NCBI GenBank assembly: GCA_903893215.1
Contig: CAITLJ010000054.1
Span: 1 to 64,000 of the forward strand
Reading direction: 5' to 3'
DNA length: 64,000 bases
Source of the DNA: an uncultured Ferrovum sp.
GTDB lineage: Bacteria > Pseudomonadota > Gammaproteobacteria > Burkholderiales > Ferrovaceae
The position numbers and the translations under genes are program-made. The notes beneath the pieces are model-generated. The model was not told the DNA's origin, did not search any database, and was given only the letters and a program-made list of their open reading frames with translations. Of the stretch, positions 1 to 64,000 are shown piece after piece; positions within the stretch are counted from its first letter, which is position 1, and every line of letters begins with the position of its first letter.

Positions 1-684
1 ACCACCGTAGGTTTGCGCCTGCGTGAGCAGGTCGCCCAGGGCAGCGCCGAATGGGCGGGTCAGGATGTAGGCTGACCAGAAACAGAGTACGGGGCTGATG
101 CCAGCTCGCCAAAGTCCGCCACTCAGGACAATCAGTCCCCCGAAAATCACCAATCCTCGGGTGAACCCCAGCCCCAGCGCCTCGGTTGCCAAATCCCCGG
201 CAGCAGTCCCCAGGGCGAAGGTACAAAGAATCGCTGCCCAGTAAAACCGCTCGCGTCGCGGGGTCACGATCGAAGTCATGGCCAGCGTGCCTTCGACTCG
301 ATGCCAAACCGCAAAAATGATGGTCAGCAAGCCGGCAAATGCCGCGGTGCTGATGTACAGACTGATGTTCAGGCCATCGGTCAGGAGGTCGGTGATCTGT
401 GTGCCGACCACACTGATCGTGACCACGGTCAGCCAGTAGAGCCATGGAGTAAACCGGGTGCTGCGCAGTTGAAAACCCAGCGCCCCTAACAGTAATGCAG
501 CCATGACAGTGCGCGTCAGTCCCTGACCCCAGCCAGCATGGATGGCGAGGAAATCCGCCCCCGTTTCACCCACCGTGGTGGAGAGTACCTTGATGCCCCA
601 AAAGCCCAGTGTGGCCGTGGGGACCTTGTTCCCGGCCGCCGCGCGCGCATCGTACGTCAATCTTTTCAGGCCGTTGTTCGTCAT
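1..684 (-). CDS. Polytopic membrane protein, COG4705-like, 3' part cut by window edge
   Basis: The minus strand stays open from an ATG at 684 to the window edge, giving 228 residues of a protein that continues outside. The N-terminus has the pattern LGFWGIKVLSTTVGETGADF followed by repeated hydrophobic spans separated by short basic loops, such as HRVEGTLAM. This matches my recollection of the COG4705 family of uncharacterised bacterial integral membrane proteins, usually about 250 residues, so most of the protein is here. No enzymatic function is established for the family. The frame stays open upstream of the chosen ATG without a clear ribosome binding site; I chose this ATG because it gives the usual family N-terminus. 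A 9-bp inverted repeat lies about 40 bp upstream. Confidence 0.72.
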   Translation of the reverse strand, partial: MTNNGLKRLTYDARAAAGNKVPTATLGFWGIKVLSTTVGETGADFLAIHAGWGQGLTRTVMAALLLGALGFQLRSTRFTPWLYWLTVVTISVVGTQITDLLTDGLNISLYISTAAFAGLLTIIFAVWHRVEGTLAMTSIVTPRRERFYWAAILCTFALGTAAGDLATEALGLGFTRGLVIFGGLIVLSGGLWRAGISPVLCFWSAYILTRPFGAALGDLLTQAQTYGG

Positions 685-722
685 GATGGTGAACCCGCTC
701 TGGACAGGAATGCCGCTGCAGC

Positions 723-757
723 AGGGTGCAAGGTCTTGAATGTTGACTTTGCACCCT
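723..757. promoter_or_regulatory. Inverted repeat upstream of the membrane protein gene
   Basis: AGGGTGCAA (723-731) is repeated exactly in inverse as TTGCACCCT (749-757), with a 17-bp spacer. It lies just upstream of the minus-strand membrane protein gene, where a promoter or operator is expected. The arm spacing would suit a dimeric regulator, but I cannot name one. Confidence 0.35.
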
Positions 758-1328
758 CTGGGGCATGATCGATGCACAGAATACGTGGCCAGACTTAGTC
801 AACACTTAGAATTGGTCACGGCCTGGTTCGTCGCTCGGTTCGGCTCGGCTCCCCTCGGCGCTCGTGTTCAAGGGACCGATGATAGGTGGGGGGGAACTCC
901 GGCCGGCGTCGCCCAGCCGGGGTTTACCGGCGGCTGCCTGACGCTGTCCTTCGTCAGCGGCACGGCCACCAGCGCGACCAACTCGGCATACAGCAGCAGC
1001 CAGAACATCACCGGACTGACCGGCAACACCGGCAGCAAGTTTGACCTTTACGTGAAACTGCCGGCGAACGTGATCACCGGAATGTCGGTCGAAACCTTCA
1101 CACTGTCTTTTGGCGGGGCTGACAGCAACCTGACAGCGTCCAGCTTCAACACCGCGTCAGCGCCGAACCCGGGGAGCACCCAATCGCCGCTGGCTGAATT
1201 GGGCATGACCAATGCCAGTGGCGTGGGCGGGTCGGGTTACGCCCTGATTGAAGCCTCTTTGGTGCTGGTATCCGAAAGGGAGACGCAGTATCTGCGTTCA
1301 TGCCAGCATGCTGCACGAAAGGGGTTAT
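758..1328. other. Intergenic stretch with no convincing gene
   Basis: A plus-strand frame is open across this stretch and could encode a Ser/Thr/Gly-rich segment (around 930-1200), but it has no start with a ribosome binding site, runs into the antitoxin gene in the wrong frame and resembles no family I know. I treat it as decayed or non-coding sequence. It contains a 7-G tract at 888-894 and the first copy of the 49-bp repeat. Confidence 0.4.
898..946. repeat. 49-bp dispersed repeat, copy A
   Basis: This segment aligns without gaps to 2051-2099 with 41 of 49 bases identical; the last 18 bases (GGCGGCTGCCTGACGCTG) are exact. Differences fall on all codon positions, so it looks like a DNA element rather than a shared protein domain. 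The two copies lie in direct orientation about 1.1 kb apart, around the toxin-antitoxin pair. Confidence 0.55.
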
Positions 1329-1589
1329 ATGCACGCCATCAAGACCGTTGGGAAAAGCGGACAGATCTCGCTCGGCAAAGCGCTGGCCAGAATGGAGTTC
1401 ATCGTGGAGCAGTTGCCCGACGGCGACATCATGCTCAAGCGCGCAGTGGTAATGCCGGTGAACGAACGCTGGCTCCACGAGCCCGCCATGAAGGAAAAGC
1501 TCGCGCGCGTTGAGGAGTGGATGCGCCAGAACCCACCCCGTGATACGGACCTTGAAGCTCTTGCGTCGAAGCTGGTCGGCGGGGCATGA
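1329..1589 (+). CDS. AbrB-like (swapped-hairpin) antitoxin
   Basis: An 86-residue protein whose first 45 residues (TVGKSGQISLGKALARMEF, then the EQLPDGDIMLKRAVVMPVN strand-turn-strand) resemble the swapped-hairpin AbrB/MazE/VapB DNA-binding fold. The rest is a charged helix with WMRQNPP, the type of tail that wraps and neutralises a toxin. The ATG at 1329 is preferred to an earlier in-frame ATG at 1308 because AAGGGG lies at a good distance before it. The stop codon overlaps an ATG (ATGA at 1586-1589), the usual coupling with a toxin gene. It would bind the toxin and repress the pair's own promoter. The family assignment rests on motif resemblance. Confidence 0.7.
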   Translation: MHAIKTVGKSGQISLGKALARMEFIVEQLPDGDIMLKRAVVMPVNERWLHEPAMKEKLARVEEWMRQNPPRDTDLEALASKLVGGA

Positions 1590-1887
1590 CCGAAACGACG
1601 CCAAAGTTCACCTTGACCTGAATGCGCCCAGCTTCCAGTCTGACCTGTTCAGCCTCGACGTCACCGAGGTCAAGAAAGTCTTCAAGACCTTCAATAAGCT
1701 GCGCGCATTGACCTGGAACGAGGTCTTCCGGGACAAAGGGCTCCACTGGGAAGAGGTCAAGAGCGTCCCGGGCAAATACACCATCCGCCTGTCGCAGTCA
1801 TACCGCGCCGTGGTCACGGGCGACGCTGGGTGGATGCGCTTTGCGGCCCTTCACCTTGACCACGATGGCGCCTACGGTAAAAAGTGA
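1561..1887 (+). CDS. RelE-like toxin, start uncertain, probably frameshifted
   Basis: The frame encodes SLDVTEVKKVFKTFNKLRAL, then W-x(3)-F, VKSVPGKYTIRLSQSYRAVV and a C-terminal LHLDHDGAYGKK. This layout (helical hairpin, then strands with Tyr/Arg and a terminal HLDHD-x-AY) resembles RelE/HigB-type ribosome-dependent mRNA interferases. The expected start, the ATG at 1586 overlapping the antitoxin stop, runs only 11 codons to TGA at 1619-1621. The toxin body is in the next frame, and adding one G near 1615 would join MTETTPKFTL to DLNAPSFQSD. As written, translation would need a TTG at 1561 (or 1510/1552, or GTG at 1540) inside the antitoxin gene. It is therefore either inactivated or uses an unusual start. 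Confidence 0.6.
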   Translation: MRRSWSAGHDRNDAKVHLDLNAPSFQSDLFSLDVTEVKKVFKTFNKLRALTWNEVFRDKGLHWEEVKSVPGKYTIRLSQSYRAVVTGDAGWMRFAALHLDHDGAYGKK

Positions 1888-2107
1888 CTCGCCATACCAT
1901 CGCTTTAGTTGCTTAACGAACGAATGTCGCCGAATTCTGCGGCGACGCTTATCGGGCCGACAACTATTCTGACGCAGGCAGCCGAAGCTGCGGCTGATCT
2001 TGCGTCAGTCAAGGCAAAAAAATAAGCCCGATAACCCACTGGATATGGGTTCCGGCCGGCATCGGCCTGTCCGGGTTCATGGGCGGCTGCCTGACGCTGG
2101 CTGTCGC
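1888..2107. other. Intergenic region after the toxin gene
   Basis: Short region between the toxin and the convergent PEP-CTERM gene. A 33-codon reading frame from ATG 1923 ends in a lysine-rich tail, but it has no ribosome binding site or recognisable family. The second 49-bp repeat copy lies at its end. Confidence 0.35.
2051..2099. repeat. 49-bp dispersed repeat, copy B
   Basis: Direct copy of 898-946 (41/49 identical, no gaps). It sits immediately past the 3' end of the PEP-CTERM gene. Confidence 0.55.
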
Positions 2108-2752
2108 TTACAAGGTGGCTCTGCGTCGGGCGAAACCTGCCATCGCCAGGATGCCGGCGATGGTCAAGGCCCAGGTGCCAGGCTCCGGGACAGCGGAAGC
2201 CGAACTTGTGAACGTCAGGTTGGTTGTGTTGAACACCCAGTTATTGACCGGGTCGGCCCCCCCGTTTGGCATGGCAACGGTATGGTTCCATAGCGACAAC
2301 TCGTGAATGGTTGAGCCGCTGACCGATACCACGGTATTGATCAGGCCATCATTCAGTGAGCCCGTCGAGAGCGCTACCCCGTTTGCGTCATAGGCCGTGT
2401 AGGTCGAATCTCCCCTGATTCCCGCAGTGCCGGTACCTTGATTGTTGAAAGTGAATGAAACATTGGATACATCGCCAGAAAAGACAAAATCCAGATAGGC
2501 AGCGGTCGGATAAACGGAGGTCGGCCCCAGCGAATTGGTAATTCCGGTATACAAGCCAGACCCGGTGGGGTTGGCTTGCGCCACGGCCTGGGTTCCGTTG
2601 ACATTCTGAAGGAAGACCGATAACCCGTCTGCGCTGAAGGTATTGACAGGCACTGCGCCCGTAAGGCCGGTGAAATCAATGGTGGTGGCATTGGCTGCTG
2701 AAATGCCGCAAATCAGGAAAAATGCAAAAGTCGAAAAAGATCTGCTGCTCAT
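2108..2752 (-). CDS. PEP-CTERM sorting domain protein
   Basis: 214 residues. An N-terminal signal peptide (MSSRSFSTFAFFLICGISAANA) is followed by a Gly/Thr/Asn/Ser-rich beta-type region (DFTGLTGAVPVNTFSADGLS onwards) and ends in VPEPGTWALTIAGILAMAGFA plus RRR. That tail is the classic PEP-CTERM signal: Pro-Glu-Pro, a hydrophobic span and a basic cluster. Such proteins are exported, processed by an exosortase and usually end up on the surface or in the extracellular matrix. No exosortase is in the window. The ATG at 2752 is chosen over an upstream one at 2836 because it gives the signal peptide and has AGGTG five bases before it. The lower GC and Asn/Thr richness set it apart from housekeeping neighbours. 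Confidence 0.9.
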   Translation of the reverse strand: MSSRSFSTFAFFLICGISAANATTIDFTGLTGAVPVNTFSADGLSVFLQNVNGTQAVAQANPTGSGLYTGITNSLGPTSVYPTAAYLDFVFSGDVSNVSFTFNNQGTGTAGIRGDSTYTAYDANGVALSTGSLNDGLINTVVSVSGSTIHELSLWNHTVAMPNGGADPVNNWVFNTTNLTFTSSASAVPEPGTWALTIAGILAMAGFARRRATL

Positions 2753-2988
2753 GGGGCACCTGTTTGAATAAATAAGCGAGAACACCCTGACTTGCATGAT
2801 TTGATTGCTGTCGGATATGGCTGAATTCTGCGGCAAGCCGAGTGTGCGCCACCGGGCAATGAATGTACAGATGCCTTGCAGTGAGGGGCAGCGTCTTCAT
2901 TTTGGCCGAATGTGCAGAAAAGGCGCTTGCGTATGTTCGGTCGGAGGATGGCGTCTGGCTGGTCTTTGCCCAGCCCCTGCGCCTTGGG

Positions 2989-3720
2989 TCAGGCGCTGAA
3001 GTGGACCGCCTCGACCCTGTCACCCTGGGCCAACAGGTAACCACCGGTCTGGTACCAGTCCGGCAACACCCAGCGCTGGCAAGGATGGCCATCCACCGTG
3101 TGCACATGGTGGCCGGGACGATGGGTGTGGCCATGGATCAGTCGATCGCACGCAAAACGACGGAACACCTCCACCACCGCTTGCTCGGTCACGTCCATGA
3201 TGTCTTCGCTTTTGGCGGCCTTGGCCCGGCCACTTTCCGCAGTGGCACCGCGCGCGATGCCGTGGCGCACCTCGATTGGCTGCGCCAGAAACTGCACCTG
3301 CCAGGCCGGTTGGCGCACCTGGCTGCGAAATGCCAGATAGCCAGTGTCATCGGTGCAGAGCAGGTCGCCATGCATCAGGATGGTGTCCTGACCGCCAACC
3401 GGCAGGCACACGGGGTCGTCGAGCAAGCGGATGCCCGCCTGCGCAGCAAAGGCTTCACCAATCAGGAAGTCGCGGTTGCCGTGCGTGAGCGCCACGGCGC
3501 AGCCCGTTCGCGCCAGGGCGGCGATGGCCTGCATCACCGTATTGGCGAGTGACGACGTGCGATCGTCGTCGCCCACCCAGTATTCGAACAGGTCACCCAG
3601 GATGAACAATTGGCCCGCAGCGCGGGCCGGCCCAGCCAGGGTGTCCAGAAAGCGCTGCACCTGCGCCGGACGTTCGTCACTCAGATGCACGTCGGACAGC
3701 AGCAGGGCGTGCTCGGTCAT
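2989..3720 (-). CDS. lpxH: UDP-2,3-diacylglucosamine diphosphatase LpxH
   Basis: 243 residues, the usual length. It hydrolyses UDP-2,3-diacylglucosamine to lipid X, the fourth step of lipid A synthesis, at the inner face of the cytoplasmic membrane. The calcineurin-like metallophosphatase signature is complete: DVH (residues 10-12), GDLFEYWVGDDD (from about 42), GNRDF (about 81-85), HGD (117-119) and HGHTHRP (near 196). It is the last gene of a minus-strand run with the PPIase gene 38 bp upstream, the ppiB-lpxH pairing common in proteobacteria. About 235 bp beyond its stop hold no gene. Confidence 0.96.
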   Translation of the reverse strand: MTEHALLLSDVHLSDERPAQVQRFLDTLAGPARAAGQLFILGDLFEYWVGDDDRTSSLANTVMQAIAALARTGCAVALTHGNRDFLIGEAFAAQAGIRLLDDPVCLPVGGQDTILMHGDLLCTDDTGYLAFRSQVRQPAWQVQFLAQPIEVRHGIARGATAESGRAKAAKSEDIMDVTEQAVVEVFRRFACDRLIHGHTHRPGHHVHTVDGHPCQRWVLPDWYQTGGYLLAQGDRVEAVHFSA

Positions 3721-3758
3721 GCGTGTGGATTCGGGTACGCGTCAGCGCGCCAGTCCGC

Positions 3759-4385
3759 TCAGCACTCTTCGGCCGACAGGATCACCACATCTTCACGCGG
3801 CCAGTCGGCCATGCCCATGCGACTGCCGGTCGCCACGCCCTTGATCTTGTCGACCACGTCCTGGCCTTCGACCACCTTGCCGAACACGGCATAGCCGAAA
3901 CCGCGCGGGTTCGGTGCCGTAAAGTTGAGGAAGTCGTTGTTGTTCACGTTGATGAAGAATTGCGCCGTGGCCGAATGCGGGTCGCCGGTTCGGGCCATCG
4001 CAATGGTGTAGGTGTCGTTCTTCAGGCCGTTGGCCGCCTCGTTTTCGATCGGTGCCTGGGTGGGTTTTTGCGCCCCCTTGGTGTCGAAGCCGCCGCCCTG
4101 GATCATGAAGCCCGGGATCACGCGGTGGAACAGGGTGCCCGCGTAATGACCGGCCTTCACATAGGCGAGGAAGTTGGCCACGCTTTTCGGGGCTTTTTCC
4201 TGGTCGAGTTCGAGGACGATGTCACCAGCACTGGTTTTCAGACGGACCATGGTTTTTCCTTTGGGGGCTTTGCTGCAATGGGCGGTGGACGCTGCTTCTG
4301 CGGCGCTACCGGGAAGGGCGATCAAGGCGGTGGGCACCAGCAGGGTGGCGGCGACCAGCGACAACATCAGACGGCGGACTTGCAT
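3759..4385 (-). CDS. Periplasmic cyclophilin-type peptidyl-prolyl isomerase
   Basis: 208 residues. It starts with a signal peptide ([20 protein letters not shown] to the GSAAEA cleavage region) followed by a cyclophilin domain: [33 protein letters not shown] and [14 protein letters not shown] are hallmark motifs. It catalyses cis-trans isomerisation of prolyl bonds during folding; the signal peptide places it in the periplasm, like PpiA. The ATG at 4385 has GGAG upstream and yields the signal peptide; an in-frame ATG at 4445 would bury it. Its neighbour lpxH lies downstream in the same direction. Confidence 0.93.
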
Positions 4386-4472
4386 GGGACGGAACTCCAC
4401 AATCAGGGTGGGTAAGGAACCGGTGGCGGGCAGTTTAGCCTGCACGCCTGAAATAGGCCACGGGAACGGACT

Positions 4473-5741
4473 TCAGTTGCGTGCGGTGCGCAAAGGTTCC
4501 ACCGCCCCCAAGGGCCAGAAATGCTCATCGACCGCGCCACGATCTTCGCCGCTGCGCACCAGCAACAGATCGGATTCGCCAGGATAGGCATACAGGCTGG
4601 CGGCTGCGGTCTGCGGGTTCAGTATGGTTTCGCTGCCCAGTCGCGCCAGGGCGCGGGTCCTGCGGGCTTCGCGTTCGGCGGGATCGATCCACTCCAGCTG
4701 GTCCGCGACCAGCAGCACCGTTCCCGGCGCTGACAGCGATGATGCCAGCGCCAGCAAATCCTCGTTGGACACTGCCAGGCAGCCGTTGGTGGAGTGGGGC
4801 AACCCATCGTGTTGCCCAGGTGCGGAACCATGCAGCCAGATGCCGGAACCCAGATGGCCTTGCCATTGATCCCACCGGTTGGGGAACTGCAGAGGCCACG
4901 CGCCTGCGCCTGCCAGCGGCGGCAATTGGCTGGCGGGCAGCCGATGCCCGAGGCTGTATATGCCCACCGGTGTGCGCTGGTCTCCCGGCATGTGTTTGTG
5001 CGAGCCGCGCGCACCGGTGCTCAGGTAGACGTGCCGGGTCAACTGGAATGTGCCGCCGATGCGCTGCAGGACGTACAGCCGCGCCTGTGACACATCGGCG
5101 GCGAGCACCGTGTGCACGGTGGGGGCAACTTGCAGCAGGTTGGCGGGCAACCAGCCGGCGGGCGCTGTCGGCTGGCGCTGGGCCGCCAGTCGCAGTGCAG
5201 CTTCCTCGCCCAGATCGGCAGGCGGTGTCACCGCGCCGGCGCGCGCACTGGAGCGCTCGACCGGTTCTACAGACGGCAGGCGCCACCCGGCCGCCAGCAG
5301 GCCGCGCAGGGTAAGGGCAGGCCGAAAATCAGGGTATTGCCGAAGCAGCGCGTCGAGCTGCGCCTGTGCGCTGACCAGATCGCCGTGTTCGGCAGCCTGC
5401 CAGGCATAGGCGGCCAGCGCTTCGGGGCTGAGTGCGCGCGCCGGCACGTCAAGTACGGCTGCTTCGGCGCTGCCGGCGCCAGCCGGTTCTGCCGCGGGCG
5501 CACGCAGATTGGCCCAGAAAGCGGTGAGCGCAGCGTATGGCGCAACAAGCCCGGACTGCGCCGATGCGCTGTCGGCGCTGACCAGAATGGCGTCGGCCAG
5601 CAGCGCGATCGGGCTCGACATGGCACCTGACCGTGCCGGTACCGGCGCGCCGAGCGTCCACACCATGGTGGCCAGCGCGAGCGAACATGCGCCGCCCAGC
5701 CAGCCCATCGGCCCCCGGGGCAGTCGTTGCTTCCAGGACAT
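4473..5741 (-). CDS. L,D-transpeptidase (YkuD domain)
   Basis: 422 residues with an N-terminal membrane anchor or signal sequence (GWLGGACSLALATMVWTLGA). A region around residues 100-150 (AAEHGDLVSAQAQLDALLRQ) looks like a TPR-type helical pair. From about 205 a YkuD catalytic domain carries KHMPGDQRTPVGIYSL, GIWLHGSAPG and STNGCLAVSN, with the catalytic cysteine near 321. Such enzymes form 3-3 peptidoglycan cross-links or attach proteins to peptidoglycan in the periplasm. The motif reads STNGC rather than SHGC, as I recall for the ErfK-like branch that acts on meso-DAP stems. The substrate is not determined by the sequence. Confidence 0.88.
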   Translation of the reverse strand: MSWKQRLPRGPMGWLGGACSLALATMVWTLGAPVPARSGAMSSPIALLADAILVSADSASAQSGLVAPYAALTAFWANLRAPAAEPAGAGSAEAAVLDVPARALSPEALAAYAWQAAEHGDLVSAQAQLDALLRQYPDFRPALTLRGLLAAGWRLPSVEPVERSSARAGAVTPPADLGEEAALRLAAQRQPTAPAGWLPANLLQVAPTVHTVLAADVSQARLYVLQRIGGTFQLTRHVYLSTGARGSHKHMPGDQRTPVGIYSLGHRLPASQLPPLAGAGAWPLQFPNRWDQWQGHLGSGIWLHGSAPGQHDGLPHSTNGCLAVSNEDLLALASSLSAPGTVLLVADQLEWIDPAEREARRTRALARLGSETILNPQTAAASLYAYPGESDLLLVRSGEDRGAVDEHFWPLGAVEPLRTARN

Positions 5742-5776
5742 CAGGCCACCTGTTGTTGAACCATGCAGGGCGTCAC

Positions 5777-6823
5777 TCAGCCGCGCACGCGTTCCTCGAC
5801 GATCATCCAGTGATCGCCTTTGCGCTGCAGTACCAGCGTCTTGTCGTTTGACGACTTCAGGTTGGTCGAGCTGTATTTTTGCTTGAACGACACCTGCGCC
5901 GTGTCCTTGCCGTTCAGTGTCACCTTGACGTCATGCAAGGCGACAGTGATCGGGCCCGGCTTGCCCAGACGTTCGCGGCGCTGTTTTTCCCAGTCTGCGC
6001 GGCTTTCGCCGTTGGGGGTCTTGAAGTCGCTGCCGTAGTAACCCAGATACGCTTCCACATCCTTGCTCGACCAGGCCTGCGCCCACATGCGTGCCGTCTC
6101 GGCGGCGGACGACTGATCAGCCGAATCCTTGCCGCCCTCGGATTCCTTGGCTTCCTTGGCCGGTTTGGCGGCCGGTGCTGCTGCTGCCACCTTCGTTGCA
6201 GCGGCGGCAGCGGAGGCAGCGGCCGAGGTCTCGGCCCGGCTTTCCGGCTTGCTGTCGGCCCGGCTTTCCGGCTTGCTGTCAGCCTTGGCCAACGCGGTGG
6301 GCGAGGTGTTGAACAGGCCCTTGATCATGCTGAGTTTGGTGGCTGCTGTGGTGTTGTTTTTGTCGAGTTGCAGCGCCTTGTCATAGGACTTGGTAGCCAG
6401 TTTGGCGTACACATCGCCCAGGTTTTCATGCGCCGTGCCATAGCTCGGGTGGGTATGAATGGCCAGTTCCAGCGCATTGCGCGCTTTCTCGTACTGACCC
6501 TGCGACGCGTAGATCACCGCCAGATTATTGTAAGGCTCGGGCAGTTCCGGAAACTCTTCGGTCAGCGCGCTGAAAATCTGGATGGCGTCGGCCTGCTTGC
6601 CGGTTTCGGTCAGCACGATGCCCTTCAGGAAGCGTCCTTGCGCGTCCTTGGGATGTGCGGCGAGATAGGCATTGGCCTTGTCCAGCGCCGGACCATACGA
6701 GCCCGCACTGATCAGCCTGGTGACGTCCTGCAGGTCATCAGCCTGCGCCACAGCACTGCCGAGCAGGAAAATGCTGGCGCTGACGAGGAGGGCGACGGGG
6801 CGAAGGAGGGCTTGGACTCTCAT
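5777..6823 (-). CDS. Exported TPR protein with C-terminal NTF2/SnoaL-like domain
   Basis: 348 residues: signal peptide (LLVSASIFLLGSAVAQA), three to four TPR units (about 35-160; PEPYNNLAVIYASQGQYEKA is typical), a low-complexity Ala/Lys/Glu linker (about 170-240) and a C-terminal domain (AQAWSSKDVEAYLGYYGSDF to the end) resembling the SnoaL/NTF2-like L,D-transpeptidase-associated domain. The next gene in the same direction is an L,D-transpeptidase, so a scaffold role in periplasmic cell-wall work is a reasonable inference. The linker contains a perfect duplication of eight residues (ADSKPESR) from a 24-bp tandem repeat. No catalytic residues are evident. Confidence 0.8.
   Translation of the reverse strand: MRVQALLRPVALLVSASIFLLGSAVAQADDLQDVTRLISAGSYGPALDKANAYLAAHPKDAQGRFLKGIVLTETGKQADAIQIFSALTEEFPELPEPYNNLAVIYASQGQYEKARNALELAIHTHPSYGTAHENLGDVYAKLATKSYDKALQLDKNNTTAATKLSMIKGLFNTSPTALAKADSKPESRADSKPESRAETSAAASAAAAATKVAAAAPAAKPAKEAKESEGGKDSADQSSAAETARMWAQAWSSKDVEAYLGYYGSDFKTPNGESRADWEKQRRERLGKPGPITVALHDVKVTLNGKDTAQVSFKQKYSSTNLKSSNDKTLVLQRKGDHWMIVEERVRG
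6231..6278. repeat. 24-bp tandem duplication inside the TPR gene
   Basis: Two back-to-back copies of a 24-bp unit starting TCGGCCCGGCTTTCC. Being a multiple of three it keeps frame and duplicates ADSKPESR in the linker. Confidence 0.9.
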
Positions 6824-6903
6824 GTATACTCGATTGGTTTATTGGTGAAAAGCCAGCAGGGACGCGCAGAAATCATACCGCAAGGTCCGCTGCCGCATAA
6901 CGA

Positions 6904-8304
6904 ATGCTAAGAATATACAACTCCTTATCTCGGAAAATCGAGCCTTTTGTTCCGCTCGAACCGTCGCACGTGCGCATGTATGTCTGCGGCATCACGGTCT
7001 ACGACCGCTGCCATCTGGGTCATGGACGCATGATGGTGGTGTTCGACATGGTGCAGCGCTGGCTGGAGGCCAGCGGCTATGCAGTCACCTATGTCCGCAA
7101 CATCACCGACATCGACGACAAGATCATCGAGCGTGCCGCCTTCAACGGCGAGCCCATCGAGGCACTGACCGGTCGCATGATTGCGCTGATGGACAGCGAT
7201 TTTGGCGCGCTCGGCGTGCGTACCCCCACCCATCAGCCACGGGCCACGGCCTACGTGCCGGGCATGGTATCGATGATCGGACAGCTCATCGACAAGGGAC
7301 TGGCCTATCGCGGTGACAACGGGGATGTGTTTTACGCGGTGCGCAAGTTTGCAGGCTACGGCAAGCTGTCTGGCAAGTCGCTGGATGACCTGCGTGCCGG
7401 CGAGCGCGTCGACGTGGACACCTTCAAGCAGGACCCGCTCGACTTCGTGCTCTGGAAATCAGCCAAGCCGGGCGAGCCTTTTTGGTCGTCGCCCTGGGGG
7501 GCTGGCCGGCCGGGCTGGCATATCGAATGCTCGGTGATGAGCGAGGCCTTGCTCGGGCCGCATTTCGACATTCATGGCGGCGGGCAGGACCTGCAGTTTC
7601 CGCATCACGAAAACGAGATTGCACAGAGCGAGGGCTGCCATGGCCATACGTTCGTCAATACCTGGATGCATAACGGCTTTCTGCGCGTGAATGACGAGAA
7701 GATGTCCAAGTCGCTCGGCAACTTCTTCACCGTGGCGGATGTGCTGCAGGTGTTCGATGCGGAAGCGGTGCGTTTCTTCCTGCTGCGCGGCCACTACCGC
7801 ACCCAGCTCAATTACACCGACGGGCACCTGGAAGATGCCCGGCAGGCGCTCAACACGCTGTATACGGCGGTACGCACGCATGGCGCGCTGGCCACCGTGG
7901 CGCGCAGTACGCCGGTTGACTGGCAGCATCCTGTCGCGGCGCGTTTCCGTGCCGCCATGGATGAGGACTTCAACACGGCCGAAGCGGTGGCGCAGCTGTT
8001 CGAGTTGGCGCGCGAGTTCAACCGTGACGGCAGCATGGCCGACGGCGTGCTGCTGTTCCAGCTGGCCGGCGTGCTGGGCTTTCTGGAGCGCGACCCCGAA
8101 GCGTGGTTCAAGGGCGGCAGCGGCCGGGTGGCTGCGGCGGGCGATGTCGACGCCGATCGCGCGATCGACGCGCTGGTGGCAGCCCGGCTGGAAGCGCGCA
8201 AGGCGCGCAATTTTGTGGAATCCGATCGGATCCGCGACGTGCTGGTGGCGCAGGGCATCGTGCTGGAGGACGGTGCCGGCGGCACCACCTGGAAACGTAC
8301 CTGA
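6904..8304 (+). CDS. cysS: Cysteinyl-tRNA synthetase
   Basis: 466 residues, full length. It charges tRNA-Cys in the cytoplasm. Class I signatures are present: zinc ligand Cys28 in YVCGITVYD, the HIGH variant HLGHG (37-41), the zinc-binding stretch WHIECS to HHENE, and KMSKS (266-270). The start [15 protein letters not shown] matches the family. It is transcribed away from the TPR gene, leaving about 80 bp for two promoters. The downstream cytochrome gene begins 13 bp after its stop, so the two may share a transcript although their functions are unrelated. Confidence 0.98.
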
Positions 8305-8317
8305 GGATTGCCCTGCA

Positions 8318-10357
8318 ATGACCAGACGCCCGGGCCAGAACCAGTTGCACATTGTCCGCGGGGGGGGCGCCGGTCTGGCGGGTTGGGGTGCCGGTCGGCG
8401 CGGATTGACCCGATGGCTGTCCGGTCTGGCCTTTTTGCTGGGTGGTTGGGTGCAGGTGTTGGGCGGTTCGACCTCAGCTGAATTGCCACGTGCACCGGCA
8501 GCCCCAACCCGGCTGGTTGCCACGGCGCCAGCCCGCTGGGTGCAGGCCATTCCTATGCCTGCGGGGGGCGCCGCCGACCTCACCGAACGGGTGCGCGCGT
8601 GCGTGGCCTGTCACGGCAAGGAAGGCCGTGCCAGCCCGGGCGGCTATCTGCCACGCATCGCCGGCAAACCCGCCGAATACCTTTACCATCAGCTGCTCAA
8701 CTTCCGCAGTGGTGCGCGACGGAATGCCGCCATGCAGCAGATGGTCGCGCCGCTGTCCGATGCGTATCTGCACGAGATGGCGGCATACTTTGCCGGCCTT
8801 GAAGTGCCTTACCCACTCCCCGAATCGGTCGATGTTCCCGCCGCTGCACTGGCCCGTGGCCGGCGCCTGGTGCAGGACGGCAACCCGGGCGCGCATGTGC
8901 CGGCGTGCGCCGCCTGTCACGGCGAGCGCTTGACCGGTCGCCTGCCAGCCATCCCCGGCCTGCTTGGGCTGCCACGCGACTACCTGAATGCCCAGTTGCA
9001 GGGCTGGCGGCAGGGACTGCGTCACGCACACAACCCCGACTGCATGGCGCAGGTGGCGACGCGGCTGGCACCAGACGACATCAGCGCGGCCAGCGCATGG
9101 CTGGCGGCGCAGCCGGTGCCCGGCGACCCGCATCCGGCACCGGCGGATGGCAAACCTTTGCCCCTGCAGTGTGGCAGTCAGGTGGCCATGCCGGTCAGCG
9201 CACCGCCGACCTGGCAGGCCGAAGCGGCGATGCAGTCTGCTGATCCGGTTGCCCGCGGTGCCTACCTTGCCCGGGCAGGCAACTGCGCCAGCTGCCATAC
9301 CCGCCCAGGGGGGGGGCCCTACGCTGGAGGACGGGCGATCGAGACGCCGTTTGGTGCCGTCTACACGTCCAATCTCACCCCGGATACCACGCTGGGTCTT
9401 GGTCGCTGGACCGCCGATGACTTCTGGCGGGCCATGCATGAAGGGCGCTCGCGCGATGGCCATGCCCTCTATCCTGCATTTCCGTATCCCTACTACACCC
9501 AGCTTAGCCGGCCCGACAGCGACGCGCTGTTTGCGTGGTTGCGTACCCTGCCATCCGTGTCGCAGGCCACGCCGGCCAACACCCTGCGCTTTCCCTACAA
9601 CTCCGGGCTGGCGCTGTGGACCTGGCGTCAGCTGTATTTCCGTCCCGGCAGTTTCGTGCCGACATCCAATCGCAGCGCGGCATGGAATCGCGGCGCGTAT
9701 CTGGTGCGCGGTGCCGGTCATTGCGGCGCCTGTCATACACCGCGCGACCGTCTGGGCGGCGAGCGGAGCGGTCTTGAGCTGGCGGGTGGTGTGGTGTCCG
9801 GCCAAGCCTGGTATGCACCTGCGCTGCATCCGGACAATGTGCCGGGACAACCCCCCGTGCTGGATCAGCAGGACATTCGCCTGTTGCTAAGCGGTGGTGT
9901 CGCGCAGCACCAGGCCGGCGGTGGTCCGATGGCCGAGGTGATTGCCGATGGAACGGCCTGGCTCACCGACGATGATCGTGCCGCGATCACCACTTACCTT
10001 GCCAGCCTGGAAGCGCTGGCCGTGCCCGGTTCGGGCAAGCTGCAAGCCGGCCACCGCATTTATCAGCGTGAATGTGAAACGTGTCACGGTCCAGCGGGCG
10101 CCGGGCAGGCGGCACGCTACCCGGCCCTGGCTGGCAGCCGCAGTGTCACCCTGCCCAGAGCGGTCAACAGCCTGCAGCGCGTGCTCAACGGTGGCTATGC
10201 GCCCGCCACGGCGGTCAACCCGCGTCCGTTCGGCATGCCGCCGTATCGGCAGAAGCTGAACAACGAAGAGATTGCCGCAGTGACCACTTACATCCGTCAA
10301 TCGTGGGGCAATGCGGCGGGTGATGTCAGCCCGGACGAGGTCGATGCCTTGCGCTGA
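8318..10357 (+). CDS. Five-heme c-type cytochrome, fused c4-like and AdhB-like
   Basis: 679 residues with five CXXCH sites: CVACH (95), CAACH (197), CASCH (323), CGACH (469) and CETCH (586). A hydrophobic N-terminal span (RWLSGLAFLLGGWVQVLGG) would export it for heme attachment in the periplasm. The first two hemes sit in a cytochrome c4-like arrangement (ACHGKEGRAS, then PRIAGKPAEYLYHQLLNF). From about 310 the sequence resembles the triheme subunit of membrane alcohol/gluconate dehydrogenases (PGGGPYAGGRAIETPFGAVY, TSNLTPD). It is therefore probably a fusion that passes electrons from a periplasmic dehydrogenase onward; no dehydrogenase gene is adjacent. The gene contains G-tracts of 8 (8360-8367) and 9 (9308-9316). 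A longer in-frame extension upstream overlaps cysS and is rejected. Confidence 0.88.
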   Translation: MTRRPGQNQLHIVRGGGAGLAGWGAGRRGLTRWLSGLAFLLGGWVQVLGGSTSAELPRAPAAPTRLVATAPARWVQAIPMPAGGAADLTERVRACVACHGKEGRASPGGYLPRIAGKPAEYLYHQLLNFRSGARRNAAMQQMVAPLSDAYLHEMAAYFAGLEVPYPLPESVDVPAAALARGRRLVQDGNPGAHVPACAACHGERLTGRLPAIPGLLGLPRDYLNAQLQGWRQGLRHAHNPDCMAQVATRLAPDDISAASAWLAAQPVPGDPHPAPADGKPLPLQCGSQVAMPVSAPPTWQAEAAMQSADPVARGAYLARAGNCASCHTRPGGGPYAGGRAIETPFGAVYTSNLTPDTTLGLGRWTADDFWRAMHEGRSRDGHALYPAFPYPYYTQLSRPDSDALFAWLRTLPSVSQATPANTLRFPYNSGLALWTWRQLYFRPGSFVPTSNRSAAWNRGAYLVRGAGHCGACHTPRDRLGGERSGLELAGGVVSGQAWYAPALHPDNVPGQPPVLDQQDIRLLLSGGVAQHQAGGGPMAEVIADGTAWLTDDDRAAITTYLASLEALAVPGSGKLQAGHRIYQRECETCHGPAGAGQAARYPALAGSRSVTLPRAVNSLQRVLNGGYAPATAVNPRPFGMPPYRQKLNNEEIAAVTTYIRQSWGNAAGDVSPDEVDALR

Positions 10358-10397
10358 CGGGCCGCGGTGCCAATGCGTCTTGAGGGAGTAAATAACC

Positions 10398-11408
10398 GTG
10401 ATCGTGCGTGACCGGCCTTCGGGCCTGCGACTGTTTTTTGTATTCCGTGGCTCGGTGCTGCAGCGCATCATGGGGGTGCTGGTGGTCAACGTGGTGCTGG
10501 CCACACTGGTGACCTGGAGTGATGGCGATATTTACAGCAGGAAGATCACCCTCACCGCGATTCCGTTTACGCTGATCGGCCTGCCACTGTCGATCTTTCT
10601 GGGCTTTCGCAACAACGCGGCCTACGACCGCTACTGGGAAGGCCGCAAGCTGTGGGGTGAGATTGTGCTGCGTAGTCGCAACTTTGCGCGCCAGTGCCTC
10701 AGCCTGATCGCGCCTGCGCCCGCCGACGGCGACGCGCTGCCCGCCGACGGCGACGCGCTGCCCGCCGACGGCAACGTGCTGTCCGCCGACGGCAACGCGC
10801 TGCCCGCCGCACAGCAGGATGTGCGTGTGCGCATGATCCGCCGCATGGTGGCAGTGGCGCACGCCCTGCGTCACCAGTTGCGCGGTACAGATGCCCGCAG
10901 CGACCTGCAGCCCTTGCTGATCGGGCAGGAATGGCAGGCGCTCGGCCAGGTCAACAGCATCCCCGACTATCTGATGCAGCGGATGGGACAGGATTTGCAG
11001 GCCTGCCTGCAAGCCGGCCGCATCGAGCCTTGTCTGGCCGTCGGCATCGACAACACCCTGTCCGCGATCACCGGGGCAGCGGCATCCTGCGAACGGATCA
11101 AGGGCACGCCCATCCCGTTTTCCTACACGCTGATGCTGCATCGCACCGCCTACCTGTACTGTTTCCTGTTGCCCTTTGGTCTGGTCGACACCATCGGATT
11201 CATGACACCCTTCGTGGTTGGCATCGTGGCCTATACCTTTTTCGGGCTCGACGCGCTGGGCGACGAACTGGAAGAACCGTTTGGCGATTCCCCCAATGAC
11301 CTGGCGCTGACGGCCATCTGCCGCGTGATCGAGATCGACCTGCGCGACGCGCTCGGCGAGGCGCATGGACTGGTGCCGTTCACCCCGGTGGATTACTGCC
11401 TGATGTAG
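10398..11408 (+). CDS. Bestrophin-like (UPF0187) membrane channel
   Basis: 336 residues. The opening RDRPSGLRLFFVFRGSVLQR, two early membrane spans, LSIFLGFRNNAAYDRYWEGR and the late FGLDALGDELEEPFG are the bacterial bestrophin/YneE pattern. Family members are pentameric ion channels in the inner membrane; selectivity cannot be read here. Translation most likely starts at GTG 10398 with GAGGGAG upstream. Between the second span and the cytoplasmic helices it carries four copies of a seven-residue unit (ADGDALP-type) absent from typical members, encoded by a 21-bp tandem repeat. It probably sits in a cytoplasmic loop. Confidence 0.88.
   Translation: MIVRDRPSGLRLFFVFRGSVLQRIMGVLVVNVVLATLVTWSDGDIYSRKITLTAIPFTLIGLPLSIFLGFRNNAAYDRYWEGRKLWGEIVLRSRNFARQCLSLIAPAPADGDALPADGDALPADGNVLSADGNALPAAQQDVRVRMIRRMVAVAHALRHQLRGTDARSDLQPLLIGQEWQALGQVNSIPDYLMQRMGQDLQACLQAGRIEPCLAVGIDNTLSAITGAAASCERIKGTPIPFSYTLMLHRTAYLYCFLLPFGLVDTIGFMTPFVVGIVAYTFFGLDALGDELEEPFGDSPNDLALTAICRVIEIDLRDALGEAHGLVPFTPVDYCLM
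10722..10805. repeat. Four 21-bp tandem repeats inside the bestrophin gene
   Basis: Unit GCCGACGGCGACGCGCTGCC plus C; copies 1 and 2 are identical, 3 and 4 differ by a few substitutions. The 21-bp period preserves the frame (A-D-G-D/N-x-L-P/S). Confidence 0.92.
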
Positions 11409-11541
11409 TCGCGCTGAGCAAGCGCGGCAATGCGCCGGCTGGCCCCTTGTGGGGGTATGCTGTTGCCGGGGCGCAGCAAGGGGGGGCAGGCTGACGCACC
11501 GCGCCATCGGGCCAGGCGGCCTTTTCATTCTTTGCCAATTC

Positions 11542-12381
11542 ATGAGCACGCTTTTGCTGAAAGTTCTTCCGTCACTGCTGGTCTTGCTGTTCGTACCCCT
11601 CAGCGCGCTGGCAGGCCCCCCCTTCATCACCGATGATCCCGAGCCCGTGGAGCGCCACCACTGGGAGTTCAACAACGCTGTCACGCTGACGCATGACCAG
11701 TCCGGCACCACTGGCAGCGCCCCCAATGTCGATGTCAATTACGGTGTGATGCCGGGCGTCCAGTTGCACGTGCAGCCACAACTGGCCTATGCCAGTGCGC
11801 CCGGCCTGCGCAGCTTCGGGGCAGGTGACAGTGAGTTCGGCGTCAAATGGCGGCTCACGCCCGGTGCGGATGGTGGCGAGGGCGATGGCGCTGCGGCTGG
11901 CAAGGGGGATGACAATGGCGCTGTCGCCATGCCCGGCGACGTTGGCGAAACGGCTGGCAGCGGCGGCTGGATGATCAGCCTGTACCCGCTGCTCGATGTG
12001 CCCACCGGCGATGCAAAACGCAATCTTGGCGCCGGTGTTACCAGCGTGTTCCTGCCGGTGTGGTTCCAGCGCACGTTTGGCCGCTGGACTGCCTACGGTG
12101 GCGGCGGTTACCGGCGCACCCAGGGCAGCGATAATCGCAACACCTGGGCAGGTGGCTGGGTGATGCTGTATGCGTTTTCCGAGGGCCTGAGCCTGGGCGG
12201 CGAGGTGTATGGCAACACCGCAGCCACCTCCGGCGGGCGCGCGTCGGTGGGCTTCAACCTTGGTGGCAGCCTGGCGCTCGCCAGCGACTACAACCTGCTG
12301 TTTTCCGCCGGGCGTGGATTGCGCAATGTGGCAGCCACCAACCAGGCCTCGGTCTGTCTGGCCTTGCAGGTATTGCGCTGA
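11542..12381 (+). CDS. Putative outer-membrane beta-barrel protein
   Basis: 279 residues: a signal peptide (LLKVLPSLLVLLFVPLSALA) is followed by GPPFITDDPEPVERHHWEFN, a pattern I associate with the phenol-degradation MetA-like/transporter-type barrel family. Later stretches alternate hydrophobic and polar residues with Gly/aromatic turns (TAYGGGGYRRTQG, GEVYGNTAATSGGRASVGFN) as expected for outer-membrane strands. A Gly/Asp-rich insert (about 110-145) is probably a surface loop. The ATG at 11542 is chosen because it begins the signal peptide. The substrate is unknown. It converges with the next gene after 12 bp. Confidence 0.7.
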   Translation: MSTLLLKVLPSLLVLLFVPLSALAGPPFITDDPEPVERHHWEFNNAVTLTHDQSGTTGSAPNVDVNYGVMPGVQLHVQPQLAYASAPGLRSFGAGDSEFGVKWRLTPGADGGEGDGAAAGKGDDNGAVAMPGDVGETAGSGGWMISLYPLLDVPTGDAKRNLGAGVTSVFLPVWFQRTFGRWTAYGGGGYRRTQGSDNRNTWAGGWVMLYAFSEGLSLGGEVYGNTAATSGGRASVGFNLGGSLALASDYNLLFSAGRGLRNVAATNQASVCLALQVLR

Positions 12382-12393
12382 TCGCCATGCACT

Positions 12394-13317
12394 TCAGCTT
12401 GGATCGCCGGTCAGTTCAGCCAGCTCTGCCTCGCTGAATCCTGCCGCGCGGCGGGCGGAAATATTGAACGGTCCCTTCAGTCGGGGCGCATGGTACTGCG
12501 CGGCCAGCGCGTGATAGGTGGATTCCACCGCGCAACCGCGCCCGGCACACAGCCAGCGATACCAGTGATTGCCGATGGCCACATGGCCGATCTCATCCGC
12601 CAGGATGCGGTCCAGGATCAGCGCGCCAGCCTCATCACCGGCGGCAGACAGCCGTGCGCGCATCGGGGGTGAGGCATCCAGCCCGCGCGCCTCCAGCGTG
12701 CGCGGCACCAGTGCGAGTCGCGCCAGCACGTCGTGCCGGGTGCGGTACGCCATTTCCCACAGGCCATCATGCGCAGCGAATTCGCCGTAGGTATGGCCAA
12801 GCGATATCAGGTGCGATTGCAGCAGCCCGAAGTGCAGTGCCTCCTCGCCCGCCACCTTGATCCAGTCCAGGTAGAACGCGGCCGGCATGCCGGCAAAGCG
12901 CCAGACCACATCCAGTGCGAGGTCGATGGCATTGGCCTCGATGTGCGCCACGGCATGCAGCAGCGCGGCGCGCCCGACAGGTGAGCCGAACTTGCGTTTT
13001 GGTACCCGATCCGGCGCCACCAGCAGCGGCCTCGCCGGGCGTCCGGGTTGGTCCGGGGCCGGCAGGAACGTGCACTGCAGATCCAGTCGTGGTGCCAGAC
13101 TGTCTGCTGGTTTGGCGGCGAGCGGGATATCCGCACCATCGCCAACCTCGCCAACCCCGCCAACCCCGCCAACCCCGCTGTTTGCGCCTGCGGCCCACAG
13201 GCCGCTTGCTGCGTCTGCCAGGGCGGCAGTCAGTGCGCATTTGCGCTGCAGGTCGGGGCACAAAAAAGCCTGCAGCGCCCTGGCACGCAGTTCGCTGCAG
13301 GCGGGGGGCTGGGTCAC
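12394..13317 (-). CDS. Ferritin-like DUF455 family protein
   Basis: 307 residues. The core (HAVAHIEANAIDLALDVVWR, AGEEALHFGLLQSHL, and LADEIGHVAIGNHWYRWLC) places Glu and His residues in the repeated ExxH pattern of di-iron ferritin-like helical bundles; I recall this as the DUF455 family. The role is unknown. GTG at 13317 is used as the start, with GGAGATCCAGG in front. It lies 22 bp after dnaJ in the same direction, so it may be transcribed with the chaperone genes. Residues around 47-58 are a GVGGVGGVG tract from a 9-bp tandem repeat. Confidence 0.82.
   Translation of the reverse strand: MTQPPACSELRARALQAFLCPDLQRKCALTAALADAASGLWAAGANSGVGGVGGVGEVGDGADIPLAAKPADSLAPRLDLQCTFLPAPDQPGRPARPLLVAPDRVPKRKFGSPVGRAALLHAVAHIEANAIDLALDVVWRFAGMPAAFYLDWIKVAGEEALHFGLLQSHLISLGHTYGEFAAHDGLWEMAYRTRHDVLARLALVPRTLEARGLDASPPMRARLSAAGDEAGALILDRILADEIGHVAIGNHWYRWLCAGRGCAVESTYHALAAQYHAPRLKGPFNISARRAAGFSEAELAELTGDPS
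13142..13177. repeat. Four 9-bp tandem repeats in the DUF455 gene
   Basis: CCAACCTCG once, then CCAACCCCG three times on the plus strand; in the gene it encodes Gly-Val/Glu-Gly triplets. Confidence 0.9.
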
Positions 13318-13339
13318 CCCTGGATCTCCCGCGGCACGA

Positions 13340-14479
13340 TCACTCGGGCGCGAAGAATGCCTTTACCTTGTCCATCCAGGACTTGGCACGCGGGTTATGG
13401 CTGTCATCGGACCGATTGATGGCATCCAGTTCGCGCAGCAATTCTTTCTGGCGTTCGCTCAGCTTGACCGGGGTTTCCACCACCACATGGCACATCAGGT
13501 CGCCGTGGCCAGCACCACGCAAGGCCTTGATGCCCTTGCCACGCAGGCGGAATACCTGGCCGGTCTGGGTTTCTGCCGGAATGCGCAGCTTGGCGTGGCC
13601 TTCCAGGGTGGGGATTTCGATTTCGCCACCCAGCGCCGCGGTACTGAAGCTGACCGGCATTTCGCAATGCAGGTCATTTTTCTCGCGCTGGAACACGGCG
13701 TGCTGGCGGATCTGCACCACCACGTAGAGGTCGCCCGGCGGCGCGCCGGCAGAACCGGCTTCACCCTCGCCATTCAGGCGGATGCGATCGCCTTCGTCGA
13801 TGCCGGCCGGAATCTTGACCGACAGCGTCTTGGTCTTGCGCGTACGGCCGGCGCCGGAACACGTAGCGCACGGACTGGCAATGATCTTGCCGTTACCATG
13901 GCAACGTGGACAGGTTTGCTGGATGGAAAAGAAGCCTTGCTGGATGCGCACCTGACCACGACCGTCGCAGGTGGTGCAGGTGACCGGCGAGGTGCCCGGC
14001 TTGGCGCCGGTACCCGAGCAGGTCTCGCATATTTCGGTAGTGGGCACCCGGATGCGGGTTTCGGTGCCGCGCGCGGCCTCCTCCAGTCCGATCTCCAGGT
14101 TGTAGCGCAGGTCGGCACCACGGTAGGGGCCGTTACGCCCCCGTCCACCACCCCCACCGCCGCCGCCGAACAGGTCGCCAAAGATGTCACCAAACGCTTC
14201 GGCAAAATTGCCGCCCGCACCAAAGCCGGGCCCACCCCCGCCACCTGCCTGCTGCTCCACTCCGGCATGACCATAGCGGTCATACGCGGCCCGCTTGTCG
14301 GCATCCGAGAGAATCTCGTAGGCCTCCTTGGCTTCCTTGAACAGCCCCTCCGCCTTCGGATTGTCCGGATTGCGGTCGGGGTGGTGTTTCATGGCCAGCT
14401 TTTTGTAGGCCTTCTTGATGTCTTCGTCCGGAGCATCACGATTGAGGCCCAGGACTTCATACAGGTCGCGTTTGCTCAT
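13340..14479 (-). CDS. dnaJ: Chaperone protein DnaJ
   Basis: 379 residues, the family length. Co-chaperone that stimulates DnaK ATPase and hands over unfolded proteins in the cytoplasm. Order: J domain with [10 protein letters not shown] (HPD, residues about 33-35), a Gly/Phe-rich segment ([14 protein letters not shown]), the zinc domain with four repeats [24 protein letters not shown] and CATCSGAG, then the C-terminal substrate-binding region. It begins 4 bp after the dnaK stop, so the two are co-transcribed and probably translationally coupled. Confidence 0.98.
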
Positions 14480-14483
14480 CAGT

Positions 14484-16451
14484 TCAGGCCTTGCCCGGAT
14501 CCTTCACTTCTTCGAATTCGGCATCGACCACATTGTCCTTGCCGTCTGCACTGCTGGCACCATGGCCGCCACCGGCATGACCACCACCGCTGCTGCCGCC
14601 GGCGTGGTTGCCCGCGCTGGCTGCACCGTCGTCGGTCTGAGCGTACATGCGTTCGGCCAGCTTGTGCGAGGCTTCCTGCAAGGCTTCGCTTTTTGCATTG
14701 ATTGCCGCCACATCATCCGACTTCTGCGCGTCGCGGGCTTCGGTCAGCGCGCTTTCGACCTTGGCCTTTTCGTCTTCGCTCAGGCTGTCGCCGTGGTCCT
14801 TGACCATCTTTTCGACCGAGTGGATCAGCGCTTCCAGACCATTGCGCGCATTGATCATTTCGAGAGCCTTCTTGTCTTCCTCGGCATGCTCTTCGGCATC
14901 ACGCACCATGCGCTGGATTTCTTCTTCGGTCAGGCCGGAGTTGGCCTTGATGGTGATCTTGCTTTCCTTGCCGGAGGCCTTGTCCTTGGCGCTGACGTGC
15001 ACGTTGCCGTTGGCATCGATGTCAAAGGTGACTTCGATCTGCGGCGTGCCACGTGGTGCCGGGGGAATATCCCCCAGGTTGAACTGGCCCAGGCTCTTGT
15101 TGCCGGAAGCCATTTCGCGCTCACCCTGCAGCACATGGATGGTCACCGCAGACTGGTTGTCGTCTGCAGTGGAGAATACCTGCGAAGCGCGCGTGGGCAC
15201 CGTGGTGTTCTTGGCGATCAGGCGCGTCATCACGCCGCCCAGGGTCTCGATGCCCAGCGACAGCGGCGTCACGTCGAGCAGCACCACGTCCTTCACGTCG
15301 CCCTGCAGCACGCCACCCTGGATAGCGGCACCGACGGCAACTGCTTCGTCCGGGTTCACGTCGCGGCGCGGTTCGCGGCCGAAGAACTCCTTCACCGCTT
15401 CCTGCACCTTCGGCATGCGCGTCTGGCCACCGACCAGGATCACGTCAGAGATGTCCGACACCTTCACGCCGGCGTCCTTGATGGCCACTTCGCAGGGCTT
15501 CATGGTGCGGGCAATCAGGTCTTCCACCAGGCTTTCCAGCTTGGCGCGGGTGAGTTTGACAGCCAGGTGCTTCGGTCCGGTGGCATCTGCCGTGATGTAG
15601 GGCAGGTTGACCTCGGTCTGCGCCGATGACGACAGTTCGATCTTGGCCTTTTCGGCGGCATCCTTCAGGCGTTGCAGGGCCAGCACATCCTTGCGCAGGT
15701 CCACGGTATTGGTCTTCTGGAATTCGTCCGCCAGGAAGTCGATGATGCGCAGGTCGAAGTCTTCGCCACCCAGAAAGGTATCGCCGTTGGTCGACAGCAC
15801 CTCAAAGGCGTGTTCGCCATCAATTTCCGAGATTTCGATGATCGACACGTCGAAGGTGCCGCCACCCAGGTCATACACCGCAATCTTGCGGTCGCCTTCC
15901 TGTTTGTCCATGCCGAAGGCTACCGCTGCGGCGGTCGGCTCATTGATGATGCGCTTTACGTCCAGACCGGCAATCCGGCCGGCGTCCTTGGTGGCCTGAC
16001 GCTGCGAGTCATTGAAGTACGCCGGCACCGTGATCACCGCTTCGGTGACTTCCTCGCCCAGATAGTCCTCGGCGGTCTTCTTCATCTTGCGCAGCACTTC
16101 GGCCGACACCTGCGGCGGGGCCATCTGCTTGCCGCGGGCTTCCACCCAGGCGTCGCCATTGTTGGCCTTGACGATGGTGTAGGGCACCATGCCCTTGTCC
16201 TTCTGCACCATCTCTTCGTCAAAACGACGGCCGATCAGACGCTTGACCGCAAACAGGGTATTGGCGGGGTTGGTGATGGCCTGGCGCTTGGCGGGAGCAC
16301 CCACCAGCACTTCGCCGTCTTCCATGTAGGCCACGATAGAGGGTGTGGTGCGCGCGCCTTCGGCGTTCTCGATCACCTTCGGTACGCCGTTTTCAATGAC
16401 GGATACGCAGGAGTTGGTGGTACCCAGGTCGATGCCAATGATCTTGCCCAT
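14484..16451 (-). CDS. dnaK: Chaperone protein DnaK (Hsp70)
   Basis: 655 residues. ATP-dependent Hsp70 that binds exposed hydrophobic peptides and works with DnaJ and GrpE. Visible signatures: [11 protein letters not shown] near the start, [16 protein letters not shown] in the ATPase domain, [14 protein letters not shown], and the substrate-binding domain from about 390 ([19 protein letters not shown]). The C-terminal Gly/Ala/His-rich tail ends in the conserved EFEEVKD-type motif. A sigma-32-like promoter lies just upstream within the grpE-dnaK gap, in addition to the one ahead of grpE. Confidence 0.99.
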
Positions 16452-16491
16452 GATTGTGTGTTCCTCAGCGACAAACGTTGTAATGAATGCT

Positions 16492-16519
16492 AATTGGGGG
16501 AGAACCCGGCCATTTCAAG
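16492..16519 (-). promoter_or_regulatory. Sigma-32-type heat-shock promoter for dnaK
   Basis: On the minus strand CTTGAAA (16519-16513) is followed after 13 bp by CCCCAATT (16499-16492), close to the sigma-32 consensus CTTGAAA-N(11-16)-CCCCATNT. It sits 41 bp before the dnaK start and would allow heat induction of dnaK-dnaJ independently of grpE. Confidence 0.65.
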
Positions 16520-16597
16520 GGCCGCGGACGCATTCCTTGCGCCGGTGACCTCCAGCGGGATGACAATTGCCGGTACGCCGCCGCCCTGGCCGGTGGT

Positions 16598-17170
16598 TCA
16601 GCTACCCGTGCGCGCCTTGGCCACGGTGACGAAAGCCGGACGCAGCACCCGTTCGTGCAGGGCGTACCCTTTCTGCAACACGGACAGCACGGTATTGGGC
16701 ACTTCGTCGCTTTCCAGCGCCGAAATCGCCTGATGGCGGTTGGGGTCGAACTTGTCGCCGGCCGGGGCGATTTCCAGCACGTTGAATTTTTCCAGCACGC
16801 CCGAAAGCTGACGCAAGGTGAGTTCCATACCGTTGCGGTAGGCGTCCACATCGCCCTGCTGAACGCTGAGGCCGGCTTCCAGGCTGTCCTTCACGGCGAT
16901 CAGTTCGATGGCAAAGCTTTCCAGCGCGTACTTGCGGGCCGCCTGCAGGTCCTGGCTGGCACGCTTGCGTACGTTGTCGGTCTCCGCCTTGGCGCGCAGG
17001 AACGCGTCATGCTGATCGCGCGCCAAGGCTTCGGCGGCTGCCAGACGGGCCTCCAGACCGCCTTCCTCGTAGGTCACACCGGCTGGCTCAGTCGTATCTG
17101 GGTTTTGGGTATCCGCGGCGTTGACTGCGGACGCCGGATCGATGTCGGGCGTGGTGTTTTGATCCTGCAT
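16598..17170 (-). CDS. grpE: Nucleotide exchange factor GrpE
   Basis: 190 residues. It releases ADP from DnaK. The acidic, disordered N-terminus (about 1-40) leads into the long dimerisation helix (LRAKAETDNVRKRASQDL) and the C-terminal beta domain with HQAISALESDEVPNTVLSVL and LRPAFVTVAKA, standard for the family. The first gene of the heat-shock cluster grpE-dnaK-dnaJ; a sigma-32-type promoter precedes it. The 146-bp gap to dnaK holds the second promoter. Confidence 0.97.
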   Translation of the reverse strand: MQDQNTTPDIDPASAVNAADTQNPDTTEPAGVTYEEGGLEARLAAAEALARDQHDAFLRAKAETDNVRKRASQDLQAARKYALESFAIELIAVKDSLEAGLSVQQGDVDAYRNGMELTLRQLSGVLEKFNVLEIAPAGDKFDPNRHQAISALESDEVPNTVLSVLQKGYALHERVLRPAFVTVAKARTGS

Positions 17171-17208
17171 GAGGGGCTCTCCGGAGTGAATTCAACAAAC
17201 TGACCGTC

Positions 17209-17237
17209 AGATGGGCCCGTTGGGCAGGGCTTTCAAG
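17209..17237 (-). promoter_or_regulatory. Sigma-32-type heat-shock promoter for grpE
   Basis: Minus strand: CTTGAAA (17237-17231), 14-bp spacer, GCCCATCT (17216-17209), one base off the -10 consensus CCCCATNT. The -10 ends 38 bp before the grpE ATG. A second CTTGAAA at 17272-17266 lacks a properly spaced -10. Confidence 0.72.
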
Positions 17238-17424
17238 AGGGGGTGTGGTAAAAAAACGACGTAGCTTTCAAGCGACGTTTGTTTTTGCGCCGGTCTTAAG
17301 CATTCGCGGGCAAGGCGCATGGAATGCGGCACCGCCGCATGATGTTGCAAGATGTGACCCCTTGCGTCAGTTCGTTACACCTTTGCGGCAAGCGATCCGC
17401 TACAAAACGAGCGTTGACGGGCCT

Positions 17425-17453
17425 TTGGACTGGCGCATGGTTCTTGCTACTGT
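17425..17453 (+). promoter_or_regulatory. Candidate sigma-70 promoter for the 17479 gene
   Basis: TTGGAC (17425-17430), 17-bp spacer, TACTGT (17448-17453). A transcript from here would begin about 20 bases before the ATG at 17479, with AGGA as ribosome binding site. This supports the internal ATG as start over the open frame reaching back to 17245. Confidence 0.4.
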
Positions 17454-17478
17454 GTCACTGACATTTCAGGATCCCGTC

Positions 17479-18459
17479 ATGACAGGTAGCACTTCGCACC
17501 CCCTGCAAGCCGCCTCCGAGGGTACCGACCCGGAAGAGGGCACGCGCCGTCTGTTTGGCGATGTGGAACGCGTTTACTATGCCGGGTACTGGGTGAAGAC
17601 CTATCCGGTACCTGCCGATGCCCTGCGCGCCAAGCGCGACCTGATCGAGGCGCTGACCCGCCGCCTGTTCAATCACACCGAGCACGGCCTCAACGTGCCG
17701 GGGCCGCGGCTGAATGAAGCGCGGGCCTCCTACGAAAGTGAATCCGATGCAGCGCGCCGCCGCGTGAAGGGCGCGATGCTGGCGGGTGCACTGGTCAACC
17801 GGGCCACTGACATTTTTCGCCGTCTGGTGGATCTCGAGACCGATGGGGTGGATGTACGCGCGGACTATCCGCTGATCAAGGAGTGCGGCAAGTGCCTGAT
17901 GGAAGCCCTCGAACTGGGGCGTCTGGTGCATCACCGTAGCGGCGAAGAGGGTATCGACGAACTCTGGGGCGAGCCCTTCAAGGCGTTTTCAATCCCGCTG
18001 CACGAGTTTTATGAAGGACGCTACTGCAAGACCGGACAGGCCATGCGCGATATCGACCGCATCGCGGCCAGCATGATCCGCAATTTTGGCCAGATTCCGG
18101 TGTTTGCCGGAATCGAACCGGTGGTGCAGGAATTTGCCCGCAGTGCGCGGGCGAAAATCGAAACCTTGCGCGATGACCGCGACATGTTTGATGTCTGGGC
18201 GCGTTTTGTCGCCGCTGGGGAGCGCCTGGCCGACTTCGTGCCGGTCTCGCAGCTGATGGATTTCGAGCGGCCGCACGGCCGCAGTGCACATGGTGTGACG
18301 GATGGCCTGCTGCTGATCCGCAACGGTCGTGCCCTGGTGTTTCACATTGCCGGTGCGCGCACGCCCATGCCGAAGAGCACCCAGGAGTACATTGAACGCT
18401 GCGAGTTTTACCTGCAGCATGGTCGTCTGCCGCCGATGCCGGCCGGGCTGCCTGCCTGA
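17479..18459 (+). CDS. Conserved-looking protein of unknown function
   Basis: 326 residues, soluble, mostly helical and charged, with no signal peptide or membrane span. Distinct stretches are RLFGDVERVYYAGYWVKTYP near the N-terminus, DYPLIKECGKCLMEALELGR in the middle and, towards the C-terminus, GLLLIRNGRALVFHIAGART. The codon pattern and lack of competing frames make it a real gene, but I do not recognise a family. It is divergent from the heat-shock operon with about 310 bp between, and convergent with hemH. The start was chosen from the promoter and AGGA placement; the upstream in-frame extension looks non-coding. Confidence 0.75.
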   Translation: MTGSTSHPLQAASEGTDPEEGTRRLFGDVERVYYAGYWVKTYPVPADALRAKRDLIEALTRRLFNHTEHGLNVPGPRLNEARASYESESDAARRRVKGAMLAGALVNRATDIFRRLVDLETDGVDVRADYPLIKECGKCLMEALELGRLVHHRSGEEGIDELWGEPFKAFSIPLHEFYEGRYCKTGQAMRDIDRIAASMIRNFGQIPVFAGIEPVVQEFARSARAKIETLRDDRDMFDVWARFVAAGERLADFVPVSQLMDFERPHGRSAHGVTDGLLLIRNGRALVFHIAGARTPMPKSTQEYIERCEFYLQHGRLPPMPAGLPA

Positions 18460-18506
18460 GCCTGCGTGTCAAGGGATCAGCGCGGCAGTCCTGTGCGCGC
18501 CGACCT

Positions 18507-19628
18507 CTACTGCGCTGCGCCGAAGGCCTTGGCGGCTGCCTGCTGCACCACCTGCTCCTGCTGTCGGGCGGTTAGTGCGTCCGCGTTCCAGTGCGGGTTG
18601 CGCCAGCCGGCCAGTTGCTCACGGGTCATTTGTGCCAGCGCGTCCAGCCAGACCGGGTCGTCATTCAGGCAGGGAATAAAGTTGTACTGTTCTCCGCCGT
18701 CTTCCAGAAAGGCGTCGCGCACTTCCATGCCGATTTCCTCGATGGTTTCCAGGCAGTCCGCCGGAAAGCCCGGGCACATTACCTGCACATTCTTCACGCC
18801 GGCCTTGGCGAGTTCGCGCAGGGTGGGTTCGGTATAGGGCTTGATCCACTCGGCGCGGCCAAACAAGGACTGGAAGCTGACCAGATACTGGTCCTTGTTC
18901 AGGCCGAGTGCCTCTGCCAGCAGCCGCCCGGTCTTGTGGCACTCGCAGTGATAGGGGTCGCCCTTGTCACGTGTGTAGCGCGGCACGCCGTGAAAACTCA
19001 TCACCAGCTTGTCGGGTTGGCCGTGCTCCGCCCAGAAGCCACGCACGCGGGCCGCCAGTGCGGCAATGAAGGCCGGATGGTCATGGTAGTTGCGCACGGT
19101 GCGCAGACCCGGCACGTTGCGCAGGCGGCGGAAGGTGGCGGCCAGTGCATCGAACGACGAGGCGGTGGTGCTGGCTGCGTATTGTGGATACATCGGCATC
19201 AGCAGGATGCGGTCGCAGCCCTGCGCGCGCAGCGACAGCACGGCCGATTCGATCGAAGGATTGCCGTAGCGCATGCCCCAGGCCACGGCGACCGGTTCAC
19301 CGCCATCGTTGCCCAGGCGCTCGGCGAGGCCGTGGGCCTGCTGTTCGGTCCAGTAGCGCAGGGGCGAGCCGCCGCCATCGGTGCGCCATACCGTGGCGTA
19401 TTTGGCGGCCGACTTGGCTGGCCGGGTGTTCAGGATGATCAGGTTAAGGATCAGCCACCAGATCACGCGCGGAATCTCCACCACCCGCGGATCACTGAGG
19501 AATTGTTTCAGGTAGCGGCGCAGTGAAGGTGCATCCGGTGCGTCCGGCGTGCCCAGATTGACCAGCAGCACACCAATCTTGCGCGCGTTACCGTGCTGGT
19601 AATCGGGTTCGGGAATATATTGGGGCAT
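18507..19628 (-). CDS. hemH: Ferrochelatase
   Basis: 373 residues. It inserts ferrous iron into protoporphyrin IX, the last step of protoheme synthesis. Clear motifs: GVLLVNLGTPDAPDAPSLRR at the N-terminus, MPMYPQYAASTT, MSFHGVPRYTRDKGDPYHCE with the active-site histidine, and VMCPGFPADCLETIEEI containing the conserved Glu. MPQYIPEPDYQHGNARKI is a typical betaproteobacterial start; a start at 19676 would add an unlikely Ser/Pro-rich head. Heme demand in this organism should be high given the many c- and b-type cytochromes nearby. Confidence 0.97.
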   Translation of the reverse strand: MPQYIPEPDYQHGNARKIGVLLVNLGTPDAPDAPSLRRYLKQFLSDPRVVEIPRVIWWLILNLIILNTRPAKSAAKYATVWRTDGGGSPLRYWTEQQAHGLAERLGNDGGEPVAVAWGMRYGNPSIESAVLSLRAQGCDRILLMPMYPQYAASTTASSFDALAATFRRLRNVPGLRTVRNYHDHPAFIAALAARVRGFWAEHGQPDKLVMSFHGVPRYTRDKGDPYHCECHKTGRLLAEALGLNKDQYLVSFQSLFGRAEWIKPYTEPTLRELAKAGVKNVQVMCPGFPADCLETIEEIGMEVRDAFLEDGGEQYNFIPCLNDDPVWLDALAQMTREQLAGWRNPHWNADALTARQQEQVVQQAAAKAFGAAQ

Positions 19629-19741
19629 GGATTGCGGACTCGGTACAGAAGGTGAAGGGGGCGCGCTGCGAGACACTGCTGGCGCGCCGGGGTTCCGTCA
19701 GCAGGCCGGGTTTATCTGCTGGCAGGGAAGACGGGCACAGC

Positions 19742-20761
19742 TCAGTTCTGCGACAGGGCGCTGGACAGCAGCTTGGCGGTGATATCCACAATCGGGATGA
19801 TCCGCTCGTATGCCATGCGGGTAGGCCCTACCACGCCCAGCGTGCCCACCACCGCGCCGTCGACTTCATAGGGCGCAGTGACCATGCTGAACTCATCCAC
19901 TGGCATCATGCCGCAATCGCCGCCAATGAAGATGCTCACCCCTTCGGCGCCCTGGCTGGCATCGAGCAACTGGAGCAGCGAGGTTTTCTCTTCAAAGATG
20001 CTAAACAGCTTGCGCAGGGTGTCCATGTTGCCGCCGGCATCCTGGCGGGTGATCAGGTTGCCTTCGCCCGACAGCACGTAATCATCGCGCTGCTGGCGCA
20101 ATGCGGCCTGACCGACTTCGATGGCAGTGCTCATCAGGCTGGAGATGTCGTGGTGCAGGCGCTGCAGCTCCAGCCGCACGCGGTCACGGACGTGGTCAAA
20201 GTCCTGTCCTGCGTAATGCTGGTTGAGGAAATTGGCCGCTTCGGTGAGTTGGGAGGGCGCATAGGGCCGTTCGGTGACGATGATCCGGTTTTGCACGTCG
20301 CCGTCCTGGCTGACGATGATCAGCAGCAGGCGGCGCTCGGACAGGCGCAGGAACTCGACATGACGAAAGCGCGCCGCCTGACGCATCGGCATGCGCACCA
20401 CCCCGGCAAACTGGGTGAGCTCGGAAAGCAGTTGCGAGGCCTGCGCCATCAGCCGCTGCGGATCATCCGGGTGCAGGTGACCGGCAATCTGGTGGCGCGC
20501 TTCCAGCTCGATCGGTTGCACCGTGAGCAGTGTGTCGACAAACAGACGGTAACCGCGCGGGGTGGGGATGCGTCCGGCAGACGTGTGCGGACTGGCCACC
20601 AGGCCGAGCTCCTCGAGGTCGGCCATCACGTTGCGGATCGAGGCCGGCGAGAGTTCCAGGCCGCTGAATTTGGACAGCGTGCGCGAACCCACCGGCTGCC
20701 CTTCGATGATGTAACGCTCTACCAGGGCCTTGAGCAGGGCGCGCGCGCGGTCATTTAACAT
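19742..20761 (-). CDS. hrcA: Heat-inducible transcription repressor HrcA
   Basis: 339 residues. A negative regulator that binds CIRCE operators. The winged-helix N-terminus reads [20 protein letters not shown], then [20 protein letters not shown] and [19 protein letters not shown], all hallmark HrcA sequence; the C-terminal dimerisation region is complete ([19 protein letters not shown]). The ATG at 20761 is preferred to 20779 because family members begin MLNDRA or similar. No full CIRCE element is visible at grpE, dnaK or hrcA itself, so its targets are probably elsewhere (groES is the usual one). It is divergent from nadK. Confidence 0.97.
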
Positions 20762-20841
20762 GCCGATGATTCTACACAAAAACTCCCGGCTTTCTGCGCC
20801 TGCGTGGTCGCCGGGGCACGCCCTGTGGTTTAATCGCTGCC

Positions 20842-21714
20842 ATGCGACCGGCCTTCAAAACTGTTGGGGTGGTGGGGAAGTACGACAGTACCCAGCTCAC
20901 CCATTCACTCGAAAAATTGATCGCCTTTCTCCAGTCACAGGGAAAGCGTGTGGTCGTGGACAATCGCTCCCTGCAATCGCAACCGCCGGGACCGGTCAGC
21001 ATGATGCCTTTGCCCGAACTGGCCGCCACGGTCGATCTGGCCGTGGTGCTGGGCGGGGATGGCACTTTGCTGTCAGCCGCCCGTCGACTGGTCGAATACG
21101 ACGTTCCGGTGGTCGGCATCAACCTGGGGCGACTCGGCTTTCTGACCGACATCCCGCTGGATGCGATGGAACAGATGCTGGGCCAGATCCTCGAGGGGGA
21201 GTTTCAGGAAGAAAGCCGGGCCCTGCTGGCCACCACGGTGCAGCGCAACGGCCTCAACGTGGCCGACACGCTGGCCGTGAATGACGTGGTGATCAGCAAG
21301 GGCGCGCGGGGCAGCATGGTCGAGATCGAGGTGTATGTCGACAGTCAGTTCGTGTACGGCCTGCGCGCCGACGGCCTGATCGTGGCCACCCCCACCGGTT
21401 CCACCGCCTATGCGCTCTCCAGTGGCGGGCCCATCGTGCACCCGGCCTTGCCCGCCCTGGTGCTGGCGCCCATCTGCCCGCACACCCTCAGCAATCGCCC
21501 CATCGTGCTGAGCGACAACAGCCGGGTGGAGGTGATCCTGGTGCGCGGTCCCTCGGCCAACGTCAATTTTGACGTGCAGGACAGTGTCGACCTGCAGGAA
21601 GACGATCGCATCGTGATCCAGCGCGCCCGGCGCCCGATTCGCCTGCTGCACCCGCACGGCCACAGCCATTTCGCCATGTTGCGTGAAAAGCTGCATTGGG
21701 GCGCCCACCTCTAG
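20842..21714 (+). CDS. nadK: NAD kinase
   Basis: 290 residues. ATP-dependent phosphorylation of NAD to NADP in the cytoplasm. The GGDG motif is in [17 protein letters not shown], followed by [34 protein letters not shown] and [20 protein letters not shown], all diagnostic. It is divergent from hrcA with 80 bp between, and recN starts 14 bp after its stop. The nadK-recN order next to hrcA is a common proteobacterial arrangement. Confidence 0.98.
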
Positions 21715-21728
21715 GATTGCCGACGGTC

Positions 21729-23531
21729 ATGCTGCTTACCCTTGAAGTCCGCGACTTCGTCATCGTGGAACACGTCACGCTGGAATTTGGCCACGGGCTG
21801 ACCGTGCTCACCGGCGAGACCGGTGCCGGCAAATCAATCCTGGTCGACGCGCTGGCGCTGGTGCTGGGCGGTCGTGCCGATAGCGGCTGTGTGCGTGCCG
21901 GTGCGGAGCGTACCGAAATCAGCGCCGTATTTTCGCTGGAAGATGTGCTGGCGCCGCCCGGCGAACACGCTGCGGGCGCTGCGGAATCCACCGATGCGGG
22001 CGGCACCGGCGCGGCGCGCAGCGCCAGCACCGGGTGGGATGAGACTGACAACGACCTTGCCGAAGACGCCGATGCCAGTGACCTGGGCGCCGCCAACTGG
22101 CTCGCGCAGCAAGGTTTTCCGGACGAGGACGGCCAGGTGCTGGTGCGTCGCAGCATCGATGCGAATGGCCGGTCGCGCTGCTGGATCAACGGACGGGCCG
22201 CCACCCAGGCGCAATTGCGGGCCCTGGGCACCGGCCTGCTCGACATTCACGGCCAGCATGCCCACCAGAGCCTGCTGCGGCCACGTGCGCAGCGCGCCCT
22301 GCTCGATGCTTTTGCCGGCGCCGCTGCACAGGCGGCCACGGTGTCACAGGCCTGGCGCGTCTGGCAGGGCCACCGGCGCGCGCTGGCCGAATTTGATCTG
22401 CGCCTGACCGCGCAGATGGAACAGCGCGATGCCCTGCAGCGCGAGGAATCCGACCTTGCCGCTGCCGCCTTGCCCGCCGAGGCCTGGCTGGAACTGCAGC
22501 AGGAACATGCCCGGCTGGCCCATGCCCACAGCCTGCTGTCAGCGGCGCAGATGGGGGTGGACAGCCTGGCCGACGGTGATGCCGATGTGCTGGCCACCCT
22601 GAATGGTCTGGTGCAGCGCCTGGGTGAGCTCGAAGGCATCGACGCCACCTTGACCGCACCGCGCGAACTGATCGAAGGGGCCGCGATCAGCCTGAACGAA
22701 GCGGTGCACGAACTGCGCCGTTACGCGCATCGCGTCGAGGCCGACCCCGAGCGCTTGCTGGCGGTGGAAGAACAACTCCAGCGCATCCTGGCCGTGGCCC
22801 GGCGTTACCGTCTGCAGCCCGACGGGCTGCATGAACGTCTGCTCACGGTGCGCGCCGCAATCGCCGGATTGCAGGACGGGTTATCCCAGGCAGCGCTGGT
22901 CGAGGCCTGTGCCAAGGCCGAAAAGACCTATCGCCTGGAGGCTGCAGCGCTGAGCACCCGGCGCCGCAAGGCCGCCGCCGAGGTGGGCAAGACGGTGACG
23001 GCCAGCATCCGTTCGCTCGCCATGGGGGATGGGGTGTTCAGCGTGGCGCTCAAGCCGCTGGCTGCGGGCAGTGCCGATGGGGATGAAGACATCGAGTTCG
23101 GGCTGGCGGCCTATCCCGGTCAGTCGCCCGGGGCACTTGCCAAAATTGCGTCGGGCGGCGAATTGTCGCGGGTCAGTCTGGCACTGCAGACGGCGCTGTC
23201 GCAGGTGGCGCGCGTGCCCACCCTGGTGTTTGACGAAGTCGATACCGGCATCGGTGGCGGCGTGGCCGAGATCGTTGGCCGCCTGCTGTACGACGTGGCT
23301 GCGCGCTGCCAGGTGATGTGTGTCACCCATCTGCCGCAGGTGGCGGCCTGGGCCGACCATCACCTGCTGGTTTCCAAGGCGCGAGACGTGGGTGCTCCGG
23401 TCAGCCGTATCGATCCGCTTGACGCGGCTGCCCGGGTCGAGGAAGTGGCGCGCATGCTTGGCGGCATCAAGCTCACCGAAACCACCCGCCAGCACGCCCG
23501 CGAACTGCTCGCGGCCCGGCCGGCGCGCTAG
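21729..23531 (+). CDS. recN: DNA repair protein RecN
   Basis: 600 residues, SMC-like ATPase acting in recombinational double-strand-break repair. It begins MLLTLEVRDFVIVEHVTLEF with Walker A GETGAGKSILVDALAL at about 30-45. The coiled-coil centre is rich in Ala/Glu/Gln, and the C-terminus has the signature ASGGELSRVSLALQTALSQV, Walker B LVFDEVDTGIGGGVAEIVGR and CVTHLPQVAAWADHHLLVSK. An Ala/Gly/Asp-rich insertion at about 80-115 enlarges the N-terminal lobe compared with E. coli RecN (about 550). ATG 21729 gives the standard N-terminus. Confidence 0.97.
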   Translation: MLLTLEVRDFVIVEHVTLEFGHGLTVLTGETGAGKSILVDALALVLGGRADSGCVRAGAERTEISAVFSLEDVLAPPGEHAAGAAESTDAGGTGAARSASTGWDETDNDLAEDADASDLGAANWLAQQGFPDEDGQVLVRRSIDANGRSRCWINGRAATQAQLRALGTGLLDIHGQHAHQSLLRPRAQRALLDAFAGAAAQAATVSQAWRVWQGHRRALAEFDLRLTAQMEQRDALQREESDLAAAALPAEAWLELQQEHARLAHAHSLLSAAQMGVDSLADGDADVLATLNGLVQRLGELEGIDATLTAPRELIEGAAISLNEAVHELRRYAHRVEADPERLLAVEEQLQRILAVARRYRLQPDGLHERLLTVRAAIAGLQDGLSQAALVEACAKAEKTYRLEAAALSTRRRKAAAEVGKTVTASIRSLAMGDGVFSVALKPLAAGSADGDEDIEFGLAAYPGQSPGALAKIASGGELSRVSLALQTALSQVARVPTLVFDEVDTGIGGGVAEIVGRLLYDVAARCQVMCVTHLPQVAAWADHHLLVSKARDVGAPVSRIDPLDAAARVEEVARMLGGIKLTETTRQHARELLAARPAR

Positions 23532-23565
23532 GCGCCTGTCGGACCGGCGCCTTGGCGCTGTTCGC

Positions 23566-24657
23566 TCAGCGCCGGTATTTCTCGATCACCGCAAGATCTG
23601 GTTCCAGCCCAAGTCCGGGTCCTTGCGGCACGGCCACCGAGCCGTTGAACGGCCGCACGGCGGCGCCGTACAGGGTGGCTTCGGGTTCCACGAACAGGTG
23701 CTCCACCAGCATGTCCTCGCCGGCTGCAGCATTCACATGCAGCGTGGCCAGCAGGGCAGGGCCCAGATACGGCGAGTGCGGATGTACGGTCACGTTGTAG
23801 GCACTGGCCAACGCCACAACCTTGCGCAGTTCGGTGATGCCGCCCACTTTGCCCACCGACGGCTGCGCAAAGTCGATCGCCTCGGCAGTGACCAAGTGCT
23901 TGAAGTCCATCGCCGAGCCAGCATTCTCGCCAGCTGCAATCGGGATGCCGCCATTCGAGCGCACGTCGGCGATGCCGTCGTAATTTTCCGGCGGCCACAC
24001 CGGTTCTTCCAGCCAGTAAAGCTCCAGGTCGCCCATGCGACGACACATCTCGATGGCGTCGCCGGGGCTCCAGGGGCAATCCACGTCCAGCATCAAGGGC
24101 ACGTCGTAGCCCGCGGTATCGCGCGCCGCATGCACCGGATCGAGTTCCACTTCATGCAGTTTGAGCGAGCGGAAACCGCGCTTGAGTGCGGCCTCGACCG
24201 CGCGTGAGGCGGTGGCGGCGTCGCCGGTGCGCAGCAGGCTGGCATAGGCTGGCAGGTGGGTGCGCGTGGAACCGCCCAGCATGCGGAACAGCGGCATGCC
24301 GGCCATCTTGCCGTTGATGTCCCACAGCGCGATGTCTACGGCTGACAGCGCACAGGCCACCGGGCCGGTGCGGCCATACAGGTGCAGTCGTCGCTGCAGG
24401 TCATTCATCAGTGGCACGATCTGGCTCGGGTCGCGCCCGATCAGATTGGGGATGACCAGGCTTTCCAGCGCACTGTGCGCGGCCTGGGCGCCATGAAAGC
24501 CGAAGCCTTCGCCCCAGCCGATGATGCCGCCATCGGTCTCGATGCGCAGCAGCAAGGTGTCGAGGGTTTTCCACGGCCGACCGTACAGCGCGGGTTGCGG
24601 ACCGCGCTGCTCGATCGGAATCTGCAGCAGGATGGCCTGTGCCGAGGTGATCAGCAT
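23566..24657 (-). CDS. Enolase-superfamily (mandelate racemase/muconate lactonizing) enzyme
   Basis: 363 residues. The barrel has the three metal-ligand strands of the superfamily: LMLDVDCPW (Asp), LYWLEEPVWP (Glu) and AAGENAGSA (Glu). Capping-domain residues (GWGEGFGFHGAQAA, SAVDIALWDINGKMAGMPL) are typical. The second strand reads RSLKLHE, so the catalytic position is Lys-x-His, and HPHSPYLGP lies near the third catalytic strand. Such enzymes abstract an alpha-proton from a carboxylate (sugar acid dehydration, racemisation or cycloisomerisation); the substrate cannot be fixed. A NIPSNAP-family gene ends 10 bp before its start, suggesting a two-gene catabolic unit. Confidence 0.85.
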   Translation of the reverse strand: MLITSAQAILLQIPIEQRGPQPALYGRPWKTLDTLLLRIETDGGIIGWGEGFGFHGAQAAHSALESLVIPNLIGRDPSQIVPLMNDLQRRLHLYGRTGPVACALSAVDIALWDINGKMAGMPLFRMLGGSTRTHLPAYASLLRTGDAATASRAVEAALKRGFRSLKLHEVELDPVHAARDTAGYDVPLMLDVDCPWSPGDAIEMCRRMGDLELYWLEEPVWPPENYDGIADVRSNGGIPIAAGENAGSAMDFKHLVTAEAIDFAQPSVGKVGGITELRKVVALASAYNVTVHPHSPYLGPALLATLHVNAAAGEDMLVEHLFVEPEATLYGAAVRPFNGSVAVPQGPGLGLEPDLAVIEKYRR

Positions 24658-24667
24658 GACGGGCGCG

Positions 24668-25000
24668 TCAGCGGATCACGGAATGGGCGGTCGGCGTCAG
24701 CCGGGTGACCTGTATGGTCTCGCGGATCAGCATCTCGTCGGCTTTCGGTTTGATCTGCCCCACCCATACCGGGTCTTCGTACACGGCGGCATACAGGCGC
24801 ACGCGCGCCGCTTCGTCGTCAAACCGGCGCAGCCAGAAAAAAACGTCCGCGTCTGTTTCGGAAATGAAGCTGCCCGCCACCACGACCCCCTTGCCGACCT
24901 GGAACGGGATGATCACCGACTCCATGTACTCAACCCATTCGGCACGCCGACCGGCGCGGATTTCATAACGGCGAAATTCAAACAGCATGATCTGCGTCAT
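24668..25000 (-). CDS. NIPSNAP family protein
   Basis: 110 residues forming a single ferredoxin-like alpha-beta domain: FEFRRYEIRAGRRAEWVEYM, then VVVAGSFISETDADVFFWLR, YEDPVW and an end strand. This is the NIPSNAP pattern (dimeric alpha-beta barrel). Family members in bacterial catabolic clusters have no established reaction. Start may be the first Met at 25000 or the Met at codon 5. It is the upstream partner of the enolase-superfamily gene. Confidence 0.82.
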   Translation of the reverse strand: MTQIMLFEFRRYEIRAGRRAEWVEYMESVIIPFQVGKGVVVAGSFISETDADVFFWLRRFDDEAARVRLYAAVYEDPVWVGQIKPKADEMLIRETIQVTRLTPTAHSVIR

Positions 25001-25124
25001 CCTTTAGACTATGCGCGCACCACATGATGCGCCCTGCCCATTATAGGGGGACACGCGTCATGCGGGATGCCTGACCGTACCGAAGCGTACCCAACCGTAG
25101 TGACCGATCAGCAGCAGGAATTGC

Positions 25125-25748
25125 ATGCGTCTTTGCCTTGTCCGCCATGGAGAAACCGACTGGAATGCGGCTGGCCGCATCCAGGGTCAACTGGATGTGC
25201 CGCTCAATGCCCGCGGGCAGCAGCAGGCGCAGGCTGTGGCCGCGGCACTGGCCACCCAGCCCTTTAACGCGGTGTTCAGCAGTGATCTCAGTCGCGCCCA
25301 GCAGACAGCCGCTGCGGTGGCGCAGCGTCAGCAACTGCCAGTGCAGACGCTGAACGGTTGGCGCGAGCGGCATCACGGACGTATGCAGGGACAGACCTAT
25401 TGCGAGCTGGCGTCGAGCTGGCCAGAGGGCCACCAGCGCCTGCGCGCCCGCGACCCCGACTTTGAGGTGGACGGCGGCGAGAGCCTGCGACAACTGGCTG
25501 CGCGCTGTCGGCACAACCTGACCGAGCTGACGGCGCTCGGTCAGCCCTGCGTGCTGGTGGTGACGCACGGTGGTGTGTTGGACGTGCTGCATCGTCTGGT
25601 GTGTGGTGAACCGCTGCACACTCCGCGGCGCGTGGCCATCCGCAATTGTGCGATCCATTGGCTTGAGCACCTTGGCGGCACCTGGACCGTGCTTTCCTGG
25701 GGTGACGAAACCCACCTGCAGAACGCACGGGATGAGCTGCCGGACTGA
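25125..25748 (+). CDS. Histidine phosphatase (phosphoglycerate mutase-like)
   Basis: 207 residues. The phosphohistidine motif LVRHGETDWN opens the protein, the second arginine lies in SSDLSRAQQTA, and the late histidine is in VVTHGGVLDVLHRLV. The active-site glutamate region reads ERHHGRMQGQTYCEL. These place it in the branch-1 histidine phosphatase family, near alpha-ribazole phosphatases and GpmB-like broad phosphatases. The substrate is uncertain. It converges with mnmC, whose stop is 2 bp away. Confidence 0.9.
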   Translation: MRLCLVRHGETDWNAAGRIQGQLDVPLNARGQQQAQAVAAALATQPFNAVFSSDLSRAQQTAAAVAQRQQLPVQTLNGWRERHHGRMQGQTYCELASSWPEGHQRLRARDPDFEVDGGESLRQLAARCRHNLTELTALGQPCVLVVTHGGVLDVLHRLVCGEPLHTPRRVAIRNCAIHWLEHLGGTWTVLSWGDETHLQNARDELPD

Positions 25749-25750
25749 GA

Positions 25751-27856
25751 TCAGGCGTTTGTTGCCGGTCGCTGCCGCAATACCGTCCGCGCCGGGCTGA
25801 CGCGCACCAGTTCGCTGCGCAGCAGCGGCAGGGGTTCGCCGTGCAGGCTGCAGGCCACCAGTTCGGCCATCAGCGAGCACCAAACCACGCCGCGCGAGGC
25901 CAGCGCACGCAGGTGCCAGACGCCAGGCAGGTCTGCGTCGGCGCCGGCAATCGGCAGACGATCCGCCGCCACGCTGCGCCAGCCCACCCGGCCGCCCAAG
26001 ACCCGGGCGTCTGCCAGCGCGGGTCCACCGATGCGCGCAGCCCGTGCCAGGTTTTCGGCAATCCCGGCGGCGGTTGGCCCGGTCGGGCCGCTGCGATCAT
26101 AGGTGGCGCCCACGCTCAGATTGCCATCCGCCATCGGGCTCAGGTAACCCTCGTTGCAGATCACCAGGTCGAGACCCCGGTCGTCGGTCGCGCGCAGCTG
26201 AGTGATCTCGCCGCGCAGCGCCTGCAGGGGGCGTGCATCGCTGGCGAGAAAGGCGGTGCCTGCATTGCGCAGCGGGGCAAACGGCGGCGCATGCCCCGCA
26301 GTGCCTGTTCCTGCTGCGGATCGGGTCGGTGCGTCGCTGGCGGGGTGCACCGTGCGCCCGTCCGCATTCTGCGGTGGATGTCCGGCATCCACGGGCGCGT
26401 CGCCGGCACCGCTGCAGAACACCACGTGATCGGTTTCGCTCACACACTGGCCGTCGTCGGTCATGACTTGCCAGCGCGTGCCATTGCCGGTCGGCTGGAT
26501 GCCGCTGACATGGCAGGACCATAGGCACCGCAGTTGGCCAGGCCAGTGCGCCGCGTCCTTCAGGGCTTCCTGACACAGCCGTGCCGGCTCGGCCCAGCCG
26601 CCGAGCGCAAACATCAGTCCGCCATGGGTGTGCGCCAAGCCGCAACGCTGCGCCACCTGCCGCGCGTCCAGCCAGTGCACGTATTCGCCCGGCCAGTCCT
26701 TGCCAGTCAGCAGTGCCGCCCAGTCGGCGGCCTGATCCGCATCCTGTGCCAGTTGCAGTACACCGGTCGGGTGCCAGCCGCTGCGCGGTGGCGTTTGTGG
26801 TCCGGTCCCGTCATCGTGACCAGCCGCCCAGGCGCGGATGGTGTGCAGAAAAGCCGAGCGGGTCAGCCGGGTCACCGGATTGTCGTCGCGTGACCAGAGC
26901 GGTCGCACCACGCCGCTTGGATTGCCCGAGGCCGCCAGTCCTGCGCCGGCGGCTGCATCGATCAGGCTTACCTGCCAGCCACGCTGCAGCAGTGCGCGTG
27001 CCAGGGTGGTGCCGGCCAGCCCTGCGCCGACGATGGTGACCGACTGTACCGTCGCCGGCTGCGCAGCAGGCGGGGAGTTGCCGTGCAGAACGTCGATGGC
27101 GGCCTGACCCGGCAATACCACGTCGGTGCAGGGCGCGCCAGCAAGCTGCGGTGTCCCCGTGCGCGTGCCTTGCAGCATGTGAAATTTGCCGGCGATGCCA
27201 GGCTGGCGCTGCACGGCAAATCCGGCATCCGTCAGTGCCCGGCGCACTTCGCCGGCCGTGCACCAGGTGGCCAGTCGCGCACCCGGACGGGCCAGCCTTG
27301 CCAGTTGTCGGCAGACGTCCGTGGACCACAGGGCCGGGTTGCGGTCAGGGGCGAAGCCATCCATGAATACCACATCTGCCTGCAGGACAAGCTCGGCGAG
27401 TGCCGCCGCGCCGTCGCCATGGACCAGGGTGAGCGTGACCCGGCCGCCTGCAAAACTCAGCCGGTGGCAGCCGGCCAGCGGCAGTGGCCATTGCTGGCGC
27501 AGGGCGCGCGCGGCTGCTGCCAGCCCGGGTTCGGCCGCATGCGCACGCGCCAGATCGGACAGGGCGACCGGATGTTTTTCGATGCTGACGAAGTGCAGGC
27601 GCGCGCAGCGCTGCGGGTCATCCTGCCAGGCCTGCCACGTGGCCAGAAAGTTGAAGCCCAGGCCAAAGCCGGTTTCCAGCACGGTGAAGACGGCGCGACC
27701 GCGCCAGTCCTGCGGCAGGCGGGTCTGCGCCAGAAACACCTGCTGCGCCTGCACCAGTGCGCCGGCAGGACCGTGGTAGTTGTCCTGATACTGCTCGGCA
27801 AAGGGGCCATGCGCACCGGCAGTCAACTGCGCTTGTGGCAGCGCGGAGGCTGCCAA
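25751..27856 (-). CDS. mnmC: Bifunctional tRNA mnm5U methyltransferase/oxidoreductase MnmC
   Basis: About 701 residues. It makes the last two steps of 5-methylaminomethyl-2-thiouridine at the tRNA wobble base. The N-terminal methyltransferase domain has FTVLETGFGLGFNFLATWQA (SAM site) and VVFMDGFAPDRNPALWS. The C-terminal FAD domain starts VTIVGAGLAGTTLARALLQR (about 275-300) and ends GGRVGWRSVAADRLPIAG. There is no ATG in front of the conserved region: the best start is TTG 27856, five bases after the DUF192 stop with AGTGAG ahead of it; TTG 27871 is the alternative. An extra Ala/Pro/Thr-rich stretch (about 505-535) makes it longer than the usual 650-670. Confidence 0.93.
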   Translation of the reverse strand: MAASALPQAQLTAGAHGPFAEQYQDNYHGPAGALVQAQQVFLAQTRLPQDWRGRAVFTVLETGFGLGFNFLATWQAWQDDPQRCARLHFVSIEKHPVALSDLARAHAAEPGLAAAARALRQQWPLPLAGCHRLSFAGGRVTLTLVHGDGAAALAELVLQADVVFMDGFAPDRNPALWSTDVCRQLARLARPGARLATWCTAGEVRRALTDAGFAVQRQPGIAGKFHMLQGTRTGTPQLAGAPCTDVVLPGQAAIDVLHGNSPPAAQPATVQSVTIVGAGLAGTTLARALLQRGWQVSLIDAAAGAGLAASGNPSGVVRPLWSRDDNPVTRLTRSAFLHTIRAWAAGHDDGTGPQTPPRSGWHPTGVLQLAQDADQAADWAALLTGKDWPGEYVHWLDARQVAQRCGLAHTHGGLMFALGGWAEPARLCQEALKDAAHWPGQLRCLWSCHVSGIQPTGNGTRWQVMTDDGQCVSETDHVVFCSGAGDAPVDAGHPPQNADGRTVHPASDAPTRSAAGTGTAGHAPPFAPLRNAGTAFLASDARPLQALRGEITQLRATDDRGLDLVICNEGYLSPMADGNLSVGATYDRSGPTGPTAAGIAENLARAARIGGPALADARVLGGRVGWRSVAADRLPIAGADADLPGVWHLRALASRGVVWCSLMAELVACSLHGEPLPLLRSELVRVSPARTVLRQRPATNA

Positions 27857-27860
27857 TGAC

Positions 27861-28457
27861 TCACTGGTCAAGGCTGACTGGCGGCAGGCCCAGCACCCGG
27901 CCACCCGGCACCCAGTGGTGGCGATCAAACCAGCCCTGCGTCATTTCGAGCGCATAGCGCGCGGGCTGGGTGGCACCGTGCGGTGTCAGGGTGGCGGCTG
28001 CCATTTCCTCGATGTTGATGATCGTGCCCTGCGCGTCGATAAAGGCCACACTGAGCGGGATCAGCGTATTTTTCATCCACATCCGGTGCAGGTCATTCTG
28101 CGCGAACACAAACAGCATGCCCTGATCCGTACCCAGCCGGGTACGGAACATCAGACCACGCTCGCGGCTGACCTCGGTGGCCGCCACTTCCGCGCAGGCG
28201 ACGCCCTGGATCGACTGCAATGCAATCAAGCCGGACGGACAGCGCGTGTCCCCGGCGGCCTGCACCGGGGTCGGCAGCAGCGCCAGGCCTGCAGGCAACA
28301 CGACGGCTGGCGCCCGTCCCACCAGCCACCGGACCAGCCGCAACGGGCTGACTACCCCTGTGGCGGCCAGCGCGCCCCACCAGCCGCGGTGTGGAATACG
28401 CGCAAGCCCTTGCGCTTGTTGCGCCGTCATGGCGCGCTGCCGTGCTGGTATCGTCAT
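27861..28457 (-). CDS. DUF192 family exported protein
   Basis: 198 residues. An N-terminal segment with a hydrophobic span (APAVVLPAGLALLPTPVQAA) acts as signal or anchor. The DUF192 domain covers about 80-195: ERGLMFRTRLGTDQGMLFVF, HRMWMKNTLIPLSVAFID and GTIINIEEM are the typical motifs. The function of the family is unknown; members are small, periplasmic or membrane-anchored. Met 28457 is the likely start; the frame is open further upstream but low in coding character. It immediately precedes mnmC in the same direction, an arrangement suggesting co-transcription. Confidence 0.85.
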   Translation of the reverse strand: MTIPARQRAMTAQQAQGLARIPHRGWWGALAATGVVSPLRLVRWLVGRAPAVVLPAGLALLPTPVQAAGDTRCPSGLIALQSIQGVACAEVAATEVSRERGLMFRTRLGTDQGMLFVFAQNDLHRMWMKNTLIPLSVAFIDAQGTIINIEEMAAATLTPHGATQPARYALEMTQGWFDRHHWVPGGRVLGLPPVSLDQ

Positions 28458-28486
28458 GCCGACATGATGCCCTAGCCGAGGTTTGC

Positions 28487-28957
28487 ATGCATCCTTCCGC
28501 CCCAGTCCCGCCGGGCTTCGGCACCCCACTTGCGCCCGACCTGCCGGCCCTGCGCCGCTTGCTGGCACTGCGATTTGCGCGGCGGGCGGCCTTGCAGAAC
28601 GCACTGCTCGATGCCTTGTTTGGAGTGGCCGATCTGGCTGCCCTTGGCGCGGCGCAGGGCCGTCGCTTGCAGGCCTTGCTCGAAGCCCGCAGCGATGAAC
28701 AGCTGGAGCAGATTGCGCGCCACGGTCATGCCGGGCGCACGTGCCTGCAGGTGCGCTTTGCGGTGCAGTTTGACGGGGAGCCAACCGCTGACGAATATCG
28801 AGCGATGGAGTGCGGCCTGCTTGCGCTGCTGGCGACCCAGCCGTGGCCGGCGCCTACAGTCACCGTGCGCGCCGTGCTGCTCGACGGGCTGGCCGCCGAC
28901 GCATGCCCCGCTCAGGGAACGCGGGCGAGCGCGCGTTGCAGTCCTTCGGGGTCATAG
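28487..28957 (+). CDS. Small Ala/Leu-rich protein of unknown function
   Basis: 156 residues, start ATG with GAGG seven bases before it. The N-terminal two-thirds are helical and rich in Ala, Leu and Arg (LRRLLALRFARRAALQNALL), followed by RTCLQVRFAVQFDGEPTADE. No signal peptide, no membrane span, no family that I recognise. It is divergent from the DUF192 gene with 29 bp between and its 3' end overlaps the convergent PilT-like gene by 46 bp, so the C-terminus may be mis-framed or the gene may be marginal. Confidence 0.5.
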   Translation: MHPSAPVPPGFGTPLAPDLPALRRLLALRFARRAALQNALLDALFGVADLAALGAAQGRRLQALLEARSDEQLEQIARHGHAGRTCLQVRFAVQFDGEPTADEYRAMECGLLALLATQPWPAPTVTVRAVLLDGLAADACPAQGTRASARCSPSGS

Positions 28958-30027
28958 CTGTCACGCAGGGCGTCTTCAAAGCGCAGCACTTCGCGGCGCA
29001 CGTGATCGGCCAGTACTGTGTTGAGCAGGGTGCCGGCTTCCTGACGATGGCCGTGTGTGGTCACGGCATTTTCCAGTTGGGCTAATTTGCCCTGCCGGAT
29101 CACAGCGGCAATTGCCGGCGTGTTGATCAGCACTTCGCAGCTCAGCACCAGCCGTCGGCTGTCGGCGGAGGGACTCAGCACCTGGCAGTCGATGCAGCGC
29201 AACACTGCGGCCAGCAGGGTACGCCGCTGCTGCAATTCGTCGCCGCTGTAAAAGGCCAGCAGGGCCTGACAGGCTTCCTCTGCGCTGCGCGCATGCAAGG
29301 TGCCGATCACCAGATGGCCGGCATCGGCCGCCTGCAGCATGGTATCCACCGTGGCGCGGTCACGGCATTCCCCGATCATCAGCACGTCCGGCCGTTGTCG
29401 GCGCGCCGCCTCCAGTCCATGCGTGAAATCGGGTAAGTGGGTGGGTATTTCGCGCTGTGTGATCACGCCGCGCCCGGGCGCGAGCAGATACTCGATGGGT
29501 TGTTCCACCGTCAGTACGTGCGCGGCGTGGTGCCGGTTGATATGCTCCAGCAGGGCTGCCTGGGTGGTGGTCTTGCCGGATCCGGTGGGGCCGGTGACCA
29601 GGATCAGGCCGCGCTGCAGGGATTCGACCTGGGTCAGCAGGCTGTGCGGCAGGCCCAACCTGCCCGGGTCGGGCACGTGGAAGGGTAGCCAGCGCACGGT
29701 CACGGCCAGCCGCTCACCTGGCCCGCAACGAAATACATTGCAGCGCAGGCGGGAATGCTCGCCCAGCGTCAGCGCCGCATCGAAATGCCCTCCGCCCTGC
29801 TGCAGCCGGTTGCGCCAGTCGGGGTCAATCCAGGTGGCGAAGGCTTCCACGTCATGCGCGTCGAGCGCTGCGCCCTCCGGCGGCGCATATCCACGTGGTC
29901 CGCGCACGGCCAGCGCCTCGCCGGTGCGCACCTGGACGTCGGTGAAGCAGCGACCGGCCAGCACCAGACCGAGCAGGCTCCGCACCGCCAGGGGTGTCGG
30001 TGGGATATCCATGGGGCAATCGTCCAT
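28912..30027 (-). CDS. PilT/PilU-like retraction ATPase paralog
   Basis: 371 residues. An N-terminal PAS-like region, then Walker A GPTGSGKTTTQAALLEHI (about 150), the Asp-box VEQPIEYL (usually EDPIE; here Asp is replaced by Gln), Walker B RPDVLMIGECRD and His-box HLVIGTLHARSAEEA. The C-terminal AIAAVIRQGKLAQLENA corresponds to the PilT AIRNLIRE segment. It belongs to the secretion-ATPase superfamily that disassembles type IV pili, but stands alone here and is more divergent than PilT or PilU, so a specialised motor or an unlinked paralog is likely. Confidence 0.85.
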   Translation of the reverse strand: MDDCPMDIPPTPLAVRSLLGLVLAGRCFTDVQVRTGEALAVRGPRGYAPPEGAALDAHDVEAFATWIDPDWRNRLQQGGGHFDAALTLGEHSRLRCNVFRCGPGERLAVTVRWLPFHVPDPGRLGLPHSLLTQVESLQRGLILVTGPTGSGKTTTQAALLEHINRHHAAHVLTVEQPIEYLLAPGRGVITQREIPTHLPDFTHGLEAARRQRPDVLMIGECRDRATVDTMLQAADAGHLVIGTLHARSAEEACQALLAFYSGDELQQRRTLLAAVLRCIDCQVLSPSADSRRLVLSCEVLINTPAIAAVIRQGKLAQLENAVTTHGHRQEAGTLLNTVLADHVRREVLRFEDALRDSYDPEGLQRALARVP

Positions 30028-30365
30028 GCGGAATCAGGAGGGGAGCAGCAGCACGACAGGCAGTACACCTGGCAGCGCTTTGCGGTTTTCCAGCAATCTA
30101 GCATGGCGGGGCGGCAGCGGGCGTCGGCCAAAGGTCATGCTTTTGCGCTGTTCCGCGCGGCTTCAAAGCCCTCGCCGCGGCAGACTGGCCGTGCATGCTT
30201 TTGCGTTCCTTTCCGGAACCACTTCTTTTTGAAGTGACAGATGCAACCAGGGATGTCCAGCCAGTCCGGCGCGCAGTTTCCGTTCCTTTTCGGTGCGGCC
30301 TGCCTGCCTGTCTGTCCACACATCCTCATCAGCAGACGGCACCCCTCGGGTGTCGGCCTGCAGGC
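30028..30365. other. Long intergenic region before the leader
   Basis: No gene found. It holds the promoter area for the minus-strand PilT-like gene, a small hairpin ACTTC-TTTTT-GAAGT (30221-30235), a hairpin CACCC/GGGTG near 30340-30352 and the palindrome GCCTGCAGGC (30356-30365). The region closest to the downstream gene forms the leader described separately. Confidence 0.4.
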
Positions 30366-30431
30366 AAGCCGGATGGTACGCACCGCCATCCGGCGGGTGT
30401 TGTGCCTCCGGCTTTTTTTTGTGGAGGCACA
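30366..30431 (+). promoter_or_regulatory. Leader RNA with mutually exclusive hairpins and masked ribosome binding site
   Basis: Three pairings compete. Stem 1: GCCGGATGG (30368-30376) with CCATCCGGC (30386-30394), 9 bp. Stem 2: AAGCCGGA (30366-30373) with TCCGGCTT (30407-30414), running into an 8-T tract (30413-30420) as in a terminator. Stem 3: TGTGCCTCC (30401-30409) with GGAGGCACA (30423-30431), 9 bp, which buries the GGAGG that lies six bases before the ATG at 30434. Stem 2 excludes both others. The design is that of an attenuator or riboswitch, but it matches no class that I can identify. Confidence 0.5.
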
Positions 30432-30433
30432 TC

Positions 30434-31642
30434 ATGTTCGGTTTTGCATTTCAGATGGCGTTGTTGCCGGTCCTGGGGCTGGTTGCGGGAGTGAAGTGGA
30501 TGGTGCGTCGTTATCGTCGTAAAAAACTCGGTTTTCGCAGCATGGCTGTCCCGGCCTTTCCGCATCAGCGGCCACCGCCGGACGCTGCGCTATCCCGGGT
30601 TGGGCTGCCGCCAGACGGTCCGCGGCCCTTGTCTGGTGGGGGCGTGATGGTCAACGGCGCGGCGGGTGCAGGTGCAGGTGTGAGTGCACCGGTTGATCCG
30701 GCGGCCACCGACCAGGCGCGTCGTGCCGAGCAGGCCAGCCCGTACGAGGAAGCCAATGGTGACCCCGATTACGTGCTTGCCAGCTTTCACACCCGCGAGG
30801 GCGACGGTTTTCGCATCATTTTTCATTTCCAGTTAAAGCGGCAGGAAGTGCGCCGTGCGGTCTGGCTCGACTTCAACCGGCTGGCCAAACGGATGGGACG
30901 GGACAAGGCCTGGGCCATGCGTGGCCGGCTCGGTCATGGCCAGATGCGCTTTGCCGTCGATCAACCCACCCGGCCCTGGGGGCGCATCGAACTGCCGACG
31001 GCCTGGCTGGCCGTGGACTCGACCCGGGTGCAAAAGGCACGCACCTTCATGCTTGACACCCTCGATGCCGTCAACGCAATGATCGAGGATGGCGGCATGG
31101 ACCTGGTATCGGGCAAGCACAAGGCGATACCAGCCGGCGATCCGCGTCCCACCCCCGAGTCGCTGGCTGCTGCTGCCACGACCGGTTCCGGCAAGCCAAC
31201 ACGCAAGCCACGTGGCGCGCAAGCCGAACTGTTCGTCACGGCGCCTGCCGGTGGTGGCTCAGGTTCGGTCTTGCCACCGCAGGAGCCGCCGTCGGGTGGA
31301 CTGGCACATCCGTACCAGCCCGCCCCGCCGCCCGACCGTTCCGATCCCAATGCCGGGTTGCCTGCCGGTGTGGTACCGGAGCATGTCTGCACCGGCTTCC
31401 TGGCGGCCACCGGCGTCACCGAGCGGACGGACAGCAACGGCAAGCAGTACCGCATTTTTTATGCAGACGTGGACGTCGACGGTCGCCTGCAAAGGCTCAC
31501 CGGCGCCGATCTCGAACGCGCGCTGGTCGATGCCCGCGCATCGGTTGGTATGAAGATGCGGCTGCAACATCTGGGCTACGTGCCAGTCAATGGTGGCCGG
31601 CACAAGCGCAAGGTCTGGAATGCAGTGGTACTGCCTGACTGA
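30434..31642 (+). CDS. Membrane-anchored protein of unknown function with KfrB-like C-terminus
   Basis: 402 residues. One N-terminal membrane span (FQMALLPVLGLVAGVKWMV) followed by RRYRRKK places the rest in the cytoplasm. A central conserved-looking domain (about 110-240) contains HFQLKRQEVRRAVWLDFNRL and TAWLAVDSTRVQKARTFML. A Gly/Pro-rich linker follows, then a C-terminal domain (about 318-402) with YRIFYADVDVDG, GADLERALVDARASVG and RKVWNAVVLPD. That tail resembles, by eye, the KfrB-type domain seen in plasmid and integrative-element proteins. The ATG has an ideal GGAGG. The gene is a single unit between a structured leader and a strong terminator. Confidence 0.7.
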   Translation: MFGFAFQMALLPVLGLVAGVKWMVRRYRRKKLGFRSMAVPAFPHQRPPPDAALSRVGLPPDGPRPLSGGGVMVNGAAGAGAGVSAPVDPAATDQARRAEQASPYEEANGDPDYVLASFHTREGDGFRIIFHFQLKRQEVRRAVWLDFNRLAKRMGRDKAWAMRGRLGHGQMRFAVDQPTRPWGRIELPTAWLAVDSTRVQKARTFMLDTLDAVNAMIEDGGMDLVSGKHKAIPAGDPRPTPESLAAAATTGSGKPTRKPRGAQAELFVTAPAGGGSGSVLPPQEPPSGGLAHPYQPAPPPDRSDPNAGLPAGVVPEHVCTGFLAATGVTERTDSNGKQYRIFYADVDVDGRLQRLTGADLERALVDARASVGMKMRLQHLGYVPVNGGRHKRKVWNAVVLPD

Positions 31643-31660
31643 ACATGATTGACCCTTCGC

Positions 31661-31695
31661 CCTGACTGCGCGGCAACGCGCAGTCAGGTTTTTTT
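31661..31695 (+). terminator. Rho-independent terminator after the 30434 gene
   Basis: Twelve-base perfect stem CCTGACTGCGCG / CGCGCAGTCAGG with a GCAA loop, then seven T. It lies 19 bp after the stop codon. Confidence 0.95.
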
Positions 31696-31724
31696 GTCGG
31701 ACTGTCTGGGTCGAACCGCCGGCG

Positions 31725-32849
31725 TCAGCCCAATTCCCTGGTGTCCATGTTCTTCGGCCGCTTGCCCACCGGTATCTGCAGCGTCTGCTCGCGGCCGTTG
31801 CGCTGGATCTTGAGCCGCACTTCCTGACCCGGATGGGTGCCGGCAAACAGCGCCAAGGCTTGCGTGCTGCTCTGGATGGGACTGCCGTTGAGTGCCAGCA
31901 GCACATCGCCCGGACGCAATCCGGCCCGCTCGCCGGGGCTGCCGCGCACCAGTCCTGCCACGTACACGCCGCCCTGCAGGCCGAGCGCCTGCGCGGCGTC
32001 GGCGGCAATATCCTGCGGTTCGATGCCGAGCCAGCCGCGTGCCACGGCACCGTGCGCCACCAGTTGTTCCATCACCTGACGCACGATGCTCTCCGGAATG
32101 GCAAAGCCGATGCCCAGCGAGCCACCGTTCTTCGAGTAGATCGCGCTGTTGATACCAATCAGGTGGCCATTCACATCGACCAGTGCTCCGCCCGAGTTGC
32201 CCGGGTTGATCGCCGCATCGGTCTGGATGAAGCTTTCCAGCACGTTGATCCCCAGGTTGCTGCGGCCGAGTGCGCTCACGATGCCCATCGTGACGGTCTG
32301 GCCCACGCCGAACGGATTGCCGATGGCGAGCACGTAATCCCCGACTTGCAGGTTGTCGGAACGCGCCCAGGTGATCGGCACCAGGTTGCGCGCATCCACC
32401 TTGAGCACAGCCAGGTCAGTTTCCGGGTCGGTGCCGATGATGCGTGCCGGCAGTTTGCGGCCGTCATTCAGTGCCACTTCCACCTGATCCGCGCCTTCCA
32501 CCACATGGTTGTTGGTAAGGATATGCCCCTCGCTGTCGGCCACCACCCCGGAGCCCAGGCTGTTCTGGGTGCGTTGCTCGATACCGCCGGGCACATTGAA
32601 GAACTGGCGGAATACCGGATCGTCGAACAGCGGGTTGCGTGGAATACGCAGGGCCTTGGTGGTGTAAATGTTGACCACCGAGACCTGGGCCTTGCGGGCA
32701 GCCGGCGCCAGACTGGGTTGGCGCTGCGCCGTGGCAGGGGCCTCCTGCAGACTGAGCGCCGTTGCTGTGGTCGGCAGGATCAGCGGGGCGGTACCCAGGC
32801 CCAACAGGGTCAGGGCGGTGGTGAGTGTGGAACGGATCAACTTCGACAT
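31725..32849 (-). CDS. HtrA/DegQ-type periplasmic serine protease with one PDZ domain
   Basis: 374 residues: signal or anchor sequence (STLTTALTLLGLGTAPLILP), trypsin-like domain with His in ILTNNHVVEGADQ, Asp in TDLAVLKVDA and Ser in AINPGNSGGALVDVNG, then a single PDZ domain (about 275-355; RGSPGERAGLRPGDVLLALN). It degrades or refolds damaged envelope proteins. One PDZ is the DegS-like architecture, and the loop QTVTMGIVSALGRSNLG is typical. The ATG at 32849 is chosen because GGAG precedes it. No regulator or sigma-E genes adjoin it. Confidence 0.93.
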   Translation of the reverse strand: MSKLIRSTLTTALTLLGLGTAPLILPTTATALSLQEAPATAQRQPSLAPAARKAQVSVVNIYTTKALRIPRNPLFDDPVFRQFFNVPGGIEQRTQNSLGSGVVADSEGHILTNNHVVEGADQVEVALNDGRKLPARIIGTDPETDLAVLKVDARNLVPITWARSDNLQVGDYVLAIGNPFGVGQTVTMGIVSALGRSNLGINVLESFIQTDAAINPGNSGGALVDVNGHLIGINSAIYSKNGGSLGIGFAIPESIVRQVMEQLVAHGAVARGWLGIEPQDIAADAAQALGLQGGVYVAGLVRGSPGERAGLRPGDVLLALNGSPIQSSTQALALFAGTHPGQEVRLKIQRNGREQTLQIPVGKRPKNMDTRELG

Positions 32850-33268
32850 GCGGATTCTCCACAAGCAGGGGCAGTAGTCAGGCGGTCAGCGCATACCAGG
32901 CGAGGACTTTTGGTGCATGGCTGATCCAAAGCAGGGCGACGCAGGCCATCCGTTGGCCGCTGGGTGCCCCTACGAACAGACAGGTGGGTGTCAATGCGGT
33001 CCGGTTCAAGGGGCGACAACACGTTTTGCTGCAATTTGCAGTGCTTTTCGAAGAGTTGGCCCGGCTCGTGCTTATAGAGCAATGTGAAGCGCGGTGCGCC
33101 CTGCGTGCCAGCTTCATTTTCTCCTCCGAGAGCGGCTTCGCCCGTTGGTGCTACGCGCCAACGGGTTTTTTTTGTGCGGGCGATCCGCCCCGCCCCCACC
33201 CAACGGGTCTGCCATCCCCTTTGTGTTAAATTCGCCGGACGGGCCTTCGCCCGGGTATCGGTTGCCGC
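32850..33268. other. Long intergenic region holding a strong terminator
   Basis: No coding gene supported. It separates the protease gene from the CobD-like gene. A plus-strand terminator sits at 33141-33173, and a second copy of its 3' arm, CCAACGGG, recurs at 33200-33207, so two downstream arms could compete for CCCGTTGG. Near the gene there is a CGGGC-CTTC-GCCCG hairpin (about 33239-33252). A short RNA ending at the terminator is possible. Confidence 0.4.
33141..33173 (+). terminator. Rho-independent terminator, about 100 bp ahead of the CobD-like gene
   Basis: CCCGTTGG pairs with CCAACGGG, extended inward by TG/CG across a CTACG loop, followed by eight T. There is no plus-strand protein gene directly upstream, so it ends either a leader transcript or a small RNA. 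Confidence 0.85.
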
Positions 33269-34195
33269 ATGACATTCCTGTCCGTCCTTTTCGCCCTGAT
33301 CCTTGAACACTACGTAAGCTGGCATCGGCGCGATCGCCTGCTGGCGCCCTACTTGCGCTGGACGGCGTGGCTGCGCCGGGTGCTCGACTCGGGCACGGCG
33401 CGCCACGGCATCCTGGCGCTGGTGCTGGCCCTGCTGCCAGTGTTGGCGTTGGGCGTCCTGCTGCATTTCGGTCCCTTGTTGCTGGGCGGCGTTGCGCTGG
33501 CCTGGCTGGTGGACCTGCTCGTACTGGGGGCGGTGATCGACTTCAAGACGCTGTCCGACCGCCTTGGGCAGATCGGCAGCCTGTTGCGCAGTGAACACTG
33601 GCCGCAGGCCGCCGCCGCCATCGAAGACTGGGAAGGCGGGGCGCTGCCCGGCGAGTTCGATGGCGCGGGGTTGGCCTCGCGCGCCATCCAGCTAGCGCTG
33701 CTGCACGCCCACTGGCGCGTGCTGGTGCCGATCCTGTGGTTTGTGCTGCTGCCGGGCGCCTGCGGACCGCTGCTGTATTCGGCGACGCTCACCGTGCAAC
33801 GCCAATGGCTGGCTGCCGGCGCCGATGGTGGCGAATTCGGCCGTCCGGCGGCCATCCTGCTGGGCTGGCTGGACTGGTTGCCGGCGCGACTTACCGCCCT
33901 GTCCTTCGCCGTGGTAGGCAACTTTGAGGAGTCATTGTTCTGCTGGCGCAACCAGACCCACCAGACGCCCGCCGACGATGCGCGCGTGGTGCTGGCCGCT
34001 GGCGCGGGCGCTATCGGCGTGCACTTTGAGCCAGCGCCAGTGTTGCCTTATGGCGTGATCAACGGCGATCTTGGGACGGGAGATTTTCCGGGCGCCGAGC
34101 ATTTGCAGAACGCCGAAGGTCTGCTGGCGCGCACGCTGGTGCTGTCGGTCGTGTTGCTCGGCCTGCTCACCCTGGGCGGCCTGGTCAGCATCTAG
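33269..34195 (+). CDS. CobD/CbiB-like membrane protein
   Basis: 308 residues with four to five membrane spans. It begins MTFLSVLFALILEHYVSWHR, and contains WLDWLPARLTALSFAVVGNF and a C-terminal GAEHLQNAEGLLARTLVLSV, the betaproteobacterial CobD/CbiB-family (also AmpE-like) pattern. True CobD attaches aminopropanol in cobalamin synthesis; this branch lies outside any cobalamin cluster, so that activity is not assured. The ATG at 33269 is the first start with the family N-terminus. Its stop overlaps the convergent rsgA end by 4 bp. Confidence 0.75.
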   Translation: MTFLSVLFALILEHYVSWHRRDRLLAPYLRWTAWLRRVLDSGTARHGILALVLALLPVLALGVLLHFGPLLLGGVALAWLVDLLVLGAVIDFKTLSDRLGQIGSLLRSEHWPQAAAAIEDWEGGALPGEFDGAGLASRAIQLALLHAHWRVLVPILWFVLLPGACGPLLYSATLTVQRQWLAAGADGGEFGRPAAILLGWLDWLPARLTALSFAVVGNFEESLFCWRNQTHQTPADDARVVLAAGAGAIGVHFEPAPVLPYGVINGDLGTGDFPGAEHLQNAEGLLARTLVLSVVLLGLLTLGGLVSI

Positions 34196-35154
34196 TCGAA
34201 GGACTTGCGTGCCCAATGCTGCACGCGCGCATTCTCTTCCACAATTTCGAGCAGCCAGTGCAGGCGATGACCGATCCGCGGATGGCCCGTGGCCGCCGCC
34301 TTGAAAGCGCAGCCGGGTTCCTCGCGATGCTGGCAGTCGCCAAAACGACATTCGCCAATCAGCCCGCGAAATTCCGGGAAGGCTTCCTCCAGTTCGCGTA
34401 CCTGCAGATGCTGCAGGCCAAACACCTGCATGCCCGGGGAATCGGTCACGGTGCCGCCATCGGGCAAATCGAAGCGACGGGCCGAGGTGGTGGTGTGGCG
34501 GCCGGTATCGCTGCTGTTTGACAGGGCACCCGTGCGGGCGCGCGCGTCAGGTAGCAGACTGTTGATCAGTGTCGACTTGCCCATGCCGGATTCCCCCACC
34601 ATGATGGCGTTGCGGTCGCGCAGGCGTTCCAGCAAGGGGGTCACCGATCCCAGCGCGCTCAGGCCGAGCACCTCGATGCCGAGCGGCTGGTAGTAGGCCA
34701 GTTCCTCCAGCACCGCCGCAGTCTCGGGCAAGTCTTGCTTGTTGCACAGGATCAGGCTGTCCATGCCCGCCGCTGCCGCCGCGGCTAGACAGCGCGCCAT
34801 CAGGTTTTCCCGGTAGTGCGGCCGGCCGGAGACCACGATCACGGCCAGATCGACATTGGCGGCCAGCACTTTCTGACGGAACGCGTCCGAGCGGTAGAGC
34901 AGCGTGCTGCGGGGTGCCACCTTCTCGATCACGCCGCAGCCCGGCGAAGTGATCGCCACCTCAACCAGGTCTCCACAAGCCACGTCCTGCAGCCGTCCGC
35001 GGCGCACGCAGTCGATGAGTGCGCCATCTTCAGCGCGCACTTCGTGACGTCGGCCGAAGCTGGCAATCACGCGTGACCACCGCGTCGACTGCAAGCTGGC
35101 CGGTGCAGCAGCCGATGGGTTCGTCGCACCCCGCCCCAGGCGACGGTCACGCAT
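34192..35154 (-). CDS. rsgA: Ribosome small-subunit biogenesis GTPase RsgA
   Basis: 320 residues. Circularly permuted GTPase that checks late 30S maturation. An OB-fold comes first, then G4 ILCNKQDLPE, G1 MVGESGMGKSTLINSLLPDA, G2 and G3 (TGRHTTTSARRFDLPDGG, TDSPGMQVFGL), and the zinc site CRFGDCQHREEPGC near the C-terminus. The order G4-G1-G3 is the family's signature. It is the second gene of an operon: its first codons overlap the end of the M48 protease gene by 8 bp. Confidence 0.97.
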   Translation of the reverse strand: MRDRRLGRGATNPSAAAPASLQSTRWSRVIASFGRRHEVRAEDGALIDCVRRGRLQDVACGDLVEVAITSPGCGVIEKVAPRSTLLYRSDAFRQKVLAANVDLAVIVVSGRPHYRENLMARCLAAAAAAGMDSLILCNKQDLPETAAVLEELAYYQPLGIEVLGLSALGSVTPLLERLRDRNAIMVGESGMGKSTLINSLLPDARARTGALSNSSDTGRHTTTSARRFDLPDGGTVTDSPGMQVFGLQHLQVRELEEAFPEFRGLIGECRFGDCQHREEPGCAFKAAATGHPRIGHRLHWLLEIVEENARVQHWARKSFD

Positions 35155-36391
35155 TGGTGAGGGTGTCCAGTCGTCCGATGCGGGTCAGGGCAGATGGATG
35201 GGAAGCGTAGATGGCTGCGTACAGCGGATCGGGTGTCAGGGTGGACGCATTGTCCTCGAACAGCTTGACCAGCGCCGAGATGAGCGCTGCGGCCGGCGCA
35301 TGGCGCGCAGCATAGGCGTCGGCCTGAAATTCATGCCGGCGCGACCAGGCACTCATCAGCGGCTGCAGCGGAAACAGCAGGTAGGGCAGGGTGAGGCTGG
35401 CGAACACCAGCAGGGCGGCTGCGCCTTCAGGCGGTATGCCCAGACCGGAACGCAGTGCCGGATCATTGCTGACTACGCCCAGCAATGCCAGCACGGCCAG
35501 GCTCAGTCCGAAGATCAGCCCCATGCGTTGCAGCACGTGGCGATGGGCGAAGTGTCCCAGTTCATGCGCCAGCACGGCTTGCACCTCGTCCGCGTCAAGG
35601 CGTTCGAGCAAGGTGTCGAAGAACACCACCCGCTTGGTGCGGCCAAAGCCGGTGAAGTAAGCATTGCCATGCGCCGAGCGGCGCGACCCATCCATCACGA
35701 ACAGGCCGGATGCGGAAAATCCGCACTGCGTCATCAGCTGTTCGATGCGGCTGCGCAAGATGCTGTCCTCAAGCGGCTTGAAAGTATTGAACAGCGGCTG
35801 GATCCAGGTGGGATAGATCAGGGTGGCCAGCACGCTGAAGGTGAGCCAGGCGACCCACGTGTAGAGCCACCAATGGGTACCCAGTGCCTGCATGATCCAA
35901 AGCACGCCAGCGGCGAGTGGTGTGCCCACCACCACGCCAAGGGCCATGCCCTTAAGCTGGTCGCTGACAAACAGGACGGGAGTGATGCGGTTGAAACCGA
36001 AGCGCGCTTCCAGCACGAAGGTGCGATACAGCGTGAGCGGTAAGTCGATCACGGCGCCGGCCACCGTCACTGCAGCGAACAGCAGCAAGCCCTGTGCGAT
36101 GCTACCCTGCAGCAGATAGGCAATCTGCGCGGACAGCCAGTCGATGCCGCCGCCCAGTGTAAAGCCGAGTGCCACCGCGGCTTCCAGCAACAGGCTGACC
36201 ATGTTGAGACGTGCTTTGGCCACCGTATAATCGGCAGCCTTGGCGTGGGCGTCCTGGCCGATGCGACCGGCAAAGCGCCCCGGTACCTGGTGACGGTGGC
36301 GCAACACATGGCGGATCTGGCGCGAGGCCAATACCAGTTGCAGGCCGGTGACGGTGATAATCAGGATCAGCAGGCAGAAGGCGGGGGTCAC
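35147..36391 (-). CDS. M48 (Ste24/CAAX-type) integral membrane metalloprotease
   Basis: 414 residues with six to seven membrane spans. The zinc motif HELGH is in VLAHELGHFAHRHVLQ, with the third ligand Glu in SRRHEFQADAYAARHAP. The N-terminal membrane domain (AKARLNMVSLLLEAAVAL, RFGFNRITPVLFVSDQLKG) is that of peptidase M48 subfamily A. Its role is likely turnover of membrane proteins; no prenylation is implied in bacteria. The start is GTG 36391 with GAGGT upstream; the earlier in-frame codons overlap orn antisense. It is co-transcribed with rsgA, a pairing widespread in betaproteobacteria. Confidence 0.93.
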   Translation of the reverse strand: MTPAFCLLILIITVTGLQLVLASRQIRHVLRHRHQVPGRFAGRIGQDAHAKAADYTVAKARLNMVSLLLEAAVALGFTLGGGIDWLSAQIAYLLQGSIAQGLLLFAAVTVAGAVIDLPLTLYRTFVLEARFGFNRITPVLFVSDQLKGMALGVVVGTPLAAGVLWIMQALGTHWWLYTWVAWLTFSVLATLIYPTWIQPLFNTFKPLEDSILRSRIEQLMTQCGFSASGLFVMDGSRRSAHGNAYFTGFGRTKRVVFFDTLLERLDADEVQAVLAHELGHFAHRHVLQRMGLIFGLSLAVLALLGVVSNDPALRSGLGIPPEGAAALLVFASLTLPYLLFPLQPLMSAWSRRHEFQADAYAARHAPAAALISALVKLFEDNASTLTPDPLYAAIYASHPSALTRIGRLDTLTNA

Positions 36392-36445
36392 GTTACCTCG
36401 AACGCCTGAAGCAGGGGCTTCAGGCTGGAATGAACAGGCAAAATT

Positions 36446-37033
36446 ATGGCACAAGACAAAAATCGACTCATCTGGATTGACCTCGAAATGACCGGATTGA
36501 TTCCGGAGCGTGACCGCATTATCGAGATGGCCATCGTGATTACCGACAGCCAGCTCAACACGGTGGCCGAGGGGCCGGTGATCGCGGTGCATCAGTCAGA
36601 AGACACGCTGGCTGGCATGGATGCCTGGAACCAGAATACCCATGGCAAATCGGGACTGACGGCCCGGGTGCGGGCCTCTGGGCACGACGATGCGCAGGCT
36701 GAAGCCCGCATGCTGGCGTTTTTGGAGCAGTGGGTTCCGAAAGGGGCCTCGCCCATGTGTGGCAACTCGATCTGCCAGGATCGTCGGTTTCTGGCCCGCT
36801 ACATGCCGGCGCTGGAAGGCTGGTTTCATTATCGCAACCTGGATGTCAGTACCCTCAAGGAGCTGGCCAAGCGCTGGTATCCGGCGGTCTACGGTGGCTT
36901 GAGCAAGTCATCACGACACGAGGCGCTGGCCGATATTTATGAATCGATCGAGGAGTTGCGCCACTATCGCACCCACATGCTGGCGCCAGCGCCGGGCCCT
37001 GCGGGCGCCGCGATGCCCGCAGCGGGGCTGTGA
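36446..37033 (+). CDS. orn: Oligoribonuclease
   Basis: 195 residues. A DEDDh 3'-5' exoribonuclease that degrades dinucleotides, including pGpG from c-di-GMP turnover. Exo I is [10 protein letters not shown] (Asp, Glu), Exo II is in [19 protein letters not shown], and Exo III is [20 protein letters not shown]. The last residues are Ala/Pro-rich beyond the usual end. It is divergent from the M48 gene with 54 bp between, and its TGA shares a base with the start of the thioredoxin-like gene. Confidence 0.97.
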
Positions 37034-37551
37034 TGGGTTGCCGCCCCGTCGGGCTGGTGCGCTGGGTCGGGTTGCTGGCCATGCTGGGCTGGACGATGAC
37101 GGCCTTGGCTGCGCCTGCAGTGGGCAGTGTGCCGCCCGACTTCACGCTGGCTGGCATGGAACAATCCGAGGTGCAGCTGGCTCGGCTGCAGGGCAAGGTG
37201 GTGGTGATCGAGTTCTGGGCTTCCTGGTGTCCGGCGTGTCAGCAGTCCATGCCCTGGCTTGAACGGCTGCAGGCGCGCTATGGCGTGCGTGGCTTGCAGG
37301 TGGTGGCGATCAATGTGGACCAGAAACGCGAGGATGCCGATGCCTGGCTTGTGGCGCATCCGCTCAAGTTGCTGCTGGCCTTCGATCCGGCCAACCGCAC
37401 GCCGCGCAGTTACGACCTCAGCGCCATGCCGGCCACTTTGGTGATCGGCGCCGATGGCAAGGTGCGTGCCGCCCACGAAGGTTTCGAGCCGGCCGATATC
37501 CCTGCCCTGGAGATGGCGGTCAAAGCCGCACTCGGTGCCCCGGTGCCCTGA
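37033..37551 (+). CDS. TlpA-like periplasmic thioredoxin
   Basis: 172 residues: signal peptide (VGLLAMLGWTMTALA), then a TlpA/ResA-type domain PPDFTLAGM, VIEFWASWCPACQQSMPWLE with the CPAC active site (about 68-71) and a cis-Pro loop AMPATLVIGADGKV. It would act as a periplasmic thiol-disulfide oxidoreductase, as in cytochrome c maturation. ATG 37033 overlaps the orn stop (TGATG), so the two are coupled. The convergent neighbour is a lone DsbD N-domain, another redox protein, which makes functional pairing attractive. Confidence 0.9.
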   Translation: MGCRPVGLVRWVGLLAMLGWTMTALAAPAVGSVPPDFTLAGMEQSEVQLARLQGKVVVIEFWASWCPACQQSMPWLERLQARYGVRGLQVVAINVDQKREDADAWLVAHPLKLLLAFDPANRTPRSYDLSAMPATLVIGADGKVRAAHEGFEPADIPALEMAVKAALGAPVP

Positions 37552-37585
37552 CTCTCGTCCTGCCGGCCATTGCGGCAAGCCTTGC

Positions 37586-37649
37586 CCATCCACCGGCACA
37601 GCCATCCACCGGTACACCCATCCACCGATACACCCATCCACCGATACAC
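37586..37649. repeat. Four 16-bp tandem repeats (minisatellite)
   Basis: Unit CCATCCACCGATACAC. Copies 3 and 4 are identical; copies 1 and 2 differ at one to three positions. It lies in the 143-bp space between two convergent genes and codes for nothing apparent. Confidence 0.93.
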
Positions 37650-37694
37650 CAGGCGCGCCCACCGCGCGCACTGCTTGCTGGCTGTCCAGTCTGG

Positions 37695-38255
37695 TCAGCG
37701 CGCTGTTGCCGCGAAAGACTTGCGCTGCGGCGGATAGCACAGGCCGGCCTCGGCGCAGCCTTGCCACAGTACGTCGAACGCCGGGCGCGCGCGGCCCGGT
37801 GTCTGTGGTGCAAAGTCGATGCTGACTTCAAAAGATTGGTGAAACACTTGCTGCGGACCGAAATACGGATCGTCCTTGGTATCTCCGGCCGGCAGGTCGA
37901 GGTGTGCGTCAAGCGGCACCGCTCGGTCCTGTGCCAGCACGCGCAGCCGGTCACGGTAAAGATAGTAGCCCGGGGTGATCATGAAGCGCCCCACCAGACG
38001 GTCCTCGCCCACCCAGGCCCAGGTGGCCTGAAACGCCTGATTGGCGGACAGGAAATGACCGCCGGGTGCTTCATCGTCCGGGTTGGCCGGCGCACCAAGG
38101 CTGGGCGTGCCTGTGACTTGCACTGCGGACGGCGGGCCGGCCAGTTCCTGTAGGCCGGTCGCACTGGCGCCAACCGGGTGCAGCGCCCAAGCCACGCCGC
38201 CCAGCCAGAGCAGGGTGGTTGCGCGCAGGCGGCATTCAAATCGCTTCTGGATCAT
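37695..38255 (-). CDS. Stand-alone DsbD N-terminal domain protein
   Basis: 186 residues: signal peptide (ATTLLWLGGVAWALHPVGAS), then an immunoglobulin-like domain with LSANQAFQATWAWVGEDRLV, FMITPGYYLYRDRLRV and the reactive-cysteine segment VLWQGCAEAGLCYPPQRKSF. This is the DsbD alpha domain, which receives electrons from the DsbD core and passes them to DsbC or CcmG. The transmembrane and C-terminal thioredoxin domains of DsbD are missing: the protein stops shortly after the second cysteine. Its first 20 bp overlap the 3' end of queG, so it is co-transcribed with it. Confidence 0.88.
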   Translation of the reverse strand: MIQKRFECRLRATTLLWLGGVAWALHPVGASATGLQELAGPPSAVQVTGTPSLGAPANPDDEAPGGHFLSANQAFQATWAWVGEDRLVGRFMITPGYYLYRDRLRVLAQDRAVPLDAHLDLPAGDTKDDPYFGPQQVFHQSFEVSIDFAPQTPGRARPAFDVLWQGCAEAGLCYPPQRKSFAATAR

Positions 38256-39360
38256 GCTTGGTCTCCGTTTTGACGGCCTCTGTCAATTGGGCAAGCGCCC
38301 AGGTCACATGTTCCCGCACCATGGCGTCCGGGTGGTCCAGCCGTTGCCGTAGCGCATGCACGGCTTCGGCCGTAGCCGGTCCGTTACCGAGCGCGACCGC
38401 AATGTTGCGCAGCCAGCGCGCGTGGCCGATCCGACGGATGGGCGAGCCCTGCAGGCGTTGTTCAAATTCGGTTGCACTCCACCCGAACAGGGTGACCAGC
38501 GCACTGCGATCGAGATCATGACGTGGGCTGAACTCTTCCGCCACCATCGCGCGCGGACCGTCGCGGTTCCAGGGGCAGAATAGCTGGCAGTCATCGCAAC
38601 CGTAAATCCGGTTGCCGATGGCCCGGCGCAGTTCAGCAGGAATGCTGCCAGGATGTTCGATGGTCAGATAGGAGATGCAGCGGCGTGCATCCACCTGATA
38701 GGGCGCCACAATCGCGCCGGTGGGACAGACATCGATGCACGTGGTGCATCGTCCGCAATGCTCGCTGACTGGCGCATCCACCGGCAGCGGCAGGCTGGTG
38801 AACAGTTCAGCCAGAAAAAACCAGCTACCGGCCTGGCGGTTCAGCAGCAGCGTGTGCTTGCCGCGCCAGCCCAGCCCGGCCTGGCGGGCCAGTTCCACTT
38901 CCAGCACGGGAGCGCTGTCGCAGAAGACCCGTCCGGCCGGCAGGCCACTGGCTGCACTCAGCGTGGTTGCAAGCCGGGCGAGCCGGGTGCGCAGCGCCTT
39001 GTGATAATCACGGCCCAGCGCATAACGCGAAACATAGGCCTGCGCCGGCGCATCCAGCAGCGCTGCGCTGGCCGCCGGATCGGCCGGGCCATAAGGCAGG
39101 GTGACACTGATCACCCGGACGGTGCCTGGCACCAGTTGCTCCGGATCGAGGCGCAGCGGTAACGAGCGTTCATACCAGTCCATGCATCCCTGCATGCCAG
39201 CCGCCAGCCAGCGGCGCAGCGGTGCCTCGGCGGCGCGCAAATCCGGCGCGCTGACGGCAACGCTGCTGAAGCCAAGCGCGGTCGCCCAGTGGTCCAGGTC
39301 GGTGCGCAATTGCTGCAATTGTTGGGCGGAAAGGGACACGGAGCAGGCCGGGGTGGTCAC
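38236..39360 (-). CDS. queG: Epoxyqueuosine reductase QueG
   Basis: 374 residues. Cobalamin- and iron-sulfur-dependent enzyme completing queuosine in tRNA. Features: GMQGCMDWYERSLPLRLDPE, YALGRDYHKALRTRLARL, the substrate loop GLGWRGKHTLLLNRQAGSWF, and two [4Fe-4S] clusters CGRCTTCIDVCPTGAI and YGCDDCQLFCPWN. A HEAT-like C-terminal tail follows (HARWLRNIAVALGNGPATAE). I chose GTG 39360; longer in-frame starts overlap the tsaE promoter area. It is divergent from tsaE, as in many proteobacteria. Confidence 0.95.
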   Translation of the reverse strand: MTTPACSVSLSAQQLQQLRTDLDHWATALGFSSVAVSAPDLRAAEAPLRRWLAAGMQGCMDWYERSLPLRLDPEQLVPGTVRVISVTLPYGPADPAASAALLDAPAQAYVSRYALGRDYHKALRTRLARLATTLSAASGLPAGRVFCDSAPVLEVELARQAGLGWRGKHTLLLNRQAGSWFFLAELFTSLPLPVDAPVSEHCGRCTTCIDVCPTGAIVAPYQVDARRCISYLTIEHPGSIPAELRRAIGNRIYGCDDCQLFCPWNRDGPRAMVAEEFSPRHDLDRSALVTLFGWSATEFEQRLQGSPIRRIGHARWLRNIAVALGNGPATAEAVHALRQRLDHPDAMVREHVTWALAQLTEAVKTETKHDPEAI

Positions 39361-39467
39361 GCGAAGGATCGCTGCAAAGCATACACCTGCGGTTTGGCTT
39401 GCAGCCGGATCGGGACTGTGTTTGCATACAGTCCGTGTCTGCTTCCGCCAAACCTGTTGTCGCATCA

Positions 39468-39947
39468 ATGTTGTGCCAGCTCGCTGATCCATCCGCCACC
39501 GAAGCGTTGGGGCAGGCGCTGGCGGACTGTGTTCGCCCGGGCATGCTGGTCACCCTGGACGGGCCGCTGGGCAGCGGCAAAACCCATCTGGTGCGCGCCC
39601 TGCTGCGCGCCATCGGCCATTCCGGACGGGTACGCAGTCCCACGTATACGGTGATGGAGCCCTATGATCTGGCCTGGGGGCGTGTCTGCCATTTCGACTT
39701 CTATCGCTTCTCCAAAGATTTTGAGGCAGACGATGCCGGACTGCGTGAAGAATTCAACGCTGCCACCCTGTGTGTGGTGGAGTGGCCCCTGCAAGCCGGC
39801 GAGTGGCTGCCGTCGGCCGATCTGGCCTTGATCTGGCAGCCAGTGACCGAGGGCCGTCTGGTCCAGATATGCGCCGCAGCGTCCACCTGCCTGCCGGTCT
39901 GGCCTGCGCAGTCCGCCAATCCTGGCGGTACGGGAGCGAAGGCATGA
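39468..39947 (+). CDS. tsaE: tRNA threonylcarbamoyladenosine ATPase subunit TsaE
   Basis: 159 residues. P-loop ATPase that regenerates the TsaB-TsaD complex during t6A37 modification. Walker A GPLGSGKTHLVRALLRAI, switch region GRVRSPTYTVMEPYDL, CHFDFYRF and the Walker B-like CVVEWPLQAGEWLP are all present. ATG 39468 gives the normal length. It leads a four-gene operon; its stop overlaps the amiC start as ATGA. Confidence 0.96.
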   Translation: MLCQLADPSATEALGQALADCVRPGMLVTLDGPLGSGKTHLVRALLRAIGHSGRVRSPTYTVMEPYDLAWGRVCHFDFYRFSKDFEADDAGLREEFNAATLCVVEWPLQAGEWLPSADLALIWQPVTEGRLVQICAAASTCLPVWPAQSANPGGTGAKA

Positions 39948-41661
39948 GTCATCGCTTGGGTCTGGGTCTTGGTCTGGGTGGGCAGGGGGCTTCGCGCGCC
40001 TGCAAACACCTGCAGATGCTGTTGGCTGCGGCCTGCGCGTTGTTGATCAGCGCGCAGGCTTGCGCGCAAGGCCTGCAACATGGTGTCCTGCTGACCGGCG
40101 CACGCCTGTGGCCGGCACAGGACTACACGCGCCTTACGCTGGAGGCGCGCAGCCCGCTGCACTGGACCCTGTTCTCTGTGGAATCGCCGGATCGGCTGGT
40201 GCTTGACCTGGAAGGCGTGGATCCGGGGGCTGCCACGGAAGCCTTGCCCGGGCGGGTCCGGCCCGATGATCCCTGGGTCCGGGCGATCCGCGTCGGGCGC
40301 TTCAAACCCGGCGTGCTGCGTGTCGTGCTCGATCTGAAGGCGGCGGTCAAGGCATCGGCTTCCCTGTTACAGCCGGCGGGCGAATATGGGTACCGGCTGG
40401 TGGTCGATATCTATCCGTCGGTTCCCGTCGATCCCTTGATGGCCTTGCTGGAAAGTCGTGAGCGCAGTGCTGGCAGGATGGCGGACGCTACAGCGGCGAG
40501 CGCGGCAGCGGCAAGTGCTGCAACGGCGACCGCTGCAACGGAAGGTCCGGTGGCCAGCGCTGCGTCGTCAGGGAGTGCTGCGCCAACCCCGCCTTCTGTG
40601 TCATCGGGTCCTGCAAGCGCATCTGCAACTGCATCTGCATCTGCAACTGCAACGTCACCCTCAACGTCACCCGTATCGACAGTTGTATCGATACCGACAT
40701 CGTCACCTGCACCTGCACCTGTATCAACATTTGTATCGACACCGGCGTCACCACCTGCACCTTCACCGGCGTCCGCAGCAGCAGCGGCATTGGCACGGGC
40801 CTCGGCCCCGGCCTCGCTCGCCAGCTCCGCAAGCGCACCCGCATCGGTCCCGCCACCGTCTGCAGTATCAACACCTGCCCCTGCCGGCACCGCGGCGCAC
40901 GTGGCCATGCCAGGGCGTCCCGGGGCATCGTCCAATCTGCCTATGCTCACGATTGCGATCGATGCCGGTCACGGTGGCGAGGATCCCGGCGCACATGGCG
41001 AGGCTGGCACGCTCGAGAAAGAAGTCACATTGGCAGTGGCGCAGCGTGTTCGCGACCGCGTCAATGCCGAGCCCAACCTGCGCGGCGTGCTGATCCGCGA
41101 TGGCGATTACTTCATCCCGTTGGGCGGTCGCACCGCCAAGGCGCGCCAACTGCACGCCGACCTGTTCGTATCGATCCACGCCGATGCCTTCATCAGCAAG
41201 GACGCACGCGGTTCATCGGTCTTTGCCCTGTCCGAACGCGGTGCCACCTCGGTGGCGGCGCGTTGGCTGGCCAACCGTGAAAACCAGGCCGACCAGATCG
41301 GTGGTGTCAACCTGAACGCCCGCGATCCTTATCTGGCACAAACCCTGTTCGACCTGTCGCAAACCGCCACCATTGCCGACAGCCTCCGGCTGGCGCGCTC
41401 GGTACTGCGCGAACTGGGCGGACTCAATCCCTTGCATCGCGGCGAAGTCGAGCAGGCCGGCTTTGCCGTGCTGAAGGCGCCGGACATTCCCTCCATCCTC
41501 GTCGAGACGGCCTTCATCAGCAATCCGTACGAGGAGAAACGGCTGGCCGATCCCGCCTACCAGGAGCGACTGGCAGACACCATCGTGCGTGGCATCAAAC
41601 ATTACCTGCAGTCGCGCCCGGCGCAGGCCCGTCCAAAACTGTCGCAGCGCGACGAGACACC

Positions 41662-41665
<4 letters not shown>
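39944..41665 (+). CDS. amiC: N-acetylmuramoyl-L-alanine amidase with AMIN domain
   Basis: 573 residues. Signal peptide (LLAAACALLISAQACA), an AMIN domain for septal targeting (about 45-165; GVLLTGARLWPAQDYTRLTL), a long Ala/Ser/Pro/Thr-rich linker (about 170-330) and a zinc amidase_3 domain starting IAIDAGHGGEDPGAHGEAGT, with FVSIHADAFISKDARGSSVF and LVETAFISNPYEEKRL. It splits daughter cells by removing stem peptides. The linker is far longer than in E. coli AmiC (total 417) and has internal ASA/SPAPAP-type repeats that suggest slippage. It lies between tsaE and mutL with 4-bp overlaps on each side. Confidence 0.93.
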
Positions 41666-43703
<2,038 letters not shown>

Positions 43704-43707
<4 letters not shown>

Positions 43708-44648
43708 GTCGCTCGCCGGCGGTGTTGTTGCTGATGGGCCCCACCGCTGCTGGTAAGTCGGCGCTGGCGCTTGCCATTGCGCAACAATGCAATGCCGAGA
43801 TCATCAGTGTGGATTCGGCGGCAATTTACCGGCAGATGGATGCTGGCACCGCCAAGCCCACACAGGCCGAGCGCGCTCTCGTGCCGCATCACCTGATCGA
43901 TGTGATTGATCCCACTGCAGCCTATTCGGCGGCGCGCTTTCACGCTGACGCGCTCGCCTGCATCGCCGACATCCATGCGCGTGGCCGGCGCGCGGTGCTG
44001 GCGGGCGGCACCATGCTGTACTTCAAGGCCCTGCTCGCCGGGCTGGATGCCTTGCCAGCCGCCGACGCTGCGGTGCGCGCCGGACTCGACGCACGGGCTG
44101 CGCAGCTGGGCTGGCCGGCGCTGCACGCCGAGCTGGCTGCCGTGGATCCGGTCACGGCGGCACGTCTCGCGCCCAACGACAGCCAGCGCATCCAGCGCGC
44201 ACTGGAAGTGCACCAGCTTACCGGTCAGCCGCTTTCGGCGCTGCATCAGCGCGCCAATACTGCGGCACCCGCGCATCATTCCTGGCGCGTGCTTGCGCTG
44301 CCGCCCTCGGATCGCGCCGCGCTGCATCAGCGCATTGCCCACCGGTTCGACCAGATGCTCGCTGCCGGTCTGGTCGAGGAAGTGGCCCGCTTGCAGCGCG
44401 ACTGGCCGGATCTGCACCGCGACCTGCCGTCGATGCGCTGCGTCGGCTACCGTCAGGCCTGGGAATGGTTGGCCGGCGAAGTGGACCAGGCCACATTGCG
44501 CGCCCGTGGCATTGTGGCCACACGGCAACTGGCCAAACGCCAGCTGACCTGGATGCGGTCGCTGCCGGTGGACGTGGAACTCGACTGCCTGCGGCCGGAT
44601 CTGCTGCAGGCCGGCAGTCTGGCGGCGCGTCGGCTTATGGCTGCTTAG
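43704..44648 (+). CDS. miaA: tRNA dimethylallyltransferase MiaA
   Basis: 314 residues. It transfers the dimethylallyl group to A37 of tRNAs reading UNN codons. P-loop [20 protein letters not shown], then [40 protein letters not shown] and [13 protein letters not shown] are family signatures. The ATG overlaps the mutL stop. Last gene of the tsaE-amiC-mutL-miaA operon; a CGCCCC/GGGGCG hairpin lies about 20 bp after its stop without a T-tract. Confidence 0.97.
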
Positions 44649-44726
44649 GCGTCCGTCGCAGTCAACGCCCCCGGCGGGGCGCTGTCCGGCCATCCGCCGT
44701 TGCTGGCAAGTGTTGCGCGCGCAACC

Positions 44727-46085
44727 TCAGTCGCCGGTTGGGCTGGCCTGCACGTGCACCCGGCCGTCCCCCAGGACCACCGTCAGGGCATCGCCCGTCA
44801 CCACCTGTCGCACCGAGCGCACCAGGCGGCCATCGGCCAGATAGGTCAGACTGTAGCCGCGCGCCAGCACCTCGCCGGGATCCAGCAGCTTGAGTGCCTG
44901 CGCGTGCCCCGCCAGTGCCACCTGCTGCGCGCGCACCACCTGCTGCCAGGCGCGTTGCAGTCGTTGCTGCTGCTGCGCCACCTGTTGGCCTGCCTCGCGC
45001 ACGTGCGTCTGCACCGCCTTGTGCAGGCGCAGCCCCTGCGCCTCGAGCGCCGTGCGCCGCAGGTGCAGCGCCTGTCCGGGATGTACCAGCCGCGCACCGA
45101 GCCGGTCGAGTGCCCAACTGCGCGTGTCCTGTTGCCGGCGCGCCGCGCTGCGCAGCCGTTGGCGGCGCTGCTGCAGTTGCAGGTGCAGTCGCTCCAGCCG
45201 GGTATCTGCGGTCTGCCAGAGCCGGCGCTGGAGCCCCTGCAGCGCCTGCAGCTGATCTTGCCGCGGCGGTGCGCACAGTTCAGCCGCTGCCGTGGGGGTG
45301 GGGGCGCGCATGTCGGCCGCAAAATCGGCAATCGTGAAGTCGGTTTCATGGCCGACGCCGCTGACCACCGGCAAGGCCGAGCTGGCGAGGGCGCGAGCCA
45401 GCGCTTCGTCGTTGAACGCCCACAGGTCTTCGATGCTGCCACCGCCCCGGCACAGTATCAGCACGTCCACCTCGTCGCGCCGATTGGCTGCGCGCAGCGC
45501 TGCCAGCAGGGCGGCCGGCGCTTCGCTGCCCTGCACCGGACTGGGATACAGGATCACCGGAATCTGCGGAGCGCGGCGCCGCAGGGTACTCAGCACGTCG
45601 CGCAGTGCCGCAGCGGCCGGTGACGTGATCACGCCAATTGCCCGCGGCGCAGAGGGGAGGGGACGCTTGCGCGCAGGATCGAACAGGCCCTCCAGTTCAA
45701 GCTGCTGCCGCAGCCGGGCAAACGCTTCATACAGCGCGCCCTGTCCTGCCGGACGCAGGTTCTCGACCACCAGCTGGAATTCACCGCGCGCCTCATACAG
45801 GGTGGGCAGGGCGCGCGCTTCTACCGCGTCGCCGTTGCGTGGCTGCCAGTCCAGCCACTGGTTACGTCCGCGGAACATGGCACAGCGCACCTGTGCACTG
45901 CTGTCCTTGAGCGAGAAGTACCAGTGACCTGAAGTTGCCCGGGTGAAACCGCTGATTTCGCCAGCGACCCACTGCAAGGGATGGGCCTGCTCGATGCTGC
46001 GGCGCACCTGACGCGCCAGTTCGGACACGCTGATCGCGCGGTTGGCGGGGGGTGTTGCCGGGTCAAGTGGCAGTGCTGAAGTCAT
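44727..46085 (-). CDS. xseA: Exodeoxyribonuclease VII large subunit
   Basis: 452 residues. It degrades single-stranded DNA into oligonucleotides together with XseB. The OB-fold (QWVAGEISGFTRATSGHWYF, SLKDSSAQVRCAMFRG) is followed by the catalytic domain: PRAIGVITSPAAAALRDVLS, LILCRGGGSIEDLWAFNDEA and VSGVGHETDFTIADFAADMR. A long Gln/Arg-rich coiled coil (about 285-400) ends in DPGEVLARGYSLTYLADGRL. No xseB is present in the window. It converges with miaA. Confidence 0.96.
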   Translation of the reverse strand: MTSALPLDPATPPANRAISVSELARQVRRSIEQAHPLQWVAGEISGFTRATSGHWYFSLKDSSAQVRCAMFRGRNQWLDWQPRNGDAVEARALPTLYEARGEFQLVVENLRPAGQGALYEAFARLRQQLELEGLFDPARKRPLPSAPRAIGVITSPAAAALRDVLSTLRRRAPQIPVILYPSPVQGSEAPAALLAALRAANRRDEVDVLILCRGGGSIEDLWAFNDEALARALASSALPVVSGVGHETDFTIADFAADMRAPTPTAAAELCAPPRQDQLQALQGLQRRLWQTADTRLERLHLQLQQRRQRLRSAARRQQDTRSWALDRLGARLVHPGQALHLRRTALEAQGLRLHKAVQTHVREAGQQVAQQQQRLQRAWQQVVRAQQVALAGHAQALKLLDPGEVLARGYSLTYLADGRLVRSVRQVVTGDALTVVLGDGRVHVQASPTGD

Positions 46086-46256
46086 TGCAAGGATTCCGGG
46101 GCGGCGGCGGTGATGAAATTTTTGTTGACAATCAATACTGGTAGTTAAGTCTTTGTATCATAACGATTATCGCGGTTCGATCAAAATTTGTACGTGACAG
46201 AAAAAATCCTTTGCACTGGGAGACTTACCCCTCTTGACCAAAATTCACCCACAAGT

Positions 46257-46279
46257 TTATCCACAGAGAATGTGGACAA
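46257..46279. promoter_or_regulatory. Inverted pair of DnaA-box-like sequences upstream of exbB
   Basis: TTATCCACA (46257-46265) is a perfect DnaA box; five bases later TGTGGACAA (46271-46279) is the inverse of TTGTCCACA. They lie about 80 bp before exbB, in an AT-rich 270-bp gap between xseA and exbB. An isolated pair is more likely regulatory or DnaA-titrating than an origin. Confidence 0.5.
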
Positions 46280-46355
46280 GTTCGAATAGGCTGAAGAATT
46301 GCCGCTTTCCGGTACACTACGCGCTTCCTTTTCCATCGTTGCTGCGGGTGCTGCC

Positions 46356-46964
46356 TTGCTTACGATCCTTGAAGCGGCCGGTTGGCCGAGTTGGCTGCTG
46401 GTGCTGTGTTCGATCATTTCACTTGCCATTATCCTCGAGCGTAGCTGGGCCTTGCGCCTCTCTGTGGTCGCGCCCAAGGAATTGCTGGGTCGCGTGGTGC
46501 AGGAATACGAGACCCGCGGCGTCAACCGCGAGGTACTCGGCCGGCTCGCCCAGTCCAGCTTGCTGGGCCGCATCCTGGCCGCCGGCCTGACCAATGCCAA
46601 CGCCAGCCGCGAGGTGATGAAGGAAGCGATTGAGGAATCGGGTCGCGCCGTGCTGGTCGAACTGGAGCGCTTTCTGACCACGCTGGGCACCATTGCCTCG
46701 ATCAGCCCCCTGCTCGGACTGTTCGGCACCGTGATCGGCATGATCGTGATCTTTCGCACCTCCGGTCCCTCCGGTGGCGGCCCGGCCGAACTGGCGCATG
46801 GCATCTCGATCGCGCTGTACAACACGGCCTTTGGTTTGATCGTGGCGATTCCCTCGCTGATCTTTCATCGCCATTTCCGTGCCCGGGTCGACCTGCTGGT
46901 GGTCGAGATGGAGCAGCAGGCGATCAAGTTGGTCGAGATCGTCCACGGCGACCGCAGCCGCTGA
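46356..46964 (+). CDS. exbB: ExbB/TolQ-family proton channel protein
   Basis: About 202 residues with three membrane spans: near the N-terminus (WLLVLCSIISLAIILERSWA), a long cytoplasmic loop, then FLTTLGTIASISPLLGLFGT and SIALYNTAFGLIVAIPSLIF. The MotA/TolQ/ExbB signature is LLGLFGTVIGMI. With ExbD it forms a proton-driven motor that energises a TonB-like partner. No ATG fits; TTG 46356 gives the family start (LLTILEAAGWPSW), and TTG 46299 is the alternative. Position ahead of lpxK and kdsB is the common betaproteobacterial layout. Confidence 0.9.
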   Translation: MLTILEAAGWPSWLLVLCSIISLAIILERSWALRLSVVAPKELLGRVVQEYETRGVNREVLGRLAQSSLLGRILAAGLTNANASREVMKEAIEESGRAVLVELERFLTTLGTIASISPLLGLFGTVIGMIVIFRTSGPSGGGPAELAHGISIALYNTAFGLIVAIPSLIFHRHFRARVDLLVVEMEQQAIKLVEIVHGDRSR

Positions 46965-46974
46965 GGGCCCGCGC

Positions 46975-47397
46975 ATGAACTTTCGTCGTGGCCGTGCGCG
47001 TGAAGAGGTCGAGATCAACCTGATCCCGATGATCGACGTATTGCTGGTGATCCTGATTTTTCTGATGGTCACCACCACCTTTGCCAAGTACACCGAACTG
47101 CGCATCAACCTGCCGCAGGCCAATGGTGAAACCAGCCGGGACCAGCCCACCCTGATCAACGTGGCCGTCGATGCAGTGGGGCACTATCTGGTCAATGACG
47201 CGCCGGCCAACTTCACCGATCCGGATGCCTTTGCCGCCGTGTTGCGGCAGGCGGTGGCCGGGCGCAAGGACCCGATTGTTGCGATCAGCGCCGACGCCAC
47301 CTCCACCCATCAATCCGTGGTCAACATCATGGAAGCGGCCCGTCGGGCCGGTATTGCGCACGTCACCTTCACCACCCAGGGTGCAACCGGACGCTGA
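46975..47397 (+). CDS. exbD: ExbD/TolR-family protein
   Basis: 140 residues. Short cytoplasmic N-terminus (FRRGRAREEVEINLIPMIDV) followed by one membrane span (LLVILIFLMVTTTFA) with the conserved membrane Asp in PMIDV, then a periplasmic domain (NLPQANGE, ADATSTHQSVVNIMEAARRA). Partner of ExbB, 10 bp downstream of it. Its end overlaps the lpxK start by 17 bp. Confidence 0.94.
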   Translation: MNFRRGRAREEVEINLIPMIDVLLVILIFLMVTTTFAKYTELRINLPQANGETSRDQPTLINVAVDAVGHYLVNDAPANFTDPDAFAAVLRQAVAGRKDPIVAISADATSTHQSVVNIMEAARRAGIAHVTFTTQGATGR

Positions 47398-48475
47398 GCG
47401 CGGGCAGCGCCCGTTCGAGCGCTGGCTGGTCCGGCGCTGGTATGGCCGCTGGCCGGTCTTTTGGCTGTTGCCGTTGGCACTCCTGTTTGCAGTGGTCACC
47501 GCAGTGCGGCGTCAGCTCTTTCAGTCGGGGTGGCTGCAGCGCCAGCAATTGCCGGTGCCCGTGGTGGTGGTCGGCAATCTGGTGGCCGGCGGTGCCGGCA
47601 AGACACCCACCGTGATTGCCCTGGTGGAGGGCCTGCGGGCGCGTGGGTGGCATCCAGGCGTGCTGTCGCGTGGCTACGGCGGTCAGCAGCAGGCCACTGG
47701 TCTGGTGACGGGCGCATCTTCGGCAAGGACCTGTGGTGACGAGGCCGTGCTGCTGGCGCGCCGCCTGGGTGTGCCGCTGGCGATTGGCCGCGGGCGGGCG
47801 CAGGCCGGCCGCGTGTTGCTGACGGCGCACCCTGCGGTGGACTGCCTGGTTTGCGATGATGGCCTGCAGCATTACGCGCTGCAGCGCAATGTGGAACTGG
47901 CGGTGATCGACCGCCTGCGGGGTCTGGGCAACCATTGGCTGCTGCCGGCAGGGCCTTTGCGAGAGGGCGCGCGCCGGTTGCGCAGCGTGACGGCAGCCGT
48001 GGTGCATGGTGAAGCGCCTGATGCGCGGCGTGCCCGGCGGCTGACGCAGGCCTTGCGCCTGGCCCCAGCCGTGGCCGAATTGCAACTGGACATGCAGCCG
48101 CCGCATCCGCTGGTGCAGGATGATGCGTCCGTCCTGTGCACGCAGACGGCAGCACAGGCTTGGTCGCACTGGAAAGGGCGTTCCGTTCATGCGGTGGCAG
48201 GCATCGGTCACCCGGCGCGGTTTTTTGCCGGCTTGCGCGCGCAGGGGTTGGTGGTGATCGAACACCCATTTCCGGACCACCATGCGTTTGTGGCGGCCGA
48301 CCTTGCGTTCGACGACGCGCTGCCGGTGCTGCTGACTGAAAAGGATGCAGTAAAATGTGATGCACTGACGGCCCGCAATCTTTGGGTCGTCCCCCTGCAG
48401 GCGGCCTTGCCGGCTGCTTTCCTGGATCAACTCTCAACTCGGCTGGAGTCGCTGCGTGGACGCAAAACTTCTTGA
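47381..48475 (+). CDS. lpxK: Tetraacyldisaccharide 4'-kinase LpxK
   Basis: 364 residues. It phosphorylates the lipid A disaccharide precursor at the inner membrane. N-terminal anchor span ([16 protein letters not shown]), P-loop [20 protein letters not shown], then [29 protein letters not shown] and, near the end, [10 protein letters not shown]. No ATG lies before the conserved region, so GTG 47381, inside exbD, is used as start. Its 3' end overlaps the small Trm112-like gene. Confidence 0.95.
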
Positions 48476-48635
48476 AATCCTGGTGTGCCCGGTCTGCAAG
48501 GGACCGTTGCTGGTGCGCCGCGAGGCGTCCGACCTGGTGTGCAAACCGTGTCGGCTGGCTTTTCCGGTGCGCGATGGCATTCCGGTGATGCTGGTTGACG
48601 ATGCACAGGCCCTGCCGGCCGGGCTCGACCTCTGA
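48456..48635 (+). CDS. Trm112-like zinc-ribbon protein (YcaR family)
   Basis: 59 residues, start GTG within the last codons of lpxK (20-bp overlap). Sequence [20 protein letters not shown], then [18 protein letters not shown], with two CxxC pairs forming a zinc ribbon. Family members (YcaR, Trm112) are conserved between lpxK and kdsB in many proteobacteria; the bacterial role is not settled. kdsB starts 14 bp after the stop. Confidence 0.93.
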
Positions 48636-48649
48636 GCACCCAGGGCGAC

Positions 48650-49462
48650 ATGGCGCGCGGTACACCCTTCACCGTCCTGATTCCGGCGCGCCTGGCGTCC
48701 ACCCGGCTACCCCGCAAACCCTTGCTCGACCTGGGCGGCCAGCCGATGGTGGTGCGCTGCTGCGAGCGCGCCGTGCAGTCGGGTGCGCGCCGGGTGGTGG
48801 TGGCGACGGATGATGCCGACATCCTGGCTGCCGTGGCGCGTGCCGGTTGCGAGGCCGTGCTGACCCGCACGGATCACGCCACCGGCACCGATCGCCTGGC
48901 CGAGGCCGCCACGCTGCTCGGACTGGCCGATGACGAGATCGTGGTCAACCTGCAGGGCGACGAGCCGCTGATCGAACCCGGGCTGCTGGCCGAGGTGGCA
49001 ACCCGGCTGGCCGGGCGCCCGGACGCCGTGATGTGCACGGTGGCGCATCCGCTGCACACCCTCAGCGACTGGTTCAATCCGGCCGTGGTGAAGGTGGTGC
49101 TGAACGGGTTGGGCGACGCGCACTGGTTTTCGCGGGCGCCGCTGCCCTGGGCTCGGGATGCCCTGGCGTCACTCAGCCTGAACGCGGCAGACGGCCTTCC
49201 CGTCGGGGACCTGCCCGTCGGCGTTCAACCCCTGCGGCATATTGGCCTATACGCCTATCGACGCCATTTTTTACCCACCTACACGGCGTTGCCGATGCCG
49301 GATTGCGAGCGCCAGGAGGCACTCGAGCAGCTGCGGGTGCTGTTTCATGGCGAGCGGATTGCGTGTGTGGTGGTTGATCATGCGCCGCCGGCCGGCATCG
49401 ACACGCCTGAAGACCTTGCGCGGGTGCGGGCCTTATTTGACCGACCCGGTCAGCTAGGGTAG
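48650..49462 (+). CDS. kdsB: 3-deoxy-manno-octulosonate cytidylyltransferase
   Basis: 270 residues. It activates KDO as CMP-KDO for lipopolysaccharide core synthesis. Nucleotidyltransferase motifs: FTVLIPARLASTRLPRKPLL, VVVATDDADILAAV, TDHATGTDRLAEAA, VVNLQGDEPLIEP, and HIGLYAYRRHFLPTYTALP. Slightly longer than the 250-residue norm owing to a loop at about 183-195 (ADGLPVGDLPVG). It shares the envelope-synthesis run with lpxK. Confidence 0.97.
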   Translation: MARGTPFTVLIPARLASTRLPRKPLLDLGGQPMVVRCCERAVQSGARRVVVATDDADILAAVARAGCEAVLTRTDHATGTDRLAEAATLLGLADDEIVVNLQGDEPLIEPGLLAEVATRLAGRPDAVMCTVAHPLHTLSDWFNPAVVKVVLNGLGDAHWFSRAPLPWARDALASLSLNAADGLPVGDLPVGVQPLRHIGLYAYRRHFLPTYTALPMPDCERQEALEQLRVLFHGERIACVVVDHAPPAGIDTPEDLARVRALFDRPGQLG

Positions 49463-50194
<732 letters not shown>

Positions 50195-50198
50195 TCTC

Positions 50199-51467
50199 AT
50201 GGCAGCCCGACCGAAGAACGCGTTTTATGCGCAATCCGGTGGTGTCACGGCCGTGATCAATGCGTCCGCGTGCGGTGTGATCGAGACTGCGCGCAAATAT
50301 CCGGAACAGATCGGTACCGTTTACGCCGGCCTGAACGGCATCCTCGGTGCCTTGCAGGAAAACCTGATCGACACCGGCAAGGAAAGCGTTGAAGCCATCT
50401 CGGCACTGCGTCACACACCGTCGGGGGCGTTCGGTTCGGCACGCTACAAACTGAAGGGGCTGGAACAGAACCGCGCCGAGTATGAACGCCTGATCGAGGT
50501 GTTCCGCGCCTGGAACATCGGGTACTTCTTTTACAACGGCGGCGGCGATTCACAGGATACCGCGCACAAGGTCTCGCAGATCGGCGCCGAGCTGGGCTAT
50601 CCGGTGATTTGTGTGGGTGTGCCAAAAACCATCGACAACGACCTGCCGCACACCGATTGCTGCCCCGGTTTTGGTTCGGTGGCCAAATATGTCGCCACCT
50701 CAATCCGCGAGGCCGGCTTTGACGTGGCTTCGATGGCGGCCACCTCCACCAAGGTGTTCGTGCTGGAGGTGATGGGGCGTCATGCCGGCTGGATCACGGC
50801 CGCCTGCGGCCTGGCCACCGAGAAGACCGGACAGGCTCCGCACATCCTGCTGTTTCCGGAAATTCCCTTTGACGAGGCAAAGTTTCTTGCCCGCGTGGAC
50901 GAATGTGTCAAGACCTACGGCAACTGCGTGATCGGTGTCAGTGAAGGCATCCATACTGCCGACGGCAAATTCCTCGCCGACAGCGGCTTGCGGGATGCTT
51001 TTGGCCACGCCCAGCTGGGTGGGGTGGCGCCAGTGATTGCCAATCTGGTCAAGCAGAGGCTGGGCTACAAATACCACTGGGCGGTGGCTGACTACCTGCA
51101 GCGCGCGGCGCGCCATCTGGCGTCGGCCACGGATGTGAAGCAGGCCTACGCCATGGGCAAGGCCGCCGTGGAACTCGCTGTGAAGGGGCATAATGCCGTC
51201 ATGCCCACCATTGTGCGGGTATCAGACGCACCCTACAAATGGAAGGTCGGCAAGGTGGCACTGGCCGAGGTGGCCAATGTGGAACGCAAGATGCCGCGTG
51301 ATTTCATCACCGACGATGGCTTTCACATCACTGCCAAATGCCGCCGTTACCTTGCGCCATTGATCGAGGGTGAAGACTACCCGCCCTACCGCAATGGCCT
51401 GCCGGATTACGTGCGGCTGAAGCTCAAGCCGGTCAAGCGCAAGCTCAACACCGAATTCAAGGTGTGA
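50199..51467 (+). CDS. Pyrophosphate-dependent 6-phosphofructokinase
   Basis: 422 residues. It converts fructose 6-phosphate and PPi to fructose 1,6-bisphosphate and phosphate, reversibly. The phosphate-donor site reads YNGGGDSQDT, with Asp where ATP-using enzymes carry Gly, and the catalytic loop reads VPKTIDNDLPHTD with Lys instead of Gly; both point to PPi use. MGRHAGWITAACGLATEKTG and VSEGIHTADGKF complete the site. It belongs to the long PFP-like clade I associate with methanotrophs and other betaproteobacteria. Start is ATG 50199, 4 bp after adk, so nucleotide balance and glycolysis are coupled here. Confidence 0.93.
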   Translation: MAARPKNAFYAQSGGVTAVINASACGVIETARKYPEQIGTVYAGLNGILGALQENLIDTGKESVEAISALRHTPSGAFGSARYKLKGLEQNRAEYERLIEVFRAWNIGYFFYNGGGDSQDTAHKVSQIGAELGYPVICVGVPKTIDNDLPHTDCCPGFGSVAKYVATSIREAGFDVASMAATSTKVFVLEVMGRHAGWITAACGLATEKTGQAPHILLFPEIPFDEAKFLARVDECVKTYGNCVIGVSEGIHTADGKFLADSGLRDAFGHAQLGGVAPVIANLVKQRLGYKYHWAVADYLQRAARHLASATDVKQAYAMGKAAVELAVKGHNAVMPTIVRVSDAPYKWKVGKVALAEVANVERKMPRDFITDDGFHITAKCRRYLAPLIEGEDYPPYRNGLPDYVRLKLKPVKRKLNTEFKV

Positions 51468-51483
51468 GCGCACCGTCCCTGCA

Positions 51484-52176
51484 TTGAGTCAAGACGCCCC
51501 CCGCCCTGCTTCGGCCGTCGTGCCCGTCATGGCGGGGGAAGATGCAGCCTTGCTGCGTCAGCGGCTACACGCCCTGCTGGAATCCTCGCAAGGGCAGCTG
51601 GATCAGCCAGCTGACGGTCGCCTGCTGATGACCCCGCAGGAGCAGGACGCCGCGCATCCGGCGGCGGTGCTGGTGGCAGTGGTCAACCTGCCGGAGGGGC
51701 CCGCCATCCTGCTTACCCGGCGTACCGAGCATTTGCAGCATCACGCCGGCCAGATCAGTTTTGCCGGCGGTCGCACCGATCCCGCCGACCGGGATCCTGT
51801 CCATACCGCCCTGCGAGAGGCGCAGGAAGAGATCGGTCTGGACCTTGCAGACGTGCGCATCCTCGGGCAGTTGCCCGAGTTCTTCATTCCCACCGGATAT
51901 CGGGTCACACCTGTGCTGGCCTGGCTGGACCTGCCGCCCCGGCTGCGTGCCGACCCCGACGAGGTGGCTGAAATTTTCTATTTGCCGACCCGTCTGGCTC
52001 TCGACCCCGCCGCCTGGCAGTTGGAACAGCTTGAGCGGAAGGGGGGCGTGCGTTCCATCTGGGTGATGACATTTGAAGGCCGTCGCATCTGGGGCGCCAC
52101 TGCTGGCATCCTGATGTGGCTGGCCCAGACGCTGCACCAGACGCTGCCGCGAACGTTACCCCGGACGCTGGACTAG
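51484..52176 (+). CDS. Nudix hydrolase, probable CoA pyrophosphatase
   Basis: 230 residues. The Nudix box GGRTDPADRDPVHTALREAQ plus EEIGLDL is present, with Asp at the first acidic position as in NudL-type CoA diphosphatases. The preceding ILLTRRTEHLQHHAGQISFA is also typical of that subgroup. It would cleave CoA or derivatives to phosphopantetheine and ADP. The start is unclear: TTG 51484 (used) or ATG 51529. The C-terminus ends in a repetitive QTLPRTLPRTLD tail from a short tandem duplication. Confidence 0.85.
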   Translation: MSQDAPRPASAVVPVMAGEDAALLRQRLHALLESSQGQLDQPADGRLLMTPQEQDAAHPAAVLVAVVNLPEGPAILLTRRTEHLQHHAGQISFAGGRTDPADRDPVHTALREAQEEIGLDLADVRILGQLPEFFIPTGYRVTPVLAWLDLPPRLRADPDEVAEIFYLPTRLALDPAAWQLEQLERKGGVRSIWVMTFEGRRIWGATAGILMWLAQTLHQTLPRTLPRTLD

Positions 52177-52208
52177 ACGGCCAGGCTACCCGCTGGCGGC
52201 CGTTGCAT

Positions 52209-53186
52209 TCAGCGACCGTTGGCCTTCTTGAAATGCTCGGTGGCCGAGACCAGGGCGGAACGGATGCCCGGCTCGAAGGCGGCATGCCCGGCATCGGCTA
52301 CCACCGTGTAGTGGGCCTCCGGCCAGGCCAGGTGCAGGTCATATGCCGACATGGCAGGGCACACCGCGTCATAGCGGCCCTGCACGATGTAGGCAGGCAG
52401 GTGACGGATGCGGTGCACGTTGTCGAGCAGGGCATTGTCGGGCAGGAAAATGTTGTTGACGAAGTAATGCGCCTCGATGCGCGCAAGGCTCAACGCCACA
52501 TGGTCGCTTGCAAAGTGCGACACGGTGCCGGGATTGGGCAGCAGGGTGCTGCAGGCGCCTTCGTAAGTGCCCCATGCGCGGGCGGCCGGCAGATGCACCG
52601 CCGGATCGGGATCGGTCAGGCGGCGATAGTAGGCGTGCAGCAGATCGTTGCGTTCTGCGTGCGGGATTGGTGCACAGAAGGCATCCCAGCGGTCCGGGAA
52701 GATGTGACGCAGGCCGTACAGGAACCAGTCGATCTCCACTGGCCGGCACAGGAAAATGCCGCGCAGCACCAGCCCCAGGCACTGCTCCGGATGCGCCTCG
52801 GCGTAAGCCAATGCCAGCGTGCTGCCCCAGCTGCCGCCAAACACCAGCCAGCGCTCGATGCCCAGTTTCTTGCGCAAGGCTTCGATGTCGGCGATCAGAT
52901 GCGGGGTGGTGTTCTTGTGCAGTTCGCCGAACGGTCGCGAACGCCCTGCGCCGCGCTGGTCGAAGATCACGATGCGGTAGGCAGCCGGGTCAAAGAAGCG
53001 GCGGTGTTGGGGGCCGGAACCGGCACCGGGGCCGCCATGGAGGAATACGACCGGAATGCCGGCCGGGTTGCCGGATTCTTCCCAGTACATTGCGTGCACG
53101 TCATCCAGCTGCAGATAGCCGGTGTCGTAGGGGCTTGTTTCGGGAAACAGCGATTGCAATTCTGGCGCTTCGGAATAGGGCGGCAT
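52209..53186 (-). CDS. pip: Prolyl iminopeptidase
   Basis: 325 residues. An alpha/beta hydrolase removing N-terminal proline from peptides. HGGPGAGSGPQHRRFFDP (oxyanion loop), DQRGAGRSRPFGELHKNTTP, nucleophile in VFGGSWGSTLALAYAEAHPE, and late Asp and His in VQGRYDAVCPAMSAYDLH and ADAGHAAFEPG. ATG 53186 starts MPPYSEAPELQSLFPETSPY, which fits the family; the longer frame does not. It is divergent from phaZ. Confidence 0.95.
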   Translation of the reverse strand: MPPYSEAPELQSLFPETSPYDTGYLQLDDVHAMYWEESGNPAGIPVVFLHGGPGAGSGPQHRRFFDPAAYRIVIFDQRGAGRSRPFGELHKNTTPHLIADIEALRKKLGIERWLVFGGSWGSTLALAYAEAHPEQCLGLVLRGIFLCRPVEIDWFLYGLRHIFPDRWDAFCAPIPHAERNDLLHAYYRRLTDPDPAVHLPAARAWGTYEGACSTLLPNPGTVSHFASDHVALSLARIEAHYFVNNIFLPDNALLDNVHRIRHLPAYIVQGRYDAVCPAMSAYDLHLAWPEAHYTVVADAGHAAFEPGIRSALVSATEHFKKANGR

Positions 53187-53326
53187 TGGTATGGGCTCAA
53201 TTTTGTGACGGGCGTGCCGTAGAATTGCGGGACGCCCGGAGGCCCCTGCTGAACCGGCGCCTGCGTTATGGTTTTGAATTATTCTAGTTGATTCAAGCGG
53301 TTCGCGCCGCCGCCGGAGAATTTCAC

Positions 53327-54547
53327 ATGCTATATGAACTCCACGAGATGCAGCACGCCTGTTTTGCGCCTTTCCGCTTGATGGCACACGCTGCTGCCGG
53401 TTTTTATGGCCACCCTGGCAGCCCGCTCAGCTACACCCCTATTTCACGCGCCATCGCGGCCGGTTCCGACCTGCTGCTGCGCACCACCCAGCGCTACGAC
53501 AAGCCAGGCTTCAACCTGGGGCAAACCACCCAGGACGGCGTGATGGTGGAACTGGTGGAAGAGGTGGTCCTTGACCTGCCGTTCTGCCAGCTACTGCACT
53601 TCAGCAAGCCTGCCATGACCAACCCGGGCCCGGCCGTGCTGATTGCGGCGCCCCTGTCCGGTCATTACGCGACCCTGCTGCGCGACACGGTGCGTTCCTT
53701 CGTACAAGACCACGATGTCTATGTGACGGACTGGAAAGATGCCAAAACGGTTCCCTTGACCGAGGGTGACTTCCACTTTGATGATTACGTGCGCTACGTT
53801 CGCCAGTTCCTGTCGGTGCTGCAGGGTACGGCGCACGTGGTCAGCGTCTGCCAGCCCACCGTGCCGGTATTGGTGGCCATCGCGCTGATGGCCGCTGATC
53901 AGGATCCGGCAGCGCCGCGTTCGATGATCATGATGGGCGGGCCGATTGACACGCGCTGCAACCCGACCACCGTGAACGCCTTCGCCACCGAGCACACGCA
54001 CGACTGGTTTGCCGAAAACGTGATTTATCATGTGCCGTCCAAGTACCCCGGCTACGCACGCCGCGTGTATCCTGGCTTTTTGCAGCATGCCGGCTTTGTG
54101 GCGATGAATCCCGGCCGCCATATCGATTCGCACCGCGATTATTTTTACCACCTGATCCAGGGCGACGGCGAGAGCGTCAACTCGCATCGCGCGTTTTATG
54201 ATGAGTACAATGCCGTGATGGACCTGCCGGCGGACTACTATCTTGAAACCATCCAGCGCGTGTTCCAGCAACACCAGTTGCCCCGTGGCGTCATGCAATC
54301 CTGTGGCCAGCTGGTGCGTCCCGCCATGATCCGCAATACTGCACTGATGACGGTGGAAGGCGAACTGGACGACATCTCCGGCAACGGCCAGACCCAGGCG
54401 GCCCATGACCTGTGCACCGGCATTCCGGCCGACCGCCACGCTCACCTCACCGCGCGCGAAGTCGGGCACTACGGCATCTTCAGCGGTCGCCGTTTCCGTG
54501 AAATCATTTACCCGCAATTGCGTGCCTTCGTGGCCCGCTTCGACTGA
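53327..54547 (+). CDS. phaZ: Intracellular polyhydroxybutyrate depolymerase
   Basis: 406 residues. It mobilises stored poly-3-hydroxybutyrate granules. The family signature is visible: YELHEMQHACFAPFRLMAHA at the N-terminus, VVLDLPFCQLLHFSK, the lipase-box-like VVSVCQPTVPVL with Cys as nucleophile, MMGGPIDTRCNPTTVNAFAT, and HLTAREVGHYGIFSGRRFRE near the end. GGAG precedes the ATG. A redox-sensing kinase gene begins 4 bp after its stop, implying co-expression with RegB/RegA. Confidence 0.95.
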   Translation: MLYELHEMQHACFAPFRLMAHAAAGFYGHPGSPLSYTPISRAIAAGSDLLLRTTQRYDKPGFNLGQTTQDGVMVELVEEVVLDLPFCQLLHFSKPAMTNPGPAVLIAAPLSGHYATLLRDTVRSFVQDHDVYVTDWKDAKTVPLTEGDFHFDDYVRYVRQFLSVLQGTAHVVSVCQPTVPVLVAIALMAADQDPAAPRSMIMMGGPIDTRCNPTTVNAFATEHTHDWFAENVIYHVPSKYPGYARRVYPGFLQHAGFVAMNPGRHIDSHRDYFYHLIQGDGESVNSHRAFYDEYNAVMDLPADYYLETIQRVFQQHQLPRGVMQSCGQLVRPAMIRNTALMTVEGELDDISGNGQTQAAHDLCTGIPADRHAHLTAREVGHYGIFSGRRFREIIYPQLRAFVARFD

Positions 54548-54551
54548 CGTC

Positions 54552-55859
54552 TTGAAGTCGGGCCTGGCTGCGCCGCTGCGACCGGTCCTCGACGACGGAC
54601 CCACGCGGGCCAACCTGCGCCGCCTGGCCGTGTTGCGACTGGTGGCCCTGCTGGCTATCGCGGCACTGGCATGGGGTTTGCAGGGCGCCTTGGGGCTGAC
54701 GGTGTCATCCTCCGGGCTGCTCTGGAGTGCATTGGCCGTGATCGGGCTTAGCCTGTTCACGCTTTGGCGCGCCAGCCAGTCCTGGCCGGTGCAACCCTTC
54801 GAGCTGGCGCTGCAACTGGCGCTCGACATCGTTGCCTTGAGCGCCGTGTTTCAGGCCAGCAGCGGGGCCGCCAATCCGTTTGTGTCGCTCTATCTGGTGC
54901 CGGTGGTGGTGGCCGCCACCACCCTGCCACGCCTGCAGGTGTGGCTGCTGGCGGCGCTGGCCTGTGCCGGCTATACCCTGCTGCTGCTGGAATATGCCCC
55001 GGCCATGCATCATCACCATCCCGGTGCGCCAGCCGAATTTGACCTGCACGTGGTGGGCATGTGGGGCAACTTCGTGTTGAGTGCCGCCATCATCGGGGTG
55101 GCGGTCGTCAATATGGGGGCGGCCCTGCGCGCGCGCGAAACCCATCTGGCGCAGGCGCGCGAGGACATGCTGCGCAACGAGCAGATCATGGGACTCGCCA
55201 CATTGGCGGCCGGCGCAGCGCATGAGCTGGGCACGCCGCTCTCCACCCTGGCGGTGCTCAGCCGGGAGCTGCAACTGGAGTGTGCCGACCGCCCGGAACT
55301 CGAGGACGATTTTCGCCTCCTGCGCGCGCAGGTCAGCGTTTGCAAGGACATCATCCAGCGCATGCTGGCGCGCAATCCGGGTGGGGAAGGGGCCCTTGTT
55401 CTGATCGACCTGAAGTCCATGCTGGCGCAGATCATCGACCAATGGCGCCTGATGCGACCGGGTGCGGTGCTGAGTTACGACGATCACCGGATCGTGCCCG
55501 ATCAGCTGGTGCGGCAGGACCTTCATCTGGCACAGGCGCTGATCAACGTACTCAACAATGCGGCGGATGCCTCACCGGACCATGTCCAGGTGAGCGCTGC
55601 GATGGTGGGCGATCGGCTGCAACTGCAGGTGCTGGATCAGGGCAATGGCGTGGATTCTGCCGTGGCCCACCAGCTCGGGCGGGCCTGGTTTTCCACCAAG
55701 GCAGAGAGCGGACGCGGCCTTGGCATGTTTCTCACCAACGCCACGCTGGAGCGCATGGGCGGCACCGTGGCGCTGGTCAACCGCCCGGATGGTGGTGCAT
55801 GCACCACCATCGACCTGCCGCTGGCGGCGCTACAGCCCGTGACCGGAGTCGCCCGGTGA
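54552..55859 (+). CDS. regB: Redox-sensing histidine kinase, RegB/PrrB/ActS type
   Basis: 435 residues from TTG 54552. Six membrane spans (about 28-185), then H-box AGAAHELGTPLSTLAVLS with phospho-acceptor His224 and a GHKL ATPase domain (NVLNNAADASP; ESGRGLGMFLTNATL). Two redox features of RegB are kept: the quinone-site stretch SSGAANPF (103-110; GGxxNPF in RegB) and a cysteine at 264 in VSVCKDIIQ, the position of the oxidisable Cys265 of Rhodobacter RegB. It would signal the state of the quinone pool or oxygen. Directly after phaZ and before regA. Confidence 0.9.
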   Translation: MKSGLAAPLRPVLDDGPTRANLRRLAVLRLVALLAIAALAWGLQGALGLTVSSSGLLWSALAVIGLSLFTLWRASQSWPVQPFELALQLALDIVALSAVFQASSGAANPFVSLYLVPVVVAATTLPRLQVWLLAALACAGYTLLLLEYAPAMHHHHPGAPAEFDLHVVGMWGNFVLSAAIIGVAVVNMGAALRARETHLAQAREDMLRNEQIMGLATLAAGAAHELGTPLSTLAVLSRELQLECADRPELEDDFRLLRAQVSVCKDIIQRMLARNPGGEGALVLIDLKSMLAQIIDQWRLMRPGAVLSYDDHRIVPDQLVRQDLHLAQALINVLNNAADASPDHVQVSAAMVGDRLQLQVLDQGNGVDSAVAHQLGRAWFSTKAESGRGLGMFLTNATLERMGGTVALVNRPDGGACTTIDLPLAALQPVTGVAR

Positions 55860-55923
55860 CTGGCCGCCGCCCGTCATCGGCTGTCGCAGGCCGATTGCCG
55901 CGTCACAGCCATCCGCAGCCAAC

Positions 55924-56481
55924 ATGAGCGCCCCCGGTTTGCCTGTGTTGCTGCTTGTGGATGATGACCTCACCCTGGGTCAGGTGCTGGAACGCGCCCT
56001 CACCCGACGCGGCTTTGCCGTGGTGCGCGCCGACGGCGTGCAGGCCGCGCAGACCGTACTTGCCAGCCTGCAACCGCAGTTTGCCGTGCTCGATCTCAAG
56101 TTGGGAGATGGTTCTGGCCTGCAATTGGTCGCTGGCCTGCGCGCCCGGTGTCCTGCAGTGCGGATGCTGATGCTGACCGGTTACGCCAGTCTGGCCACGG
56201 CAGTGGAGGCGATCAAGCTGGGGGCGGATGATTATCTTGCCAAGCCGGTCGATGCCGACCAGATCGTGGCAGCCCTGCGCGGCGAAGCCCCGCCGCGCGC
56301 TGCCGGGCGCGAGGAGGGAAGCGACGATGCCATGAGCATGCACCGGCTGGAGTGGGAGCACATCCAGCGGGTGCTGAGCGAGGTGGACGGCAATATCTCG
56401 GAAGCGGCCCGGGTGCTGGGCATGCACCGACGCACCCTGCAGCGCAAGCTGCTCAAGCGCCCCAGTCCGGGACAAGGCTGA
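55924..56481 (+). CDS. regA: Response regulator, RegA/PrrA/ActR type
   Basis: 185 residues. Receiver domain with LLVDDDLTLGQVLERAL, phosphorylation Asp in FAVLDLKLGDGSGLQLV, and Lys in YLAKPVDAD; Ala/Arg-rich linker; C-terminal Fis-type helix-turn-helix DGNISEAARVLGMHRRTLQR. This short layout and DNA-binding helix are those of RegA/PrrA. It is the partner of the preceding RegB kinase and would adjust genes for redox metabolism, possibly the nearby cytochrome operon. Confidence 0.94.
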   Translation: MSAPGLPVLLLVDDDLTLGQVLERALTRRGFAVVRADGVQAAQTVLASLQPQFAVLDLKLGDGSGLQLVAGLRARCPAVRMLMLTGYASLATAVEAIKLGADDYLAKPVDADQIVAALRGEAPPRAAGREEGSDDAMSMHRLEWEHIQRVLSEVDGNISEAARVLGMHRRTLQRKLLKRPSPGQG

Positions 56482-56548
56482 CCGCGCCGGTCGGGGCGGT
56501 GACCATGGATTGCCCCGTCCGGTGCATGCACGCCAGCACCACCTGGCT

Positions 56549-57196
56549 TCAGGCGACCCGGCGCAGGGTGTTGCGGCTGAGTCGTACGCCCTCGGGCAGC
56601 GTCTGACCTGCGCTTGCAGACGGCAGCGCTTGCGGCAGCATGGCGGTCAGCACGTGGTCTTTGCGTACGAAATGATGATAAAGCGCGGCTGCCACATGCA
56701 GGCTGACCATGCCCAGCATGGTCCAGGAGGCCAGCACGTGCAGGTCGGTCAGCTGGTCGGCCAGGTCCGCGTCGGCCCCGACCAGCGCGGGTAGCGGCAG
56801 CAGGCCCAACAGTCGCAGCTGCACGCCATGGCCACTGCTGAGCGCCCATCCCAGCATCGGCACTGCCAGCAACACACCATACAAGCCCAGATGCGCGGCA
56901 TGTGCAGCCCAGCGTGCCAGCACCGGGCTATCGGACAGGGTGTCCGCCATGCGGGTCCTGACCCGTGCCACCAGACGCAGCGCCAGGGCCAATAAAACCG
57001 CCAGCCCGAGTTGTCGGTGGCTTTCCAGAAGCAGGGTACGCAGGCTGCCGCCCTCGACCAGTTCGCGCAGCAGGATGGATGCCGCAGCCCCCATCACCAG
57101 CAGCGCGCTGCCCCAGTGCAGGGCGATTGTGACGTAGCTGTGGCGCGGCTCGGCAGGGCGTGTGTTGGCTTGGAGTGCGGACGGGGGCTTGGTCAT
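56549..57196 (-). CDS. Cytochrome b561-type membrane protein (copy 1)
   Basis: 215 residues with four membrane spans. VTIALHWGSALLVMGAAASI (His), LLESHRQLGLAVLLALALRL (His), the loop GWALSSGHGVQLRLLGLLPL and WTMLGMVSLHVAAALYHHFV (His pair) supply heme ligands of the YodB/CybB-like cytochrome b561 family. It carries electrons between quinone and periplasmic or membrane partners. A close paralog lies 6 kb away at the other end of the MtrA/MtrB cluster. Both share an upstream TTCTAAA/TTTTA motif. A candidate quinone link for the outer-membrane conduit (inference). Confidence 0.88.
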   Translation of the reverse strand: MTKPPSALQANTRPAEPRHSYVTIALHWGSALLVMGAAASILLRELVEGGSLRTLLLESHRQLGLAVLLALALRLVARVRTRMADTLSDSPVLARWAAHAAHLGLYGVLLAVPMLGWALSSGHGVQLRLLGLLPLPALVGADADLADQLTDLHVLASWTMLGMVSLHVAAALYHHFVRKDHVLTAMLPQALPSASAGQTLPEGVRLSRNTLRRVA

Positions 57197-57436
57197 TTCG
57201 GGATCTCCTTGTGGGCGCTTGCGGGCGGGCGTGGTGAACGACTCGCCTAAAATTTAGAACATGTCAGCTTATTTGCGCCATGCCCCGGGCCCTGCATTTG
57301 TGCGCCGCAAAACCCTCCTTTTTCCACCGCTGAACCCTACAAAGCCCAAGAAAATGGGCTTGCGCCACCCCAATTCAAGCCAAAAGTTTCTCAGACTCGT
57401 GAAATTTTGTTGCGTTGCACGGAATCGGGCACCAAT

Positions 57437-57458
57437 AAAGCGAATATTTGCTTTTTTT
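57437..57458 (+). terminator. Possible rho-independent terminator or hairpin
   Basis: AAAGCGA pairs with TTGCTTT across ATAT, followed by more T (57452-57458). No gene is located upstream on this strand, so it would end a short RNA or act within a leader. The stem is AT-rich and modest. Confidence 0.4.
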
Positions 57459-57637
57459 GATGGTGTTGGTAGGGTCAAATGAACGTATCCTTGCGCCAAC
57501 CCTACGGGTTCTTAAGAAATTGAAGCAGGGTTTTCAGGTACAGCGCCGGCCAATCCCGCTGACTAGACTGTCGAAAAGCATACAGGGCAGCCGCTTCAAG
57601 GCCGGATCCCCGGCACACGCTGGCCAGTCTGGGCCAT

Positions 57638-57666
57638 TTGTCGGTTGATTCTTAAATTTATTTAAT
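57638..57666 (+). promoter_or_regulatory. Candidate promoter of the cytochrome/MtrA/MtrB operon
   Basis: TTGTCG (57638-57643), 17-bp spacer, TTTAAT (57661-57666). The start codon at 57686 has GGAG (57674-57677) eight bases before it. Transcription from here would leave a very short leader. Confidence 0.35.
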
Positions 57667-57685
57667 AAACTAGGGAGTTGTAAAA

Positions 57686-58066
57686 ATGCGTGTCAATTTC
57701 AGGGTGTTGATCAGCATGTTCGTCGCCACTGGCGCCATCCTTGCGTTGCCCGTCCACGCGGCGGTGGATGTCGAGGCAGCCCAGGCGCTGGCCAAGTCCA
57801 GTGGCTGTACCAAATGCCATGCCGTCGACAAGAAAAAGGATGGCCCTGCCTATCGCGACGTGGCGGCCAGTTACAAGGGGGCGGCAGATGCCGAAGCGCA
57901 TCTGATCCATCACATCACCAGTGGCGAAAAGGTCAAATTCGACGACGGTCATGAGGAAGACCACAAAAAGGTGAAAAGCAAGGATCCCGCCGAGATCAAC
58001 AACCTGGTCGGCTGGATCCTGTCGCTGGAAGGCGGCAAGAAATACACGCCCAACACCCACCACTGA
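57686..58066 (+). CDS. Monoheme class I cytochrome c (MtoD-like)
   Basis: 126 residues: signal peptide (VLISMFVATGAILALPVHAA) and one heme site CTKCH in LAKSSGCTKCHAVDKKKDGP. The rest is short and Lys/His/Asp-rich (HHITSGEKVKFDDGHEEDHK) with a C-terminal helix NNLVGWILSL. Size and position before mtrA/mtrB-like genes match the periplasmic shuttle MtoD of iron oxidisers. It would carry electrons between the decaheme cytochrome and inner-membrane carriers. First gene of the operon, 21 bp before the decaheme gene. Confidence 0.85.
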   Translation: MRVNFRVLISMFVATGAILALPVHAAVDVEAAQALAKSSGCTKCHAVDKKKDGPAYRDVAASYKGAADAEAHLIHHITSGEKVKFDDGHEEDHKKVKSKDPAEINNLVGWILSLEGGKKYTPNTHH

Positions 58067-58087
58067 GCCTGCCTGCGGAGTCCAATC

Positions 58088-59050
58088 ATGCGTATTCCTT
58101 CACTGTTGCGGGGCAGCGTGCTGTGGTTTGTGCTGTCCTGTCTGGTCCCGGCCGCGCTCGCTGCCGCCGAAGCCCCGGTCGACCGCACCTTGACCGGTGA
58201 CAAGGTCTGTACCCGCTGTCATGACGAGTCAGAAGCCAAGCCGGTGCTCTCGATCTATCAGACCCCCCATGGCGTCAAGGCCGACGGGCGCACGCCGGGC
58301 TGTCAGTCCTGCCATGGCGCCAGTGAAGCGCATGTGAAGAATGCCGCAGGTGCCGAAACCCGTCCGGCGGTGGATGTGCTGTTCGGCAAGGGCGCGGATG
58401 CCGCCAGGGTGTCGGCCGCCTGCGTCAGCTGCCATCAGGGCGGGGCCCGTATGCATTGGCCCGGCAGCGCGCATCAGACCCGGGATGTGACCTGTACCAA
58501 CTGTCACAAGGTGCATGCCGCACATGATGACGTGCGCGACCGCAAGACACAGGCCGAGGTTTGCTACACCTGCCATGCAGCGCAACGCGCCCAGTCCCAC
58601 CGCATTTCGGCGCATCCGCTCAAGGATGGCAAGATGGCTTGTTCGGATTGCCACAATCCGCACGGCTCGATCGGTCCCAAGCTGCTGATCAAGGCCACAG
58701 TCAACGAGACCTGCTACACCTGTCATGCGGATCGCCGCGGTCCCTTCCTGTGGGAGCACCAGCCGGTGACGGATGACTGCAGCAACTGCCATACGCCGCA
58801 TGGCTCGAACAATGCGCCCCTGCTCAAGGCGCGCGAACCCTGGCTGTGCCAGGAGTGCCACTCTGCCAACCATGCACGCACGGTCTACAGCGGGCAGAAC
58901 CTGCCCGGTAGCGCCCAGATCACCCTGAACGGCGCGCAGGACCCTGGCAAGCAGGCGCCCACAGCGCAACTCAACGGCCGCAGCTGCTCGGCCTGTCACG
59001 CCAAGGTACACGGCTCGAACCATCCGGCCGGCGCCAAGTTCAACCGCTGA
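58088..59050 (+). CDS. Decaheme c-type cytochrome, DmsE/MtrA family
   Basis: 320 residues with a signal peptide (LWFVLSCLVPAALA) and exactly ten heme-binding motifs: CTRCH, CQSCH, CVSCH, CTNCH, CYTCH, CSDCH, CYTCH, CSNCH, CQECH, CSACH, spread along the whole length as in MtrA, MtoA, PioA and DmsE. Such proteins thread through an MtrB-type barrel and pass electrons across the outer membrane. The pairing with the barrel gene 18 bp downstream makes this role likely. Whether electrons go out (metal or DMSO reduction) or in (iron oxidation) is not evident. Confidence 0.95.
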   Translation: MRIPSLLRGSVLWFVLSCLVPAALAAAEAPVDRTLTGDKVCTRCHDESEAKPVLSIYQTPHGVKADGRTPGCQSCHGASEAHVKNAAGAETRPAVDVLFGKGADAARVSAACVSCHQGGARMHWPGSAHQTRDVTCTNCHKVHAAHDDVRDRKTQAEVCYTCHAAQRAQSHRISAHPLKDGKMACSDCHNPHGSIGPKLLIKATVNETCYTCHADRRGPFLWEHQPVTDDCSNCHTPHGSNNAPLLKAREPWLCQECHSANHARTVYSGQNLPGSAQITLNGAQDPGKQAPTAQLNGRSCSACHAKVHGSNHPAGAKFNR

Positions 59051-59068
59051 GGCCAGGGAGACCCCATC

Positions 59069-61669
59069 ATGAACAATCCCCGCATCAAACTCCTCGCCCT
59101 GGCCGTGCACGCATCGCTGCTGCTGGCCGCCCGTCACGCCGTTGCGGATGATCCGACCGCGGCAGAGCTCACCACCCCGCGCAGCACCGTAGAGATCGGC
59201 GTGGAGGAAATCAACAAGTCCAGCTTCGACGCCGGCCGCTACGATGGCCGTTATCGGCAGGGTCCCAACACCATTGGCAACGTCGACCTGTACGGGGGCG
59301 GCAGTTACGACAGCAACGATGCCACCCGTTGGCAGCTGCATGGGCACGATCTGGGTTATGCCAGCCGCGACCTCGAAGCCGAGTACGGCGTGCAGGGGGA
59401 CTACCGCATCACCTTCGACCAGGACCACCTGCGCCGCAACCTGTCGGACAGCTACCGCACACCCTATCAGGGCATCGGCACACCAGTGCTCAGCCTGCCC
59501 GCCGGCTGGGTGTTTCCTGCGGCCAGCAACTCTTCCGCGGGCAATTTCCCGGCGGGTGTGGCCAACTCGCCCAAGCTGCAGCTGAACCTGTTCCAGCCGG
59601 TTGATCTTTACACCGAACGCACGCGGACTGACCTTGGCTTCAGTTATGAACTCGGGCAGGGATGGGGACTGGATACCCGTTACAGGCACGACTTCAAGCA
59701 GGGATTGCGCGACCAGTCGGCACCGCTCAACCTGCCCGGCGACCGTTCCTTCGACCTGCCCGATGCCGTCAACCAGACCACCGATGAATTTGATGCCACG
59801 GTGCGCTACACCGGTCAGGTCAGCCAGTGGACCTTCGGCTACGAGGGGGTGCGCTTCCGCAATGGACAGCCGTCGCTGACCTTTCCGAATGCGCTCACGG
59901 CCAATAACCTGGGCCTGATCAGCGAGTCGCCGGCCAACCAGTTCGATCAGCTGAACGCCACTGGTGCGTTCAACATGACGGGTGGCACCCACCTGACGGT
60001 GGGCGGCTCGTACGGGCGCAACACGCAGAATGATGCGTTCCTGCCCACCACCACGGTGGCCGGTCTGACGTATGTGCCGCTGACCGCAGCAGGAGGACTG
60101 GGCACGGCAGCCGCCATTGCCAACCTGCCGGAAAGCTCGCTGCACGGTTTTGTCGCCACCACGCATCTGTTTGCCAAGCTCAACGGCCATTTCACGCCGG
60201 CCTGGGGCTGGGCCACCAACGCGCGCTACGACGAACGCGACAACCGCACGCCGGTGCAGTCTTTCGTATTCAACGACGTCGACAATTATCCCAACACCAC
60301 CACGGCTGCGACCGCATCCAAACCGGCTTCCACCTCGGTGAATTACCGGTCAAACACGCCGTACAGCAAGCGCAACGAGAAGCTGGGGTTTGACACCGAC
60401 TATCGCCTGCCTTTCGGGCCAGTGCTGGCCTTCGGCGATGACTGGGAGCGCGTTCACCGCTATTGCAACGGCACCTTCACCGCGTGCGAAAACACGCCGC
60501 GCACCACCGAGAACACACTTCGTGGTGAACTGCGCACCACTTTTCACGAGGACACCCAGGCGCGGTTGGCGGTGGCCTATGGTGACCGACGGACCAGTGG
60601 TTACAATCAGGACGCAACCCTCTGGGCGGGCGCGGGCATGAATCAGGCGGCGGCGCTGGCCGCAATCGCCCGACTCAATGCGAGTGGGTACCCCGTCTGG
60701 GGACCCAATGCCGCGTATTCGGCCACGCCAGCTGTGGCGCCGGGCGTGCTGTTTCCCAACAACAACACGTTTGCGGCATCCACACCGGGACTCGCGCCCT
60801 TCTTCGGTCGTTCCAATGCTTTCGACATCACCGGTCTGGAACATTTTGACGAGAGTGCCCGCAAGCGCGAGAAACTGCGCGCGTCGGTTTCGCATGAGCT
60901 GACCGAGAAAGTGTCGCTACAGGCCGGGCTGGACTACAACCGCGACCGTTATCCGGATGATCTGTATGGCCTGCAGGAAAGCCGGGCCTTTGCACTCCAT
61001 TTCGATGTGACCTATGCCGCCAGCGAGCAGGCCACGGCCAACCTGTTCTTCACCCACGAGGATACGGCGCAGCGGATCAATGGTTCGACCTGGGGGACCA
61101 ATGCCGCGCCGCCGGCTGCCACTTCGCCGCCCACGCAGAACACCTTTGCTGACTGCAACGGCAACCCGACCACGTTGGCGGCACGCGCCGCAATTGCTAA
61201 GATCGACCAGTGCTTTGCCTGGCAGAACCGCCAGCGCGAAGTGGCCGATACTGTCGGCGTTGGCTCGCGTCGCACCGGCTTGATGGGCGGACGGCTTGAG
61301 GTATCTGGCGATGCCGTGTTCAGCCGGGCCCGCAGTGATTCGACCTTTCCTTTCGGCGGGGTCTACGCCAACGTGCTAAGCCCGGGCTTTCCGGCCACGG
61401 CCACCTTGCAGGTTCCCACCTACTTCCATGCCACCAACCTGCCGGGCGTCACCACCCTGACGCTCGACCTGCACCTGCAGGGCGGGTACCAGATCGACAA
61501 GGTGTCGCAGGTCAAGGTGGGTTATCGCTTCGGCTGGATCCGCAGTGCCGACTACGCTTATCAGGCCCTGCAACCGGGCACCAACCAGGCGTATCTGCCG
61601 ACCTTTCAGCAGTCGCCGGCAGCCAGCGTGCAGGCGATCGGCGTGTCCTACGTGCGGCAGATCGACTGA
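59069..61669 (+). CDS. MtrB/PioB-family decaheme-associated outer-membrane beta-barrel
   Basis: 866 residues. Signal peptide (LLALAVHASLLLAARHAVAD), then the family N-terminus STVEIGVEEINKSSFDAGRY, and many alternating strands (DLYGGGSYDSNDATRWQLHG, YRITFDQDHLRRNLSDSYRT) ending in an aromatic/hydrophobic strand (AIGVSYVRQID). It forms the sheath that holds the decaheme cytochrome. Four cysteines occur in the second half but there is no N-terminal CxxC as in Shewanella MtrB. Longer than PioB (about 810) owing to Ala/Thr-rich loops. A strong palindrome and terminator follow. Confidence 0.93.
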   Translation: MNNPRIKLLALAVHASLLLAARHAVADDPTAAELTTPRSTVEIGVEEINKSSFDAGRYDGRYRQGPNTIGNVDLYGGGSYDSNDATRWQLHGHDLGYASRDLEAEYGVQGDYRITFDQDHLRRNLSDSYRTPYQGIGTPVLSLPAGWVFPAASNSSAGNFPAGVANSPKLQLNLFQPVDLYTERTRTDLGFSYELGQGWGLDTRYRHDFKQGLRDQSAPLNLPGDRSFDLPDAVNQTTDEFDATVRYTGQVSQWTFGYEGVRFRNGQPSLTFPNALTANNLGLISESPANQFDQLNATGAFNMTGGTHLTVGGSYGRNTQNDAFLPTTTVAGLTYVPLTAAGGLGTAAAIANLPESSLHGFVATTHLFAKLNGHFTPAWGWATNARYDERDNRTPVQSFVFNDVDNYPNTTTAATASKPASTSVNYRSNTPYSKRNEKLGFDTDYRLPFGPVLAFGDDWERVHRYCNGTFTACENTPRTTENTLRGELRTTFHEDTQARLAVAYGDRRTSGYNQDATLWAGAGMNQAAALAAIARLNASGYPVWGPNAAYSATPAVAPGVLFPNNNTFAASTPGLAPFFGRSNAFDITGLEHFDESARKREKLRASVSHELTEKVSLQAGLDYNRDRYPDDLYGLQESRAFALHFDVTYAASEQATANLFFTHEDTAQRINGSTWGTNAAPPAATSPPTQNTFADCNGNPTTLAARAAIAKIDQCFAWQNRQREVADTVGVGSRRTGLMGGRLEVSGDAVFSRARSDSTFPFGGVYANVLSPGFPATATLQVPTYFHATNLPGVTTLTLDLHLQGGYQIDKVSQVKVGYRFGWIRSADYAYQALQPGTNQAYLPTFQQSPAASVQAIGVSYVRQID

Positions 61670-61720
61670 CCTGCCCGGGTGGCGGTCCCGGGCGTGTTTT
61701 CCCGGGGGCTGCAGGGTTGG

Positions 61721-61742
61721 TGGCTGGCAGCGCTGCCAGCCA
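61721..61742. repeat. 22-bp perfect palindrome after the MtrB-like gene
   Basis: TGGCTGGCAGC followed by its inverse GCTGCCAGCCA, with no spacer. It lies 52 bp past the stop codon and would form a cruciform or a tight hairpin in RNA, possibly protecting the operon's 3' end. Confidence 0.85.
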
Positions 61743-61769
61743 GCGGACCGGCGGGTCTGGTTGTTGCAC

Positions 61770-61797
61770 ATGCCCGGGCATCATGCCCGGGCATTTT
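61770..61797 (+). terminator. Terminator of the MtrA/MtrB-type operon
   Basis: Two copies of the 12-bp palindrome ATGCCCGGGCAT separated by one C; together they fold into one long stem, followed by TTT and CATTAT. Position 100 bp after the mtrB-like stop and before the next gene fits transcription end. Confidence 0.75.
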
Positions 61798-61854
61798 CAT
61801 TATACTGGGCACTCGCTTGATTGACGGGTCACAGGCCCACGGGAGAAGTGCGCG

Positions 61855-62277
61855 ATGAGCAAGGACACCCCAAGCAACGAGATGTTCGAAGCCTTCCAGA
61901 AGATGATCAATCCAATGGCTTTTCCCATGCAGAACCTGCTGATGGGCGGCATGAAACTGGAAGAAGTCGAGCGCAAGGTCAGTGAACTGCGCACGGTGCA
62001 CCATTGGCTGTCGACCAATCTTGGCATGCTCGAACTCAGCATCAAGACTCTCGAATACCAGGCAGCTCTGCTGCAACCGGCCAGCAAGGACCCTGCCAGT
62101 GTGTCGGCTGAGGCCGCTGCCACGGCGGCGCAGAATCCTTTCATGAACCCCTCGCTGTGGCCGTGGCCTTACGGTCAGGCCGGTGCGCCGGAGGCGGCGG
62201 CAGACGCCGCGGCCAGTGCCCCGCCAAAAGCCAAGGCTGCCGCGTCCAGCACCAGCAGCACCCGCAAGCCGCGTTGA
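61855..62277 (+). CDS. PhaM-like polyhydroxyalkanoate granule protein
   Basis: 140 residues. EMFEAFQKMINPMAFPMQNL followed by MKLEEVERKVSELRTVHHWL and STNLGMLELSIKTLEYQAAL matches the PhaM family: an N-terminal amphipathic region, a helix pair, and a flexible Ala/Lys/Pro/Ser-rich tail (about 110-140) for nucleoid or granule binding. In Ralstonia, PhaM activates PHB synthase and tethers granules to DNA. The tail is short here. It stands alone between a terminator and the TlpA-like gene, 5 kb from phaZ. Confidence 0.85.
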   Translation: MSKDTPSNEMFEAFQKMINPMAFPMQNLLMGGMKLEEVERKVSELRTVHHWLSTNLGMLELSIKTLEYQAALLQPASKDPASVSAEAAATAAQNPFMNPSLWPWPYGQAGAPEAAADAAASAPPKAKAAASSTSSTRKPR

Positions 62278-62285
62278 GGGGGCGC

Positions 62286-62873
62286 GTGCTCTCACGATGG
62301 CTTGCGATCGCGCTGGGGCTGGTCCCGCTGTGGTTCGTGCCTGCTGCGGTGGCAGCGGCAGCCGGTACGGCGGGTGTGGTGGCACTGGGTTCGGCGGCTG
62401 GCACCACCAACGCGACGACTGCGCGCGAGGTGGCGGTCGGGAGCGTACTGCGCGAGGCCAAGCTCAAGGGCCTCAACGGGCCGTCGCGCCAGCTCTCCAG
62501 CTATCGCGGCAAGCCGCTGATCATCAATGTCTGGGCCAGTTGGTGCGGTCCCTGCCGCGAAGAAGCCGCGTCGCTGGAGCAATTGGCGTGGAGTCCCTTG
62601 GGTGCCAGCGTCACCATCATCGGTATCTCCACCGACGACTTTGCTGAAAATGCGCAGGGCTGGCTGCGGCAGTCCAATGCCACCCTGACGCACTACATCG
62701 ACCAGCAGCTCGAAATGGAAACCATGCTCGGTGCCAGCCACCTGCCGCTCACCGTTTTCGTGGATGCCAATGGCAAGGTGCTGCGCAAGGTCACCGGAGC
62801 CCAGGATTGGACCGGTCCACGGGCAGCCGGCTGGATTCGTGCGGCCTTTCCGAACAAGCTTCCGCATCCATAA
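62286..62873 (+). CDS. TlpA/ResA-like thiol-disulfide oxidoreductase
   Basis: 195 residues from GTG 62286 with GAGGGGG ahead. Signal or anchor (WLAIALGLVPLWFVPAAVAA), then a thioredoxin domain with LIINVWASWCGPCREEAASL (CGPC, about 89-92), ITIIGISTDDFAENAQG-type core (in fact VTIIGISTDD) and LPLTVFVDANGKVLRKVTG with cis-Pro. Periplasmic reductant, probably for apocytochrome c maturation; suits the neighbouring heme proteins. It starts 8 bp after the PhaM-like gene, so it shares its transcript. Confidence 0.88.
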   Translation: MLSRWLAIALGLVPLWFVPAAVAAAAGTAGVVALGSAAGTTNATTAREVAVGSVLREAKLKGLNGPSRQLSSYRGKPLIINVWASWCGPCREEAASLEQLAWSPLGASVTIIGISTDDFAENAQGWLRQSNATLTHYIDQQLEMETMLGASHLPLTVFVDANGKVLRKVTGAQDWTGPRAAGWIRAAFPNKLPHP

Positions 62874-62909
62874 CCCGGCCTTTGACCCGGATCAGGGCTT
62901 GGCTGTGGG

Positions 62910-63542
62910 TCAGGCGGCGATGGCGTCGTCGCAGCGACCTTCGTTGACTGCGTCGGTCTGCCCATCGGCGGTGGCCTTGCCCGGCAGCATGGCTGAGAGC
63001 ACCTGGTCACGACGAACATAGTGGTGGTAGAGCGCGGCACCGATGTGCAGGGTGACCATCACCAGCAGGGCCCAGGACACCAGGATGTGGTAATCGGTGA
63101 GGGTATCGGCGAAATCAGAATCAGCGGCGGTGATCATTGGTAGGGGCAGCATGCCCAGAAATTTCAGTTGCACGCCGTGGGCATTGCTGAGGGCCCAGCC
63201 TAGCATCGGGATGGCGAGGATCAGGGCATACAGTGCGTAGTGGGCGCCCTTGGCGGCGATACGCATAGGCAGGGACATGCCAGCTTCGGTATGGGCCATG
63301 CCCTTGATGCTGCGAACCACCAGACGGGCGACCCAAGCGGCCAGCACCAGCATGCCCACCTGACGGTGCGATTCGACCAGCAGCGTGCGGATGGCGGAGT
63401 CTTCAACAAGTTCGCGCACCAGGATGGTGGCGGCCGCAGCCAAAAAGAGCAGGGCGCTGGCCCAGTGCAGGGCGATGGTGGCAGTGTGGTGCTTGAGCCA
63501 GGTTGAAGCATTGCCGGCGCTGGTGATCCCGTTTGCGTTCAT
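62910..63542 (-). CDS. Cytochrome b561-type membrane protein (copy 2)
   Basis: 210 residues, four membrane spans and the same ligand pattern as copy 1: TATIALHWASALLFLAAAAT, LLVESHRQVGMLVLAAWVAR, GWALSNAHGVQLKFLGMLPL and WALLVMVTLHIGAALYHHYV. The two are clear paralogs (for example REL V-E-x-G/D-SxRTLL, QLTDLHVLASW versus TLTDYHILVSW). It points toward the TlpA-like gene. Start ATG 63542 with GGAGAA ahead. A candidate inner-membrane electron carrier linked to the conduit. Confidence 0.88.
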   Translation of the reverse strand: MNANGITSAGNASTWLKHHTATIALHWASALLFLAAAATILVRELVEDSAIRTLLVESHRQVGMLVLAAWVARLVVRSIKGMAHTEAGMSLPMRIAAKGAHYALYALILAIPMLGWALSNAHGVQLKFLGMLPLPMITAADSDFADTLTDYHILVSWALLVMVTLHIGAALYHHYVRRDQVLSAMLPGKATADGQTDAVNEGRCDDAIAA

Positions 63543-63744
63543 GCGCGTGTTCTCCGTGATTTGAATCCGTCGGCTGGGCCGTTCTTAAAATCACTTTAGA
63601 AAACACCTGCGGCTACGCTACCCCGGTGGCGCAGAGTTCACAGTGGTTCACATTTGAGGATGCGCTGGGTCCCCAGCAACGCGCGGCTGGCAAGGCCGCT
63701 GCTGCCGATGTCAACCGTGGCGTTCGCGAACGGCACGCAAAGGG

Positions 63745-64000
63745 TCAAACGGGCGCGCGCTCCAGCGTGACGAACTCCAGTGCGTGCGCATTGCTTTCGT
63801 CTGCTTCCCGCCGCACACGTCCGGTTTCAGTCCACTCACCGTCAGCCAGCGCCGGAAACCAGGCATCGCCCTCGATGTCGGCGTCAATCTCGGTCACGTA
63901 CAGCCGCTGCGCACGTGGCAACAACTGCCGATAGACCTCCGCGCCGCCAATCACGAACAGCAGGGGCAAATCCCCACAGAGTGCGAGCGCGGCAGCGATA
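63745..64000 (-). CDS. folA: Dihydrofolate reductase, C-terminal part
   Basis: The last 84 residues are present, the N-terminus lies beyond the window. LPLLFVIGGAEVYRQLLPRA is the NADPH-binding helix region of DHFR, then RLYVTEIDADIEGDAWFPAL and the final strand (ALEFVTLERAPV). It reduces dihydrofolate to tetrahydrofolate. About 200 bp without a gene separate it from cytochrome b561 copy 2, whose transcription points the opposite side. Confidence 0.92.
   Translation of the reverse strand, partial: IAAALALCGDLPLLFVIGGAEVYRQLLPRAQRLYVTEIDADIEGDAWFPALADGEWTETGRVRREADESNAHALEFVTLERAPV

Follow-up and report, generated by a model that had tools for sequence, protein, structure and literature searches.

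Gene content and layout of the locus

The window, a 64,000-nucleotide stretch of DNA from an uncultured Ferrovum sp., carries genes for a trans-outer-membrane electron conduit and two genes for b561 proteins, arranged as follows.

54555..55859 (alternative start 54405), plus strand: RegB/PrrB/ActS-type redox sensor kinase (NF033792, 201 bits, below the cut-off of 350)
55924..56481, plus strand: RegA/PrrA/ActR-type response regulator (NF033791, 190 bits, below the cut-off of 250), convergent with b561_1
56549..57196, minus strand: b561_1, 215 aa, CybB/superoxide-oxidase fold, diheme b-type (PF01292, 77 bits against a cut-off of 30)
57197..57685, no strand: b561_1/mtoD intergenic region, 489 bp, presumed divergent promoter region
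57686..58066, plus strand: mtoD, MtoD-like periplasmic monoheme cytochrome c, 126 aa (nearest solved relative 4XXL, E 1.6e-37)
58088..59050, plus strand: mtoA, decaheme MtrA/DmsE-family cytochrome, 320 aa, ten CXXCH (TIGR03508)
59069..61669, plus strand: mtoB, MtrB/PioB outer-membrane beta-barrel, 866 aa (PF11854, TIGR03509)
61672..61694, plus strand: terminator-like hairpin directly 3' of mtoB (hairpin scan)
61770..61794, plus strand: stronger, perfect terminator-like hairpin at the end of the mto operon, 11 pairs and then TTTCATTATA
61855..62277, plus strand: phaM, PhaM-family PHA granule protein (NF043076, above cut-off)
62286..62873, plus strand: tlpA, TlpA/ResA-like thioredoxin, 195 aa, GTG start (PF00578)
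62910..63542, minus strand: b561_2, paralogue of b561_1, 210 aa (PF01292, 88 bits)

Paralogous b561 genes stand at both ends of the conduit locus, as the first-pass annotation had described. The outward-inward orientation given there is corrected here: both are minus-strand genes, with the 489-bp gap separating b561_1 from the divergently transcribed mtoD and with b561_2 convergent with tlpA. The gap has a GC content of 50.5%, compared with 64.6% for the window, and a search of it for sigma-70 sites gave no convincing match. A hairpin scan over the region found 7 sites where 5.8 were expected, and the case for terminators therefore rests on hairpin position and stem length. Because two terminator-like hairpins follow mtoB, we take the mto operon to consist of three genes, with tlpA outside it.

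TlpA had been placed inside the conduit operon. We reject it as a part of the conduit: the hairpins separate the two, and the same-genus genome G002 carries a RegBA-PhaM-TlpA-DHFR block with neither conduit nor b561. PhaM is also present without a conduit in same-genus genomes; phaM and tlpA are ancestral neighbours that lie outside the conduit. The phaM gene, between mtoB and tlpA, had been missed in the first reading. In G001, also of the same genus, two Cyc2-like genes lie between RegBA and PhaM, in the slot homologous to that of the conduit. PHA metabolism genes adjoin the conduit locus, and the PhaZ neighbour of the RegB-type kinase gene recurs in both G001 and G002.

The conduit and its quinone side

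The mtoA product scored 290 bits against TIGR03508 (curated cut-off 192), matched 6r2q_A with an E value of 5e-67 and contains ten CXXCH motifs, counted in the alignment. The mtoB product scored 294 bits against TIGR03509 (cut-off 240) and 352 bits against PF11854; its AlphaFold model (pTM 0.71) had 6r2q_B as its best PDB fold match (TM 0.89 on the target). For the monoheme cytochrome, the top solved relative is 4XXL, the MtoD of Sideroxydans lithotrophicus ES-1. The mature protein contains no Met, which excludes His/Met ligation, and it fits an MtoD-type cytochrome with predicted bis-His ligation. The monoheme, decaheme and barrel proteins proposed in the first-pass annotation are all present in one operon. 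The conduit is a porin-cytochrome complex of the MtrAB/MtoAB/PioAB kind with MtoA and MtoB in the same operon, and the MtoD-like protein sharpens the assignment to the Mto (electron-uptake) sub-type.

Genes that mark other sub-types were sought around the operon. No MtrC/OmcA surface decaheme is encoded beside it, in keeping with the first reading, and the sole match in the genome to the MtrC/MtrF-domain model PF22113 is a giant cytochrome with 54 hemes, encoded on a different contig (C31). DmsAB reductase genes, which would indicate a DmsEFAB system, are absent beside the conduit, where the neighbours are RegBA, PhaM, TlpA and b561. The HiPIP PioC of PioABC systems is absent from the operon, mtoB being followed by the hairpins and then phaM.

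The cluster also holds no CymA/ImoA or MtoC quinone protein, as might be expected of the Mto sub-type. The absence of CymA noted earlier for the window extends to the whole genome (99.46% complete), in which the NapC/NrfH/CymA family (PF03264) had no match. By comparison, cymA lies directly after mtoB in 6/6 readable same-family clusters, in the order mtoD-mtoA-mtoB-cymA. No multiheme gene other than mtoA was found between 54 and 64 kb. A CXXCH-pair pattern scan overlooks wide-spaced cytochromes, MtoA itself included, and so does not exclude other multiheme proteins. Another candidate for the link is an inner-membrane PCC3 protein encoded in the genome. A search for RuBisCO was negative, which gives no support to classic Fe(II)-oxidising autotrophy.

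A b561 clade beside MtoAB and Cyc2 genes

The two b561 proteins are 53-57% identical and form a sister pair (support 100/91). Neither contains CXXCH. They are bacterial diheme b561 proteins of the CybB fold, with a four-helix bundle and four His ligands: H26, H59, H152 and H166 of b561_2 (numbering for both proteins counts the start Met) align with H13, H45, H137 and H151 of CybB. The structure model is of moderate quality (pLDDT 67), and its leading fold match, 5OC0, is the E. coli superoxide oxidase (SOO), which is also the sole solved sequence relative. Of the E. coli SOO quinone site, H87/H158/D164 are retained; retention of the heme and quinone-site residues is general to b561 proteins and not particular to this clade. 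The cationic patch expected of a superoxide oxidase (R30, R35, R38, R108, K134) is incomplete in the alignment: equivalents of R30 and R38 are retained, and R35 is replaced by D/G/S, R108 by H/Q and K134 by T/Q/E in 5/5 clade members. The loop before the third heme ligand carries a charge of -4 to -7 in the clade versus a mean of -1.2 in other b561 proteins.

This clade comprises b561_1, b561_2 and homologues from L142, G345 and G088 (support 100/97; 97 in a tree with 121 sequences), the five members thus coming from four genomes. The L142 gene lies 63 bp after mtoB, the position otherwise occupied by cymA, and no protein of the L142 genome reaches the PF03264 cut-off. Searches that used sequence only led to the G345 and G088 homologues, whose genes are 15 and 51 bp away from genes for Cyc2-like proteins, predicted fused cytochrome-porins. 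With the AXPXFAR[Q/K][T/Y] motif, one CXXCH, PXL and a length of >365 aa as criteria for Cyc2, the neighbours in G345 (ALPSFARQT) and G088 (AVPSFARQT) and copy b of G001 (ALPAFARQT) qualify, at 426-514 aa; copy a of G001 has Y in place of F in the motif. Cyc2, MtrAB, CymA or a multiheme cytochrome occurred in 0/60 other b561 neighbourhoods, giving an ascertainment-free contrast of 2/2 versus 0/60 (p=5e-4), in which G088 is a borderline clade member by leave-one-out score.

Conserved b561 flanks had been proposed as a check on the pairing of b561 with the conduit. Viewed from the conduit they are not conserved: only 1/111 other MtrAB clusters, that of L142, carries a clade b561, and b561 is missing from the majority of MtoAB and Cyc2 loci. 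Relatives without b561 neighbours had been named as a refutation of the pairing, and 110/111 of the other MtrAB clusters are of that kind, so b561 is a rare variant. Viewed from the b561 side, the association holds, and no CymA is encoded in the genome. The sister-group trees of MtoA and MtoB did not settle the place of the window's proteins. The MtoB of L142 falls in a clade (100/99) that leaves out the window's MtoB, so the b561 pairing does not simply track conduit descent. Neither b561_2 nor MtoA had a close, informative match among plasmids. A genome contig scan with MtoB alone found no relative; the scan was repeated with an MtoA alignment. The conduit itself is of an already known kind, and its association with this b561 clade appears to be new.

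Possible role of the b561 pair

The quinone-side partner of both MtoAB and Cyc2 iron oxidases is an outstanding question in the field, and for the Mto pathway studied in most depth, a revision of the assumed link appeared in 2026 (PMC13390432). The clade was seen here solely beside iron-oxidation genes and so may be the link that passes electrons to the respiratory chain. We propose, with moderate confidence, that a dedicated b561 clade connects Mto and Cyc2 electron uptake to the quinone pool. Homology and predicted fold show the MtoB barrel holding the ten-heme wire MtoA, and MtoD is the periplasmic monoheme carrier. At the inner membrane, the two diheme b561 proteins would stand in for CymA/ImoA or MtoC, most likely exchanging electrons with periplasmic MtoA/MtoD at heme 2 and with the quinone pool at a cytoplasmic-side site near heme 1. 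Electrons would most likely flow inward on balance, with extracellular Fe(II) or some other reduced mineral as their source. Docking with MtoD/MtoA, the quinone partner, the direction of flow and the reason for two copies are what we infer. The substitution of b561 for CymA suggested in the first-pass annotation is thus plausible, the nearest relatives adjoining MtoAB and Cyc2, with the quinone role itself still putative. Against the pairing, b561_1 is divergent, phaM and tlpA stand between b561_2 and the operon, and the clade is drawn from so few genomes. The MtoD of ES-1, at +155 mV, is also slightly high for easy ubiquinone reduction (PMC4412085, PMC13390432).

There are three other possibilities. 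The b561 proteins could be superoxide oxidases (SOO/CybB) off the main line of electron flow, scavenging envelope superoxide produced when Fe(II) or reduced conduit hemes react with O2, feeding ubiquinone and guarding the conduit. Their nearest solved relative, the retained R30 and R38 equivalents and the quinone site agree with this, and such a role would equally account for adjacency to Cyc2 and MtoAB. However, R35, R108 and K134 are replaced and the loop on the periplasmic side has a strongly acidic character, whereas loss of the patch charges lowers activity in E. coli SOO (PMC11869295); the L142 gene, moreover, occupies the usual slot of cymA. We consider this role unlikely.

Improbable in our view is an arrangement with no dedicated quinone protein, in which MtoD passes electrons downhill to a high-potential oxidase and also to bc1 running in reverse, and b561 is unrelated. 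Coelho 2026 saw no interaction between MtoD and ImoA and put forward a terminal oxidase as the acceptor, Thiomonas has mtoABD without an inner-membrane redox gene (He 2017, PMC5566968), and 28/85 well-flanked MtrAB clusters have no recognised partner, but the recurrence of the clade beside Mto/Cyc2 in four genomes is left unexplained. Least probable is an outward, respiratory conduit, in which b561 oxidises quinol and a heterotroph delivers the electrons to Fe(III), Mn(IV) or humics: it would suit the missing RuBisCO, the PHA genes next door, the reversibility of E. coli SOO with ubiquinone and menaquinone (PMC11869295) and the conduction of electrons in either direction by MtrAB-type conduits (PMC10734462), but it is at odds with the MtoD-type carrier, a cluster that lacks an MtrC/OmcA-like gene, the Cyc2 genes in the homologous slot of G001 and those next to the sister b561 genes.

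Recurring beside both Mto and Cyc2, the clade supplies a small candidate protein, a single polypeptide open to direct expression and testing, and a marker for a subset of putative iron oxidisers without CymA. More tentatively, small diheme b561 proteins of this clade may make up an additional class of quinone oxidoreductase at the inner membrane for extracellular electron uptake, besides CymA, CbcL/MtoC and ImcH, that serves the unrelated outer-membrane iron oxidases MtoAB and Cyc2 interchangeably.

Among the closest known systems, the MtoAB-MtoD-CymA(ImoA) cluster of S. lithotrophicus ES-1 shares the decaheme MtoA, the MtoB barrel, the MtoD-type monoheme protein and a cluster without surface MtrC; here, in contrast, CymA/ImoA is absent genome-wide, the cluster has no second monoheme protein (PmcA) and two b561 genes are present instead. 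The Mto locus of Gallionellaceae sp. culture KS (He 2017, PMC5566968) likewise has a b561-type inner-membrane protein beside the mto operon, proposed as quinone partner, but that protein (Cytbc) is a b561 fused to a diheme cytochrome c, and the locus there lacks MtoD and has a pair of small c-type cytochromes, whereas our locus has MtoD and two copies of a stand-alone diheme b561 of ~210 aa. Thiomonas mtoABD (PMC5566968) also combines mtoA, mtoB and mtoD without cymA or mtoC; no inner-membrane redox gene is reported nearby there, unlike the b561 genes on both sides here. Shewanella MtrCAB-CymA (MtrAB solved in 6R2Q) shares the MtrA and MtrB families and the barrel fold; the locus here has an MtoD-type carrier and neither MtrC nor CymA. 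E. coli CybB (5OC0) shares the fold, the four heme-ligand His and the quinone-site His/Asp with the b561 pair, which differs in 3/5 superoxide-patch residues, a strongly acidic periplasmic loop and its genomic context.

The conduit operon and its neighbours

The conduit genes and both diheme b561 genes claimed by the first-pass annotation are all present in the window, whose source genome (3.27 Mb, 84 contigs) is 99.46% complete:

56549-57196, minus strand: b561_1
57686-58066, plus strand: mtoD, monoheme cytochrome c
58088-59050, plus strand: mtoA, ten-heme MtrA/DmsE-family cytochrome
59069-61669, plus strand: mtoB, MtrB/PioB barrel
61770-61794, 3' of mtoB: perfect 11-pair hairpin stem
62910-63542, minus strand: b561_2

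Between mtoB and b561_2 lie a TlpA-like thioredoxin gene and phaM, the latter overlooked in that annotation. Two terminator-like hairpins follow mtoB; because 5.8 sites of this kind were expected and 7 detected, weight is placed on the perfect 11-pair stem alone. The operon is thus most likely mtoD-mtoA-mtoB. TlpA, previously placed inside it, falls outside, since the hairpins most likely end the operon after mtoB and the same-genus genome G002 has PhaM-TlpA-DHFR right after RegBA.

The closest solved relative of MtoD by far is 4XXL (E 1.6e-37), the MtoD of Sideroxydans lithotrophicus ES-1, in which the heme is bis-His ligated (PMC4412085). The window MtoD has no methionine downstream of its signal peptide, which excludes His/Met ligation. 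MtoA hits the MtrA chain of 6R2Q (E 5e-67), and an AlphaFold model of MtoB (30 sequences, pTM 0.71) aligns to MtrB of 6R2Q with a TM of 0.89 on the target. The decaheme phylogeny, proposed earlier as a check, places MtoA within the large Mto radiation (113 sequences; SH-aLRT 98) with no resolved sister.

The genus was compared by DNA search and gene calls, and MtoB was not found in the four genus mates. G002 carries PhaZ-RegB-RegA followed directly by the PhaM-TlpA-DHFR sequence (RegA and PhaM were seen by DNA match; the simple gene caller fused the stretch into a reverse ORF), G003 and G004 carry PhaZ-PhaM-DHFR, and G001 carries PhaZ-RegB-RegA, two Cyc2-like genes, a diheme cytochrome and then PhaM-DHFR. 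RegBA and PhaM thus count as older neighbours, as does TlpA in part of the genus. The RegBA-PhaM slot is variable, holding b561_1-mtoDAB in the window and Cyc2 in G001 (L243:5989-9895; a pair of Cyc2-like cytochrome-porin fusions with a diheme cytochrome c). The position of b561_2 between TlpA and DHFR is a second change; the changes may reflect insertion here or, equally well, loss elsewhere. Cyc2-like proteins occur in all five genus members; one in the window's genome (L256:1477-2829, contig C62) has the deviant motif AIPAFAEQT (E for R).

The CymA slot and the b561 clade

The lack of CymA first noted in the window extends genome-wide, as a profile search gave no PF03264 (CymA family) match whatsoever. 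The same family holds eight mtoB loci in seven genomes. All six with enough flank carry a four-heme CymA-like gene beyond mtoB, the other two meet contig ends that leave the flank unreadable, and no b561 was seen in the flanks. In a survey of another 111 MtrAB clusters, drawn from the family, a sample of the order and named loci, CymA is present in 37, another multiheme gene in 20 and a ~245-aa four-helix monoheme protein in nine, and 44 have none of these and no b561. A b561 lies beside MtrAB in one (L142); the conserved b561 flanks for which a survey had been suggested are thus not seen.

L142 (VBCK01000138.1, Betaproteobacteria isolate BP_15) was the best match of the MtoA alignment search. 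Its b561 starts 63 bp past mtoB on the same strand, occupying the CymA slot, and no PF03264 match in its genome passes the cut-off, the sole sub-threshold match being in a 36-heme cytochrome. Its MtoB is not sister to that of the window, which a 100/99 clade leaves out. In Methylococcaceae-type mto clusters the slot after mtoB holds the four-helix protein with one CXXCH (L146:12665-13390; L151:12633-13373; L153:12586-13317), another candidate inner-membrane partner; that of L146 has no Pfam or NCBIfam match.

Within the family, neither b561_1 nor b561_2 has a close orthologue (next best 39%). When a model of these two and the L142 protein was run against 399 genomes of the order, a b561 of G345 stood far above the rest (185.6 bits against 143.0 for the next); a Cyc2-like gene begins 15 bp downstream of it. 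The G088 b561, fourth of the non-own matches, is separated by 51 bp from a downstream Cyc2-like gene, after which comes a monoheme cytochrome (Cyc2 motif from PMC8406198). The five are monophyletic (100/97 among 61 sequences; SH-aLRT 97 among 121), and leave-one-out profiles recovered four of them clearly, with G088 borderline (148.9 bits, where non-members scored as high as 154.9). Another 60 b561 neighbourhoods taken from that match list (mostly 8 kb, some shorter at contig ends) contained no Cyc2, MtrAB, CymA or protein with at least three hemes. Since neighbouring genes had led to three of the five members, the fair contrast for Cyc2/Mto adjacency is 2/2 against 0/60 (Fisher p 5e-4; small numbers). 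On contig C44 of the window's genome, a ~100-bp fragment (L249:3949-4047) 84% identical to b561_2 (70% at the protein level over 33 codons) is apparently the remnant of a further b561 copy.

Proposed quinone chemistry and direction of electron flow

In E. coli superoxide oxidase, heme 2 takes up electrons at the periplasmic face and quinone is reduced close to heme 1 at the cytoplasmic face; the hemes lie at -8/+100 mV, and the enzyme works in both directions with ubiquinone and menaquinone (PMC11869295). The four heme-ligand His and quinone-site H87, H158 and D164 are kept in all five clade members and in nearly all b561s, and therefore show competence, not specificity. Of the superoxide patch, all five keep R30 and R38 and have lost R35, R108 and K134. 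Their loop before the third heme ligand has a charge of -4 to -7; in other b561s the mean is -1.2 (sd 1.2), with 5/115 at -4 or below. In b561_2 numbering, the clade is marked by R43, D143 and R60, the last of which follows heme ligand H59. Judged from sequence, patch loss and the acidic loop would favour a docking partner over superoxide collection.

Inward flow is favoured by the MtoD-type carrier, the lack of a clustered MtrC and the presence of Cyc2 both in the homologous G001 slot and beside the sister b561s. Against it count a search for RuBisCO that found none and the bidirectionality of such conduits. Since ES-1 MtoD, at +155 mV, reduces ubiquinone poorly (PMC4412085, PMC13390432) and a 2026 revision routes its electrons toward an oxidase (PMC13390432), the b561 might take electrons from MtoA or a lower-potential carrier.

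Comparison with known systems

The window's genome also encodes a PCC3-like cluster (L037:6685-16863, contig C31 bases 30685-40863) with a 299-aa inner-membrane protein bearing both WX3HX13H motifs and SGXXG, a 27-heme cytochrome of 705 aa and a 54-heme cytochrome of 2382 aa; a comparable set occurs in the L142 genome (L303; 24 and 36 hemes).

A field survey of quinone proteins names multiheme c-type families only (PMC6295460), and in the open-access literature we found no paper tying a stand-alone CybB-type b561 to Cyc2 or MtoAB. The idea of a b561 partner is already present in He et al. 2017, who reported Thiomonas mtoABD without any partner and put forward Cytbc, a fusion of b561 with diheme c, as the quinone partner of an mto operon in one member of the Gallionellaceae (PMC5566968).
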